This document shows, piece by piece, positions 1-64,000 of a DNA stretch of 64,000 nt. The notes under the pieces are model-generated. The model did not search any database. It worked only from the letters and a program-made list of their open reading frames with translations, and had not been told where the DNA came from. Where the stretch lies: positions 47,727,187 through 47,791,186 of the forward strand of contig NC_088301.1 of NCBI RefSeq assembly GCF_032854445.1, in the 5' to 3' direction. A program made the position numbers and the translations under genes. The stretch's first letter is position 1. Each line of letters opens with the position of its first letter. The stretch comes from Liolophura sinensis (taxonomy: Eukaryota; Mollusca; Polyplacophora; Chitonida; Chitonidae).

Positions 1-43
1 CATGATTTTATTGTTGATACATGCAGATACTTTTACAGGTACC

Positions 44-285
44 TGTTTATCCTGATCAGAGATATACATTGCACTTTAAAACAGTTATAAAATAGTTAAG
101 AACCATGTTGATGCATGTTCAGTTGTTGCTTGTTATATTAAAGGAAAGAAAGGAGGTAACAAGTGTTATATCAAAAGTAAACATGTACAAGATAAGGTGA
201 AATGAGGCTTATCCTGCTCAGAAGTATATATGTGAAATAAACCATGCATGTTCAGTTGTTGGTTGTTATAAATATTTAATTAATG
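44..285. repeat. Degenerate tandem duplication, about 150 bp unit
   Basis: Two imperfect copies share a TTATCCTG.TCAG segment (near 47 and 209) and an ATGCATGTTCAGTTGTTG segment (near 112 and 244). The second copy is shorter. Nothing coding is seen in it. Confidence 0.45.
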
Positions 286-2047
286 AAGGGGATACTGAAA
301 AAAAATCTTAAAACTGGTTAATTTTCTGAATTATAATATCACCAAAATACTCAAGGACATCAGACAGGTATTATCAAGGGTAGCAGTGTCCGTAATCCTC
401 GTAATCTGGATCGGTGATTAAAACAATGGGGAATGGATTATCACTACGTAAGACAACGGCATTCTCACCTACTGTGAGCAGTATTCAGAGAGGTGTCTCT
501 TGTTTTAGAACTGGCCTTTGACTATCGAGTGAGGACTTTTAATCAACTGGCAAAGTGACCTGTTACCTGCAAGCAGTTGAACGTAAAATATAAATTCAGC
601 ATTATCGGAGCATGTCAGTCATGCTTGACTGACGCAGTGAAGCAACACGATTAGTTTTTGATTGTTTTTGGTTTTAATCGTCCTGTGTAGTTGGTCAGAA
701 CTGCCATTAAACATTACGAACAGCTGTTAAACTGCCACTGCGTTGTTGTCTACAGTTTATAATTTGCCAAAAGTTCACTCATTGGTCCACAGGAGACACA
801 CTTTTTGCTCCACGTATAGTTTCTAAAGCAGTTCAGTTTTTATCCAGAAATTTTAGTATTTGTACCAGAAAAACAAATATTGAGTTTTTTTTACCCCAAC
901 ATTCAGTTTTTAACTGAATTTTACCACAATACCTGGGTCTAAAATCGATGTGGACAAATCCCTGCATCTACCTATGAATGAATGTCAAAAATATAAAATA
1001 TGGAGGTAGTACATTTAACATTATTGAATAAAAATATTTGCTGCACACTTCTGAATGCCAACTCGATGGAACTGGTTTCTGTGACGTCTGTGGAACCCAA
1101 ACTTATAGTTCTTTTTGGTTTGTGTTTTTTGCTTTATGGTTTGTTTTAGGAAGACTGAAGTTTTACCTACAGATGGTAATGCAAATATAATAGTTTTATG
1201 GAGGATCTATGCCAGAATTCAGTTATATTTGAAAACCACAATAAGGTTACATGACAAAATAACTGTCAACAGCATCATCCATGGTGCTAAATCCTGTTGT
1301 AGCATTTATTGTGTCCACAAGACTGGGAGTTAGTTTCATTGGTGAGGATGAATCGAAGATAGTGTTTAAGATTCAGTCAAAAAATGACATAGAAATGTGC
1401 AGATTATGTGAGTTTGGTTGCCTTGAGTGAGAAGGAGGCAGGACATTAAAATCTTTGCCATTTTTTGGGGGATAGACTCAGTTTACGATTGACCGATGAT
1501 TGTCAGAATTTATCTGAATTTATCCATGATTTGTTGCCCATGGATTTTGGAACATTGAGATGTCAAAGCAGCTCTGGCTCATTTATCAGTTTGCCAACTG
1601 TTTCAGAAAAGCTGCTACATTTTTGGAACCATTAATGATAAGCAACACTGCATGTATGTGTAAAAAACAGAGAGAGATAAGTGATGGACATTTTTGTACA
1701 ATGCAAGTGGTAAATATTTATGTGAAAATACTTGATGAATTAAAACTTCCAAACTTGTATACAATGACAATTGTCATTAACTAACTTGGTGCTTATCACT
1801 TTTTATCTTTAAATGAACAGTGTAAAATAATGAAAGCGAAAAGAAAATAATTTTCTCAAGTAGCATGATGATTAATATCTCACATAATTCTGATAAACTC
1901 AGTACTAAGTGATCAAATAATAATATGATCACAAGAGTTTCCCTATGGATTCCTTAATCTTTACATCCATGGCAATGGCTCCCTAACCCTCCCAGCATGG
2001 CAACTTTTAACTTTACCAGTCAGTGTACACTCATAGCCCTCCATGCT
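286..2047. other. AT-rich non-coding stretch
   Basis: Open frames here are short, AT-driven and lack recognisable domains or good splice contexts. I see no gene or clear repeat. Confidence 0.5.
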
Positions 2048-2056
2048 CATTTCTTT
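2048..2056. repeat. MULE target-site duplication, left copy
   Basis: CATTTCTTT directly precedes the left terminal repeat and is repeated exactly at 3921-3929 after the right one. Confidence 0.88.
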
Positions 2057-2080
2057 GGTGTAGTCTCATTTCGCCTACTT
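2057..2080 (+). repeat. MULE left terminal inverted repeat
   Basis: This matches the reverse complement of 3897-3920 at 23 of 24 positions. The fourth base differs. Confidence 0.92.
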
Positions 2081-2365
2081 CTTTTGTTTGAAATTAGAAA
2101 TTGGAGGTAGGCTAAATGATAATCCCCAAGGTGTGAAGATAACCATTTAATGGGATTAAACCTCAGGGACCGTGTGGAAGGATTAAAGTACCGTTATAGG
2201 TGTGTGAATAATTGCAAGTATAAGTAACAAAAGAATGACCCAAAGATGGACGCATAGATCATCTGCTGTAAACATTTATGTTACATATCAGTAAAAAACA
2301 TATTGTTAGGAACGTAATACATAAGAGTAGTAAATAGATAAGTGATAAATGATGACAGTTAAAAA

Positions 2366-3640
2366 TTACAAGTGTAGCAAGAACGATGCTTTGTCGGCAA
2401 ATTCCACCAATGTCAATTGTTCTCCCTGCAACTGTTCTATCAATCTTTGTAACTTCTCGTCCAGAGTCCGATATTTCCTCCTCTTTGGAGGGAAACGTCC
2501 ACCAGCTTGTAGCTGAGAGATTTTCAAATCTGTTAACGTCTGTTCTCTCTGAATGATGCGGATGAATTCAAAAAGGTTTGGATGTGATTTACCAGCGACT
2601 GAATTCATCCTATGATGCCACCCTTCAACGTTGATGTTCGTTCGGGCAGCCGTTGTATGATGGTGGTTCCACACGTCTCTGCCCCATACACCTTCAACCC
2701 AGTTTTCCGTCACATAATCCAAAAAATTCACACAATTATCGGTAGCAGGTGCTTCAGCCAAAGTGTTCAGCCAAACGTCGTCGATGTCCTCCGAGGCCAC
2801 AAGAGGTAACACTGCAGCACGTCGAACCATTTTCTGGATGTCGGGGTCATTTTTGTAAGCTGTCTGCAGACCATGTTTTTGGCAATTGTGCCAAATGCAT
2901 TGCGTGAAGTGGAAAAAACATCCTTTTACTTCTGTCGCTGGGAGGGATATTTCAACAGCATTATGAAAAGCCTTTTCAAAATCTGCCTGAATTGTAGAGG
3001 GTTGGAAGACAGCACCTTCCTGAAGAAAAGCGTGTTTGATCAGATGAAGCATTCTTTGGTATGTTTGTTGACGTCTGTCCGGAAGCAGTGCATACACTAA
3101 CGGGAAAATCTTCCCCTCAGCCACTCCATGAAGTGAGTAAACCTGATCGAAAATACTGGGGGCAAGGTAAAAAGTACCATCGCAGTATACAGTAGGTGAC
3201 TGGCAAAGTGTTCTGAGATTCTCTGCAGTGGTGAAGATCAGTATCTTGTCTTCGCTCCCATCATCAGCGAAAAGGAAAGAGTAGTGTGTCGGGAGCAGGA
3301 GAGCGTCTTCCGGTGATTCATTATGCAACTTTGCCAGTTCGTCGTCATAGATCGTTGGTATTGGCGTAAGTTCTTCTCTGGCTCTTTTAAGGATAGTTTT
3401 CTTCACGTCTTGAACTTTTCTGCTGAAAGAACTCGCCGTGTGTTCGTGGGGTTTCTCTCCAACGTGAGAGAGTATACGATTTTTTGTTGGAACCGTAGCT
3501 TTGCAATTCTCAACTTTACATTTCCATGATTCCCAATCAGATTTTTTTCTGTTCAGTCGGTATTCGTAATTATTCCACACAAGAGTTACCCCACCTCTCG
3601 TAGTTGGTATGAATTCAAGTTGTGCTTGCACTGCTGCCAT
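2366..3640 (-). CDS. FLYWCH-MULE transposase, 424 aa, intact
   Basis: This single-exon ORF begins at an ATG inside the inverted repeats. Residues about 8-67 form a FLYWCH-type zinc finger with C41, C46, H65 and H67 (C-x4-C...H-x-H), a DNA-binding module often fused to MULE transposases. Residues about 145-345 fit the MULE transposase core. D154 lies in YCDGTF, D220 in QADFEKAF and E339 in NVEGWHHRMN, which gives a full DDE triad. C241 and H244 (GCFFHF) match the Cys-His motif usual between the second Asp and the Glu. The C-terminal part (about 385-410) is basic and probably helical. The protein would cut and rejoin the element ends in the nucleus. No stop or frameshift breaks it, so it may be active. 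It is more GC-rich than its surroundings. Confidence 0.93.
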   Translation of the reverse strand: MAAVQAQLEFIPTTRGGVTLVWNNYEYRLNRKKSDWESWKCKVENCKATVPTKNRILSHVGEKPHEHTASSFSRKVQDVKKTILKRAREELTPIPTIYDDELAKLHNESPEDALLLPTHYSFLFADDGSEDKILIFTTAENLRTLCQSPTVYCDGTFYLAPSIFDQVYSLHGVAEGKIFPLVYALLPDRRQQTYQRMLHLIKHAFLQEGAVFQPSTIQADFEKAFHNAVEISLPATEVKGCFFHFTQCIWHNCQKHGLQTAYKNDPDIQKMVRRAAVLPLVASEDIDDVWLNTLAEAPATDNCVNFLDYVTENWVEGVWGRDVWNHHHTTAARTNINVEGWHHRMNSVAGKSHPNLFEFIRIIQREQTLTDLKISQLQAGGRFPPKRRKYRTLDEKLQRLIEQLQGEQLTLVEFADKASFLLHL

Positions 3641-3817
3641 GATGTTACTTAATGATTGTCTCGACGTCTGCGATCGTATTTATTGTGATAAGTGAGTAAA
3701 GTTCTGCCAGTGTCACTCTGATGCAAACGGTATTCACCATCAAGACTTCAGTGAGCATTGCGCTTCTACTAAGTTCACTCAGCCGATGAGTGAGAGACGC
3801 TCAGTAGGAACCCATTA

Positions 3818-3831
3818 GGGGGCGTGCCCCC
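3818..3831. other. Perfect GC hairpin in MULE right arm
   Basis: GGGGGC-GT-GCCCCC lies between the transposase start and the right end. Role unknown. Confidence 0.5.
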
Positions 3832-3863
3832 AACCATCTACAGGATGCCTGTCCGAAAAATCT

Positions 3864-3883
3864 GAAGTAGGCGAAATGAGACT
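3864..3883 (-). repeat. Internal second copy of MULE right-end motif
   Basis: This 20-bp copy, GAAGTAGGCGAAATGAGACT, repeats the terminal motif at 3896-3915 in the same orientation with a 32-bp offset. Doubled ends can serve as subterminal transposase-binding sites. That role is inferred. Confidence 0.8.
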
Positions 3884-3896
3884 CATAAAGGTGTGA

Positions 3897-3920
3897 AAGT
3901 AGGCGAAATGAGACTAAACC
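3897..3920 (-). repeat. MULE right terminal inverted repeat
   Basis: This is the inverted partner of 2057-2080. It is followed at once by the right CATTTCTTT duplication. Confidence 0.92.
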
Positions 3921-4499
3921 CATTTCTTTGCAATGCAAAACCAGAAGTCACTGGGGGTGAAGTGAAAAAACAAACAAATATTTCTTTGATGTTACCTGCC
4001 GGGTTATCCATTGAAAACATAGAGAACAAACTTATTTTCTTATTAGACTTATATGTTAGTGTAAGGCCTTAGAACAAATCTTGAGGATGTTGTGGTGTAT
4101 TGTAATTCTTGGTTACCCATGAAGTGGTTCTGTAATTGGTTTTATGATTTTCTTATTAATCCTATGCATAGTAATTCTGTGAGATAAATATATCAGTTGT
4201 TGTTTTAATATTATATGTGTTATAAATGGTACTATTGTATGAATGTGTATGCATTCTGCTTAGGACTACACTTACATGAGTTTTTGGGGTATTTAAATGT
4301 ATATGTAATACCTGTGACATGCATTGCCATATAGAAAGCCTGAGTAATTATGAAGACATGCAGCATGTAATGCATACATGTAGGTAGAGAACAGCTGCAT
4401 ATAGATACTTTTTGAGACATAAATGTGATAGAAATTATTATGATGTTCATTAACATGAAGAGAACATTGAAAAATTTTTAGCTCATATGTACAAAGTAA

Positions 4500-4870
4500 A
4501 GCTTATGTCATACCTCGAGCATGGGCGTAGGCGTCTAATAACAGGGAAAGCAGTGTTGAACAAAATTTTGAAGAGGTGTGGGATCTTTAAAAGTACTACA
4601 TGTGCTGAGCTCAGGTTTTGCACATGTAGAAAACAACAACATGTGACGGATGTTCCAGCGTTGTTTCTTTGAATGTCTCAAAAAGTACTGCATGTATTGA
4701 GCTGAGGTTTCTCGTGCATATAAGGCACAATGACACCATGGTGTTTGTCCTCACTAATTACCAGATTCATGACTTCAGTATTTTATTTATTGAACTGAGG
4801 TTTTGCATTCATGTCTCTCCTACAGGCGTGCTCTTTGGTAGCCTTGCTAGATGTGCCAAATGTAAAGCCT
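4500..4870. repeat. Diverged dispersed repeat
   Basis: Segments such as AATAACAGGGAAAGC, TATTGAGCTGAGGTTT and TGCA.ATGTAG recur here and again at 6770-7230. The two regions are related copies of one AT-rich repeat. No protein is recognised. Confidence 0.5.
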
Positions 4871-6760
4871 AGCGCACACAGACAACATTTGTTGCTGAAA
4901 ATCGGATTTTCTGATCCCGATGTCAGATGATTTGGAATATCAGTTACCCGCACATTTGCAACATTTTTGAAGATTCCAGTGGCAAAAGATGGTCACATGA
5001 TACATTTGGCTTCATGTTACACTAAAAAGTCCATTTTGCATGTATTCACAAGACATTTCCATAGACACTGATTGGCTGAAGTAGACGACAACAATCTCAC
5101 AAGATCCAGATTGCCCGCGAGGCGAGGAAAAATTTTGTGACAGGCTCATTTTTTTTGTGGATTTTTCGCTGCCCAAAATTAAACAAGCTCAATCTGTGGA
5201 TCAAGTGTTCCAGATTCACAAATCTTGTTGTTGTTACCCGCACACCAGTAAATTTTGAGAATATTTTGTTGTCTGGATCAAGAAATCTCATTTTTAACTA
5301 CAGATATTGTCCATGTGTGCTGGGTTTAAGTTTGAACTTTAATTCACACCTTCAGCAGATGCCAGACAACATGAAATCAGGTTCCCATTTCAGTGAATGT
5401 CTGATTTTAAGTCACAACTCAGGTCCCAAGTTAAACCTTATGACATACAACCATTCCACAAAACAATATTACCCATGTCTGTGTGTACAGTAAAACTTAT
5501 TTCTGTGTGTAATTCTGACTGCTTATCAGTATGTTGACATTTTAGCAGTCATTTGTCTTGTACGTGTGATATTTCTGTTACTGCTAGGTTGAATTTACTC
5601 CGAGATTACACAGTTCACCTACAGGCAGATTTACACACAAGTGATCAATGTATGCATATCATGTGTGATAATTCTTCTCAGTTATCTGTAAAGAAGACAG
5701 ACGAGGGGATTGATAGCGACCCCGAATTTGTATATAAATTAGTCGTGCCTTTTCACTGCATTTTGTGCTGCACATCATCTCTCCTACACTTTACAGTATG
5801 CAGATTGATTATTATATTAATGTTTTTAATATTCACTTGCAGGCTATTAACAGTGTCTAGCTTTGTATGCCTGAATCTGCCTTTTCAAACAGTTTGTGTA
5901 GATGTTGCCAGACTTCGTATGTAATACATTGTGTTAGCTACCTTGAGTCACTGCAAAAGTGTCTTAACCTTGACACTGCTTGTAATTTTATTATAATTAC
6001 AGGAAGTCATCTAGGTTCATTGTGTACTTGATATTTAAACAGTCAAGTTATTCATTCCTGCATCTAAAAAGGATACTAGCAATTCTGCCGACAAAATACC
6101 ATATTTGAGAAAAAAAGAAGAAGAAAAAATGTAAAAAATCATTACACAAATATTTGCAGAGTTGTGGCCCATCTGCTTTGGTAGAGTTATGTCCCCTAGC
6201 AGTTCATGAGTTTGTAAGTGGATTCCAGCTAAAAGTTTTGTTACATTCTGTCATCAGCATCATGTTAATATCTGCATGTTGCAATTTTTATGCAACATTT
6301 TTTCATACTTGTATAGGTAAAGTAAAACTATTGTATCTTACAGGTCATTTAGCACTTCACATTAGGTGTAATTATGGAGCAACAAAGCTGATACATGTAT
6401 ATATATGTAGTAAGTTTGAGAAACTGTCCCTATACTTTGATAATCATCTCAGTTACTATTTGATTACATATAGCAGTGGTTGTGTCATTTACATACATGT
6501 ACAAGCTTTTGAATGAATTATTTGATTATTGATTAAGTATTTTGGGAAAGAACATTTACAATATAAAAATTCCTCTATGCAAAAGTCATGTTTTAGATAT
6601 TAACTTAGTTTATCTTCGAATAATTTTGGAATTTCACATAAATTTTGTATGTCTGGACATGTGTAAATCGGTTCTGCATAAGGCACACTAACCAAGTTCA
6701 CATTCTTGTCAGGTGTTCTAACTTAACTGGTGATTTTAGCACTCCTGAAGCAAAGCATGT
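4871..6760. other. Intergenic, no supported gene
   Basis: ORFs up to 123 codons occur but show no domain or plausible composition. A possible 48-nt exon at 5682-5729 is noted under rejected items. Confidence 0.4.
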
Positions 6761-6769
6761 GTTGTACCC

Positions 6770-7250
6770 TGAGGGGTGACGTCGAATAACAGGAAAAGCG
6801 ATGTTAAGGCAAACAAAGTGTTATGGGTGGTATCTCAATAGGTACAGCATGTATTGAGCTCAGTATTTGCACATATGTAGAGCACAATAGCACGAGGGGG
6901 ATATTCCCTCCTTGATTCGATGTGTACATATTAAATACCATAAATGACTGAATTTCTGACTTAGTGTATTGTGTTTTGAAATTATTGTTAAAGAAAATTT
7001 TAGGGGTGGTATCTCAAAAACTACTGCATTTATTGAGCTCAGGGTTTTCACTCATGCGTAGCACTATATACAATGGGGATATTCCATCATTGGTATGGTT
7101 TATGCATATTAAATACTGTAAATTACTAAATTTCTGACTTAGTGTATTGTGTGTTAGAATCAAAGTTAAACAAAATGTTAGGGGTGGTATCTAAAAAAGT
7201 ACAGCATGCATTGATCTGAAGTTTTACATGTGTACGTGACACAACATGAT
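6770..7250. repeat. Tandem repeat, about 170-178 bp unit
   Basis: The block GGGTGGTATCT(C/A) followed by ACTGCAT/ACAGCAT and TTGA(G)CT recurs near 6832, 7004 and 7181. The separators are similar and include CTGACTTAGTGTATTGTGT. About 2.5 diverged copies are related to the repeat at 4500-4870. Confidence 0.6.
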
Positions 7251-7656
7251 ACTAGCGGGCTATTCTGAGCCTGGTAGCTGGTAGAAAGGGAAATGTGGTA
7301 AAGCAAAGCTCATGAACTTGAATCTAACTGCACTGAACCAGGATGTTTGAACGGGATATTAGAAGAAAACAATATTAGGTGCACTTACATATTTGCTTGC
7401 GTAACTATTTTCTGTGAATAATGTCAGGTTGATTTTTACGGTACTATGGTATACCAACAGAGACAAGATTATCTATGATAACAAGCAGTATTGTGTGAAT
7501 GTGTTATCACTGGATTCCTCTAATGCTCCAGTTAAATTAAATTGGTTGGGTACACACTTCCTCAAAAGTAGTATTTAGCAGACTTCAGCTTACACACACA
7601 AGGTTTCAAATTAGGATCATATGATTGGCTAAGAGTAAGGCTCTAGCCAAGATTTT

Positions 7657-7683
7657 ACATACATACATACATACATACATACA
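7657..7683. repeat. (ACAT)n microsatellite
   Basis: About seven consecutive ACAT units. Confidence 0.9.
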
Positions 7684-8058
7684 AACGCACAGGTTGATTG
7701 ATTCAAAGAAATGGATAACTACCACTGGCGGTCATATAAGTACTGGAAGTAGCAGGAAGCAAAATGTAATTCGTGATTGGTATGTAAACAACAATTTTTA
7801 GTTGTCTTTCTATGTGTATTTTAGTGGAATTGAAACAAGTGAAATATGTGTACTCTGTATAATTGTGTTTTGTGAGAATTATAAGACTTGTCCATGTTGA
7901 CGTGTGCCTAGTCTGATAGTACATTAAAGCAGTGTTGTTGATTGTCTCCCTTTAACTGAGCTGAACAGGACATTTGCCCTGACAGTAAACATTTAGTATT
8001 AAGATATGTTTGATTATGCTTCAGCAGAGGTTTACATGGCAAGAGCAGATGATGAACC

Positions 8059-8139
8059 ATGAGTGAAAGAGGGCAACCGTGTCCCCGTGACCTATTGAAC
8101 CTTCCTTACTTCTACACCAACTTCAGGTCATCAGAACAG
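8059..8139 (+). CDS. Gene A coding exon 1
   Basis: 27 codons end CAG|GTAACA in phase 0. They encode the start of SH2 (LPYFYTNFRSSEQ). A good acceptor (GATTATGCTTCAGCAG, ending 8026) lies upstream, so the exon may continue 5' as untranslated sequence. Confidence 0.65.
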
Positions 8140-11100
8140 GTAACAAGATGATGCAGTTAGTGCAACATTTTATACATGTGGTAAAGTACTTACATGTAGA
8201 ACTTAATTTATCAAGCAGGAAAAGAGCAAGATGAAAAACTGCTGTGTTAGGCTATTATAAATTCATTTGGCAAACATTTATTTCTATACCAGGAGTCACT
8301 TGCCTTCAGTGGCTTTCCTTTACTCCTAGTGTTATGTCAAAGCCATTATTCATATATATATTCATATTCATGAGAAATATTTGTCAGACTGGAATCATTA
8401 TGACAATATATATGTAAACATTTCTTTTATTTAACATCCTCAAGATTCTAAAAGTTCCAGGTTTGACAATTTCCTGTTTTCACAAAATATATGTAGACAG
8501 AATTACAAAATATAATAAAATATACATCCTCATGCATGCATAGTTTGTCAGGGTGAGTAGTTGTATCAAATTTCAGTATACATTTACATGCAATAGACTC
8601 AGGGTTGATCCATCTGAATAGTTTGGACACCCTTTAGATATGGAAAGCTCTCAATTTCATAATTTTAACATATAAACATGTTTAACATAAAAGTATAAAA
8701 ATGTTGTCATTTGAGATCCCAAATTTATAGCCCCCAAACCCTTACAACTACTATGGGTGCGTTATGCAAATATCCCAATTATGAAAATCGCAGTGTGAAA
8801 TATTATATCTTATAAGTTTATTTGCAGTTTAAAAGCAAAATTTGTAATATCTTGCAGACAAAAATGTATTATACTGGTAGGATTGCATGTGAATTGCATA
8901 AAAGTTATAAACTAATATTAAATACACTATTTCTTCAATCTTTTCAACTCCATCTTCATCCAGTATTTTGAAACATTCATGATTTAGAGAGAACAGTTGG
9001 GTGTAGAGAACAATTTGCACAGCCAGTTTTATGAAGCTTGCATCTTTAATGATACAAACAAATCAGGTTTTTAGCATCATGTTCATAATAATTGTGTGCA
9101 TGATAAATTCCACTGAAAATGGGCTTAAGTAGATGAAGATTTACAGTACTCTTATATGTGAGGACATGATCTCTGACTTATGTTTGTGATAAAATTTATG
9201 GAGAAATTAGGGAATATGTTCATTGGCTGTGTTGTTGGTTAGCGCTCTAGCGCAGCGTAGTGAGTCTCTCACCAATGCGGTCGCTGTGAGTTCAAGTTCA
9301 GCTCATGCTGAATTCCTCTCTGGCCGTATGTGGGAAAGTCTTTCAGCAACCAGCGGATGGTCGTGGGTTTCCACCCACCATAATGCTGGTCTCCGTCGTC
9401 TAAGTGAACTATTCTTGAGTACTGGGTAAAACACCAATCAAATAAATAAATAAATAAATAAATTAGTTGTGTTGATCAGTGTTCATGTGACCCTGTTGCA
9501 AAAGGTTCACAATGTTCACAGATCAGGGAATTGATCTTTTGAATGGGCTGTGAGTTCAAGTCCAGCTCATGCGGAATTCCTCACTGGCCGTACATGGGAA
9601 AGTCTTTCAGCAATCAGCGGATGGTCGTGGGTTTCCACCCACCATAATGCTGGCCGCCATCATATAAGTGAGCTATTCTTGAGTACGGCTTAAAACAACA
9701 ATCAAATAAATAAATAAATAAATTGGCTGTGTTGATCAGCATTCTTGTGACCCTGCTGCAAAAGGTTCACAGTGTTCACAGATCAGGGAATTGATCTTTT
9801 GCCACATTCCTTTACATTGGCTGTGTTGATCAGCGTTCATGTGACCCTGCTGCAAAAGGTTCACAGTGTTGATCTTTTGCCATATTCATTTACATTTGCT
9901 GTCAATGTTGACAGGTGAAGCAATTCTTGTACCGCCATAGGAATAGACCTGGCTCCTATATTCTGAGACCAAGTTTTTCAAAGCCTAATTGTGTGTCGGT
10001 CTCTGTAGTGTAAGTATGTGGGTTTCTCACTTTAATATCTGGCCTATATGTACATAACGGTAAGCAATGTACCAATGAGTCAGATTTGAAATTTGATATC
10101 TCAGTCATTAAGTTAAAGATTATTTTGTCTTTTGTATAATTTTAATTCTATCTTAATATGCCTAATTCAGTTGATATTCTGTTTCGTGAATAAGTTTAAT
10201 AAGATGTAGTCGTTGGCCAATATGTTTTTTCACTGGAGCTCACAAGACCTTGGTTTGATAAATAGTTTCTAAAAATTAATATGTTAAACATTGTGTTAAA
10301 TAGATTGTTGATAATGCAGAAAAAAAAAGAAAAGCATTTTCCACAAAGGGCGTTTTGCTTCATAGAGACTTACTTCCCTTGATGTGAATTAAAATTAGGT
10401 CAAATGTGTATACATGTTCATACCTAAACTGCTGTGCAAACTGATTATTTCTGCTTGTAATGTTTGACATGTAGTTGAGTGAATGAAATGAAGAAATCAT
10501 TTTATCTTGAGTAGGCTCTCCACAGGAGACATTCGGCACCTGAACATCCACCTTGATACAGCTCAGTCAGAGTATTACCTGGTGCCAGAATGCAAATTTC
10601 TCAACATACCTGCTCTCCTGGAATACTATCGGGTTAACCCTGTCCACAATGAAGAGCAGGTCACAAATGTCCGCTTTCTTAATCCTGTAAAAAGACATGC
10701 CAGGCATAATACGGACCCTGCACTGACCACCAGTAACTACATGAGCCTGGTCATGTCAGAGGGGCAGTCATCCTCACAGATGAATGGCAGTAGCAGGAAT
10801 CGGTCTGGAAGCGACTTTGGGATACAGACTCAGGGCCACTCTCCGCAAAGAATTTTGTCTACGCGAAGTGAAGGGAGAATACAGCCAGACAGAGGCCGAT
10901 CAGAGCGGATGACCAGATCTGGTAGTTTGCCGGACAACCCGTCAAGACGCTCTCCCCATGACAAGTTACCTACTGTTCCAAACGTAGCGCCAGGAAATGT
11001 TCTGTCACATCGCCCGCCAGCTGCTCTGCCTAATGGGCACATCCATGAATTTGGAACAGAATACTCACAACCACGTGCTTCAGATGTGGACATGTCCCAT

Positions 11101-11373
11101 CGACTACAAGCAACGCTTCGGGAAAATGAAATATCTGGTATTTGCGACTGCGGGCTGCCAACAAAAGAGTCACAGTTACCAGAAGGATGGTCAGTTCACC
11201 AGACAGCAGTTAATTCCAGCAACCGTTTGTTTTACCAGAGTCCTGAAAGTCGAACATTCTGGGTACTGCCTGAACAAATTGCCTCCCAGCTTACAGAAGA
11301 ACACAAAGAAAATATTAAAAAGCTTGAGGAAATATGTAAAGCTGCCACTCCAATTGAAGAAGAAAAAGCGTGA
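8059..11373 (+). CDS. SH2-WW adaptor-like protein A, 344 aa, three coding exons
   Basis: The joined exons are 8059-8139, 9915-10009 and 10515-11373, 1,035 nt in frame. The start ATG at 8059 has an in-frame stop two codons upstream. Residues about 15-100 form an SH2 domain: PYFYTNFRSSEQ at the N end, then GSYILRPS with the phosphotyrosine-binding arginine at about R45, then RHLNI with the conserved His at about 67, then the YYLV...ALLEYY end. A polar, Ser/Arg/Pro-rich linker follows. Next comes CDCG at about 269-272 and a WW-like domain at about 280-315, with tryptophans near 284 and 308. No kinase domain, signal peptide or membrane span is present. It is probably a cytoplasmic phosphotyrosine and proline-motif adaptor. 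A paralogue lies at 20172-23806. I recognise no orthologue name. AATAAA at 11920-11925 may end the mRNA. Confidence 0.78.
9222..9463 (+). mobile_element. tRNA-derived SINE, family A
   Basis: It has a tRNA-like head with an A-box-like GTTGGTTAGCGC and a B-box-like GAGTTCAAGTTC. A body ending CCATAATGCTGG...TATTCTTGAGTA...GTAAAACACCAATC and an (AATA)n tail follow. The same body recurs at many places in this window. The gene A intron contains it. Confidence 0.8.
9284..9895 (+). repeat. Tandem duplication, 264-bp unit, carrying the SINE 3' part
   Basis: The block from GCTGTGAGTTCAAGT through the SINE body and tail to GATCTTTTG is repeated from 9547. A third partial copy of the flank (GTTGATCAGCGTTCATGTG) begins near 9825. 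The headless SINE at 9541-9722 is therefore probably a duplication product, not a separate insertion. Confidence 0.75.
9541..9722 (+). mobile_element. SINE family A, 5'-truncated copy
   Basis: It has the B-box-like segment, body and (AATA)n tail but no A box. It is the second unit of the local tandem duplication. Confidence 0.75.
9915..10009 (+). CDS. Gene A coding exon 2 (SH2 FLVR-like strand)
   Basis: The acceptor TGTTGACAG is followed by 95 nt and donor GTAAGT. It starts in phase 0 and ends two bases into a codon. It encodes GSYILRPS, the SH2 phosphotyrosine pocket motif. Boundaries and phases match exon 22488-22594 of the minus-strand paralogue. Confidence 0.85.
10515..11373 (+). CDS. 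Gene A coding exon 3 (SH2 end, linker, WW-like)
   Basis: The acceptor ending AG at 10514 supplies the single base that completes the split Val codon. The alternative AG at 10525 has the wrong phase. The exon runs open to TGA at 11371-11373. Confidence 0.88.
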
Positions 11374-11919
11374 TCTGCTTCTTTCAAGTTTGTGGTAGAG
11401 TATGTGGTGTAAGACATGAAAATAACTTTAATTAATGAATTTAATAAGACACTTTTTGTGTAAGCAAGGTGATCATGTGGAATATAATAATGTGTAACAG
11501 TGCTGCATTTATGAGAAAACAACAATATGCACTAAGGTAGTAAAAGGATCAGACTGTCGACACATAAGAACTCTTGTTGCTTTAAGAGCTTGTTGAGTTT
11601 TCCCCTGCCTTCTTTTTATTTACAACAGTGTACATGTGGTATGAAAATACATATTTGCTCATGCTTAAATAGGTACCCAATAATGTGATAATTAGTTTAT
11701 GTTTTATGTACTCCGACTAATGTTAAGCAGTGCATCATTAATTTCATATTCTAATCATGCTAAACTTTGTGCTGATAATTTCTTTTGTTGAAAGTGTGCT
11801 ACAGAACATAATGTAAGTTAAGCTATTCAGGTCTTCATGCAAGTATTGGAGCAAACATAAAACTGAAACCAGACTAATATAATGTGAATATATTATGTTG
11901 TTATTGTTTCAAAATCAAG

Positions 11920-11925
11920 AATAAA
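11920..11925 (+). terminator. Candidate polyadenylation signal, gene A
   Basis: AATAAA about 550 bases after the stop codon of the SH2-WW gene. Confidence 0.4.
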
Positions 11926-12280
11926 GTTTCAGAAATTTATAAAGCGAGACGCATCATACATTTTTCAAATGAATGGAATAACTTTAACACTGAAAATAGT
12001 ACAGGTTTGAGTCTGATATTTACTGAAAGGTATTTCATATGTAAAGGTTTAGCATTTTTACGTGATTTTCATTGATTCATCAATCATAGGGGTCCATTTA
12101 AGAGGCCAGTTATGACTTTTGTCGGAGAATTTCACTATAATTCAAATGGTATAATTACACTTTTTTTGTTGAGATCAAACATCTTAACTTTATTATGATA
12201 CATAATCCCATATTTCTTGAAACCATTATTATTCATGGCTAGAAAATAGTATTGTAGGACACAAATAAGCAATGAACCAG
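11926..12280. other. AT-rich 3' flank of gene A
   Basis: No gene, SINE or tandem repeat is visible in this short stretch. Confidence 0.4.
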
Positions 12281-12282
12281 GA

Positions 12283-12465
12283 GCCTTTCACCAATGTACT
12301 TGCTGTGTTTTCAAGTGCGTTTGGATATGTCTGCCAGCAACCAGCAGATGGTTGTAGATTTCCACAGCACTCTGCCTCCCACCACCCCCCCCCCACCCAC
12401 CATTATGCTGGCCACCGTCATATAAATGCAATATTCTTGAGTAGTAAAACACCAATCAAATAAAT
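12283..12465 (+). mobile_element. SINE family A, diverged copy
   Basis: The body segments CAGCAACCAGCAGATGGTTG, TATGCTGGCCACCGTC, ATATTCTTGAGTA and AAACACCAATCAAATAAAT are present. A C-run interrupts the middle. Confidence 0.75.
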
Positions 12466-12469
12466 AAGC

Positions 12470-14740
12470 AAAACATCCAGGAATTGTAGCTTATCTATAT
12501 GGAAAAATGCAGTTCAAATTATAGGAGATCTAGGTCCTCATTTAGATATTACTTCTAAATACATGTATACAGTCAATTTTGGTGTTCACTCCTTTTAAAC
12601 TGATCTAATTGCCATATTGCTTTATAGCACATAGTTGGAACTGTGTACAATATTGTTTTTATACATAGGGAAGTGGCAGAAAGTAAGCAGGTCTGTACAG
12701 CACAAAAGATTTTGTAGAAACTAGAGGGAACAAAATTTAGTGAAGTTTCTGGCACGCATACAGTGTATTCTTGTAAATTAAAATATACTGTCTGTTTTCT
12801 GTTTTTCTGAATGAAAAATGACTGGTACCCTTGTATTTACTCAGCTGATCACTCATTTTCTGCCCTAATTATATATTTTTTTTAGTTTCTATAGACAAAA
12901 ATTGTGATAATGTGTAATGTACATATTTTTTTGTTTACTTTTATAATTAGTATTACTTTTTCTCAGATTTTAATGTTCAGGGTCCTTCAATGCTTAAATC
13001 ATCATTGGGTTGCATATACTCAAATGTAGCACAATTTTAGCCCTGTGAATGCTTGTTTGTCACATGTATTTACCTTAGTATTGCTATTTGTGAATGACTG
13101 CTTTTGTATGATGTATTTTATATTTAAAGTTTTTATCAATTTAGTGTAAGCTGGCATATGGAAGTCTGGTCAGAATGCTGTTAAAATTGTTGGAAATATA
13201 GATTCTAATTTATACAGCATAAGTCTAAACTGTATATATAAATATTGGGCAGAAAAATGTTTCGCGTTGCACTTATATATGTGTCTACTTACGGTATAAT
13301 CATTGTGTATAGCTAACTTAATAAGGCTCTTCTGACTTCATTTCTACTTTTTATCATTTTTGGAAATGCAATTGGAAGATGCTCAATCAAGCATTGCTCT
13401 GACTAGTATTACTAAGTGTCATTATCAGAAAAGGAATGGGATGTTTGCAATTTGTTAAAAGGGAAGATGCATGTATGGATACAAACCTCAGTTTGTGCAC
13501 ACGGGCACCTAATGTGTGTCTCAGACATGCAGCATCATTTGAGTAAGCCGGGATTGGGTTGTATTAGTTAAGTCTGCCAGTACTTACAGACTAATACTTG
13601 AAACAAGTGAGTTTAATTAAGAGTGTGGACCCGAGTAAATTCTGATAGATAATGAACAGTTACAAGTGATTGGATTTCACTTGAGTTTCACAATGTCATT
13701 CCATCTAAAACTTTATATATCCTGTCCGTTTGGTTTCACCTTCACAATTTTCAGTCTGTGTGAAGTACGATTTTGAGTCAGATTAGAATTTAATGGTTTT
13801 GAAATAATCCTACTCAAACCTTTGCGGTTTAGCCACCTGTTGTAATACACATGCACAATCTAAATTTCGAATGGATCATTTAACCAATTACCAAATTTTT
13901 GGAACTGAAAAAAAATCTTCTTTGAAGATGTATAATTTTCTTGTTGTATATAAGCCATCAGTTAAACTGGATGGGTTCAGGTAGAAAACAGATTCCTTGT
14001 GTTAGCTTAAGGTAATGTGTTTGTGGTTATCTTAAACTGGTGTTACAAAACCAAATGTGAATAGATTTGGACCAAACATTGTTACATACATTCTTGTTTG
14101 TAGTTGACATATAGTTTATTCAACTGTTACAGAAGTTTTGTTATCGAATTACTGCTGCATTCTGTCGTCATAACATGCATGTTGGGTACTGTAAATACAT
14201 GATAATATTGAATACATGCAATTTCTTTGTTCGCCACTGTTATGTACATTGTTTATGATCTACATAGATCACATTCCATACCCCCCTACCCCTCTTCTTT
14301 AGGTACAATTTTTTTGTGTATTTTTTTTGTACTGTTTCTGATTTGATTTCATTGTGGGTGTTCGAATCCAGTTTTCACTGCTTTGACCGTCAGGATTTTG
14401 ACAGGGTTATTATGCCTTATGGAGGGTAATGATTTACTCCAGGCATTCCGATTTTCTCCACCAATAAACCTAACTGCTCGTAGCTCAGAAGGATTTGTTC
14501 TTCATCGGGAGTGCAAAAGCTTTGGGATCGAGAATATGTAGATCCGACACTTAGGACCTTCAAAAGGCCTTACTTCATGTTTTGTATCCTGTACTGATTA
14601 GAACAAACATTGCCCCCCCCCCCCCCCCAAAAAAGCAAAAATTGATTTAATTAGCATATATGAGTACATCAACTAAATCAGTGCCATAATGAACTCCAAA
14701 TTATGGTAATAATCGAAAAAAAGTACCAAAAATACAATCC
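12470..14740. other. Non-coding region
   Basis: AT-rich, with no supported gene. A 16-18 base C homopolymer lies at about 14613-14628. Confidence 0.45.
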
Positions 14741-14744
14741 AACT

Positions 14745-14991
14745 CTCAAAAAATAATCTGTTAAATTTAATAGATAGTCTGTTATCTGATTGATACTAGA
14801 ATGTATTCTTTTATTGCAGCAAATTGTTCTGTTCAATATGACACACATATTATGTTCAATATAGTGATTCTATTAGACTAACAGGATATCATATTGAATA
14901 TAACAGAATATTGTGTTATAATAATAGGATACATTCTACCATCACTCAGACAACAGACTTTCTGTTAAAACTAACCTGTTGATTTTTTGAG
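14745..14991. mobile_element. MITE with long inverted repeats, copy 1
   Basis: It begins CTCAAAAAAT and ends ATTTTTTGAG. The outer 65-70 bases on each side are inverted partners with mismatches, and both contain AGTCTGTT and TAGAATGTAT. The element is about 247 bp and non-coding. A second copy of the same family lies at 40235-40484. Confidence 0.8.
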
Positions 14992-15840
14992 TGAATGTGT
15001 ATGGTAATTAAGGATCAGTTTATTTTGTGTCAGTTTCATGAGCTTGATTAAGTACATTAACGTAACCAATGCTAAAATGAATTTTCTCTGGTGCAGCTGG
15101 ATTTGGGATTGGGGCTTAAAAACAAGAGATAACTCTCCTGTGATCAAAACATTCTCACAGAAGACATTGTTAAAACTGCATGTAGAACAGAATAAGGGAT
15201 TAAATGCTTTATTCAAACGTTTCTGGTATTTTTATGTGTGGTTCTTGGTTACATAAATATATTTTACTAATAACTTTGATTTAGAAGTGTTAAGTGGGAA
15301 AATAACATTTGCATGCCATGTGATCGCCCCCTGATTGCGTATTACGCCAGATTTCTATGGACCAGTGCTAATACACCAAAATTTTAGGCCAAACAAAGTT
15401 TACATTCTTTCGTGACCCAGGAATCGCAGACTATAATAGAGGATTCAGACATGGAGTGTAATAAATATAGCTGTATAAATAATCCGTAACGTGATTTCAC
15501 CTACAAAAATGGTTCATTTAAATTCAGTCAACCCTTGCTTGGAGATACCAGCATAAACATTAAGGGAAATTCACGCAGTTTGCAAAGCAAGTCCTAAAGC
15601 AATCTGCAATCTGGATTTATGGATTTAAATCTAAATTATGGGATTAAATTTAAATAATGGAATTAAACAATAAATAATTTGGCGCTCATTATGGCCCTTT
15701 TTAATTGAAAAAAGTGTATGAATAGGCACTGAGGATATATCAGTTCTTAAATATCATAACTTCGAATGTATTTAAGCACTTGCTTGATTGATGTATTGGT
15801 CAATGCCAAAAAAACTGATTTCTTCTGGGTGGGGTGGGGT
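14992..15840. other. Non-coding, AT-rich
   Basis: Overlapping ORFs on both strands near 15.0-15.2 kb show no domain. A short AAATTTAAAT-type direct repeat lies near 15620-15670. Confidence 0.4.
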
Positions 15841-15844
15841 GGAG

Positions 15845-16160
15845 TGGGGGGTTGTTGCTCAGGGGGCCTAGTGCATGGAATGCCCGCCTCGAATTCGGGA
15901 AACCCCGGGATCAAACCCGGGTTGGGTCATAAGATTTTAAAAATGGAACTTGATGTTGCGACGCTTGGCGCTCAGCACTCGGAGGTTAATTCCGTTACCT
16001 GCCGTTACTTCAGTGGCGGAAGCACTTTGGCGCCATGGACTAACCTTGCGACATGAAGACAATAAATGTCCGCAGACCTTACTTCAGTGGCGGAAGCACT
16101 TTGGCGCCATGGACTAACCTTGCGACATGAAGACACAAAATGTCCGCAGACCTTACTTCA
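15845..16160 (+). mobile_element. tRNA-derived SINE, family B, copy 1, with expanded 3' unit
   Basis: A tRNA-like head carries a B-box-like GGGATCAAACCCGGG. It is followed by TTGGGTCAT, an AAAAATGGAACTTG segment and CTTGGCGCTCAGCA. The 3' part (ACTTCAGTGGCGGAAGC) repeats with a 74-bp period from 16005, 16079 and 16153 (2.2 copies). Related copies lie at 60318-60515 (minus) and 61864-62085 (plus). Confidence 0.75.
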
Positions 16161-16539
16161 GTGATGAAATAATTCATCAAACAGAAAATCATAGCTTTAT
16201 GGCGCGCTGGTCTGTTAACATATCGTCAACACTATTACTAAAATTTAAAATTTTACTCTTCAAGTGAGATAGCAATGCCTTATATTAGTACGTGGGCAAT
16301 CGCCAATACCAAAATAAGGACATCAGCAAGTTGAACCAACTAACATCATACTTGTTAGACAGACGGAAATAACAAATAGTTGCATCATCCTAGAAAAAGT
16401 CGTCAAGTAAAAATCTTAAAAGTGTTGAAAGCTTTAATGTCAGTAAGTTGACAAACCGACCGAAGAACCGGTTGTTCTGTGGTGCATTGGTTGGTGCATT
16501 ATCATTGGAAATTACCATGTAGAGCACCATATCGGATTT

Positions 16540-17395
16540 TTATGATAACAGCCACTCCTATTTGACCATTCGTCCATAAAGGGTATACATGTGCCAAATG
16601 TGGAATTGCCAGTTCTATTTGACCTTTCCTCCATAGAGAAGATGTGGCAAATGTGAAATCGCCAGTCCTATCTGACCTTTCATCCATAGAGAGGATGTGG
16701 CGAATGTAAAATCGTCAGTCCTATTTGACATTTCCTCCATAGAGAGGATGTGCCAAATGTGAAATCGCCAGTTCTATTTGACCTTTCTTCCACAGAGAGG
16801 ATGTGCCAGGTGTGAAATCGCCAGTTCTATTTGAACTTTCCTCCATAGAGAAGATGTGGCAAATGTGAAATCGCCAGTCCTATTTGACGTTTCCTCCATA
16901 GAGAAGATGTGGCAAATGTGAAATCGCCAGTCCTATTTGACCTTTCCTCCATATAGAGGATAGGCCAAATGTAAAATCGCCAGTCCTATTTGACCTTCCC
17001 TCCATAAGACAGGATAGGTCAAGTGTGAAATCGCCAGTCCCATCTGACCTTTCATCAATAGAGAGGATAGGTCAAATGTGAAATCGCTAGTCCTATTTGA
17101 CCTTTCACCCATAGAGAGGATGTGGCGAATGTAAAATCGCCAGTCCTATTTGACATTTCCTCCACAGAGAGAATGTGGCAAATGTGAAATCGCCAGTTCT
17201 GTTTGACCTTGCCTCCATAGACAGGATGTGCCAAATGTAAAATCGCCAGTCCTATTTGACCTTTACTCCTTAGAGAGGATGTGCCAAATGTGAAATCGCC
17301 AGTGCTTTTTGACTTTTACTCCATAGAGAGAATATGAAATATGTGAAATCGCCAGTCCTATTTGACCTTTACTAGTGTGTGTGCCAAAATGTGAA
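16540..17395. repeat. Minisatellite, 53-bp unit, about 16 copies
   Basis: The consensus contains AAATCGCCAGTCCTATTTG and CCATAGAGAGGATGTG. GCCAGT recurs at 16608 and 16661, and its variant GTCAGT at 16714, all 53 bases apart. Copies differ at scattered sites. Confidence 0.92.
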
Positions 17396-17399
17396 ACAG

Positions 17400-18775
17400 A
17401 TATATGTTCGAGGAACACACTGTTTTGTGCATTTGTTACGGACATCTGCTGCAGTCCATTAGGAAAAAAGAATAAAAAACACAAACAAAAAACAAAATAC
17501 AGTTGCACATTACCATTAATCTGTATCCAGCTCCGCTGAATATTGATATTGCACAACTTGGAAGCTTCAAGTGTATTCTTTTATAGACTAGAAAAGAAAG
17601 CGCAATGAGATATGTAAATATTAACTACATTATAATCAATGCAAATATTGTAAGCACTGCCATTAATCTTTATTAGGATAATTTCTGAATAGGAATTCAA
17701 GATCTTTACGCACATGTTTATGCATACTTTTGAATTAACTCAACACATTCTGATCAACAAGCCTATAAGCCTGATTTTAGGTTTCTGCGTTCGTGTTTAG
17801 AGGCAAGTGTCAGGAGTTTTGTCAGATGTTTGAAAAGAAACCCAAATTATGCTTAAGTAAGACAATTGCCGGGAGGTCGATAATTGTTCTTTTTGGTGTT
17901 TTTCTTTTTGCTAATCACAATTACGTACATCACTGCCTGTGATTATTGGTAAGAAATAAAGTCCACCGAAATAGTTGGCAGTGACAGTTCTTCCACAATC
18001 AAAGAAGGATTAAATATAAAGCCAATATCACACTGTTCGGATAGCACTTGCATGAAACAGTGCATGAATGGAGCATATCCCTGTGTTCTAATGCTACTGT
18101 GTTGGTATTCAACTGATGACAAGATAGCACAAGAAAGTAACTCCCAGAAAGAGACAAAGTGTTCATGATGAACAACATTTTGACTATAGCCTCTATCTTG
18201 CCGTTTTCAAGATACATAAGTAAATATGGAATATTCAAAAGATTATATGTGGCTTATTTTCACTTCAAGTAAAATATGAAAATAATATACGAAATTATTT
18301 CACCTTAAATTTCAAAGTAGCAATCTATACATTCAACAATATACATGTAGCTATTATCATATCATTTTCAAGATATACACGAAATAATAAAAACGGTATC
18401 CATAAGTGTTGTATTCATTTGTAGTAATTCCAACCAAAATTTCAGTCCTTCTCAGAGTTACTTTCCCTACATTTTTTTTTTAAAACTATTGTTGATTGTT
18501 CTGGATGAATCCAAACGAAGCAAGTTGTAACAAAGGCATGGTAATTTGATAATATATAATAGGAATGAGAATTTTATCTGCATGCCTTTTTATGATATAT
18601 ACTTGCTGTGGGTATTAGCACCAGGGCTTAGTTTATAAGAAATACATGGGAATACTTGAAATGAAAATAATTAAATATTAGTATAAGGAAGACTTCTATT
18701 TGCCTTTTAACAGACTTCCTATTATGGTACAGTCCGTTTGTTTTTTGGGGTTTTTTGGCTTGTTTCTTTTTTTGG
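17400..18775. other. Non-coding, AT-rich
   Basis: No supported gene or clear repeat. Confidence 0.4.
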
Positions 18776-19095
18776 AGGAAGAGCTCTAAAAAGAGCGCCC
18801 GCTTCATAGAAGTTCCCTTCTTAAAAGGGACTCCAATGGGACATCAGAAGGCCTGTTAAATACGGACAACGGACTGAGGTGGGGGGGGGGGGGACATGAA
18901 ATGAGCTTCCAGTGGGCTGTTGGAACGTAGTTGCCCAAGGGACTTCAGAGGAACTTCATAGACTAGTTTACATTTTAGAAGATACACGGGACTTCTGGAG
19001 GGCTTCTTGATCTTTGTCATTGTTGCCAAAAGTATTAGGAACTTGTGGGGAACTTTAGGGACTAGAACAAGCTTCCTGGGTTTCCATGGTTTAAT
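18776..19095. repeat. Degenerate GGGACTTC-rich sequence
   Basis: Variants of GGGACTTC, GGAACTT and AGAGG recur every 20-40 bases. The same style returns at 19735-20035. This looks like an old decayed minisatellite. Confidence 0.35.
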
Positions 19096-19734
19096 TGTTT
19101 GCTCTGCCATTTGAGTAATTCAATCTTTGGGGTAGTAATGGAGCACTCGTGTTTAAGATAGAACAGTGGGCAGTTAGATGACGTGGAATGTATAGAAAAA
19201 TGGCCCCTTACAAAATGGACTGCCAGTTGACCAGAATGAATTCGGAGTTGGAATATATGCATAATCTGTTCTTTCTAAATCTTACAAACAAATTTTGCAT
19301 TAGTGACACTGTGAGATGAAGACTATCTAGCTGAGCTACAGTGATAATTTTGTGTTTACAAGTAAATTAAACCTCCATGCACATGTGCAACAGAACCATC
19401 TTCACAGCCTGTAGCCTGTACACACATTTTACCAATACTGTAATGTAGAGGATAAGCAGTGTAAATTGAACTTACATTTATCACGAACTTTTAGACAAAC
19501 AATATGCTGTTTTGCATACTGCAGTATATAAGTAGATATAATTCAGTCATAATTTATTAATAAATACAGTAATACAAATTTTATTTTGTGACTATTACAT
19601 TTAATATATACTAATCTTTATCCTTTTCATTATCACGTGGGAAGACAATATAGATATTAGAAAGCATGTGGAAATAAACTTTTCACTTTGCGCAAAAAGC
19701 CTTTAACAATATGTACAAACTCAAACCCTAGTTG

Positions 19735-20035
19735 TTAGTGTCAGGAGCTTCAGGAGGTGCTGCTAAGGGACTTACATTGGGGGTTACTTCGGTGGTGCTT
19801 GTAGGCGACTCAATCTGCAGGGGCTTCACAGGAACTTCCGGAAGTCCATTGAAGCTTCATTTGCATTTATTACACGGGTTTCAGAGGGACTTCCCAATGA
19901 TAATTCACACTACTCAAGGGAATTCCCCAGAACAACTGTACAATGGAAGTTGTACTCTTGAAGCGGAAGCTCCTAATTAGAGACATAAATCGTACTTCAG
20001 AGGGACTACAAGGGAACTTTTAAGAGGACATTTGT
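19735..20035. repeat. Degenerate GGGACTTC-rich sequence, second block
   Basis: Segments such as TTCAGAGGGACTTC and CAGAGGGACTAC share motifs with 18776-19095. No coding role is supported. Confidence 0.35.
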
Positions 20036-20042
20036 AGTTTGT

Positions 20043-20046
<4 letters not shown>

Positions 20047-20086
<40 letters not shown>
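20047..20086. repeat. (TA)n microsatellite
   Basis: About 20 TA dinucleotides, downstream of gene B. Confidence 0.95.
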
Positions 20087-20089
<3 letters not shown>

Positions 20090-20171
20090 AGCGGGGCATT
20101 AAACATGTCCTTGATCATTTTACGATCAACTGTGCGTTAACCCACCTATGAATTAATTCAGGTCATTTAAG

Positions 20172-21033
20172 CTATTTGTACTTCTGTATGACACATCCCT
20201 GAGACTCTGTTAAAAAGGGTTTGATTTCATCTGGGATATCCCATAGTGTGCTCCCATCGACGTTTTGAAAAAAGACATTCCCGGTCGCGATATCCCTGTG
20301 CAAGGTCCAGTTTAAGGGCATCACACTTTCTTCGATAAGAATTCCACAGTGACACCTCTGTGCATGACGCTTATCATCCAAGCGCAGGTTGAAAATGAGG
20401 TCTGGTACACGGTTCCTATCACTAGGAATGGGCTCCGAATAAATAATGTTTCCCTCCCCACCTGAGGAAGTATTGGCGCAGTCAAAAACGTGGCAAGATC
20501 TGCGTGTTGGCCGTGGAGCAACTGGCGGGGGTATTTTTTGCCTGAGTGATAGACCAGCATCCACCTTCTGGGCCCGACCTTCTGGTACTCTCGTTTCTGA
20601 CCCGTGAGACGGCCTTTCCCCCATGGCTACATGCTGGGGCCTGTTGTTATTAGAAGGACTGGGCAGTTTTGTCACACTAACAACAGATGATTCAGCACCG
20701 CTTTCTTTGAAAACTACCTCAAAAATGGATGTTATCGGCATGGTTGTTGGATTTTGGGTGTCCTGAAATGGAGTCAAAATCACCTGCATCACAGGAGAAT
20801 TTTCACTGCGCAATATGTGTCTTAGCATATCTTCGGTGATACCTTTACGCAAAATGGCAGATGTCAGTTTGAGACCTGACAAGGCACCGTCAGGTTCGTG
20901 AAAGCTGTGACGCCGATGATAGTCCACTAAAGCACTGATATGCGGGAACGCCTCATGTCGCCCGTTGCAGCAAACGAATTTTTTGTTTCTGTCAACTGAT
21001 ACCCGGAAATGGCGAAAGTTCTTACAATCCAGT
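20172..21033 (-). CDS. Gene B coding exon 3 (SH2 end, Pro-rich linker, WW-like)
   Basis: On the minus strand the acceptor reads TTCTTTTCTTGACAG. The first base completes the split Val codon. The stop is TAG at 20174-20172. Confidence 0.9.
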
Positions 21034-23806
21034 CTGTCAAGAAAAGAATAAGACGTCGCAACCAGTCACAGCAAATTTAAGGGAGGCAAAATTAAAGGAC
21101 ACATGCACTGAATCCTCAGTGCTGGGTTAGCTGGATGGTTGTCGTTGATGTGATGCATGTATGTATATTGGCAACAACCAATGGAATTAACGGAAGTGAT
21201 CTTCTCCACTCTAATCTAGTGAGACTAATGAATAAGCCGTTAGTATTCGTCTGTTTCTACTCAAGCTGTTCGATATGGTAATCAGTGTGCATATAACTAG
21301 AAAACACTATGATAATCTCATATGTTCGTATTGGCTGAGATGTGTACTTACGAACAGAAAAGATTTGTTTCTTTATTTAATTGGTGTTTTACGCCGTACT
21401 GAAGAATATTTGACTTATACGACGGCGGACAGCATTACGGTGGGAGGAAACAGAAGGAAAGAACCTTAATGTGATTGGAAAGGAATACGTTATTAAGGTA
21501 ATGTGCCAAAATTTAAAATATCACTATTCTTTCATGTTTGGTGGTGTTTATATAAAATCTGAGATTCAATTCCCTCAACACACTTTCATTTCATTAAATT
21601 CATATTAAACTTAAGGTACCGTATACCTAATATTTACAGCATGATCACATGATCATACAGATTACAGTGATCTGTAATGATTTACATGATTCCACCCAGT
21701 CACAGCATACAGACACATATATGACGTCGCAACCAGTCAAAGCATATTGTCACAGATATGATATTGCAACCAGCCACAGTTAGCATACAGACACAGATAT
21801 GGCGTCCCACCCAGTCACAGCATACAGACACAGATAAGATGTCGCAACCAGTTACAGCATATAGACACAGATATGACGTCGCAACCAGTCACAGCATATT
21901 GTCACAGATATGATATTGCAACCAGCCACAGTTAGCATACAGACACAGATATGGCGTCCCACCCAGTCACAGCATACAGACACAGATAAGATGTCGCAAC
22001 CAGTTACAGCATATTGTCACAGATATGATATTGCAACCAGCCACAGTTAGCATACAGACACAGATATGGCGTCCCACCCAGTCACAGCATATAGACACAG
22101 ATATGATGTCGCAACCAGACAGCTGGCATATGCATGGGCAGTGATATGGCGCCCCACCCATTCACAGCATATAGAATATATCTGAAACAATCTGTCTGGT
22201 GAGTAACAAGGGCTTTACAAACCCAGTTGTGAACAAATCACGAAACCGTCCGATATTTTGCCGGAAATAGGAAGCAGTGAAGGCACCAGTGACTCGGTTG
22301 GCCCGAAACAGTTCATACTAAGAGGAGAAGCTTGCAATAGATAACAGATATACAGCCAAATTACGTTGTAACATTGTTCACTGCCAAGTGCAAATACAAT
22401 AATTAGCGTTTCAATTGCTCTACTGAACAGTTATGTATATGCGCAAGACGATCCAGTCACTATTGATTCAGATAGCACTATACTCACACAACTGTAAGAG
22501 TAAGGGCCTGAGGATCTGTTAGGCTTGGTCGGAGGAAGAAAACTCCACGGAAGTCTTCGATGATCCTACAGGCATACACTGCTAATCTGTCCACCTACAA
22601 TAAATATTTGCATGTATATCTCTGTAGAGTATGCAACAGCTTTCTTCATTCATTCAGCAAAAATGGAAAATAAGAGACAGGCAATGGTAGGCTCCACCAT
22701 AAAGTTATTAGATAGTAAAAAAAGTCAAACTGGATTAAAATTTTACTTATTTACTTATTTGATTGGTGTTTTACGCAGTACTCTAGAATATTTCACTTAT
22801 ACGACGGCGGCCAGCATTATGGTGGGAGGAAACCGGGCAGTGCCCGTGGGAAACCCACGACCATCCGCAGGTTGCTGCAGACCTGGTGAGAGGCTCCTGG
22901 ATCATTGCGCTGTGCTAGCGCGCTAACCGACTGAGCCACGGAGGCCCCTACTGGATTAAAATAATTACATGTAATTTTAAATAAGTATACATGCAAGTTA
23001 AGGAAAACCAAAGAAGCTTCATGTCTAGTGCGTGGTTATAATTTGAAGAATCTGGCCTGTTAATTAAATTTTATTGTGGTACCAACCTCTTGTAAATGCA
23101 TGCCATAATACATGGGTAAGTGATGCCAATGTTGTTGTAAAGTCATTTATGTAACATACATGCATACTTTTGCATTTCTTCGAAGAAGCATATTTCTTGT
23201 CAATTTTCTCTTCCCACAAAAGTGGTCTGCATACTGAATATGCTACAGTGAATGAACAACTAGAGGACGGTGATCCACGTTTTCAAGTAATGCCACATTA
23301 TCGCGAGCGTTTGGATGCATTTATCCACTAATGATTCATATATGCATTTATGCTCTCATTCCTATGTCACTGGCCAAAATTCGTTTGATAGTTAAAATAC
23401 ATATATATGAAAGCATAAAGTGATCTGAGACAAGGATCCGCTTTGACGATTTGTTAGGGGCATTTTTACCCCAAATCAATAGTGCTAAATGATGTTTTTA
23501 TTTGGTTTCCATCTAGCTGGGTCAAAGCGGTTCTCACCTGAGTGATAATCCTTTCAGCGGGGCGAAGAGGTTATCAGTCAGGTGGGAACCAAAGAAAATG
23601 GTAGAAAACTGTACCGGTATACAAAAAGGTAGATGTTGTATACAGGCAGTCACAGTGGCTGAAATGGTAGTAAAACTGGTGACATGAACATTAGATCTTA
23701 GTGTAGAGATTTTTGCATATCTTCTTGGTCTTACCTGGTCCAGATTTTCAAAATAATCGTGAAAATAAGGTTGTCGTGATGCCTCATTATACCACACGGG
23801 TGTCAT
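20172..23806 (-). CDS. SH2-WW adaptor-like protein B, 346 aa, paralogue of gene A
   Basis: On the minus strand the exons are 23806-23735 (from ATG), 22594-22488 and 21033-20172, 1,041 nt in frame. Residues about 13-105 form SH2: PYFHDYFENLDQ, then GVFFLRPS with the binding arginine at about R46, then NFRHFRV with His at about 68, and HISALVDYH near the end. The linker holds a PPPVAPRPTRR motif at about 229-239, a likely SH3 ligand, and a YSEP tyrosine motif near 258. CHCG at about 287-290 precedes a WW-like domain with Trp near 302 and 324. Both introns match gene A in position and phase. The two genes converge, 8.8 kb apart. The first exon stays open upstream of its ATG to an acceptor at 23847, so a longer N-terminus is possible. 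No established name is recognised. Confidence 0.78.
21369..21455 (-). mobile_element. SINE family A, 3' fragment
   Basis: The reverse strand carries the CAGCAT/CCACC end, ATATTCTTCAGTACGGCG and AAAACACCAATTAAAT. It lies in an intron of gene B. Confidence 0.75.
21690..22180. repeat. Minisatellite, about 37-bp unit with higher-order pattern
   Basis: The unit resembles CACAGATATGACGTCGCAAC then CAGTCACAGCATA. Variants (GCGTCCCACC, ATATTGCAACCAGCC) recur in fixed order, with the same multi-unit block near 21748, 21897 and 22013. A single unit also sits at 21053-21075. The array lies inside gene B's intron. Confidence 0.85.
22488..22594 (-). CDS. Gene B coding exon 2 (SH2 FLVR-like strand)
   Basis: On the minus strand the acceptor TTTATTGTAG is followed by GTG at phase 0. 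The donor is GTGAGT after two codon bases. It encodes GVFFLRPSLTDPQ. Both boundaries have the same phase as gene A exon 9915-10009. Confidence 0.87.
22743..22948 (-). mobile_element. SINE family A, near full-length copy
   Basis: Read on the minus strand, a tRNA-like head GGCCTCCGTGGCTCAGTCGG is followed by TTAGCGCGCTAGC. The standard body and an AAATAAGTAAATAA tail come next. It is the best-preserved member in this window, and its tRNA-like head is unusually clear. Confidence 0.88.
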
Positions 23807-23846
23807 TATCGTGAGAGCAGCATCGGGAGGTTTGGAGATACTTCGC
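23735..23846 (-). CDS. Gene B first recognised coding exon
   Basis: The donor reads GACCAG|GTAAG in phase 0. The acceptor TTTTGGTGCTTTTAG ends at 23847. ATG at 23806 gives 24 residues before the junction, close to the 27 of gene A. The 13 codons upstream of it are also open, so this may be an internal exon. Confidence 0.75.
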
Positions 23847-23849
23847 CTA

Positions 23850-24485
23850 AAAGCACCAAAATGCAAAATCATTTCATATGTAATAATCTAGCTACACTAC
23901 CAAATGGCCATCATATGGAGCTTTCGTGACACATTACCTCAAAGTACAAAAACCGAAATAATTTTATTTAGGACTATCAAGTGACAAACTTAAATGATTT
24001 CAATTAGCAATATCAGGTGCCCCATATAATGGACTTTTGTTCACCTTCTTCGAAATTAGCAAAATCCAAATTCATTTGACTTAGTTTTATAAAGTATCCA
24101 ATATAGGCCCCTAAGGGAATATTGAAAATCTTTTTCTAGGTGAAATCATAGCAATTCTCAAAATCATTTCATAAAATGCCTTGAAGTGGACAATATAAAA
24201 TGCCGTTTTGGTGAAAGCAGCAAAACTCAAACTCATCTCATCATCTCTTACTTTCGTTACCAATACAAAGTCCTTTTCGAAGACTTTTCCTTGTTGAAAG
24301 CAGCATAATCCAACATAATTTGCAACAACATTTAAGACTATATGAAGTGGCAAGTGTCGAAAATAGGGACATTGCCCAACGCAGGGAAACTTTACCTAAG
24401 AGAAACAAAACTCAAGTCAACTTAGTTAGGACACACAGGGACCAAAATACGGGACTTGCGGCGACCTTTCCAAGCTGAAAGTAAA
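23850..24485. repeat. Degenerate minisatellite, roughly 60-65 bp unit
   Basis: Blocks like GCAAAACTCAAACTCATCTC and ACTATATGAAGTGGCAAGTG recur in diverged form across the interval. The absence of stops on one strand creates an 80-codon frame that I treat as chance. Confidence 0.55.
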
Positions 24486-24489
24486 AAAA

Positions 24490-26120
24490 AAAAATCAAAT
24501 GTCGTAAGTTTTTCGAGTTTGTTCAGTGCTGTGAAGAGAGCAACATAACATATTTCTAGATCAGTGACGTCTAATAAATTGCAGCTAAGGTCAGAGCATT
24601 GTTTGTTTTTACATAATTCGGCTTAAGCCGTACTGTTTTAGTATGTACATACATGTATTTCGTCCGTTACGTGTGACCATTTGTCAACTATCTCACTGTT
24701 GTCGACACTACTAGACGTTCTATGTAAGTTTTAAAAAAAAATTCAAATCGTTTTGCAAATATTTCACCTATTGTCGCGACACCATTTCACATTAGCAATT
24801 TCAAGATCAAGCAGGTTATTAGTACCTCGCCACACTTGAATTGACAGAAACCCCAATGTATATAATATCCTTACACGCGTCAACTCACCACTCCAACCAA
24901 ATCAGGCACACCCATCATAAATTTATTACTTCCCTTTCATGGGGTACAAAATCCCCTTGAAATTCTACGTAGTTAAGGACGATAAGAAATCGGTGATGGT
25001 AAATTTGTCATGACTACACGACTGTGTGGTAATGTGACTACTCTTACTATATATATATGTCATTCAGAACATCTGGGCTGTTACTCCCTCTGAGAAAACA
25101 TGTACCTAGAAAATTTACCCTTACCTTGGCTTAGTGCAGTGCAGCATATATTAATATGTATTTACCTCACCTCACCACCCCACCCCACCTCATCCACCTT
25201 GATCCTCTTTTATTCCAGGAAAAATATTCAGGACATTTGATTGCGGGTTATGAGGTTTTTTCCCCTTATTTCACACAAGGACTTGTAGTTTACGTATATG
25301 TGAAGAAGTTTCCACATATATAGGTTCAACAAATAAACTGACACTTTTTGACTTTTATGTACAAATATGTGCAACAGAATTGGACACTTGTGGTGGGGGT
25401 GGGGAGCGGAAGCCAGAATGTGTTTGTGATTGCAAAACAAAAATTGTAGATGTGAAGAACTGCATACAGGACATAGGTGTATAAGTCCTGTAACTCTAGA
25501 TATACATACGGCCTAGATCTTGTATAGGTATTACACCATTGATCACAGATAAAGCGAATGAATGCTATAACCATGTGGTCAAAAGACACAAAGGTGTGAA
25601 AGAGTTCTAGTCCCTGACTACAGCGGGCATATGCATTATACATTTATGTGGAGTTCTTCCTTGTTCATTATTCCTATATCCCATAAAGTGGGGCTTAAGC
25701 ATGAACACTTCACTGTACGGAACCAGTGTGTTTACTCACGCATTCTTAACAGATAACAAACATCATATGCTTAGTAACATTAGTAATATGTGTGTGTATG
25801 GGGTGAGGGTGGGGGCTAACCCATAAGAGATAGTCCCCCCACCCCACCCCACGCCCCACCCAAAGTTTTGTGGGATATTTTGTGGGAGCACCTTGTAGAA
25901 ATAAATGACTATAGTCTCGAGTTTTTATAACCAACCGCATATTGTACTATAGTATGTATGTATATAGGCAAATGTAAGCTTATAAAATATGCTTCATCAT
26001 ATCGAAATCCATGTACAGGTATCACAGATCAACTGAACCTTGTTTCAATGCCGTCAGTTGGCAACTTTACGTATAATGTCACTAATAAATTTGGATAATT
26101 TTGCAAACTTATTTGTAACA
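24490..26120. other. Non-coding, probably 5' flank or intron of gene B
   Basis: It includes CACC/CCCCACC-rich stretches near 25170-25200 and 25830-25860. No convincing exon. Confidence 0.35.
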
Positions 26121-26130
26121 TCTTATAACA

Positions 26131-26560
26131 TAACATATATCACATCACCACACCACATAGCATAATATAACATATATCACCACACCACATAACATAATAT
26201 AACATAAATCGCAACACCACATAACATAACATATATCACATCACCACACCACATAGCATAATATAACATATATCACCACACCACATAACATAATATAACA
26301 TAAATCGCAACACCACATAACATAACATATATCACATCACCACACCACATAGCATAATATAACATATATCACCACACCACATAACATAATATAACATAAA
26401 TCGCAACACCACATAACATAACATATATCACATCACCACACCACATAACATAATATAACATATATCACCACACCACATAACATAATATAACATAAATCGC
26501 AACACCACATAACATAACATATATCACATCACCACACCACATAACATCACATCACGTCAC
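26131..26560. repeat. Minisatellite, 96-bp unit, about 4.5 copies
   Basis: CATATATCACATCACCACAC starts at 26134, 26230, 26326, 26422 and 26518, exactly 96 bases apart. Each unit is itself built of CATAACATAA and CACCACACCA sub-blocks. Confidence 0.95.
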
Positions 26561-27030
26561 CTAACATCTAATCTTTGTATATTCTTCCTGCCTTTAACGT
26601 ATAAGCATGTCAGTATCAGGTGGAATCGATCTGAACGTAATTGTGTAAATTGTACCAAATAATGGTATATATCCCTCATTGGATTATTGCAATTTTTAGA
26701 TAAATTTACGTTGTACCTCAGAAATTCTTCGTTATAGGCCAGTCTCTATCGTTAGGTGGTGACTGGGTGTCCGGAAAGCGATTTGGCTGTAACAAAAGGT
26801 GATTAGAGTCAGTATTTTTCCACGTTATTATCTGTAGAACTGTCGTTCGAATAATGTAGCATACGTTTTCGCAGGTATAATGTGTATCAGTCAGGTGTAG
26901 TGATGATCACCATAGTTCTCTAACGCAATATGAATTATATTCTGAAAAGCAATGCAATACTCACTGTCACGATACGGTGCATATACGTGAACCAGTAGCC
27001 ACAAAATCTTTTCAAGTGACAAAATCTTAC

Positions 27031-27057
27031 CTTTGGTGCGTCTTAGAGACCTACAGA
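27031..27057 (-). other. Possible 27-nt micro-exon upstream of gene B
   Basis: On the minus strand the sequence lies between acceptor ATTTCGTTTCAG and donor GTAAG. It fits two bases, eight open codons and one base (CRSLRRTK). Its entry phase matches the exit phase of 28114-28210. Its exit phase does not match exon 23735-23846 directly, so another exon would be needed. Confidence 0.25.
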
Positions 27058-27558
27058 CTGAAACGAAATACATTTTAATCGGTCACGATGCTTCCGGTTA
27101 AGGTTAGCATAGGGGCACATCCTTATCTGCGTGCGTACATCATTTTATGTATACTTATGCAATTCCATTATACGGAAAGATATACCATTTTAGCTGAAGA
27201 GCATGGGGTTTCACTACCTCCTTCGCCAAAAGCATTACACATTTCTTTATGACGTTCTGCGTTTATTGCAATGAATGAAATAAACTAATGGTTAAAATAT
27301 TTCTTTAAGCACGAGGGTATAGTTAATGTGATCGGTTAAGGGAGCTTCCAGTTAAGGTGTCACCAATCATCTTGCTTACGTTTTAGTTAATTCGTTCTTA
27401 ACATCAAACGCTGATCACCGTATGTGATACGTACGCGCGAGCGTGTGTGTATATATACATGTATGTGCAGTTACTGGGCGCAAAGTCTGTAGTATTAGCA
27501 CATACGCAGCGTTGTCATCTTGGTTGAATATATAGATCTTTAAATGTACCTGTGCTAA

Positions 27559-27705
27559 ATTTATTTATTTGTTATTTTACACCATGCTCAAGAATATTTC
27601 ACTTACACGACGGCGGCCAGCATTACTGTGGGAGGGTTGAGCCCGGATGAAACCCACGACCATCCGTAGGTTGATTGCAGACCTTCCCATATACGACCAG
27701 AGAGC
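27559..27705 (-). mobile_element. SINE family A, truncated copy
   Basis: On the minus strand the body CCGTCGTGTAAGTGAAATAT then TCTTGAGCATGG and an AAATAAATAAAT tail are present. The tRNA head is missing. Confidence 0.78.
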
Positions 27706-28113
27706 AATAGGCCTACTTATGCTAAATAAGCACCCACTAGTTTAAATCTGTGTTAAACGCCTATTATTTGTTAATGACTATTTGTACGGGATTTAAGCAT
27801 ATACAGAAGTATTAAACGACAATTACCTATAGATATAGGTGAACTGGTGCCGTAATCCATTTGTACAAACAGACTCTTTCCCATTTACGGCGTGACATGC
27901 ACAGGCCTAAATGAAGTACGCCGCTTAGTGAACTAACATGGTTAGATAGGCTTACCTTCATGTACAAAAAATATAACTATAATCCCTTCGTGCAACTGAT
28001 ACTCTTCCACAGGCATGCCCCCAGAAGCTTGTAAATCACACTCATGTCCGTGTAGGCCTATATATATACGAAGCTTGTCCTCTCAGCTAGAGTTAGAACT
28101 AGTATATACTTAC

Positions 28114-28210
28114 ACTCTAATGCCTTTTTCTTGTAATGTATAGGTCGAGCTACTTCAGACAGTGGGGCTTGAACTAAGCTAACAAGAAAGTTTCCGTGTT
28201 TATCCACCAT
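28114..28210 (-). CDS. Possible 5' coding exon (gene B or separate gene)
   Basis: An ATG at 28210 opens 32 codons that begin MVDKHGNFLVSLVQAP and end in HYKKKALE. A consensus donor GTAAGTATA follows after one base of the next codon. Codon use and the strong donor look real. It lies 4.4 kb upstream of the nearest gene B exon on the same strand. I could not find a connecting exon with matching phases. It might be an alternative start of gene B or belong to another transcript. Confidence 0.4.
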
Positions 28211-28214
28211 TGCT

Positions 28215-31200
28215 GGATAACACAAAAGGAAATAGGTTAGGCGTGCTGGCCGGTGTCTAGTACTATAAAGCAGAAAGTCGGCGATATGCCATTACTATCT
28301 GCTTTGGCAGTCATCTATGAAGTTAGCTAAACATCTTGTTATTCGCCTCCCGCTGTGTTGCTCTGTGACACAACAGCCTACGTATTATATTACATTATTT
28401 ACAGCACTTTTTTAAAACACACAAAGCTCTAAATATGTTCCCATTGCGTCCGGTTTTGTAATGCTGCCCATTGTTTTGTGGCAGAATGCACAAGTCGTCG
28501 GTGAAATAAATCCGTTAAAATTTTCATCAGTTTGACAAATCTGTTGATCAACTAATTCTGTAAATATTTAGTTAACAGATTAACCTGTATTTTATGGAGT
28601 GCTTACTTCTGAGCGTAATAGACCATTGCGAACTGTCAATCAAGAACACGCATTTGACCAATCGTTATCAGTCTTGCTGAAAAACATTGGTGACAAATTT
28701 TCAATTGTTTTGCGATGTCATGACGTCAAAATAGCTTTCAACCGGAATAGAATAAAAAGTAACGGTGTCACGTGAAGAGGTGTTGGGACATTGGATCTGG
28801 TGGATCCATCCATTAAATCGTTGTTCAGATGAACTAAACGATTGACTTAAACGCTTGTATACCAACAGCAGCATGTTCATCGTATCGTCTCAGCAGAGTG
28901 ACTGTATATTGTTGGTTTACAGATAAGAGCTTTCCCGGGTCTGTATATCACTTAGTCAGTTGTTCTACACTTATAGGAGGTAGTAAAGTTGTACTGCTTC
29001 CATGGGTGTATAAGTTATAGTTATGTTACGGGTGTAAGCTGTATACCGCTAGGATATAAGTAAGTTGTAGAGTGGCTACAGCGCTGTGTAATTTGCGTGG
29101 GAGAATTGTTGTTGTAGGATGTGTAAGACGTATAACTGCTAGAGGTTTGGAAATTTACATACTGCTAAGGAATTTGTAATAATAATAATTCTAGGGGGTA
29201 TGCCCCTGGTTGGGATGGGGGAGGGGGTCTGTAAGTTGTTAGTATTTAAGCACGTGCAACTATAATGGAGGTAAACTGACAGGAGATGTGGCCTTTTGTA
29301 TTCACATTCAATGGTTAACTGATGCATGACACATTGTAACCCATATGGTTTACTAGGCTGATACAATGTTTTACTTTGTGTGGAATGGTTAGCTGATATG
29401 GTCTAAGGTGCTGTCCTGGTTGGTTTATATTATATTGTACCGCGCGCCCTGGACATATTAAACCATAGAGTTTATGGACTGGTTGGCTGATATATTTTGC
29501 CGTCAGTTGCGAAAGACCAATTGAGGAAAGACCAGATATGTTGCATGGTATCTGAACTTTGCGAAGAGGCTAGTATTCAAGACTAGCAGCTTTATACAGA
29601 TCAGGTAATGGTTTACAAATTGTTAGAGGCGAACAGTGCTTGTAAGTGAATGGGTATAGAGTGTCTGCTGAAAAAAGAGGAAGTCTTACCATTTATGATA
29701 TGATCGCTGAGAGCATACATGCACAACTCCTTGTGGTTGGGCTGTTGACACTTATGTCGTATGTAATTTATCAAGCAACGTAAGACTTAAATAAATTGCA
29801 AGAGCTTAAAAAAACCAGACCCAAATTAGGAAAGAACTCAAATACATAGTTCTGCGGTAACAAATTAGTGTACACAAATTTTAAACTTTTAAGAATAAAA
29901 CATCATATATTGTACATGTGGATGTGTTTGAATTTTCGACCTAAGTCTTAAGACTTTAAGAATTGTCAGTTGCTTTTCATATTAATTTCCCTCTCACTGA
30001 GGTGATATTTCTTGGATTTAGGGAACTCAGTGCATAATAATCTCCGAAAAACTGTTCACAACTAATTCCTTTTCTACATGTGGGTTTTGACAGCTAATAA
30101 AACAATACTTTGTTAAATATTCACAAATGTCTGATAACCAGTTATGTTATCAAGTGTTATACTAAAAAAGATGACCTTCGAACATGGTGGACAGAAAAAA
30201 AAAACAAAAAAAAAAAAACAAAAACGGCTTGATATGTGACTATGAAAGTAAAGTGGAGAGAAATGTGCTACGCATAAATACCTTTACTCATTTTAAACTT
30301 ACACGTATTGTAGACATGTCCCCCCACCATGATGCTGGCCGCCGTTGTATAAGTAAAATGTTCTTGAGTATACGGCGTAAAACACCTGTCAAATAAAATA
30401 AAATTAAAGTCATGTGTGTAAGCGTATATCTTTTTCGTTATAGAAGTGGTGAGAGAGGCGGGAGTTCGGCCAGAATTGAAAAGCAAATCATTGAAGCAGT
30501 ACAGCCATTTTGACATTTGGACTCCAGATATACTTCCTGAATTTGCAGTGTATCTTAGTCACGACTCTAGAAGCGTCATAAACGTTGACCTACATCAACA
30601 CTCATACACGTAGTTCGCAATACAGCTTAGGTTTAGATCATCTCAACATCATACAAAGGCCTTATCGTTAAGTCTGTATGGTGTATATTTCACTTATGTA
30701 TACAAAATGCAGTACGCTTTTAAATGGTTAGTCCCTTCGTGAGGGATCTTCCTCGTCTACTAAATATATAACATGCTATTGAACTTGTCGACTGAGCTAT
30801 GAGCAATGGTGATTTCTGTTCTATCGGCGTTCTATACACGTCTAAGGCGACATGTTTATGTATGGGACCAGCAGTCGGAAGGGAGAAACCAGAAATATTA
30901 TGCCACGAAATTTCTAAATGTTTGAATGCTGATTTGTTAGGTGATTGTCTAATGATGGTCGACTGTCGACTTTCAGTGGTAATTAGAAAATAGGAATGGC
31001 ACTACAAGGAAGAGACTATTATTGATGTAGAACTTAGAACTATGATTCGAGAGAGGCGATCCAAGCAATGTTGATATTACCATCGTGACCAAGTCACAAA
31101 GGTGCTTGTTTTTTAGAAGCGCAGTCCAAGAATATATATATGTTATATATTCGCAACCATCTCTTCCCATATTCGGTGGGATGATATGAAAACACCATTT

Positions 31201-31250
31201 ATATAGGCCTACATATACATATATCCGATTTATCTTTTATGCTATCAGTC
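28215..31250. other. Intergenic, no supported gene
   Basis: It holds short A-runs near 30200 and a SINE fragment at 30318-30402. A degenerate block near 28970-29500 repeats GTGTATAAGTTATAG-like and GGTTAGCTGATAT-like phrases. Confidence 0.35.
30318..30402 (+). mobile_element. SINE family A, 3' fragment
   Basis: CACCATGATGCTGGCCGCCG, then GTTCTTGAGTATACGGCGTA and CAAATAAAATAAAAT. Confidence 0.8.
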
Positions 31251-31253
31251 TCA

Positions 31254-31723
31254 GTGGGTATTCAGGGTAGTCTATAGTCTATGATAATATAAGCATAGTC
31301 ATGCGCATCGTCATGCTCTTCAGTCGTGCGTAGTTAAAACCATAACTGTGGGTAGTCAGGGTAGTCTATAGTCTATGATAATATAAGCATGGTCATGCGC
31401 ATCATCGTGCTCTTCAGTCGTGTGTAGTTAATACCATAACTGTGGGTATTCAGGGTAGTCTATAGTCTATGATAATATAAGCATAGTCATGCGCATCGTC
31501 GTGCTCTTCAGTCGTGCGTAGTTAAAACCATAACTGTGGGTAGTCAGGGTAGTCTATAGTCTATGATAATATAAGCATGGTCATGCGCATCATCGTGCTC
31601 TTCAGTCGTGTGTAGTTAATACCATAACTGTGGGTAGTCAGGGTAGTCTATAGTCTATGATAATATAAGCATGGTCATGCGCATCATCGTGCTCTTCAGT
31701 CGTGTGTAGTTAATACCATAACT
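31254..31723. repeat. 94-bp tandem repeat, five copies in A-B-A-B-B order
   Basis: GTGGGTA starts at 31254, 31348, 31442, 31536 and 31630. Type A has CATAGTCATGCGCATCGTC and GTGCGTAGTTAAAACC. Type B has CATGGTCATGCGCATCATC and GTGTGTAGTTAATACC. The alternation shows growth by duplication of a 188-bp dimer. Confidence 0.95.
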
Positions 31724-31765
31724 GCCTGTTTCTGTCACATATGAAAGCCGCTTAAGGCCATCATG

Positions 31766-31925
31766 GTGCTATCGTATCGTAAGCGATGGAACGAAGCGAT
31801 GGCATGAAGCTATAGCACGATAGTGTGAAGCTGTACACTGTTCCATCGCCTTTCTGTATCGTATCATCGCTTTTTCCATGGTTTCGTCACTTCGGGTTAT
31901 CGTGCCATCGCTTCGTTCCCTCATT
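31766..31925. mobile_element. Foldback sequence rich in GCGATGG/CCATCGC
   Basis: GGAACGAAGCGATGGCA at 31788-31804 is a perfect inverted partner of 31903-31919. Further GCGATGG, CCATCGC and ATCGTATCGT segments lie between. The whole could fold into a long hairpin. Foldback or MITE-like origin is inferred. Confidence 0.6.
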
Positions 31926-32348
31926 GTCTGGGGCTATCGATGGTAGCCTTTACCGGTTCCATAGTCACAAGCTTTTGGAAAGTAATTTGATGCTTCTTAC
32001 CCAAGACGATCACACTGACGACCTTGCAAGGTAAAGCAACTCTTAATGCGCGACAGGAGTATACTGGTATATTGATAAAGATTTAGTAGTTCATAAATTC
32101 TTATTTATTTATTTTAATAAAACATTGCAAGGACGATTATAGTACGTGGGCCTTATTATTTTACATCACCCCTGTCGCGCATGTCGAGGAAAAAATTCAA
32201 AAATATAATCCGGAACCGATGATACTACAGTCGTACCTCGAGTTATCAATATCGATAAATATTTAAAGACATTGAGCACGTTAATAGCTTCACGATTATA
32301 TGGATCATGCATAATTTATGGGTATAGATTATAAATTAAACTTTAAAC

Positions 32349-32474
32349 ATCAAGATTTATCACTATCATACAACACTGGATGTCATCTCTTAAGAATTCA
32401 AAGATGTTTAAATTGCATGTAGATCACCCCAAATTTAAGGGAGTGAATTCTCATAAGATCCCATTGAAAATAAT
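32349..32474 (+). repeat. Direct repeat left of RT relic
   Basis: About 125 bp resembling 33198-33317. Shared segments include TATCATACAACA and CTCATAAGATCCCATT. Confidence 0.75.
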
Positions 32475-32529
32475 ATGTGGTTGGAATCAGTTCTGGACGA
32501 TGGAAGAATTGATGAGAAAGAACGAAAAT

Positions 32530-33140
32530 TGAGAATTTGTTAAGTTCCAACAGTTGCAAGATTTCTAGTTATCGAAATATTGCGGCTGTATGGCCTAGGC
32601 CTTTTGAGAGAAATCAGACGAAGTGGACGTTTTTGTAGAATCTGAAGTGGCCTGAGGTGTGACTGAAAAAGGTTTGCCCAATATGCGTTCCCATAGGACA
32701 AGTAAAGATATATCAAAGATTAATAAAGGTTAAACAATAATTTTTGTTGTTGATTCCATCTTTGATATTATTTAAAATACCAATATTACGTGAGATTTTC
32801 TTGCATATACAAGCAATATGAAAAATCCAATTTAATTTCTCATTACATATAAATCCGAAAAAGTTACCCTTAATCACCTGTTCAATCACATCCCCTATGC
32901 TAAGGACGGTGTGCGTTGAAAGTGTGCGTTTAGAAGGGGGTTGAAATAGTACGTACCGGAACTTAGTTTTAGTTTTGGTTAAAGAAAGGCGATTGGAACA
33001 AAGCCATTAGTCAGCTTTTTCTAACTAAGTAGTAGTATTCGGGATGTTGGACGAAAAGGTAGTGCTCATCAGCAATAAGAATGAAGTGTAGACAATCAGA
33101 AACATTGTGAGATCATTGATATATAACAAGAAGAGAACTG
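32530..33140 (-). pseudogene. Decayed non-LTR retrotransposon reverse transcriptase
   Basis: Read on the minus strand, broken frames contain LLFLLYINDL, NRLSLTKTKTKF, NEKLNWIFHI and KKISRNIGILNNIK. The C-terminal thumb-like phrase YGNAYWANLFQSHLRPLQ follows. These are the ordered landmarks of jockey/CR1-type reverse transcriptases. The catalytic FADD block is not intact, and stops and shifts occur, so the copy is dead. Confidence 0.72.
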
Positions 33141-33197
33141 TTAATAAACGTGGAATTAGAAATTAAAGAGTATTAAATTTCGCATCGATTATCATCA

Positions 33198-33317
33198 AGA
33201 TTTATCAGTATCATACAACATTGAATGTGATCTCTTGAAGTTTAAAGATGTTGAAATTTCATGATGACCACACAACAATTTAAGAGAGTGAAGTCTCATA
33301 AGATCCCATTTAAAATG
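33198..33317 (+). repeat. Direct repeat right of RT relic
   Basis: Second copy of 32349-32474, about 850 bp away, with scattered differences. Confidence 0.75.
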
Positions 33318-34102
33318 AGTATGAATAAAAAAAAAAAAAGAAGCCCCCCCCCCTCCCCCCCAACCTCCCCACGTTCTCCGCTTGCTCACCAATATATTGG
33401 CAGGCCTATTACGCAAGTTCAAAGTAATTAAAGTTCATACGAGTAAGCGATGTTGCATGTATAAGGAAATACGCGTTACATTTCACGGGTTGTGACCTAT
33501 ACGCTTGGCATGCATAGTTCACCTGTAAGTAATCATACCACATTGTGGCTTCGACTATAGCAGCTTGATATCGATCTATCCCACGTAACGATATCAGCTA
33601 TCCATTACAATGCGGTGGTCGATAACAAGCTGTTGTTCAGACATTTCGTTATCCTTTGTCATTCAAAATGAGGTATTCATTTCAGGGGCGAAGCAAGTGT
33701 CATTGTTCAAACGGAGAAATGATGATCGTGTTGTTTAGTGCATGCTTCTCCACACGGTGTCCTCACTTTCCGTACGGCGAGCTGCTTAATCTTGGTTTTA
33801 GCCCTCACCATCTGTTCCTGCTTCAATAAGAATTAAATGCACACAAGCTAGTGTCTTTTATAGGATTCTCCCAGACATGCGCAGGTGTAAGAACGTAGCT
33901 TATTGTCCCGTCACATAGGAGAGTACGTACACATAGAGACAATAAAACTGACATATTTAACGAACAGGTACATTCGTTGAAGACGTCATAAAATCAGCGG
34001 AAGGTGCCATTGATAATATAACGTTCTGACTGTCTTGGAAGCTTTTCTTTCCATACCTGGTGTCAAGGCGGTATAAGTTGACAAAGTACCAGCGAAGACC
34101 TG

Positions 34103-34243
34103 ATGATGGAGACTCACCGGTATCTTTGGGCTTTGGTAGTGTTGGTGTGCTTGGGAGGGTCGTACGTGTTGACGGCACCGGCGGATCTGCCTGTGGGAGA
34201 AGCCGGACCTGAAATTGTGGTTGCCGAGCAAGGCAATAAAGCA
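34103..34243 (+). CDS. Secreted protein exon 1 (signal peptide)
   Basis: Tandem ATGs at 34103 and 34106 open 47 codons that end at donor GTAATG. The hydrophobic core follows HRY, as expected for a signal peptide. Confidence 0.68.
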
Positions 34244-37200
34244 GTAATGTTCTTTGATACTCATTTATTTTGGGAACGTTTCCTTTTGAAGTTTGATTCG
34301 TTGGCTGACATTTTTATTTGCCTAAATTTGATTAATTTCAATATTTTTACCGCTTGATTTTACTTTTCAACAACCTTGATTTCCTTGTTTTCAACAACCA
34401 TGGGATCGAACGGCGTCATAAGTAGATCATTCATTTATTTGATAGACTGGAAAAAATCTGCAGGTTGTATTATGAAGTTTTCCAGATTGAATACACAGAT
34501 AAGGCACTGTGTTTTCTTAAAACGCAAATGTGTAAACCATCTTAAAACGTTATGCCGCCTATAATGATAGTTTTCAAGTTGTGTCATAATTTTGTCAAAT
34601 TAGGAATGAATGAATCCTTACGATTTAACCCCACATCGCCAATATTTCAGTCATATCGTGGGTATTAGGAGCACAACATATGAAAGTGTTAATTGCACAT
34701 GCAGTGTTAGGTTGCAAAATATTTTAAGCGTCTAAATGTGTAAAGTGTTAACTTTCTAACACTGTCCATAACTTAACATAATAAATGCACCCCACCCCAC
34801 TACCACCCCACTGCCAAAACTTTTGAATTCAACGCTATGAAAGTTATGCATAACATGAAGGTATGTTGTTTGTGATTAACATAAAGCTAAAACTTCGATA
34901 TGTTTAACTAATGGTTTACAGGAAAATCTACCTAAAACGGTGTGGAACTGAAGATTAGCAACATTTACGAATGGTGGCCAAGTTTGTCAATATTTTCCTC
35001 CTATTTCATTTTTTTAAACATTAGGTATTAATGGCATCATAACATATTTTAATAATTTTTCCACAATGAGCATCCTTAAATTTCTAGAAGCATGATATTA
35101 CGGTTAATGTCACCAAGAAAAGTTCTATGAAACTTCAAAGCCAGAAATTTAGTGTAAGGCTAAATGAAATTTAGTGCAGTCAAACATATCGAAAACACTT
35201 CATATTTTTACTGTGTTATATTATATGAGACCTTTGGATGGTCCAGTATTTCCCCCGGGTTATGCCTTCCACTATAATAGTTGCTGCCTTGATATAAGTG
35301 AAATATTCTTGAGTACGGTGTAAAACAGCAATAAAGTAAATAGAAATATGATATGTGATAGGTCATGTAAAAGGAACTTGCTCATATGCTTTTATATATT
35401 TGTACAGTGTCTAACCTGAGTCTATCCCAGTTAAATTTTAGGTGTGGCCTATCGGGTGTATGCTTTCCTGTAATATCAGTCTAGCTCTCCATATAGCACT
35501 TCTTGTATTATAGGCTACATACTTTTAGTGATTATGCCAAATTTATTTTTCAATGTATGCCTACACTACTTTTTGGTATAGAAGTGTGCACTCCCTTGTA
35601 GGACCGGAATGGTGTATAGGACCATACGTAACAGTACATTTTACTGTAGAGGGTTCCACTGTAAAGTAGTGTTGATCCAGTGGATTGTATTCTTTGGTGA
35701 TGAATATATACGCAATGGGCCAAAGTGGAATAATATCACATTAATTTAGATCGTAATGACTATAAAAGAAACGTTTTGGAAGCGCATTGAGACTAGCTTT
35801 ATGTCTTAAACACATGGAAGAACTCCATTTCTGGCAATATGTCATCATATTAGACACAATGTTGAATGAGTATGAAATCTTAGTGTACATGGAACATGGA
35901 CAGGTGGAGGGATATTTTCATTTTCGCCAGAATAAGCAGCGGCCTTTGATACGCAGCTTATATTTCTTGTGTACATAGGACCGGCGAAGAACCATTTGAT
36001 TGTTCTTTACCGCCATAAACGCAGTTTATTGTCGGAGAAAACCGGAGTGCCCGGTGTTACTGGCGAACTTTAACACATGTGACATAGATATTCACGCCAT
36101 ACTGATGACAAGTGGTCTTCAACGAACGTTAGATAGCGCCAACGACCACACGGTCGTGGTCATCAACTTACTGTAAACAAAGCCCTAGAAGTAGAGATAG
36201 CGAAAAAATCCGGATACAAAATCTTTGTCAAGGCGGCGTGTGAACCCGTACCTCGCGTATCTTAGCTACTGGAAGATTAATTAACGCCATTAACCACATC
36301 TCGCTACCATGAAGAAACATGCAGACTGGATGTTCAATGGTCAATAGACAGTCGCAATTAAAAAGAAGACAGAGTTTGCCTTATGGATTTCTTCATAAAA
36401 AACACCATCTGTCACCATCCCGTTTTACTAGATTACATATGTACGGTACTTATTTCTCTTTTTAGTGTGAACTCGATGTGCTGATGAATTCCACCTACCA
36501 ATGTACACACCCTGTTGATGTTAACGCCATCGCTGCGGAGACAGAGGTTTGTATTGTTCCATTTTTCTTTAAAGTGAACGTGAGGTCAGCCACTAATTTT
36601 AAATTCATTGATTTTAAAACATTCTTTAAAACTTATCAACAGAATAAATTCAGAATTATCGTCATTACATTGTCACTGTTTGGGTCAAGCTATTTTGACA
36701 TTTTAGCTACTATCTAGTGCGACGCTACAAAACTTGTCAGACTCGAGCCTGCGTCCACACTTTGGTGACTTTCACAAAACTTCGTCAGGGATATAGTCGT
36801 AACTCTTTCGCAATGGACGTTGTATACGTTACAACGCCACAAGGCGAGTCTATATATGAGAAAAGTAACGAAAAGTGCATGGCCGCGGTCTGGTGTCGAT
36901 CTCCTGAAGCGAGAGCACTGAGACAGCGAGGAGTGAATGTAACAATACACAGTGCATTGTGGTAGTACACACGGAACTTTTAAAAAAAAATTTAAATCAT
37001 GGTAATAGTTCCAATAACTTACTGCAAGCATACTTGACTTTAATATATTTGTCATCTCTCATGATCAAAGATTTCCTTTCACAGAGATAAACGCTGCGTC
37101 ACTCTGAAGTTTTGTTTATTGACACACCATCCGTGCCCCGTTAAAGTCAATTGTCCCTGTTTCTTACAGATAATATTATTATTAAAGAAATTATGTTCAA

Positions 37201-37472
37201 AATAATGATATCCTCTCGCCCCATGGGAAAGTGAACGCATAAAGTTGCGTGAATGTGCATGACGTTCGAGATGTGGTTAACAAGCGACCTGATTTAGGAA
37301 TATTCTTTCGTTTTAGAATGATCTGCCACTCTGCGACTGCCCAGCGTTTTCAGACTGCACGGCCATAAAGATCGGAGAAATTTACAAATGCAAATCTAAG
37401 GAGTTAGTTATGGAGGAACAAGCGGACCTACTGATGTTTAATATGAACATGGTGGGTGACGATGCCGAATAG
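34103..37472 (+). CDS. Secreted six-cysteine protein, 125 aa, three exons
   Basis: The exons 34103-34243, 36466-36546 and 37317-37472 are all joined in phase 0 and give 125 residues. Residues 1-26 form a signal peptide with hydrophobic core LWALVVLVCLGGSYVLTA, and cleavage is likely near TAP. An acidic spacer follows. The mature part has six cysteines, in CELD, QCTH, LCDCP (two), SDCT and YKCK, and one N-glycosylation site (NST in exon 2). The C-terminus is Met- and Asp-rich (MFNMNMVGDDAE). No membrane span or dibasic neuropeptide cleavage pattern is evident. I do not recognise the family. It could be a small secreted ligand, inhibitor or defence peptide. Donor 1 (GCA|GTAATG) and donor 2 (GAG|GTTTGT) are weaker than consensus. 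Confidence 0.68.
35262..35345 (+). mobile_element. SINE family A, 3' fragment
   Basis: TATAAGTGAAATATTCTTGA, then GTACGGTGTAAAACAGC. It lies inside intron 1 of the secreted-protein gene. Confidence 0.7.
36466..36546 (+). CDS. Secreted protein exon 2
   Basis: A strong acceptor, TATTTCTCTTTTTAG, is followed by 27 open codons with two cysteines and an NST site. The donor is GTTTGT. Confidence 0.7.
37317..37472 (+). CDS. Secreted protein exon 3
   Basis: The acceptor TTCTTTCGTTTTAG is followed by 51 codons and TAG. It holds four cysteines in LCDCPAFSDC and YKCK. Confidence 0.7.
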   Translation, partial: NDLPLCDCPAFSDCTAIKIGEIYKCKSKELVMEEQADLLMFNMNMVGDDAE

Positions 37473-37741
37473 GAAACAGCATCTTGGCAGTGAAGCTTTT
37501 TGTAGTCAGCGGTAGAATACCTTGTCCAGCATGGCAGCATGAACTTGTTTCATGTCAATGCCCAATACATCCGCATGAGCCACGGGGTGCGAGTTTTTTT
37601 CAGTGGACATAAAGCAACAACGTTAATATATCTCTAACAGAAATGTTTTTCTAACTAATTCCCCCCTCCCTCCGGCATGCCGCGCTTTTTGCCATACATG
37701 GTTGTAGTTATGTCTTGGATAGCGTTAATAATGTCTATGTG

Positions 37742-37747
37742 AATAAA
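37742..37747 (+). terminator. Candidate polyadenylation signal, secreted-protein gene
   Basis: AATAAA 270 bases after the stop codon. Confidence 0.45.
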
Positions 37748-37847
37748 ATATGAAGCTTAAACCTGATGAATCTTCGTGAAATGTTCTTCATATTTATGCT
37801 GCTGTACATGTCGCGATAAATTGTTTGTGACGATGCATATCTGATAC

Positions 37848-37960
37848 CAAACTGGGTTTGATTGGCTTTATTTGACTGGTTAGTGTTGAAAGTTGTGCAT
37901 ACTCAAGAATGTTTCACTGGGCGGAGGAAACAAGCTAGATTGTCCGGAGAAAATCACCGA
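37848..37960 (-). mobile_element. SINE family A, diverged fragment
   Basis: Minus-strand remnants of TTCTTGAGTATGC and the GTTTCCTCC segment are visible. It is heavily decayed. Confidence 0.45.
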
Positions 37961-37964
37961 TCTT

Positions 37965-40230
37965 TGGAAATTAATTGACGAACATTCCCACATGTCGCAG
38001 CGCAAGCTCGGTGTCTGTCATACACATATAGGTGGAAGGTAAGAGACCTACAACGATCATGTTGTAACCATTTAAACGACTACTGTCAGCCTTTTGCTGC
38101 CACAGTTCAGAGTGGAGAGTGATCACGAAAATTCTGCACCCGCTGCTGTGAATGAATCAGTACCCTATGCATATTCGTGACTGAAAGACAGGCATCTCGG
38201 ATTCACGCAGTGACTAACTGCACGTTTAGAGATCATATAAGGTAGCGACTTGATCGTATCGGTTCCATTTTGGGAAATTATTGTGATGCCGGTCACAATT
38301 TGTAAACAGGAACACTCAAGGCAGGATTTACTTATCCACTGAACCACTTTATGAACGACAGGAAAACATGCACCTATAAATTAGACAGATTCACACTAGC
38401 TGGTGTAACTTCAGCTATGGCACAATTGCATCGCAGAGTCGGTGGTTCCGGGCCTCTGGGTACACTTGACAAGTGACAGTACATTTTTATACAAAAACAT
38501 ACAGCATAGTAACAAACAAGTTTTAACAAGGTTTACAGACATACAATTCTAACAATAGGCCTAACGTACGTGACTGGCCCTGATATGCAGCGTTGCGGAG
38601 GATTAAACAGTAGGTGGTCACCAAGCCTACAGTTCCACTGCAAGACCAGATTAAAACAGATTATGTGTAAGGCCTGCTAACATTCACAATACAACAAAAT
38701 CGGAAGTAATCATATCCGTGTTAAAAGTGTAGGTGTGGTTGATACAGGTTTGATATTTTGACACTGAGTCACTGAGTCTCATTGTGTCTGGATGAGATCA
38801 TTACAAAATGGGATTTTTGGAGACAAGGTTTAACTATATATTAAGTATTTTATTCATGTCGCGTTTTTATAGCGCTGAAAGCTCAAAATACCAAAAAAAA
38901 GAGAAAAAAACACAGAACGATGTCTTCGAGTCATCCTTGAAAGCTGTTCAATGCTTTCTTTGCATGAATCTGTCTTAATTTCTTAGTTTATAATCTTTCT
39001 TAGTTCTTAGGTGCTTTGTGTTGAATATTGTTTTGGATTATATTATATTTGATTGGAACAGAAAGTGCATTGTGGTGAACAACAGGTTTACAAAAGTCTT
39101 TTTCGACGCATAGATTTTAATGTTGTTCAAAACTTACAGTTAACATGCAGACACCAATAAACGGCATTCAACTTTTGTGGAGTTTCGTGAGAGCCACAAG
39201 ATTTTCCGAGTAAGTGTGATCTAGTGTGGGAAGGTACGTGCCTTTACACTGGAATTGTGAATTGTGAATTGTCTCGCTATTTTTGATTTCTAATTTCTAC
39301 ATGTAGTACGTGGAAGGAGAATTTGTGAATACAGTGTTATAGTTTTATATTAAGTATGATATTCTTTACTCTGAAGATGCAAATTGTTCATACAAAGGAC
39401 GGTAAAATGAAATCAAAATCTAAACAACCTTTTCAGTTGGTCAAAATGCTAATCAAACATACAAATTCGAGGAGAAGTGAACAGTTACCAATATATTCGA
39501 AAGGCATGTACATTTGTGAAATTACTATTATTGTTTTGAAATTATACGATTTCATCTCACTGGTTCATATTCTTTACACTCTCCGGCGAGATTTATTAAA
39601 GCTGTAGTTGTGACTCACAGCCGAGGACATGCCACTTCTTTTCTCAGTTCTGTTTTGCACCTCTTTTCCTGTTATATGACAAACGTGTTTGTTATAAAGC
39701 ACCAAACATACACTAAAGCAATTCTATATATAAAGCGGTGTATAGGTCGTAAAATCGAAAATAGTAATCTTTTCCTGTTACACTTTAATACTTTTTTGTA
39801 TTAGACACTGTAGTGTGGAGACAATCACTGTGTCACAAACGTAACTTTCTGAAAAAAATTCTTCAGCACACCTTTAATCACTAATCAAATCAATAAATAT
39901 ATAAAAAGCGTAAGATTCATGCTTATAACTCGGCTTCAAACACAAGCATGAAAATAGACGACCAGATGCGCTCTCAAGCACTTATGACTTCGTAATATAG
40001 TTGCCACCTGTTACATATTACCATTACCATCGATTCGAATTCATTTAACACTCATTTAGTACAAGCTGACCTATATCTTTACTCACGCTATAGAATTTTT
40101 TCAAAGGAATGAAACTAACAGTTAAGACTCTTTCTTAAAATGCTACCTGTTCTCCATGGTGATCTCGGTAGTCCGCTGTACTGTGGAGGATACCATCTGC
40201 AGAATTGATCACATTATAAAGTATATGTTT
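37965..40230. other. Non-coding, AT-rich
   Basis: No exon with good splice sites and recognisable protein. ORFs of 60-83 codons are AT-driven. Confidence 0.4.
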
Positions 40231-40234
40231 TACA

Positions 40235-40484
40235 CTCACAAAATAAATCTGTTAATTCTAACAGAAAGTCTGTTATCTGAGAGATGCTAGAATGTATTTT
40301 GCTCTTGGAATGTATTATTCTGTTAAATAATACATATATTCTATTCATTCAACATAAAGATTCTATTAAACTACCAGGATATTCTAATAAAAATAACATA
40401 GTATTATATTATAATAACAGAATACATTCTAGCATCACTCCGACAACAGACTTCCTGTTAAAATTAACAGATTAATTTTTCGAG
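40235..40484. mobile_element. MITE with long inverted repeats, copy 2
   Basis: Same family and length as 14745-14991. The ends CTCACAAAAT and ATTTTTCGAG and the shared internal TCTGTTATCTGA and TAGAATGTAT are present. The two halves are inverted partners over roughly 65 bases. Confidence 0.82.
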
Positions 40485-40489
40485 TATAT

Positions 40490-42590
40490 GAAGACAAAAG
40501 TTAAAAACATTTTTCTTGTTAAAGTAGATATTCATTCACTAAATTTAAAAATCATAGTAGCTGGTTTGAGCCAAACATTGGTATTTTTGGCGGATTATTT
40601 TAAGCAACCATTTCTTTTATGGCTATATAACCTTTATGGGCGCTTCGATCAAGTTTTAAACTTTTGATTCAGAAATTTACAGAATTGTGCTGAGGTTTTA
40701 AAATTTACACTTCATTATTGTACCCTCTTGGGGCATATTCTCCGCTTTAATGTACCAGGTCCTTGATGATTCATGATTCAGTAGTTTTACAGTTAACTTG
40801 TTTGTTTTCTGAGACGAATTTCTGCTCAAACCGTTTTTGGGGTATATGGTCTTGGTCTTGGTTAATGGTCAGCATATTGCTGATGGATTTCTTTCTCACG
40901 CGACACATTTGTATTGTGCATTTTCTGATATAGGCCAGTTCATCCATGCTGATTATCTCCCCTTAACTCACGCTTCGCTTTTCACATGGACACAGACCCC
41001 CATTACAACTTCCGTTTTTCGGTAGGGATTGTAGTTCTGTGAATTTTAGGGTATTAAGTCTTTTTTTGCTCCCAGGCGTCCATTTTTGGTGCTCAGGTGC
41101 ATGCTTGGTATTAAAATGCTGGAAACTGTCTAAACTTTGAGGAGGTATGAGCTTTATTGATGAAAGTTTGAAATTCTGGGCGAGAGGACACAAGGCGTGA
41201 GGTAGTGATGAGGCTGCGAGTGACGTCCCCTTGGCGTTGCTAGGCACGCCTCCCAGCTGCCGGCATGGAAAGGTCCAGATTTTGACGGTCAACCTATGTC
41301 AAGATTTTTATGGCTTCTTTCTCACAGGCTGGGCCAGGTATGCACCAAAGCTTACTGGCCACGGAATGTTTGGGACTGAGCTACAGCGCTAGACGTTAAC
41401 ATTGTCGCTTATGGAAAATTAATGGGGGTCCGAGGCCACATACCAAACAGGACAGTTCAGATGGTCAGCGTTATAGGTGAAGGAAACCAGGTTGACCAGG
41501 TTGAGGCCGGGGGAAACACAAGACCATGTGCTGGTTGCTGATCTTCCCATGTACTACTGGGAATGAAGACAACATGAAATGTGTTGCGGATTGGGATACT
41601 TCCCAAATGTATATAGTTCTTTTTAAACTGAAAAGAATGGATGTTCTCCTAGTTTCAGCGACAATATTATCGTCAACTACCACCAGTAACGCGATTCTTC
41701 AGAGTCACCTCGTGGGGATTTGGAACATTTTTTATTTATTTCGTGTATTACAAAATGACACTAACAAAAATGACATAAAGATTTTCTCAGTATCACATAA
41801 AATTACTTTCTCGCTATATCTTTTCTGTAACTGTACCCTATCACAACACATCACATTGAACCCATACATCACAGTGTATTGAAAACTGAATACATATATC
41901 TTAATACAAAATAAGTGACAAAATTCAAATTCATTATCTCCCTGTTTATCTTCACTATACACACTTAATGGAACCCGGTAGAAAGCCAAAATAGGGTGTT
42001 TGATTTTACTTCTTGCTCAACGCACCGCTAGGAGGCATTTAAATCATAAAGATGGCATCGGTAAAGTACAGCATTTGAAGAGACCTGTTTTCCATCCCAA
42101 GTAAGATGGAATTGCTGAATTACATGGCTACGTCACCTGTGAGACAAGGACTGGTTTTGTACCATTTTCAGAATGTAGAAACAATATTGTCTTTATCAAA
42201 TATGTTCAAGCCATGAACGATTTTGGCAAAAGGGAGGGGGGCTGTTTTCCATGAAATATAATGATTTGATAAAAGGCTTTGAGCTCCAACTGTTGATCCA
42301 CGAAGACCATTGTAAAAATGATAAAATACATAAGCTGTATCCAACAAGATTAGAAAATGCATGCCGCAGTTTCTTGCTCCTCGTGCTTTACCATTGTATA
42401 GGTAGAGATATGTTTGCGTCTTTTGGTAATTTAATGTACTGGAACTGGATCTACAGCCACTATCTTTGAGGTTGTGGAATCGCTTTTCCATCTGTTTCCA
42501 TTCCATCTGTTATCAGTTCTATTCAGCAGCATATTAGGCGGTTTGTAAGTCAAGTGCGGACTGCTGCGAATCTGATTCGCCGATATCACG
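40490..42590. other. Intergenic, no supported gene
   Basis: A short GC-richer patch near 41200-41290 carries no clear ORF. A weak SINE remnant lies near 41500-41560. Confidence 0.35.
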
Positions 42591-42603
42591 ACGCTTGCTC
42601 CTG

Positions 42604-43275
42604 TCACCCATGGAGGGTAGCCATTGGGAGGAACATAAGAGTCTGCATCCTTTTTGAGTAGTTTGGCACATGTTGGTACGTAAGTCTATACGTTCGTGAG
42701 TCCTGTGGGCTACTCTCGCTGTTCTTAACTGGTTGATTGTATGCGGCTCTGTTTCGATTCGCCTGGAGCGTGTTCGCCACCGAGGGACTGACCCAGCCCC
42801 CAGGAGACGACCCGTTCGCACCCATACTTCCAGTTGAGCAGCAACAACAACATCGTCGAGACCTGTTTACATTGGTGCTGCTCCCGGTGTCTTTGGTGGT
42901 GTTTAAACGCCCCTTTTCGCTGCTCACTGGAGTTCTGGCAGGTGACGGTCGAACCACGGCAACAGATGGAGTGGTTTCGAGTCTTGAGGAGGATCTGCTT
43001 GTCATCGAGGATCTTGGCCTCTGCGTCGGCGTAGTGGAGAAAGCCGAACTCGGCCTTGGAACAGGTTGACAGCCGTGCACCGTCATCGAACTCGTTTCTG
43101 TCTCAACTGTAGATCGTACAGATCCTTTTGGAGGCGGCTCGTCTCCCACTTTATACTCCTTTGAGATCACAGATGCTGTTTCCGATGTCAACGTCCCATC
43201 GCTTAGATGCTTTTGTACTTCGGACACCCACTTTTCAACTTGGCGCCATTTCTTTGGGGACATGAAAGCGGTCAT
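42604..43275 (-). CDS. Unrecognised Ser/Thr/Pro-rich protein, 223 aa
   Basis: The ORF begins at ATG 43275 and runs to TGA. Residues 5-45 (MSPKKWRQVEKWVSEVQKHL onward) look like an amphipathic charged helix and are the most likely structured part. Residues 50-160 are disordered and rich in Ser, Thr, Pro and Arg. A run of five cysteines follows arginines at 142-146 (SRRCCCCCSTG), which could be a lipidation or metal site. No signal peptide or membrane span is seen. The region is clearly more GC-rich than its flanks, and an acceptor (CCCTCTGTTTTCAG, ending at 43312) lies just upstream, so the exon may be spliced to a 5' leader. The function is unknown. The C-terminal 40 residues might be read past a real splice donor. 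Confidence 0.55.
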   Translation of the reverse strand: MTAFMSPKKWRQVEKWVSEVQKHLSDGTLTSETASVISKEYKVGDEPPPKGSVRSTVETETSSMTVHGCQPVPRPSSAFSTTPTQRPRSSMTSRSSSRLETTPSVAVVRPSPARTPVSSEKGRLNTTKDTGSSTNVNRSRRCCCCCSTGSMGANGSSPGGWVSPSVANTLQANRNRAAYNQPVKNSESSPQDSRTYRLTYQHVPNYSKRMQTLMFLPMATLHG

Positions 43276-43319
43276 GTTGCTTTTTTAAAATTTACCTCTG
43301 TGTGGTAATGTCTGAAAAC

Positions 43320-46300
43320 AGAGGGAAAAAAATTTCCAGTTAAAGTACCTCAGGTTGAGATGTCGATCTAAAACTACATTGATCTATTATAGTAAAATAT
43401 CATATGTTATATACCTGTTAGCAAAGAAACTAGCAAGACCAGTGATTGTGTACCAATCATTTAACATTTGCATAGTATCAACGTGCACTAATAACATTTG
43501 CATAATTTACCTGTGGCCGCCAAAAAGCGCATGATGCCAGATGTTAACACACAGTATGTCATAAACATGATGAAATAACGCTGATGGCTCTGTAAAATAC
43601 AGCGAGCAATAATTCTTGGAGCGAAGGTAATCCTCCATGTTTCATATACAGGGTCAGTTTTGCTGAATATATCTGGATGATTACAATCTGTACTTTATCG
43701 CTCAATGACGTTAAACGCCAGGGCTTTTTTGTGCAACTGTAAATGTATTAAGTAAGCGCTCAAAATGAGTGGAACTTTTGAGTGTAATTAATGAAGTTTT
43801 TCTTTTCTTGACGTTAGTACATCAGTAACGCCAAGCGAGAATACATAACGTGTCTCTTCCAAGGAAATGAAAAACCCTCATAACATTAGGTTTCAAGGCG
43901 CCATGCATTAATTAATTAATCATACCAAACTGTGATGATGATCGTTATATATGTAGCCATAAGCCGTTCCAGATTTTAGCCAAACAGATGGCTGCAGTGT
44001 GAATTTTATTGATTTCGTCGGCCAAACTAATGACGTATGACATATGTCTACTCCCGTGAACCCATGTAATAACTACACATTTAAATATCCCACTGGACTC
44101 CCAAAAGAAGTGGCATCGGCGAAGATTAAGGCGAACTCGCGCTGTTCCCTCCTTAAATGAAGTATGTAAGATCACCATGCAAAGCCGACCAAAAGCTCCC
44201 ACTCTAATGTCATGACCTGCTTGTTCCAGCTTGTTAGGTGGCTTTGCCATTAATCAGGTTGCATATAATGACATCACTGTCTTAATTCAACGCACGTGAA
44301 TTATTAGACTGGAAATAGGTTAAGAGGTAAATCCCGATGAAATATGACGTGTATTGATCTATTTGGTTGCATGTGAAGAAAAAAAAAATTGTGTAAAGAG
44401 TGTTAGGCATTTGACTATTAAATATCAATAAGTTTCAGCACCAATGCGAAAAGAAGATACTGAAAAAAATGACACATTTATTTTAGTGGAACTTAATGCG
44501 ACGAATCAATTCTCGTGATATTCCTAAGGAGTACTGAAGGGGAACATGTCCTGATAGTTTCATGGCCAACATTACGACTGATTTAATCCAATCCTCCCAC
44601 ATAAATCCCACAAAGCATAGCGCTTAAAGGTAATGGCGTCATCATATTTTGGGCATCCATATCACAAGAAATGTCACGTTATTATTGTAGTACCATATAT
44701 TTTCACTTTGTACCAACAGATACTATTATAATAGTAACAGATACTATTATGGGTGTGAAGCATACGTCCCTTTTCCCGGTAAGCATACTACGAAAGTAAC
44801 AATCAAAACATAATTTGGCTAGTTACCTGACGTAAATCGATCTGCTTTCACTTCCTGTATGAAGTGAATAAGCGCAACACCAAATTCACGAACTCGCATG
44901 GCTGAGACAGCAATATGTGCACATGGCCATCGAACACAGGTACCGAAACAACAACACGTAAGCTTGCTGTCAATATCCAAAAGTCGTGGAGCCTTTAAAA
45001 TATACCGATTATTTTCCGATTCGTAGAACCCACCGCCAAATGAACTGCGTCACGGGCATGGATTGGCCCACACATCATGCCTACCTGTATTTTGTCAATC
45101 AGTGTGGAATATATACTATTTACCACTGCACATGTGCGTTTTGGTATACAGGTAAGACATCGCCGAATTAACTACCATTGATAATGGTCTTACCTATATT
45201 TGTGGTAATTGGTCAGGTCAAGCTCTCATATCACGCTACACTGTGTAAGGTTGGTCGCGTTGGAAAATAACACATATAATTATGGTCCGAAACACAATTA
45301 CTTATCTATGGGGAATACCTGTGTACAACATTGCAGATTTACACGTGGGTCTGTGACGTTGCGTTCTCCAGTGAGCCGATGTTAACTGTCCATAGCCACT
45401 TGTCCAACAACAGCTTTATACACGCCCAAAGCAACGGCCGTATGGGTGAGTACTTTGTCCATTGTGTATGGCCTGCAACAAGAGGCCCAGCATAACAAAC
45501 CACCTGCTAATTGTGATGGCCTGCCCTTACGTCACCTGACTGGTTTTACCGTTGTCTCCCACTGTTCTGCTCATTTTCAACCACTCTGGAATACAGGTGA
45601 TCACAGCTGGTGAATTTACCTGGAGCCGAGTCCCCCTTCCTCACCTTGTAACACCCCCGCACCATACAACCTCACCCCTACTGCTTTACCTCATCAACGG
45701 GCTGTACCCACACACAGTGTGTCACGTCGACTTAATGGACACCCGGAAATTTTCGTTTTTGACAGGGCCCGTAAATAACAGAACAAAAGCTCTGTTAAGC
45801 ATGTGCCGCATGAACTTTAACTTTGAGAAAGCTGCTATAGCTTGGTGAGACAACTTTGACTGATAATGAACTTTTCCGAAGTTGAAATCTTTCCCTGTCA
45901 ATATAGCCTATATCACTCTTTGGCAAACATTGTTTACCACATTTGAGTTGTTCGTCACATTAATTTTTAATGTAGGAAGACGTACAGGTAAGTAGGACAA
46001 CTGTAAAAGATATCTGACTTTAAAAAACATATTTTTGGAATGATATGTATGAGAAACCATGTCTGATCACATATTCGTTTAGACTGATCACATGAGTAAG
46101 TTGCAGTAAAATATAGCCCAAATTACATCTGAGAGAGAACTGAAAGAATTGCTTATGTTGGTGTGGTTACAACAGCTACTAGATAGTTAATATTACAAGC
46201 AGGCAACAATAGCAACATGTTATCAGTCTACTTTGTACATATTCCACGGAATATTTTACTCTCTACGTGGACTTCACATGTAACAAGTATAACAACTGTC

Positions 46301-48480
46301 TACAAGAACAGCTGCTTACATTTAACAAAGAAATATATATTGCAGCTTAAAATAATCCGATTTGCATGCGTCTAAGAAAAAGAATGGGGAGGGCGGGGAG
46401 CAACAGAAACACGCACATGCCTGGACTGTCACCGAAACTTCAAAATATAAAGCAAGATGCTGTAGGAGAGAAATGTTTTTACATTGAATTTGGTCTTCCC
46501 AAGATACCTGCAGTGCCCACCATACGCGTTTTACCTGGAGACTACTATAAACAAGGAATAATCGTGATTAGAAGAGCAAACCGGCGTACCTGTGGTCCCG
46601 CTGGGCAGCTTTGACGGAATATGAGAGCAAGTCGTATTCCTCACACAGCAGATTTTCTAATCAAAGGATTAACAATACCCACACAGCATACCTGCTAATT
46701 AAAACCCTTTTGTACTTTCATAATCCAAAATGCGCGTTTGTTGTAACAAGGATTCTTGAGCACTTCAAGTCTCGCAGAAACATGTATAGGCCACGCCTCT
46801 GGAGTTCTCACTACGATACAGGCCTGTTGAAATTCGGTCATTTTATTTTTATATTCGCTAAGTATATGCTGTAAAATATAATGTGATTCAACACGCGCTT
46901 TCTTCTTCTATGAACGAACCCGTAAAGAAATCAATACAGAAACACAAAGATATCATCCTTATGCATTGTTTTAATGCTATTATATGTTAAATGTGTTGAC
47001 AGCACATCATTTCGAGTATTTCTAGACCAGTGACGTCTAATAAATTACAATTAACATCGCTGCATTTTTCTTCCCTGGTTCTGCTTGGGCCATGGTGCTG
47101 GGAGGGAAGAGGTTGTAATTTGCTACTATGTATGTATTTATATGAACAGTTGGAATAAAACCCAAACTGAGGGAAATTGACACGTTTCTTGTCGTAAATT
47201 GGTGATGGTCACGACAAAAACATGTACCGAGGAATGGTGATTGTGACCGGAAGAGGTAACGTTTGCCAGTCAATATTGTTCTAAAAGAATTGTTCTATAA
47301 ACATCTGGCGAAACGTTATGGTACAAAAAAAAAAGAAAAAAAAAACAAAACAACCACGTTGCACCTACAACAAAGATTTTGTTAAATCAGCTCGTTAGGA
47401 AATCCTTATTTTCTGTTACCGAACATATCAGCAGATCCAAAATATCAAAAAACAACCTAAACACACGGGCGCGGTGCCATGACCCAAGAGACTCACACCA
47501 GTCGCATTATTGAAATATTCTTCTGTACACCGTAAAACACCAATTAAAGAAACAAATAAAACAACACAGGCTGTCATCGTTGAGCTTGGGTTATCATGCG
47601 TTACTCAAGCCATCTCTATGTCATATAGTACCGGCATAAGCGAGCTATCCGTATTGATACTATGATACTGTAATACTCGTGACAAGACATCTCCATCTTC
47701 GGGTTGACCGTGGAAAAATATTTTTGAAAAATAATCAGTTCAGGCCTACATCCAGTTAAAGCAACCCTTTCCTGCAGGTCAAATCGTCCAAAAGTACAAC
47801 TGCCAAGGCACATCGTCCAAGAAAGTTTATCGTCCAAAATATAGATGCATGCATCATTGGAGATATAAAATCAAATCTTCTAAGACTGATAACTGTGGAA
47901 TTTATTGTCGATTAATTATATATTAATATTTATTTATAGAAAAAACTTATGAAGGTTTACCTATAGACGTCAGTGATGTCCATGTATCATGGTGTCTGTA
48001 TGTCCGGTTTATCACAGCTTTAGCAGAGGTCAATCCAATTATATTCTTCATTGGTAAGTTGATTTTGATAAACTTTTAATCCGGAATATCTGATCAGATT
48101 CAAGTTACTCCAAAAATGTAAATTGGGCGTGGTGAGAAGGGCAGACTCTGCGTGGTGGAGTTGACATGTGCGAGTAAGATCAAAGCTGGAGATATCCTTA
48201 GCATTTTCCAGAAAATTTCAGGGAGAAACTTTTCAAGTCACTCAAGATGGTTGACTGTTATTTCGATGCGGGGATTTGGCAAGGATTCGTGGGTGTCTTT
48301 CATGTGACACAATACATATAACCTTCTCAAAATCTTCGTAAACCAGTAGATTTAGGGAAGTACATATGTCAAGTACGCCACACAAGAGTTGTTTTAGTTC
48401 GATAAATTTTGTGTACACAGAGCTTAACCATTAAAACCTGCCAATAAACAGATCATACCACTAGGACTAAACTGTATGTA
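43320..48480. other. Intergenic, no confident gene
   Basis: ORFs at 43945-44250 (minus), 45552-45848 (plus) and 46366-46614 (plus) have no recognisable domain and no matching splice context. A SINE tail remnant lies near 47505-47560. Confidence 0.35.
47505..47560 (+). mobile_element. SINE family A, tail fragment
   Basis: GAAATATTCTTCTGTACACC, then GTAAAACACCAATTAAAG and AAACAAATAAAAC. Confidence 0.6.
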
Positions 48481-48489
48481 CGATATAAT

Positions 48490-48815
48490 TATATATCTTT
48501 GACGATTTGACCAACTTTCTTGGACGAATTATCTCGCAGTTTGTGTCGAGAGGTTGTGTCCACGCGAGGTGGGACAAGCGATAACAAATAGTCAGGGATA
48601 TGTCTTTTACGCCGCTCTTCCCATGTGATAGTCTCTTTGTACTGAAGAACATAGCTGGTTCCTCTCGGACAACCGGTCATCGTTCGCAAGGCATCGAGCT
48701 GTAACTGTTACAACTGATTACACTCATTCATGGTACAGTTTGCCCACACAACATCAGCATAATCAAAAATCGGGAGAAGAAAAGAGTAATCAATACAGTG
48801 CTGTTAGTGATTTCC
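48490..48815 (-). pseudogene. Decayed non-LTR reverse transcriptase C-terminal fragment
   Basis: The minus strand encodes LLPIFDYADVVWANCTMNE, then (after a stop) LQLDALRTMTGCPRGTSY, then ERRKRH and LLSLVPPRV. This is the conserved C-terminal stretch of retrotransposon reverse transcriptases. It differs from the relic at 32530-33140 and carries stops. No retrotransposon ends were seen. Confidence 0.78.
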
Positions 48816-48819
48816 TAGA

Positions 48820-50720
48820 AAGTCTATATTTTACAGCGCGTAGAGAATTTATAATTGGAGCAATTTTCACAACAATATTGTTAATATGAAGATTGTTGAA
48901 AAGTTGATAAGTTGATATTATTGGGTGAATAACCCATGAAAACTAAGTGATAGAACTTTCTCGTATAACCCATACATAAAAATCTGGTAGAACAGCATAT
49001 TACTATTTGGATTACACCCAGGATACTGATTTACATATTCTCTTGTAGCAAAAATTTTTTGTAGCAGAATTTTATAGTATTAACACGGTGTAGCGCTAGC
49101 TCCTGCGCTGGGGCATGCGGGCTTACATGTATAAATGCGTGCTTGTGGTTTAACGTCGTAACATGTATAAATGTATCCATGCGTATTTAGTGTTATTTGT
49201 GAATGTCTTTCAGCCAATAAAACATAGGATATACAATAACAGTCTTTCATAACCATTTATCTGTTTGGTAACATATATATGACTAACCACTGAAGATGCA
49301 AGCCTTTCTATAGATAGAGGCAACACAGATTTTTTCATTTCGGTGTTGTTGTTTTTTTCATGGTTTTATATCTCACGCCTATTTTTTAGGTTGTCTTTCG
49401 AAAATAATGGAAGTACACACTGACATATAGAGGTACTGAAGCAGACACAGAAAGTTATCGCATGTGAAAAAGAGTTTTAGCCATCGCTGTTGACAGATCC
49501 ATTATGTTTGTGAGTAATGACACGGTAGTCTTTACACCGGCCCTAAACTTTACGATAATGACTCCAAGACTTGGAAACCAAAACAGCCTCTTAAGTCTAC
49601 ACCCGAATACACAGAATTGACACAAAGTACATGCGTTAGGAGTTGTGTTAGAACATTAGAAGGGATGTAGGCATTGCAGTGGTGTTAGTGATGGGTTGTA
49701 AAAATCTTGTTTTGAACAAAATTTCTTGGCGCCGTAAAATGTTTACAACATTACAGATTTTGGTTTACCTGTTAGAAACATTACTCTGCAAAACATGCAT
49801 TAATTCTTAAATGCGACAAAATGTTCACGTTTAGGAACCTGCCCTCGTTAGTTAATTGTAACTAAACTTACCTAACTGACATATCAACGACATTCTGTGT
49901 GGCGATATAGTTACTTCCTACACGGTCTATTTTTCTATATCAAATTAAGACCCGTTTTCGCCCACGTCATTCACATTCCATGTTTTCTGCGACCCTCATA
50001 ACCTAACACGGAGAAACAAATCCCTGGAGATTTAAGCGGTTTGAGCTAAGGCGCTTTAAAATCAAGCCTTAATCCTGTAATCTTTATCCAAAGTCACTGT
50101 AGATTTATACTCGTTCGACAACATGAAAACTACCAACTTAAGTGTACATGCAATGGCAAATTACACATAAGCTCTAAAAGCTTAGTTCATTCATTTTCTG
50201 TTCGACAGCGCGAGAAATTAGGCGCATACAAAGTAGGATAAGTTTGGTTGAAGGGCTCCGTTATTGATCACGACATTGGAACCCCAAAGTTCGTTGCCTT
50301 CTTGATAAGATACCTTTTTTCTACTTTCGTTGGTCTCGCCTAGGACTAGACCATACTGAAGAGAAAACCCGACGAGACATCTTTCAAATATGTGTAAATG
50401 TGCTTTACTTTTATTGTTAATGATGCAGTTGTACATCAGGCAGTGTTGCTCTCAAGAGCCACGTCATTATCAAGAAAATTCGAACTGGCACAAGACTATG
50501 TATGCACTGTAATGCCAGATAAATGGATGTGTGTTACATTGCATCAAACAACACTATTACCCCAAAACAGTGCCCAAAAATATCTTAATTATATCAATAC
50601 TTTGAGTCATACTGTTCTCTCAAGTATGGAAACCTGCATGCTAAAATAATCCAGTGCACTTGTTTTATAATATTAGGGTTTCCCCGTGAATGTCTCTCTT
50701 TCAATGAAGATTTGTTCTCG
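48820..50720. other. Non-coding
   Basis: The left part (48820-48990) may be more of the same retrotransposon. No gene is otherwise supported. Confidence 0.35.
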
Positions 50721-50731
50721 CAGCAGACAAT

Positions 50732-53495
50732 AACTGTATGTGACGGCTCACCCAGAACATTAGTCCTGTAACTGTATGTGACGGCTCATGCTGAATATTA
50801 TAAATGTAACTGTATGTGATGGCTCATTGAGAATATTGACACTGCAACTGTATGTGACGACTCACCCAGAACATTAGCACTGTAACTATATGTGACGGCT
50901 AACTCAGCTCACTAGTCCTCCAACTGTATGTGACGGCTGACACAGAATAATATAACAGTAACTATAGGTGACGGCTCACCCAGAACATTAACACTGTAAC
51001 TGTATGTGACGTAACTGTTTGTGACAGCTCACCCTGAACACTAGCACTGTGACTGTATGTGACGGCTCACCCAGAAGATTACCCCTGTAACTGTATTTGA
51101 CGATTCACCCAGAACATTTGCCCTGTAACTGTATGTGATGGCTCACCAAGAACATTGGCACTGTAACTGTGTATGGCGGCTCACCCAGAACATTGACACT
51201 GTAACTGTTTGTGACGGCCCACCCAGAACACTAGCACTGTAACTGTTTGTGATGGCTCACCCAGAACACTGGCACTGTGATTGTATGTGACGGTTCACCA
51301 AGGACATTAGGACTGCAACTGTATGTGACGGCTCACCCAGAATATTGACATTGCAACTGTACGTGACGGTTCACCCAGAACACTAGCACGGTAACTGTTT
51401 GTGATGGCTCACCCAGAACACTGGCACTGTGATTGTATTTGACGGCTCACCGAGGATATAGGACTGCAACTGTAGAACATTGGCACTGTGACTGTATGTG
51501 ACGGCTCACCCAAAACATTAGCACTGCAACTGTATGTGACGGCTCACCAAGAACATTTGCCCTGTAAATGTATGTGACAGCTCACCCATAACACTGACAC
51601 TGTAACTGTATGTGATGGCGAACCCAGAACATTGGCACTGTAACTGTATGTGACGGCTCATCCAGAACACTAGCACTGTGACTGCATGTGACGACTCACC
51701 CAGAACATCAGTCCTATAACTGTATGTGACGGCTCATTGCAGAATAATATAACTATAACTGTATGTGATGGCTCACCGAGAACATTAGGGCTGCAATTGT
51801 TTGTGACGGCTCACCCAGAACATTAGGGCTGCAACTGTATGTGACGGCTCATCCAGAACATTGACACTGTAACTGTTTGTGATGGCTCACCCAGAACATT
51901 GGCACTGTGATTGTATGTGACGGCTCACCGAGAACACTAGTCCTCCAACTATATGTGACGGTTCATCGAGAATATTAGGACTGCACTTGTTTGTGACGGC
52001 TCACCGAGAACACTAGTCCTCCAACTATATGTGACGGTTCATCGAGAATATTAGGACTGCACTTGTTTGTGACGGCTCACCCAGATCATTGGCACTGTGA
52101 CTGTATGGCTCATCCAGAACATTGACACTACAAATGTATGTGACGGCTCATCCAGAACACTGGCACTGTAACTGTATGCGACGACTCACCCACAACATTG
52201 CGCATGTAACTTTATATGATGGCTCACCCAGAACAGTGGCACTGTAACGGTATGTGACGACTCACCCAGAGCATTAGTCCTGTAACTGTATTTGACGGCT
52301 CACCCAGAACATTAGCACTGTAACTGTATGTGACGGCTCACCGAGAACATTGACACTGTAACTGTATGTGACGGTTCACCCAGAATATTGACACTGCAAC
52401 TGAATGTGACGGCTCACCTAGAATACTAGCACTGTAATTGTTTGTGATGGGTCACCCAGAACATTAGCACTGTAACTGTATGCGACGGCTCATCCAGAAC
52501 ACTAGTCCTCCAACTATATGTGACGGCTCACCGAGAACATTAGGACTGCACTTATTTGTGACGGCTCACCCAGAACATTGGCACTGTGACTGCATGTGAC
52601 GGCTCATCCAGAACATTAGCACTGCAACTGTACGTGACGGTTCACCCAGAACATTGACACTGTAACTGTATGAGACGACTCACCCACAACATTGCGCATG
52701 TAACTTTATATGGTGGCTCACCCAGAACATTGGCACTGTGTTATATTATAACTGTAACTGTATGACGGCTCATCCAGAACATTAGCACTGTAACTGTATG
52801 TGGCGGCTCATCCAGAACACTAGTTCTCTAACTGTATGTGACGGCTCATCCAGAACATTAGTACTGTAACTGTATGTGACAGCTCACCTAGAACATTGGC
52901 ACTGTGACTGTATGTAACGGCTCACCCAAAACATTAGCACTATAACTGTATATGACGGCTCACCCAGAACATTAGCACTGTAACTGTATGTGACGACTCA
53001 CCAAGAACATTGACACTGTAACTGTATGTGACAGCTCTTCCAGAACACTAGCACTGTAACTGTTTGTGATGGCTCACCAAGAACATTAGTCCTCCAACTG
53101 TATGTGACGGCTCACCGAGAACATTAGGACTGCAATTGTTTGTGACGGCTCACTCAGAACATTGACACTGTAACTGTATGTGACAGCTCTTCCAGAACAC
53201 TAGCACTGTAACTGTTTGTGATGGCTCACCAAGAACATTAGTCCTCCAACTGTATGTGACGGCTCACCGAGAACATTAGGACTGCAATTGTTTGTGACGG
53301 CTCACTCAGAACATTGACACTGTAACTGTATGTGACGGCTCACCCAGAACATTAGCACTGAAAATGTATACGGCGGCTCACCCAGAACATTGACACTGTA
53401 ACTGTATGTAATGCCTCATATAGAACACTAGTCCTCTGACTGTAAGTGACGGCTCACACAGAATATTATAACTGTAACTGTATGTTACGGCTCAC
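50732..53495. repeat. Large minisatellite, 38-bp unit, about 70 copies
   Basis: The consensus reads AACTGTATGTGACGGCTCAC then CCAGAACATTAGCACTGT. Successive copies start at 50732 and 50770. Copies vary (TTTGTGATGG, CACTAG, GTCCTCC), with local blocks repeated, for example the pair at 53030-53160 and 53160-53290. Each unit carries GTGACGGCTCAC, in which GTGA and TCAC are inverted partners. Confidence 0.95.
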
Positions 53496-53499
53496 GACA

Positions 53500-54270
53500 T
53501 AAACTGATCAAAACAGATCGTTAGCCCATGTAACGACATAACGTGGTTCAAACAGAAGGTCACCTCATGTAACGACATGAGGTTGTCCAAACAGAACGTC
53601 AGTCTACAAGGATGACGTAGGCCCATGTAAACACATGAGGTGGTCGAAACAGAACGTCAGCCCATGTAACGACATGAGGTGGTCCAAAATGAACGTCAGC
53701 CCATGTAACCACATGAGGTGGTCCAAACAGAACGTCATAAGACATAAGGTGATCCAAACAGAACGCCAAGCGGTATAAGGACTTGACGTCGTTTAAGCAG
53801 AATTTCAACGCATGTAGCAACATGAGGTGATCCCAAAAGAACGTCAACTTGTATAACGACATGATGTCGTTTAAACAGAATTTCATCACAAGGCACGACA
53901 TGACGTTTTCCAAAGCCTGTGTAACGATACAGGGTGGCCCAAAGGTAATGTTAGCTCTTAAAACAACATGAGGTGATCAAAACATAATGTCAGTCGGTGG
54001 TAAAACATGTGGTGGGCCAACGTTAGCTCGTGTAACGAAGACATGAGGTGATCTTTTATAATACTTTGTGGCGTTTCAAATGGAACATTAGTAACGGTAT
54101 GTGGTGTGTCAAAGAGAACAGAACAGTACAAAAGACACACTACAAATCACCTTCCGTTGTACCGACACATACCCAGGTAACCCAATGTAATATGGGGCGG
54201 TTCGTATGGAACATTAGCATACGAAGCATCATGTGGCAGTTCGTACGAAACGTAACGACGCATGACGTTT
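53500..54270. repeat. Second minisatellite, about 39-bp unit, degenerate to the right
   Basis: CATGTAACGACATGAGGTGG then TCCAAACAGAACGTCAGCC recurs, for example at 53663 and 53702. Spacing and sequence decay after about 53900. The sequence is unlike the adjoining 38-bp array. Confidence 0.85.
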
Positions 54271-54612
54271 CATGGTGTTGAGAGCTAATTTTTGAAACAA
54301 TTGTCTCTTACACTGGACGCTCCACAGCAAAATATCCTTTGCGCATTATCATTACATGAGCTTTCCTATAATAAATTTACATAAAAGTCAAAGCCTCAAC
54401 TTTATCGGAGTTTTAAATCACCCAAATGCTCGTGGCTGTAACACCACATGTACGGCTTCCTTCGTCTAAGGAGAACAAGGCACTTGCGTGTCATTAAAAC
54501 GAAATCCCAGGCGAATACTACATTATGCCAGTGTTCGTCGGTAACCATAGTAAACGGCATCCTTAACGGCGAGGCGGACCGTCGCTGAACAGTTGCCGCG
54601 TTGGAAGCGAGC

Positions 54613-54645
54613 TATATAAAACCATTTACATACCGTTTGTTCTCA
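54613..54645 (+). promoter_or_regulatory. TATA box and initiator of GPCR gene
   Basis: TATATAAA at 54613-54620 is followed about 30 bases later by TCTCAGTT, an initiator-like sequence with its A at 54645. It sits in a GC-richer patch just downstream of the minisatellites. The start site is inferred from spacing only. Confidence 0.55.
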
Positions 54646-54813
54646 GTTGGGCTGATGTTCCGGCCTTCGTTTTACTGGGAGAAAGGTATACGACAAACTA
54701 AGTAGGCTATCTGATCAGGGAGAACTCTGCGTGCTGCATCTGTCGGAGTTACCGCGGAAGACCTTGTAAAAATCGAGACTTTCAGGATGGCGAAGATTCT
54801 GTGCTAATGTCAG
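54645..54813 (+). other. Inferred non-coding first exon of GPCR gene
   Basis: It runs from the predicted start to ATGTCAG|GTAAAA. It contains a complete uORF at 54787-54807 (MAKILC, then stop). A matching acceptor, TTTGTGCTCCACAG, ends at 56500, which gives an intron of about 1.7 kb before the coding exon. Confidence 0.4.
54787..54807 (+). promoter_or_regulatory. Candidate uORF, six codons
   Basis: ATGGCGAAGATTCTGTGCTAA is truncated here to its start and stop: ATG at 54787, TAA at 54805. The ATG context AGGATGG is good. It could damp translation of the receptor if the leader exon is real. Confidence 0.3.
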
Positions 54814-56500
54814 GTAAAAACAGTTTCACACATCAGACATGTTACCGTACTCTGGACAGCTTAAGTCATATAACAGTTGTGCTTTCAGACACAGATTGTC
54901 ACACTTGGGAAGTGAAGGATTTATAGAGCGAGACATTTCTTAACATTATTGAACTACGGATCAAAAAATAAATAAATAAAAATCTGGTGATAAATAGGTA
55001 AACAGTCATTGGAATGAACGAGGGAGAAACAGTTATGATTTTTCTCCTCTAGTGCAATGAATATGTTGGCTAATATTCAGTAAAGAATATATAATATGAA
55101 GAATATCCTATAAAAATGAATTCACGTGCAGTATCCCCCAAAGTCTTGGATGACATTATTAATTATTCTTCGGCCTAATAACTGAATTCTTTTAGACCTC
55201 ATCGCATTTTGCCTTGTGACTGGCCATCGATAAGGAAAACGATTGTACACTCTTTTGTATCACACATGGCGGATATAGCATTGACCAGCGTACTCAAGTA
55301 CGATTCTAAGATACAGGATTTTGCGTCATATTGCAACTGGAAACAAGATTTGATAAAACAACAGTAATTTTGTTTCCATAATTTTATTAATTATTAACAG
55401 GGTACTAAAAATAAGCTTTGAACCTTGTTTCTGAGTGGAAGTATTCGTGCACTTATGGGTAAGGGTTTTAATGTGTACTTGCTAACGTACATTGAGACAA
55501 TTCTGTATTTTTGCTTTATTAAAAATTTAGAACTTCATCCATGGTCCTGTATGTTCATATTGTGATCTAATTGCTCGAATGTAGGCGTCCAGAAAGTTAA
55601 ACCCGAATGAGTGTTTAAATCATGGTTCAAATTTACACTAAAAGCATGAACTGGCTTCACCTGGTAAGTCCCTGGTGAGTCTCACAACATAGTCACAATA
55701 TGTTTTGCATAAATTAAACAACAGCTTGGTTGTAACAGATTCCACGCCTCCATTCATTTCTTATGGAGACGCAATAATATTAACTTAACCGCCAGGATCA
55801 AGGGAACATAATGCAGAATAGGAGAGTTTCGAGTTCGAACTCTTTTGTCGCTAAAGGTAATAACAGTCCTTTTGCATCACGTGACTATTGTTGTAATTAA
55901 TTTACCGACCACTTCTTTCATCATGTTCTAGATACACGAATGGCTCCACTTGCCTTCAGGAACTTGTTAAGTTCAGTTACCTGTTATACTAAATGTAATA
56001 AAAATAGTTGCCTAACATTTGTGACATTCTTTTTATTATCCCCATATTCACTGTAATAAATATTATCACAGTTGCTAAAACTGTCTCTGAAATGATACAG
56101 CTGTATGAACTGTGAGTAAAAACAAATTAGTTTTTAGATTTAAAACCTTCCCTATAAGAGAGATAAAAGTTGAAATCTTCATATTACCCAACAAGTTTTT
56201 CATTTTCCAAGTCGTTCCCAAATGGCTTGACCAATGAGTAGCCAACAATCCTCCTCATATTTGCCATGATGTCACTGTGTGTTGGTCCGTTTTTAATTTC
56301 AAATTGTTATGTGTCTATACGAGAGATGAAAATCTTCAGGGGTTTCTTCTTCATGGTTCCATCATTCAACATCAAGGTTATTTTGCTTAATGTTCCAAAA
56401 ACATGCTCGTGAACATTAATATTCCCAACAGAAAACTACGGCATATATATGAATTGCATTTTGAGTCTTCAACAAATGATATCGCTTTTGTGCTCCACAG
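54814..56500 (+). other. Inferred GPCR 5' intron
   Basis: AT-rich. No repeat family or exon was recognised inside. Confidence 0.35.
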
Positions 56501-56613
56501 GGAAATCTCCTAGAAAACACTGGGACAGAGCTCCTTGTAATGCACCACATAACAGTAACTGAACAAAGCACATCCTGGCCAAACCATAGCACTGTGGGAA
56601 ACCTTTGATTTCC

Positions 56614-57870
56614 ATGGAGGACTCCGAATTTTGGGATCTACTTTCTTCCCACCTGAACGGAAGCGACGAAGCTGAAATTAAATCGCGTCTTGCATCACTG
56701 TTAAATGTGGAAAGCGAACAAGTGACTGTTACAGACTTAATCGAAGCTCTGGTTTGTCATTTTGACTCCAACTGCACGCAGCATGTCTCAAGTGCTAAGG
56801 ATCATATTGGGTTACAGAATGCCATCAATTTCATGGAGACATATCTGCTTCCTGTCATTCTGTTTCTCGGAATATCCGGAAACACTGTTTCCATCAGGGC
56901 CTTTGTGCTAAGTGACCTGCGAACGTTCATACCTGTGTATTTCCTGGTGGCCATATCTGTGGTGGACGTGGGGTTCCTGGTGAGCCTTTTGCTCGTCTGG
57001 CTGGAGAAGTACCACAAAGGTTTTCACACTTCTGAAGGGCTGTGTCAACTCACCATCTACGTCAGCTACGTTTGCACTTACCTGTCCGTTTGGTATCTGG
57101 CCGCGCTCTCTGTCGAGCGCTTTTTGGTCGTGTGTGTCTACTCATGTAAGCGACAGTTTTACTCTTCTATGACTGCAAAGGCCACAATTTACAGCCTGGC
57201 GTTAACTGCGGGGGTTATCTACCTGTACTTAACCTGGACCTCAGGAGTAATCAATGGATATGGTGGCCAAGTCTGTTCACCGCTACCACAGTTCGCCTCG
57301 GTTCTTGCTACGGTCGCTAAAGTTGAAACGATTGTAGGTTTAATGCTTCCCTATGTGTTGATATGCACTTTGAACATACTTGTTATATACAGCATGCTGA
57401 AACAGTCAAAGTCTATTGAGCAAGACCCAGTTCAGTGCGATCGGCTGGGTAATAATATCACTCGGATTTCCAGAGGTCGGCAGCTGTACCAGCTTAGAGT
57501 CACTCGCCTGTCTTTGGTACTGTCCCTCATTTCTATAATTCTAAGCGTTCCCTGTCATGCTCTGAGACTTAGAGCTATGTTTTTATCCTCATCTGCACGG
57601 ACTTTATTGAAATTTTCTCAAAATGAATTTCTCTGGCAAGAACTACTGCAGTACTGTTTTTATACGAAGGCCTCTATAAATTTTTTCGTGTATTCTTTAC
57701 TTGCCAGGGGTTTCAGGAAAGCTGTAAAGTCTTTGTTGGCCAAACTGAAATTCAATTATCTTCCCTGCTTTCCTGGCTTTTCCCAGAGGCTGTCGACCGA
57801 GACGAGACTGGAGATGGAAAGATACGGGTCTGTCCCAGAACTGTCAAGTGTTACTTCAACAGAGATCTAA
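56614..57870 (+). CDS. Class A (rhodopsin-like) GPCR, 418 aa, single coding exon
   Basis: The ATG at 56614 has a good context (TCCATGG). The frame is closed upstream by a stop. The extracellular N-terminus (1-75) has N-glycosylation sites NGS at 15 and NCT at 53. Seven hydrophobic segments lie at about 76-98, 106-130, 146-168, 188-210, 238-260, 297-318 and 343-363. SGN with N90 marks TM1 and D118 marks TM2. C144 and C221 form the usual extracellular disulfide pair. P246 is in TM5 and P313 in TM6. Several switches are non-canonical: ERF (168-170) replaces DRY, NFFVY (356-360) replaces NPxxY, and TM6 lacks the CWxP tryptophan. A basic and then Ser/Thr-rich tail follows. It is probably a peptide-type plasma-membrane receptor. 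The ligand is unknown. Confidence 0.92.
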   Translation: MEDSEFWDLLSSHLNGSDEAEIKSRLASLLNVESEQVTVTDLIEALVCHFDSNCTQHVSSAKDHIGLQNAINFMETYLLPVILFLGISGNTVSIRAFVLSDLRTFIPVYFLVAISVVDVGFLVSLLLVWLEKYHKGFHTSEGLCQLTIYVSYVCTYLSVWYLAALSVERFLVVCVYSCKRQFYSSMTAKATIYSLALTAGVIYLYLTWTSGVINGYGGQVCSPLPQFASVLATVAKVETIVGLMLPYVLICTLNILVIYSMLKQSKSIEQDPVQCDRLGNNITRISRGRQLYQLRVTRLSLVLSLISIILSVPCHALRLRAMFLSSSARTLLKFSQNEFLWQELLQYCFYTKASINFFVYSLLARGFRKAVKSLLAKLKFNYLPCFPGFSQRLSTETRLEMERYGSVPELSSVTSTEI

Positions 57871-58540
57871 TGTCTAGTAATAGCATGAAATCTGGAAGAA
57901 TCTGGAAGAAAACCAGAAAATTTTGAGTTGGTACTGAAGAAGAAGAAAAGATGATACATATACGATGTAAATGCTTGATGTTGTCTGACAATTCGGGAAT
58001 GATGGAGGAGGCTTTTATGTAAAAGCTAATCTGCGATTTAACCAAGGAACGTTGAGCAGGTGGAAATCCAATGACCTTTGATATAAGACCATAAATCTAA
58101 GATTCGATGTCGTAACACATAGACGAAAAAAAAACGTATATCTATAGTAAATGTATGTATTTTTGTATTGTTTTTGTTGTTCTAATTTTAACTCCGCACT
58201 CAAATATATTAACCTGTTCATGTATATAAGACATCGGACTAGACGTGAAGGAACCGTACTAAACCACCGCCCTCTGGATAAAAACGTCCAGACTTCAAAC
58301 CGCACGCGGCAGAAAAGATTCCAGCGCTGAACCTCATAGGCCTCTATCTGTTGGTGGGCTATTGGGTTATCCATAGTGTCATTAATTACCGCTGCAAGCT
58401 CAAAGGGACAGCCAGCTTCACTAAGTAACATCCTTCCCGTCTTATTATCTTGCCACTGGCATTGCATGAGCATTTTCTCGTTTGTTTTATGGGATTGTCA
58501 CTGATTTGAATACCGGTATTGTCAGCGTTCCCATGGAGAT
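57871..58540 (+). other. Probable GPCR 3' untranslated region
   Basis: No other gene is convincing here. A 152-codon minus-strand frame overlaps it without a domain. Confidence 0.35.
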
Positions 58541-58546
58541 AATAAA
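58541..58546 (+). terminator. Candidate polyadenylation signal, GPCR gene
   Basis: AATAAA about 670 bases after the stop codon. Confidence 0.35.
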
Positions 58547-58549
58547 AAG

Positions 58550-59685
58550 CACAACTGTCGTGGTTGCAAAATGTTTGCAGAGGAAAGGAGGAAATTTTTG
58601 TCTTTTACTGACTACACAGATAAATTAGCTCTGATTCCAGTACATAATCAACATCACATAAGGTATACATGTGGCGAATGCCATACCAAAAAACGAATAC
58701 ACCGGATGGTGCTTCTGGATTAGATTAGTTACACTGTAATTACTCGCTTTGGGTCTGAAATCCTTTAATTAGTGTCCGATGAACATTTATATAAAGATAA
58801 ATTTAAAAATAGTAAGAGCATAAGAATACAATCATTGTTTTGGAACCTTTTTAACATTTATCGGCATCCCAAAGGAGGATCCTGTTCTTTGGTGACGAAT
58901 TATCTAGGCAAGGTAGGGCACCTGCTTTTCCAAAGGAAAAACGTCGGCTTCCTTCGTGAACAGGAACGGAAATTGCCCAGTAACGCAACCTAGGTATTTG
59001 TGTAAAACGACTTTGACTCTTTACTATCCACGGAAATCTTATATCTTTTCAAGGAATCCTCATTCTGCCGATTATCGGATTATCAATTAATCACTAAGCC
59101 ACAGAGCCAAGGTATGTATACAGCGCCCCTCATTCACGAATGATAACAGCTTATAAATATTAACCACATCACTCACTTACTTCCATTCGGTCAGTGCATT
59201 AAGACAATAGATTGAGACCAGCACTATGTTTTTCAGTAAGCAAGAGATTACTCTCGTAATGATTAGAGATTCTATAAATACTGCACGCTCTCGAGGCGCA
59301 ACACATCGCCTCGAACAATCAGTCTTCCAAGACATTCATTACGTAAGTGTCAAACGCACAAAGAAAACGCTAAATAACATAGGTCAAACGCGCACATACA
59401 TCAGACAGCCAATAACAGTGGCAATACACAAGAGCGCTGTCGACTCTTGTCAGCTGGAGAAAATTTGGAAAGCATAAGGTAACCTAAAGATTACTTTGTT
59501 TCAAAGACAATACCCGACAATAATATACAGTTAATTAAGTTAATGAACTGGCTTATGCGCACAAGCAGAAACGAACCCCAACCTTTCCGTCACTCTGGGA
59601 TTCTTTTCTTTTCCTTTATGTATTTGCTCGATTTTTATTTCTGATTTATTGCTTTGTTCACTGTTGCTAAGATACAAAGGCTTAT
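58550..59685. other. Non-coding
   Basis: No exon, SINE or tandem repeat recognised. Confidence 0.35.
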
Positions 59686-59690
59686 ATCTT

Positions 59691-59781
59691 CACGTAAATG
59701 TGAAAGGTTTCACAAGCTTTCGACCTCTCGTCGAAACCCTGAAGAGGGTTGATGGCTTATTAAGCCGTTTACATTTACGTG
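59691..59781. other. Cloverleaf-like inverted-repeat sequence
   Basis: A perfect 11-bp closing stem, CACGTAAATGT (59691-59701) with ACATTTACGTG (59771-59781), encloses three consecutive hairpins. These are TTTCGAC/GTCGAAA (59718-59736, loop CTCTC), AACCCT/AGGGTT (59735-59750, loop GAAG; it shares two bases with the first) and GGCTTA/TAAGCC (59754-59766). It is not a tRNA, as there is no A or B box. A transposon end or structured RNA is possible. Confidence 0.6.
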
Positions 59782-60016
59782 GCCATGCCTTTACATCTTC
59801 ATTATTTTCATTGAACCGACGCACGAATATATAGATCTAAAGCAGTATATATTTACATTTTGGCGGGTAATATGAATTGCCGACCTATTTGTAACCTTTA
59901 TTTCATGTATGTATATGTATGTATGCTTAGAGTTTTACGCTATATGACGACGAGTAGTCATTGGATGTGTCAAATGTTGCCAAAATTGCCAGGCATATAA
60001 AGGAGCAACAACACAG

Positions 60017-60125
60017 ATGTTTCGTTCACTAGCTGTTACATATTAGTTTTAATAATACATAACTGGACCGTAGACTCGAAACACAATGTTTCCAAACAAC
60101 GATCATAGCAGTACTTTATGACCTT
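60017..60125 (+). repeat. Direct repeat, left copy (2.2 kb apart)
   Basis: TGTTTCGTTCACTAGCTGTT, then ACATATTAGTTTTAATAATA and CACAATGTTTCCAAACA match 62217-62325 with scattered differences. Confidence 0.75.
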
Positions 60126-60317
60126 GACTGGGTAAATGAATAGTTCGGTAACGTTAAAGATTTTAATGAATCTTTTTTCATTGTTTCTGCCATGTATGTT
60201 ACAACGCGTAACATTATGAGAGAATAAAAAAACGCTGAAATCAACTGACATTTTCTACAAAGAAAACATTTATTACGTTTTAAACTTTAAAAAATTTGAT
60301 GTATGTATATGTACGTA

Positions 60318-60515
60318 TGCTTGGGCATGACACCCCACTCAGTCACAATCTACTCTCCTCGGGCCAGCCAGTCCTGTTTCCTTCCTCTAAATTCTCAGTT
60401 CTGAGCGCCAAGTGTACCATCAACAAGTGCCATTTTTAAAGGCTTTGGCATGACCCGACGAGGGTTTGATCCGAGGTCTCCCGACTTTGAAACGGACGCT
60501 CTAACCATTAGGCCA
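60318..60515 (-). mobile_element. tRNA-derived SINE, family B, copy 2
   Basis: On the minus strand an A-box-like TGGCCTAATGGTTAGAGCG is followed by a B-box-like GGATCAAACCC, GTCGGGTCATGCC and CTTGGCGCTCAGAAC. The order is the same as in 15845-16160. Confidence 0.82.
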
Positions 60516-60544
60516 CCGACGGTGTCCTTTATTATTAGGGGTTT

Positions 60545-61800
60545 AAACGATTGAAATCGTTAGGATTATCATTATTATTCTCACCAATTTTGCGATACAT
60601 TTGTGAGAAAACGACAATTGGTACATCGTGAAACTTCAATATATTTTAGGAAAGGATCCTAAGTTATGCTTATTATCTTTTGGAAGCATTTGATCGCATG
60701 ACTTGGCTGCTATATTGGATTTAATCCAACTAAAAAAAATCTTCTCTAGAACGGCTGATGCGATTGAGCTGAACTGCAGTTGCACAAAGCCTAGGCACGT
60801 ACAGATTGCTAACGAAAACTCTCTCCGTTGAAAATTGTACAAGCTCGGTACTGGGTGAAAATATCAAAATACCAAAAATTCGTATTCTGCTAATATTTTC
60901 TACAGTTATACAGATGATCTCCGGCAAATACTCCTATCCGATGCAGTCTTGGACTCCGAAAATGCAATTTTTGCAAAACCGGAAAAGACATCCTTAAAAC
61001 CAAAGTTGGGTAAATCTCCTTAACAGATGAAGCTACAGATGCAATCTTAAGGCACCTTTCCCTAAGGCTTGGGGACAAATTCTACGTGACCGAAATTTGC
61101 GTCAGCAAGACGAAGGTTGTACATGTAAAAGAAAATCTCCATTTTTACATTTTTTCAAAATTGAAGAATTACAGCTAAAGGCTCTACAGAACTGCGTGAA
61201 ACTTAGTTATGTGCTAGGCCTCGAGATGAAATTTGACGAGTAAAAATTTGGGTGACCTGAGTCATGTGAACTGATGGCCATTCTGAGTTGAAGAGAAATC
61301 ATTTGAGAGTCATTTTCTGCAGAACCCCATGTCCGATCCACTTGAAATTTAACAGGCATAACAAGCGTTCCCTGGCGCTATTTGCGAAGAAAAAAAATTC
61401 CCTCCATATGTGCAGGTCACGAGACAGAAAACTGTTACAACTGTAAAGCTGAAAATCGCAGTGTGAAAAGGGCTGTATATGTACTCAATGTATGCTGAAA
61501 ATTGAGCTTTGTTAAAAAAAACACAGGACATGCACGACATCAACTAATGTCCAAAGGCTGATTTACTACATTTGGCATATCTACATATACATGCTGTATA
61601 GTGTACATTAATGCACTGATGGCTACGAAGAAAGTACGCTTTCTAATGAAGTTTGTTATATATAAATGCATGGACACCATTCAGGTAACCGCAAGCGATA
61701 CCGTATAGGCCGGAAATAACGATTGCTTTAGCAGCTATATTTTGAAATCTACTTTTTTATACATCTCACTGAATATTGTTTACATCTATAGACAGTTAAA
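60545..61800. other. Non-coding
   Basis: ORFs here overlap on both strands and lack domains. Confidence 0.35.
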
Positions 61801-61863
61801 ATTTCTTCAAACATGTACACGGTAAGTATATGGTATTACTTGCTTTTCTTCATACATCGACGA

Positions 61864-62085
61864 CCGGCACGATAGCTCAGTTGGTAGAGCGTCCTTTTTT
61901 TTTTCGGGTGCGGAAGATCCATGGTCAGTCCTGTGTCGGGTCACATCTAATATCTTAAAAGAGGAAGTTGTAACTTCCTCGCTTGGAGTTCAGCATTAAA
62001 GGGATAGTGTAACGACTGGTTGACCTGTATTAGTATAATGGCTCCGGCGGGGTGGCTTACTTGCCTTTGGTAAGTCGTCTCATTG
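61864..62085 (+). mobile_element. tRNA-derived SINE, family B, copy 3
   Basis: The A box GATAGCTCAGTTGGTAGAGCG is given as its core, AGCTCAGTTGGTAGAGC. A T-run, GTGTCGGGTCA, CTTGGAGTTCAGCA and a 3' body (GACTGGTTGACCTG, GGCTCCGGCGGGGTGG) follow. The anticodon region is a T-run and the B box is decayed, so this is not a functional tRNA gene. Confidence 0.82.
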
Positions 62086-62216
62086 AAGTACCATTAGATA
62101 AAAGAGCGGTGGACTCACTCACTCATACATTGATGTGAGTATCGATTTCAATGTATATTTTTTCATGCATGCAGAGTGGTTTATTCAACTGGTGCCAAAA
62201 TTTCTAGGCTGAAGGG

Positions 62217-62325
62217 ATGTTTCATTCACTAACTGTTGCATATTAGTTTTAGTAATACATAACGGGATTGGAGACTCAAAACACAATGCTTCCAAACAGC
62301 GATGATGGTAGTGCCTCTAGCATCT
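62217..62325 (+). repeat. Direct repeat, right copy
   Basis: Partner of 60017-60125. It includes ATATTAGTTTTAGTAATACA and CACAATGCTTCCAAACAGCG. Confidence 0.75.
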
Positions 62326-62329
62326 TGGC

Positions 62330-63075
62330 ATTGCTGAGGGGCCATTTCAAATATTCTTTAATATCGATCGGAATGTTATCACTGACACATCCATCCAGCC
62401 TTACATGAGTGTATGTAAAAAAAAGGCATCCTGATTTTTGCAGTGACTTTGTATTTTTGTACTTTGTACTTTGTTTTATCCGCCAAATTCTGCGTGCAGA
62501 CATAATCGGACGGGTCCACCTCGGATTAGGCACGCTTCAAGGCCGACTAAAAACAAATCAACAACACCAGTTTGTAGAACAGTCGATCCGTCACTGAGAT
62601 TTGCGACATTGGACATGTGTGGACTATGACCAAAAGTCCACGAAGTAACTATGCGATCTCGACAGTACCAATTTAAGGCACACGCCAGCCTTATCACCAC
62701 GTGCGACTAGCCATCTAATAAACATTTCCAAGCTGTCAGTCAAGAACATTCATCTGATGAATAATGTCCAATATTTGTTATATATTCCAGGAAATCTACT
62801 GATAAATTTCACCTAATATACAAGTAGAGTTATGGCGTCACAATGCGGACAGCAGCAATCGGATGTTCAAAAGTGTAGTAAAAGTTAAGCCAGGCTTAAA
62901 TTTTACTATCAGTCTTTACCTACGTCTTGGTCTACGATTGTGATTGTAACTTCGAAAAATTACAACCGCCTTACAATTCCTTTGCGCAAGCGGTGTAAAT
63001 TAGTTTTACAATCAAATGTAAACTCAACTGTAGGGTATACAATCGATTGCAGCTACAATCGCTTTGAGCAAGCGG
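62330..63075. other. Non-coding with TACAATCG-type short inverted repeats
   Basis: Near 62930-63075, CTACGATTGTGATTGTAA and TACAATCGATTGCAGC lie in inverted relation. TTGCGCAAGCGG and TTGAGCAAGCGG are close repeats. Possible MITE remnant. Confidence 0.35.
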
Positions 63076-63080
63076 GCCCA

Positions 63081-63203
63081 GGGCCCGGTTTCGGGACGCA
63101 CTCTTAACATTAAGTTGACTTAACGACCAGTACTGTAGGTATTACGTCATGGTGGTAGTTGCGAGCTCGTAACGTTTTAAAAGAGTTTCGTGAAACTGGG
63201 CCC
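63081..63203. mobile_element. Short foldback/MITE with GGGCCC(G/A)GTTTC ends
   Basis: The left end GGGCCCGGTTTC and the inverted right end GGGCCCAGTTTC continue into matching CTCTTNA segments. The element is about 123 bp and non-coding. Confidence 0.65.
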
Positions 63204-63209
63204 AGGACC

Positions 63210-64000
63210 TTGCGCCATTGTTATGCCAAAATGGATTGTAGCGTAACGTCTACAATATTACAATGTATCAGTTTTTATTGTAACGCCATAGTGTTTTTAA
63301 TGTGACGTCATCATGATTTAGGTGAGAAAGGAACATTTGACGTCAATAAACTGACATCAAGATCCTGCTTCCGGGAGTTTCACGGGTACTCATTTTACTG
63401 ATGTCAAACGTTCATTTTCAAGCTCATCGGCAAATTAAAGACAGAAAATTGCCACAGAAGAAACTGTTTCATTTTAATATTGTAGACGGTGCAATTTTGA
63501 ACCTATAACTGCAGGGACAACGAGCTGAAGTTACAATATTCGTTATGTTATAGGCTCAGCTGGTAGTATGCTAAAAGTTGTATTCGTGGAGTCTCGTGTG
63601 AACGTCGGTCTTCGATATTGACCACCTGACTAGCTCAACACTTACAATCACTAAATATTAGCTCGTGGGCTTTTGGATCTTCACATCTTATCAACAAAGG
63701 TAACACAAACAAAACAATAGTCATAAAATCTTAAGGCAAACATGAAGGGCCATAAGTTAGACAAAGGAAGATTTTTTATAATAAATACATCACACATGTA
63801 GTTCTTTCATAAATGATTAATGTCACTACACGTTGAACATTTGCATGTTGGTCATTACAATTGTTGTATTGAGTCTTTAAAACCTGGAAACCTTTTGCTT
63901 GTCTTAATCTTTGCGGCAAACCATGCATTCCATAATTTTTTTTCCAAAGTGGATCAGCGAGCTTTGTCCATCTGTTTTTGTGTTCGTTGTGTGAACACAA
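63210..64000. other. Non-coding to window end
   Basis: A minus-strand frame runs off the window end at 64000 (HKNRWTKLADPLWKKNYG). It could be a partial exon, but no domain is recognised. Confidence 0.3.

What the first reader, a model, noticed from the sequence alone, without database searches (positions are those of the whole stretch)
8059..23806. Convergent pair of SH2-WW genes with identical intron phases
Two genes, 8.8 kb apart and facing each other, encode 344- and 346-aa proteins with SH2, linker, CxCG and WW-like parts in the same order. Both SH2 introns fall at the same codon positions: phase 0 before a GTG codon, and a Val codon split 2+1. The sequences have diverged strongly, so the duplication is old. 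I know of no human protein with one SH2 and one WW domain in this arrangement. It would link phosphotyrosine and proline-motif signalling.
Basis: partly seen in the sequence, partly recalled or inferred. Interest (0 to 1): 0.78.

Follow-up and report, generated by a model that had tools for sequence, protein, structure and literature searches.

The report
Paired SH2/WW-like adaptor genes in chiton
Two neighbouring chiton genes that point towards each other are diverged copies of one gene and encode probable small signalling adaptors with a phosphotyrosine-reading SH2 domain and a likely WW domain, a layout already published from a sea star and a lancelet.

Summary
Gene A (8059-11373, +, 344 aa) and gene B (23806-20172, -, 346 aa) have GT-AG introns, lie tail to tail 8.8 kb apart and are homologous (BLASTP E 6e-17, 23% identity). 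Both carry an SH2 domain above Pfam's cut-off (36.3 and 26.0 bits). The C-terminal part is WW-like, not proven WW: Pfam and a home-made WW HMM miss it; profile-profile comparison favours WW over column shuffles and over MBD; predicted folds disagree. The intron argument is half right: intron 2 is a common SH2 intron here (9 of 29 other SH2 loci), intron 1 was seen in no other readable locus (0 of 27). Contig lengths point to the chiton Liolophura sinensis. The architecture is not new: a sea star SH2/WW protein (317 aa, RT-PCR confirmed) and a lancelet protein of the same layout were reported in 2024 (PMC11593052). Best reading: a duplicated mollusc version of that adaptor type. Orthology, expression and binding are untested.

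The parts
8059..8139 (+). Gene A exon 1 (start codon; beginning of SH2)
   Evidence: ATG after in-frame stops, donor CAG|GTAACA, phase 0
9915..10009 (+). Gene A exon 2 (SH2 helix A to strand C, includes Arg45)
   Evidence: acceptor GACAG|GTG, donor GT|GTAAGT, phase 2
10515..11373 (+). Gene A exon 3 (rest of SH2, linker, CxCG, WW-like domain, stop)
   Evidence: acceptor AGTAG|G, open frame to TGA
11062..11073 (+). Gene A linker motif Tyr242 Y-S-Q-P, matched by Y-S-E-P in B
   Evidence: alignment and motif listing
11143..11271 (+). Gene A CxCG (269-272) to end of WW-like segment (LPEGW to WxxP, residues 280-311)
   Evidence: read from sequence; profile-profile match to WW; not matched by PF00397
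23735..23806 (-). Gene B exon 1
   Evidence: donor CAG|GTAAGA, phase 0; alternative in-frame ATG at 23872
22488..22594 (-). Gene B exon 2 (SH2, includes Arg46)
   Evidence: acceptor TTGTAG|GTG, donor GT|GTGAGT, phase 2
20172..21033 (-). Gene B exon 3 (rest of SH2, linker, CxCG, WW-like domain, stop)
   Evidence: acceptor GACAG|A, open frame to TAG
20430..20441 (-). Gene B linker motif Tyr258 Y-S-E-P
   Evidence: alignment and motif listing
20232..20354 (-). Gene B CxCG (287-290) to end of WW-like segment (MPLNW to WDIP, residues 298-327)
   Evidence: AF2 model of 20175-20432, pLDDT about 78-87 from residue 31 on; WW chains among its top matches, none significant

Best explanation
The pair are old (or fast-diverging) tail-to-tail duplicates of one gene for a small adaptor: N-terminal SH2, a linker with no recognised domain, a CxCG motif and a C-terminal WW-like domain. 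Most likely the SH2 binds a phosphotyrosine on an activated receptor or docking protein, while the WW-like domain holds a proline-containing (possibly phospho-Ser/Thr-Pro) partner, so the protein bridges tyrosine-kinase signalling to that partner. The linker tyrosine conserved in both copies (Y-S-Q/E-P, a YxxP motif) may be a phosphorylation site that recruits a further SH2 protein. Shown here: gene structure in the DNA, homology, SH2. Inferred: WW identity, all binding, the role of the tyrosine, and kinship to the sea star and lancelet SH2/WW proteins.
For: GT-AG gene models. SH2 over Pfam cut-off in both. SH2 arginine kept (A Arg45, B Arg46), and an Arg-His pair in the next conserved stretch (A His67, B His68). 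Homology of A and B, each end significant on its own. Intron 1 is shared by A and B and absent at that place in 27 of 27 usable loci out of 30 fetched, of 45 genome matches. Trp-Trp spacing 24 (A) and 22 (B) with Pro three residues later. hhalign of the A/B C-terminal alignment with 20 WW domains of this genome: probability 92.6%, score 32.3; best of 300 column shuffles 16.6. AF2 model of B: Pin1, Ess1, TCERG1 and YAP WW chains among the best matches. The only tyrosine at matching places in the two linkers is Y242/Y258 in YSxP. A published deuterostome protein with only SH2 and WW, 317 aa.
Against: PF00397 matches neither protein, and a WW HMM from 20 domains of this genome gives only 3.3 and 3.0 bits, below the ten best of 2000 shuffled sequences (4.2-7.5). 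No Foldseek hit is significant for either model; the A model ranks Dsb dimerisation and MBD chains first, with Ess1 at Z 3.9. The stretch from the aromatic pair to the second Trp is one residue shorter than in most of the genome's WW domains (my reading). No RNA evidence was available. Homology to the sea star protein was not tested, its sequence not being held.
Confidence: 0.68

Rival explanations
1. The C-terminal part is not a WW domain but an MBD-like or other small beta-sheet-plus-helix domain, so the protein links phosphotyrosine to something other than a proline motif.
For: The AF2 model of A matches MBD3 chains near the top (Foldseek prob 0.85-0.89, E 0.11-0.14; VIA Z 2.7-2.8 over 56 residues); B also matches MBD chains at Z 2.5-2.9 over about 54 residues. 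hhalign to a five-row MBD alignment of this genome scores 22.2, above all 200 shuffles (max 14.8).
Against: WW scores higher (32.3 versus 22.2; probability 92.6% versus 21.0%), and genuine WW versus MBD itself gives 19.2, so part of the MBD score is generic. The second Trp and the WxxP ending are WW features (recalled consensus). Pfam finds no MBD.
Confidence: 0.15
2. GRB2/GADS-like adaptors in which a flanking SH3 was exchanged for a WW-like domain, rather than a separate SH2/WW family.
For: B's only two PDB hits up to E 1 are GADS SH2 (E 0.12 and 0.29), and A's include GADS, GRB2 and NCK1; [quoted passage not shown]
Against: A's best hit is BTK; B's hits are not significant; Pfam lists no SH3 in either protein; no tree was made.
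Confidence: 0.12
3. One copy (or both) is not a working gene: unexpressed, or a diverging copy losing function.
For: No transcript evidence here; B's SH2 match is weaker (26.0 bits).
Against: Both keep open frames of about 345 codons, clean splice sites, the SH2 arginine, two Trp and CxCG despite 23% identity, which is hard to keep without selection (inference).
Confidence: 0.05

Closest known systems
SH2/WW protein of the sea star Patiria miniata (transcript GGEY02085024.1, protein XP_038061760; the paper's table also gives XP_022098870.1), PMC11593052
   Same: Only an SH2 and a WW domain; similar size (317 aa versus 344 and 346); no characterised protein with the same domains found by BLASTP in that paper
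   Different: Sequence not held here, so similarity, domain order and CxCG were not compared; its WW was recognised by domain-database search, here the domain is only WW-like
[quoted passage not shown]
   Different: Not compared here; whether it relates to the SH3-SH2-SH3 bbGADS cloned in PMC5431462 is not known to me
Amphioxus bbslp76 (PMC5431462)
   Same: Adaptor with one WW and one SH2
   Different: 642 aa, has a SAM domain, WW next to SAM near the N-terminus and SH2 at the C-terminus: other order and length
GRB2/GADS/NCK adaptors
   Same: SH2 adaptors with a second peptide-binding module (recalled); among the closest SH2 domains in the PDB for A and, weakly, B
   Different: SH3, not WW, as the second module

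Membership tests
SH2 domain proteins | PF00017 above curated cut-off (21 bits) | tested here: met
   A 36.3 bits, B 26.0 bits
SH2 domain proteins | Phosphotyrosine-pocket arginine of strand B (FLVR-type motif; recalled) | tested here: met
   LRPS in both, Arg45 and Arg46
SH2 domain proteins | Binds phosphotyrosine peptides | not testable with these tools
   needs a binding assay
WW domain | PF00397 match over cut-off | tested here: not met
   no match in A, B or their C-terminal pieces; window absent among 48 genome matches up to E 10
WW domain | Two Trp about 20-24 residues apart, aromatic pair between, Pro three after the second Trp (recalled consensus) | tested here: met
   A W284, F298-Y299, W308, P311; B W302, F314-F315, W324, P327
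WW domain | Profile similarity to WW domains beyond chance | tested here: met
   hhalign score 32.3 versus at most 16.6 in 300 shuffles; but a plain HMM is at shuffle level
WW domain | Three-stranded WW fold | tested here: inconclusive
   B model resembles WW, A model does not rank WW first; two-row alignments, modest pLDDT
SH2/WW adaptor of sea star and lancelet (PMC11593052) | One SH2 plus one WW and no other domain | tested here: inconclusive
   SH2 met, no other Pfam family over its cut-off, WW unproven
SH2/WW adaptor of sea star and lancelet (PMC11593052) | Sequence homology to the sea star protein outside SH2 | not testable with these tools
   I found no collection here that holds the sequence
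MBD | PF01429 match | tested here: not met
   no match in A, B or pieces; window absent among 7 genome matches up to E 1

The most novel reading that the evidence does not exclude
SH2 - YxxP linker - CxCG - WW-like adaptors are an ancient animal family that was present in the common ancestor of molluscs, echinoderms and chordates, was lost from vertebrates, and was duplicated tail to tail on the chiton lineage; its diverged WW-like domain, preceded by CxCG, would be a subclass with its own ligand that current WW profiles miss.
Probability: 0.35. Interest if true: 0.5.

Novelty: new member of a known kind. Interest (0 to 1): 0.33.

Why it matters
If the kinship holds, a two-module adaptor joining phosphotyrosine and proline-motif signalling would be shared by protostomes and deuterostomes while, as far as I recall, unknown in vertebrates, on which most signalling maps are built. 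The duplicated chiton pair shows what such an adaptor keeps while the rest changes (SH2 arginine, linker YxxP, CxCG, two Trp). The find itself is modest: the architecture is in print and no function has been shown.

Tried and rejected
Pfam WW on whole proteins, on C-terminal pieces and genome-wide: no match at the window. A WW HMM from 20 domains of this genome (20 of 48 matches fetched): right place in both proteins but at shuffle level. MBD as the C-terminal domain: considered because of the A model; WW scores better, so kept as a rival only. Dsb dimerisation domains top the A model's VIA list (Z 5.3 and 5.1); the tool notes that Z under 8 may mean only a common arrangement, and no sequence evidence points there. 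DUF7028 (E 0.0092 and 0.0011, under its cut-off) covers about 30 residues of A's WW-like part and is not taken as membership.

Identical intron phase as proof of common descent: rejected for intron 2, seen in 9 (L034, L040, L043, L044, L047, L051, L054, L055, L057) of the 29 other fetched SH2 loci that cover the place (L058 does not). Kept for intron 1: 27 of 30 loci read through that place; L031, L038 and L058 were set aside because their reading frame is not SH2 across it. These counts are by eye from printed codons; L034's donor is the least clear; L052 and L053 are identical copies, L033 is an intron-free copy, and some loci are exons or domains of one gene, so the number of independent genes is smaller. 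Only 30 of 45 genome SH2 matches were fetched.

Relatives elsewhere: none confirmed in viral contigs (31 pattern stretches) or prokaryote genomes (88); neither is a place to expect them. I had no eukaryote collection beyond this genome. Paper searches for SH2 with WW; judged by titles and abstract starts, only PMC11593052 and PMC5431462 were on the point (open-licence library only, so absence of further reports means little). PMC5043372 was also opened (two passages on CRK introns) and not used.

Searches translated exon 3 in a wrong frame; replace them.

Full report
What is there. Gene A (+): exons 8059-8139, 9915-10009, 10515-11373, 344 aa. Gene B (-): 23806-23735, 22594-22488, 21033-20172, 346 aa. 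The four introns are GT-AG (donors GTAACA, GTAAGT, GTAAGA, GTGAGT) and both frames are open to the stop. The gap between the two stop codons is about 8.8 kb. Two ORFs of 90 codons or more lie wholly inside it: 15760-16056 has no Pfam hit, and 17263-17580, partly in a minisatellite, was not scanned. A's start is fixed by in-frame stops one codon upstream; B could also start 22 codons earlier, at 23872.

Are they homologous? Yes. BLASTP gives E 6e-17 at 23% identity, 82 of 354 columns. Taken apart, the SH2 part gives E 1.4e-10, the C-terminal part 6.5e-12 and the linker 0.004. Identity in aligned columns is 27 of 93 (SH2), 27 of 112 (linker) and 19 of 63 (C-terminal part). In the genome the two proteins have 5 and 4 matches at E up to 10: their own exons, each other, and one chance hit at E 2.3; a B C-terminal piece finds only itself and A. 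The duplication is old or the copies evolve fast; I cannot tell which.

Introns. Both introns sit at matching alignment columns and phases in A and B. But intron 2, which splits a codon about 14 residues after the SH2 arginine, has the same place and phase in 9 of 29 other SH2 loci of this genome that cover the spot. It is a common SH2 intron and says little about the pair. Intron 1, phase 0 inside the first SH2 helix, is read through without interruption in 27 of 30 fetched SH2 loci, the other three being set aside (30 of 45 matches fetched). It is the informative one and supports a shared origin of A and B. Both counts were made by eye, and the loci are not all independent genes.

Domains. 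SH2 is over the curated cut-off in both (A 36.3 bits at 19-97; B 26.0 bits at 39-99; cut-off 21). A's closest solved SH2 domains are BTK (E 1.1e-5), then NCK1, GADS and GRB2; B has only GADS, not significant (E 0.12). Both keep the strand-B arginine, and an Arg-His pair in the next conserved stretch, so phosphotyrosine binding is plausible.

The C-terminal part has two Trp 24 (A) or 22 (B) residues apart, an aromatic pair between them and Pro three residues after the second Trp, preceded by CxCG. Pfam's WW model does not match A, B or the pieces, and a WW HMM built from 20 domains of the same genome scores 3.3 and 3.0 bits, below the ten best of 2000 shuffled sequences (4.2-7.5; 881 of them reported). 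When the A/B alignment is compared with the 20-domain WW alignment, profile to profile, the score is 32.3 (probability 92.6%) against a maximum of 16.6 in 300 column shuffles. Singly, the pieces score 20.5 (B) and 27.3 (A). Against a five-row MBD alignment from this genome the score is 22.2 (probability 21.0%; best of 200 shuffles 14.8). AlphaFold2 with two-row alignments gives, for B (mean pLDDT 69.3, about 78-87 from residue 31 on), a sheet and C-terminal helix with WW chains among the best matches (Foldseek best Pin1, prob 0.84, E 0.38; VIA Z 4.8 for Ess1, 4.7 for the TCERG1 WW, but also 4.1 for a DsbG). For A (mean pLDDT 64.0, about 65-83 over residues 21-80) the best matches are Dsb dimerisation domains (Z 5.3 and 5.1) and, in Foldseek, a Dsb protein and MBD3, with Ess1 at Z 3.9. 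No Foldseek match reaches E 0.001 for either model. I therefore call the part WW-like, WW being the likeliest identity.

Linker. The two linkers share one tyrosine, Y242 in A and Y258 in B, in Y-S-Q-P and Y-S-E-P; A has a further linker tyrosine, Y134. YxxP is the motif read by Crk-type SH2 domains (recalled, not tested). B has a P-P-P-V-A-P-R-P stretch of SH3-ligand kind (recalled) that A lacks. Neither protein has a PPxY motif, so there is no self-ligand of that WW class.

Where it comes from. G000 has 632 contigs, and 10 of the 13 large contig lengths that the tool printed equal, to the base, scaffolds of the Liolophura japonica assembly GCA_032854445.1, which also has 632 scaffolds (the other three differ by 3-6 kb). 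A correction renames the animal Liolophura sinensis. The window's contig C7 has the length of that paper's scaffold_3. I saw passages of PMC11068029 and the whole of the correction PMC12441733.

What is known. PMC11593052 (I read its abstract, Results, Discussion 4.2 and the legends) reports a sea star egg transcript whose 951-bp ORF could encode 317 aa with only an SH2 and a WW domain, confirmed by RT-PCR and sequencing; [quoted passage not shown] PMC5431462 (passages only) describes amphioxus bbslp76 with SAM, WW and SH2, a different order. The combination is thus published in deuterostomes. The chiton pair would extend it to molluscs, but I could not compare sequences.

Mechanism. Most likely a bridging adaptor: SH2 on a phosphotyrosine, WW-like part on a proline-type ligand, and perhaps a phosphorylatable YxxP that calls in a third protein. 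The sea star authors suggest a bridge between tyrosine and serine/threonine phosphorylation signalling. Everything beyond gene structure, homology and SH2 is inference.

Verdict. Observation confirmed, interpretation partly supported, novelty modest: a new, duplicated member of an already described adaptor kind, with an unproven WW domain.

Noticed in passing
2366-3679 (-): 437-codon ORF with MULE transposase (44.5 bits) and FLYWCH zinc finger (31.1 bits) domains: probably a DNA transposon (8 of the 46 listed window ORFs were scanned there).
   Followed up: partly
56590-57870 (+): Single-frame rhodopsin-type GPCR-like ORF, 426 codons, 7tm_1 68.3 bits.
   Followed up: no
21692-22175: Minisatellite (overlapping rows with units of 37, 78, 115 and 152 bases) inside intron 2 of gene B.
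   Followed up: no
50731-53495; 16589-17370; 26125-26547; 31254-31724: Tandem arrays: about 72 copies of a 38-base unit, 15 of 53 bases, 4.4 of 96 bases, 5 of 94 bases.
   Followed up: no
about 9230-9460, 9520-9720, 12270-12460, 22760-22950: SINE-like repeats ending in 'aaacaccaatcaaataa..' in intron 1 of both genes and downstream of A; seen by reading; ARAGORN reports no tRNA in the window.
   Followed up: no
L031, L033 (G000:C7:35497724-35498155) versus L030, L034 (G000:C9:22230944-22232590): Two SH2 domains lie close together in one 162-codon open frame on C7, while very similar SH2 domains on C9 lie over 1 kb apart with stops between: may be a retrocopy of a tandem-SH2 gene.
   Followed up: no
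L052 and L053 (G000:C1:6963367 and C1:6998233): Two SH2 matches with identical protein sequence 35 kb apart: recent duplication or an assembly duplicate.
   Followed up: no
23806-23872 (-): In-frame ATG at 23872, 22 codons upstream of B's proposed start; between the two ATGs a pyrimidine-rich AG (23848-23847) could be the acceptor of an upstream exon.
   Followed up: no
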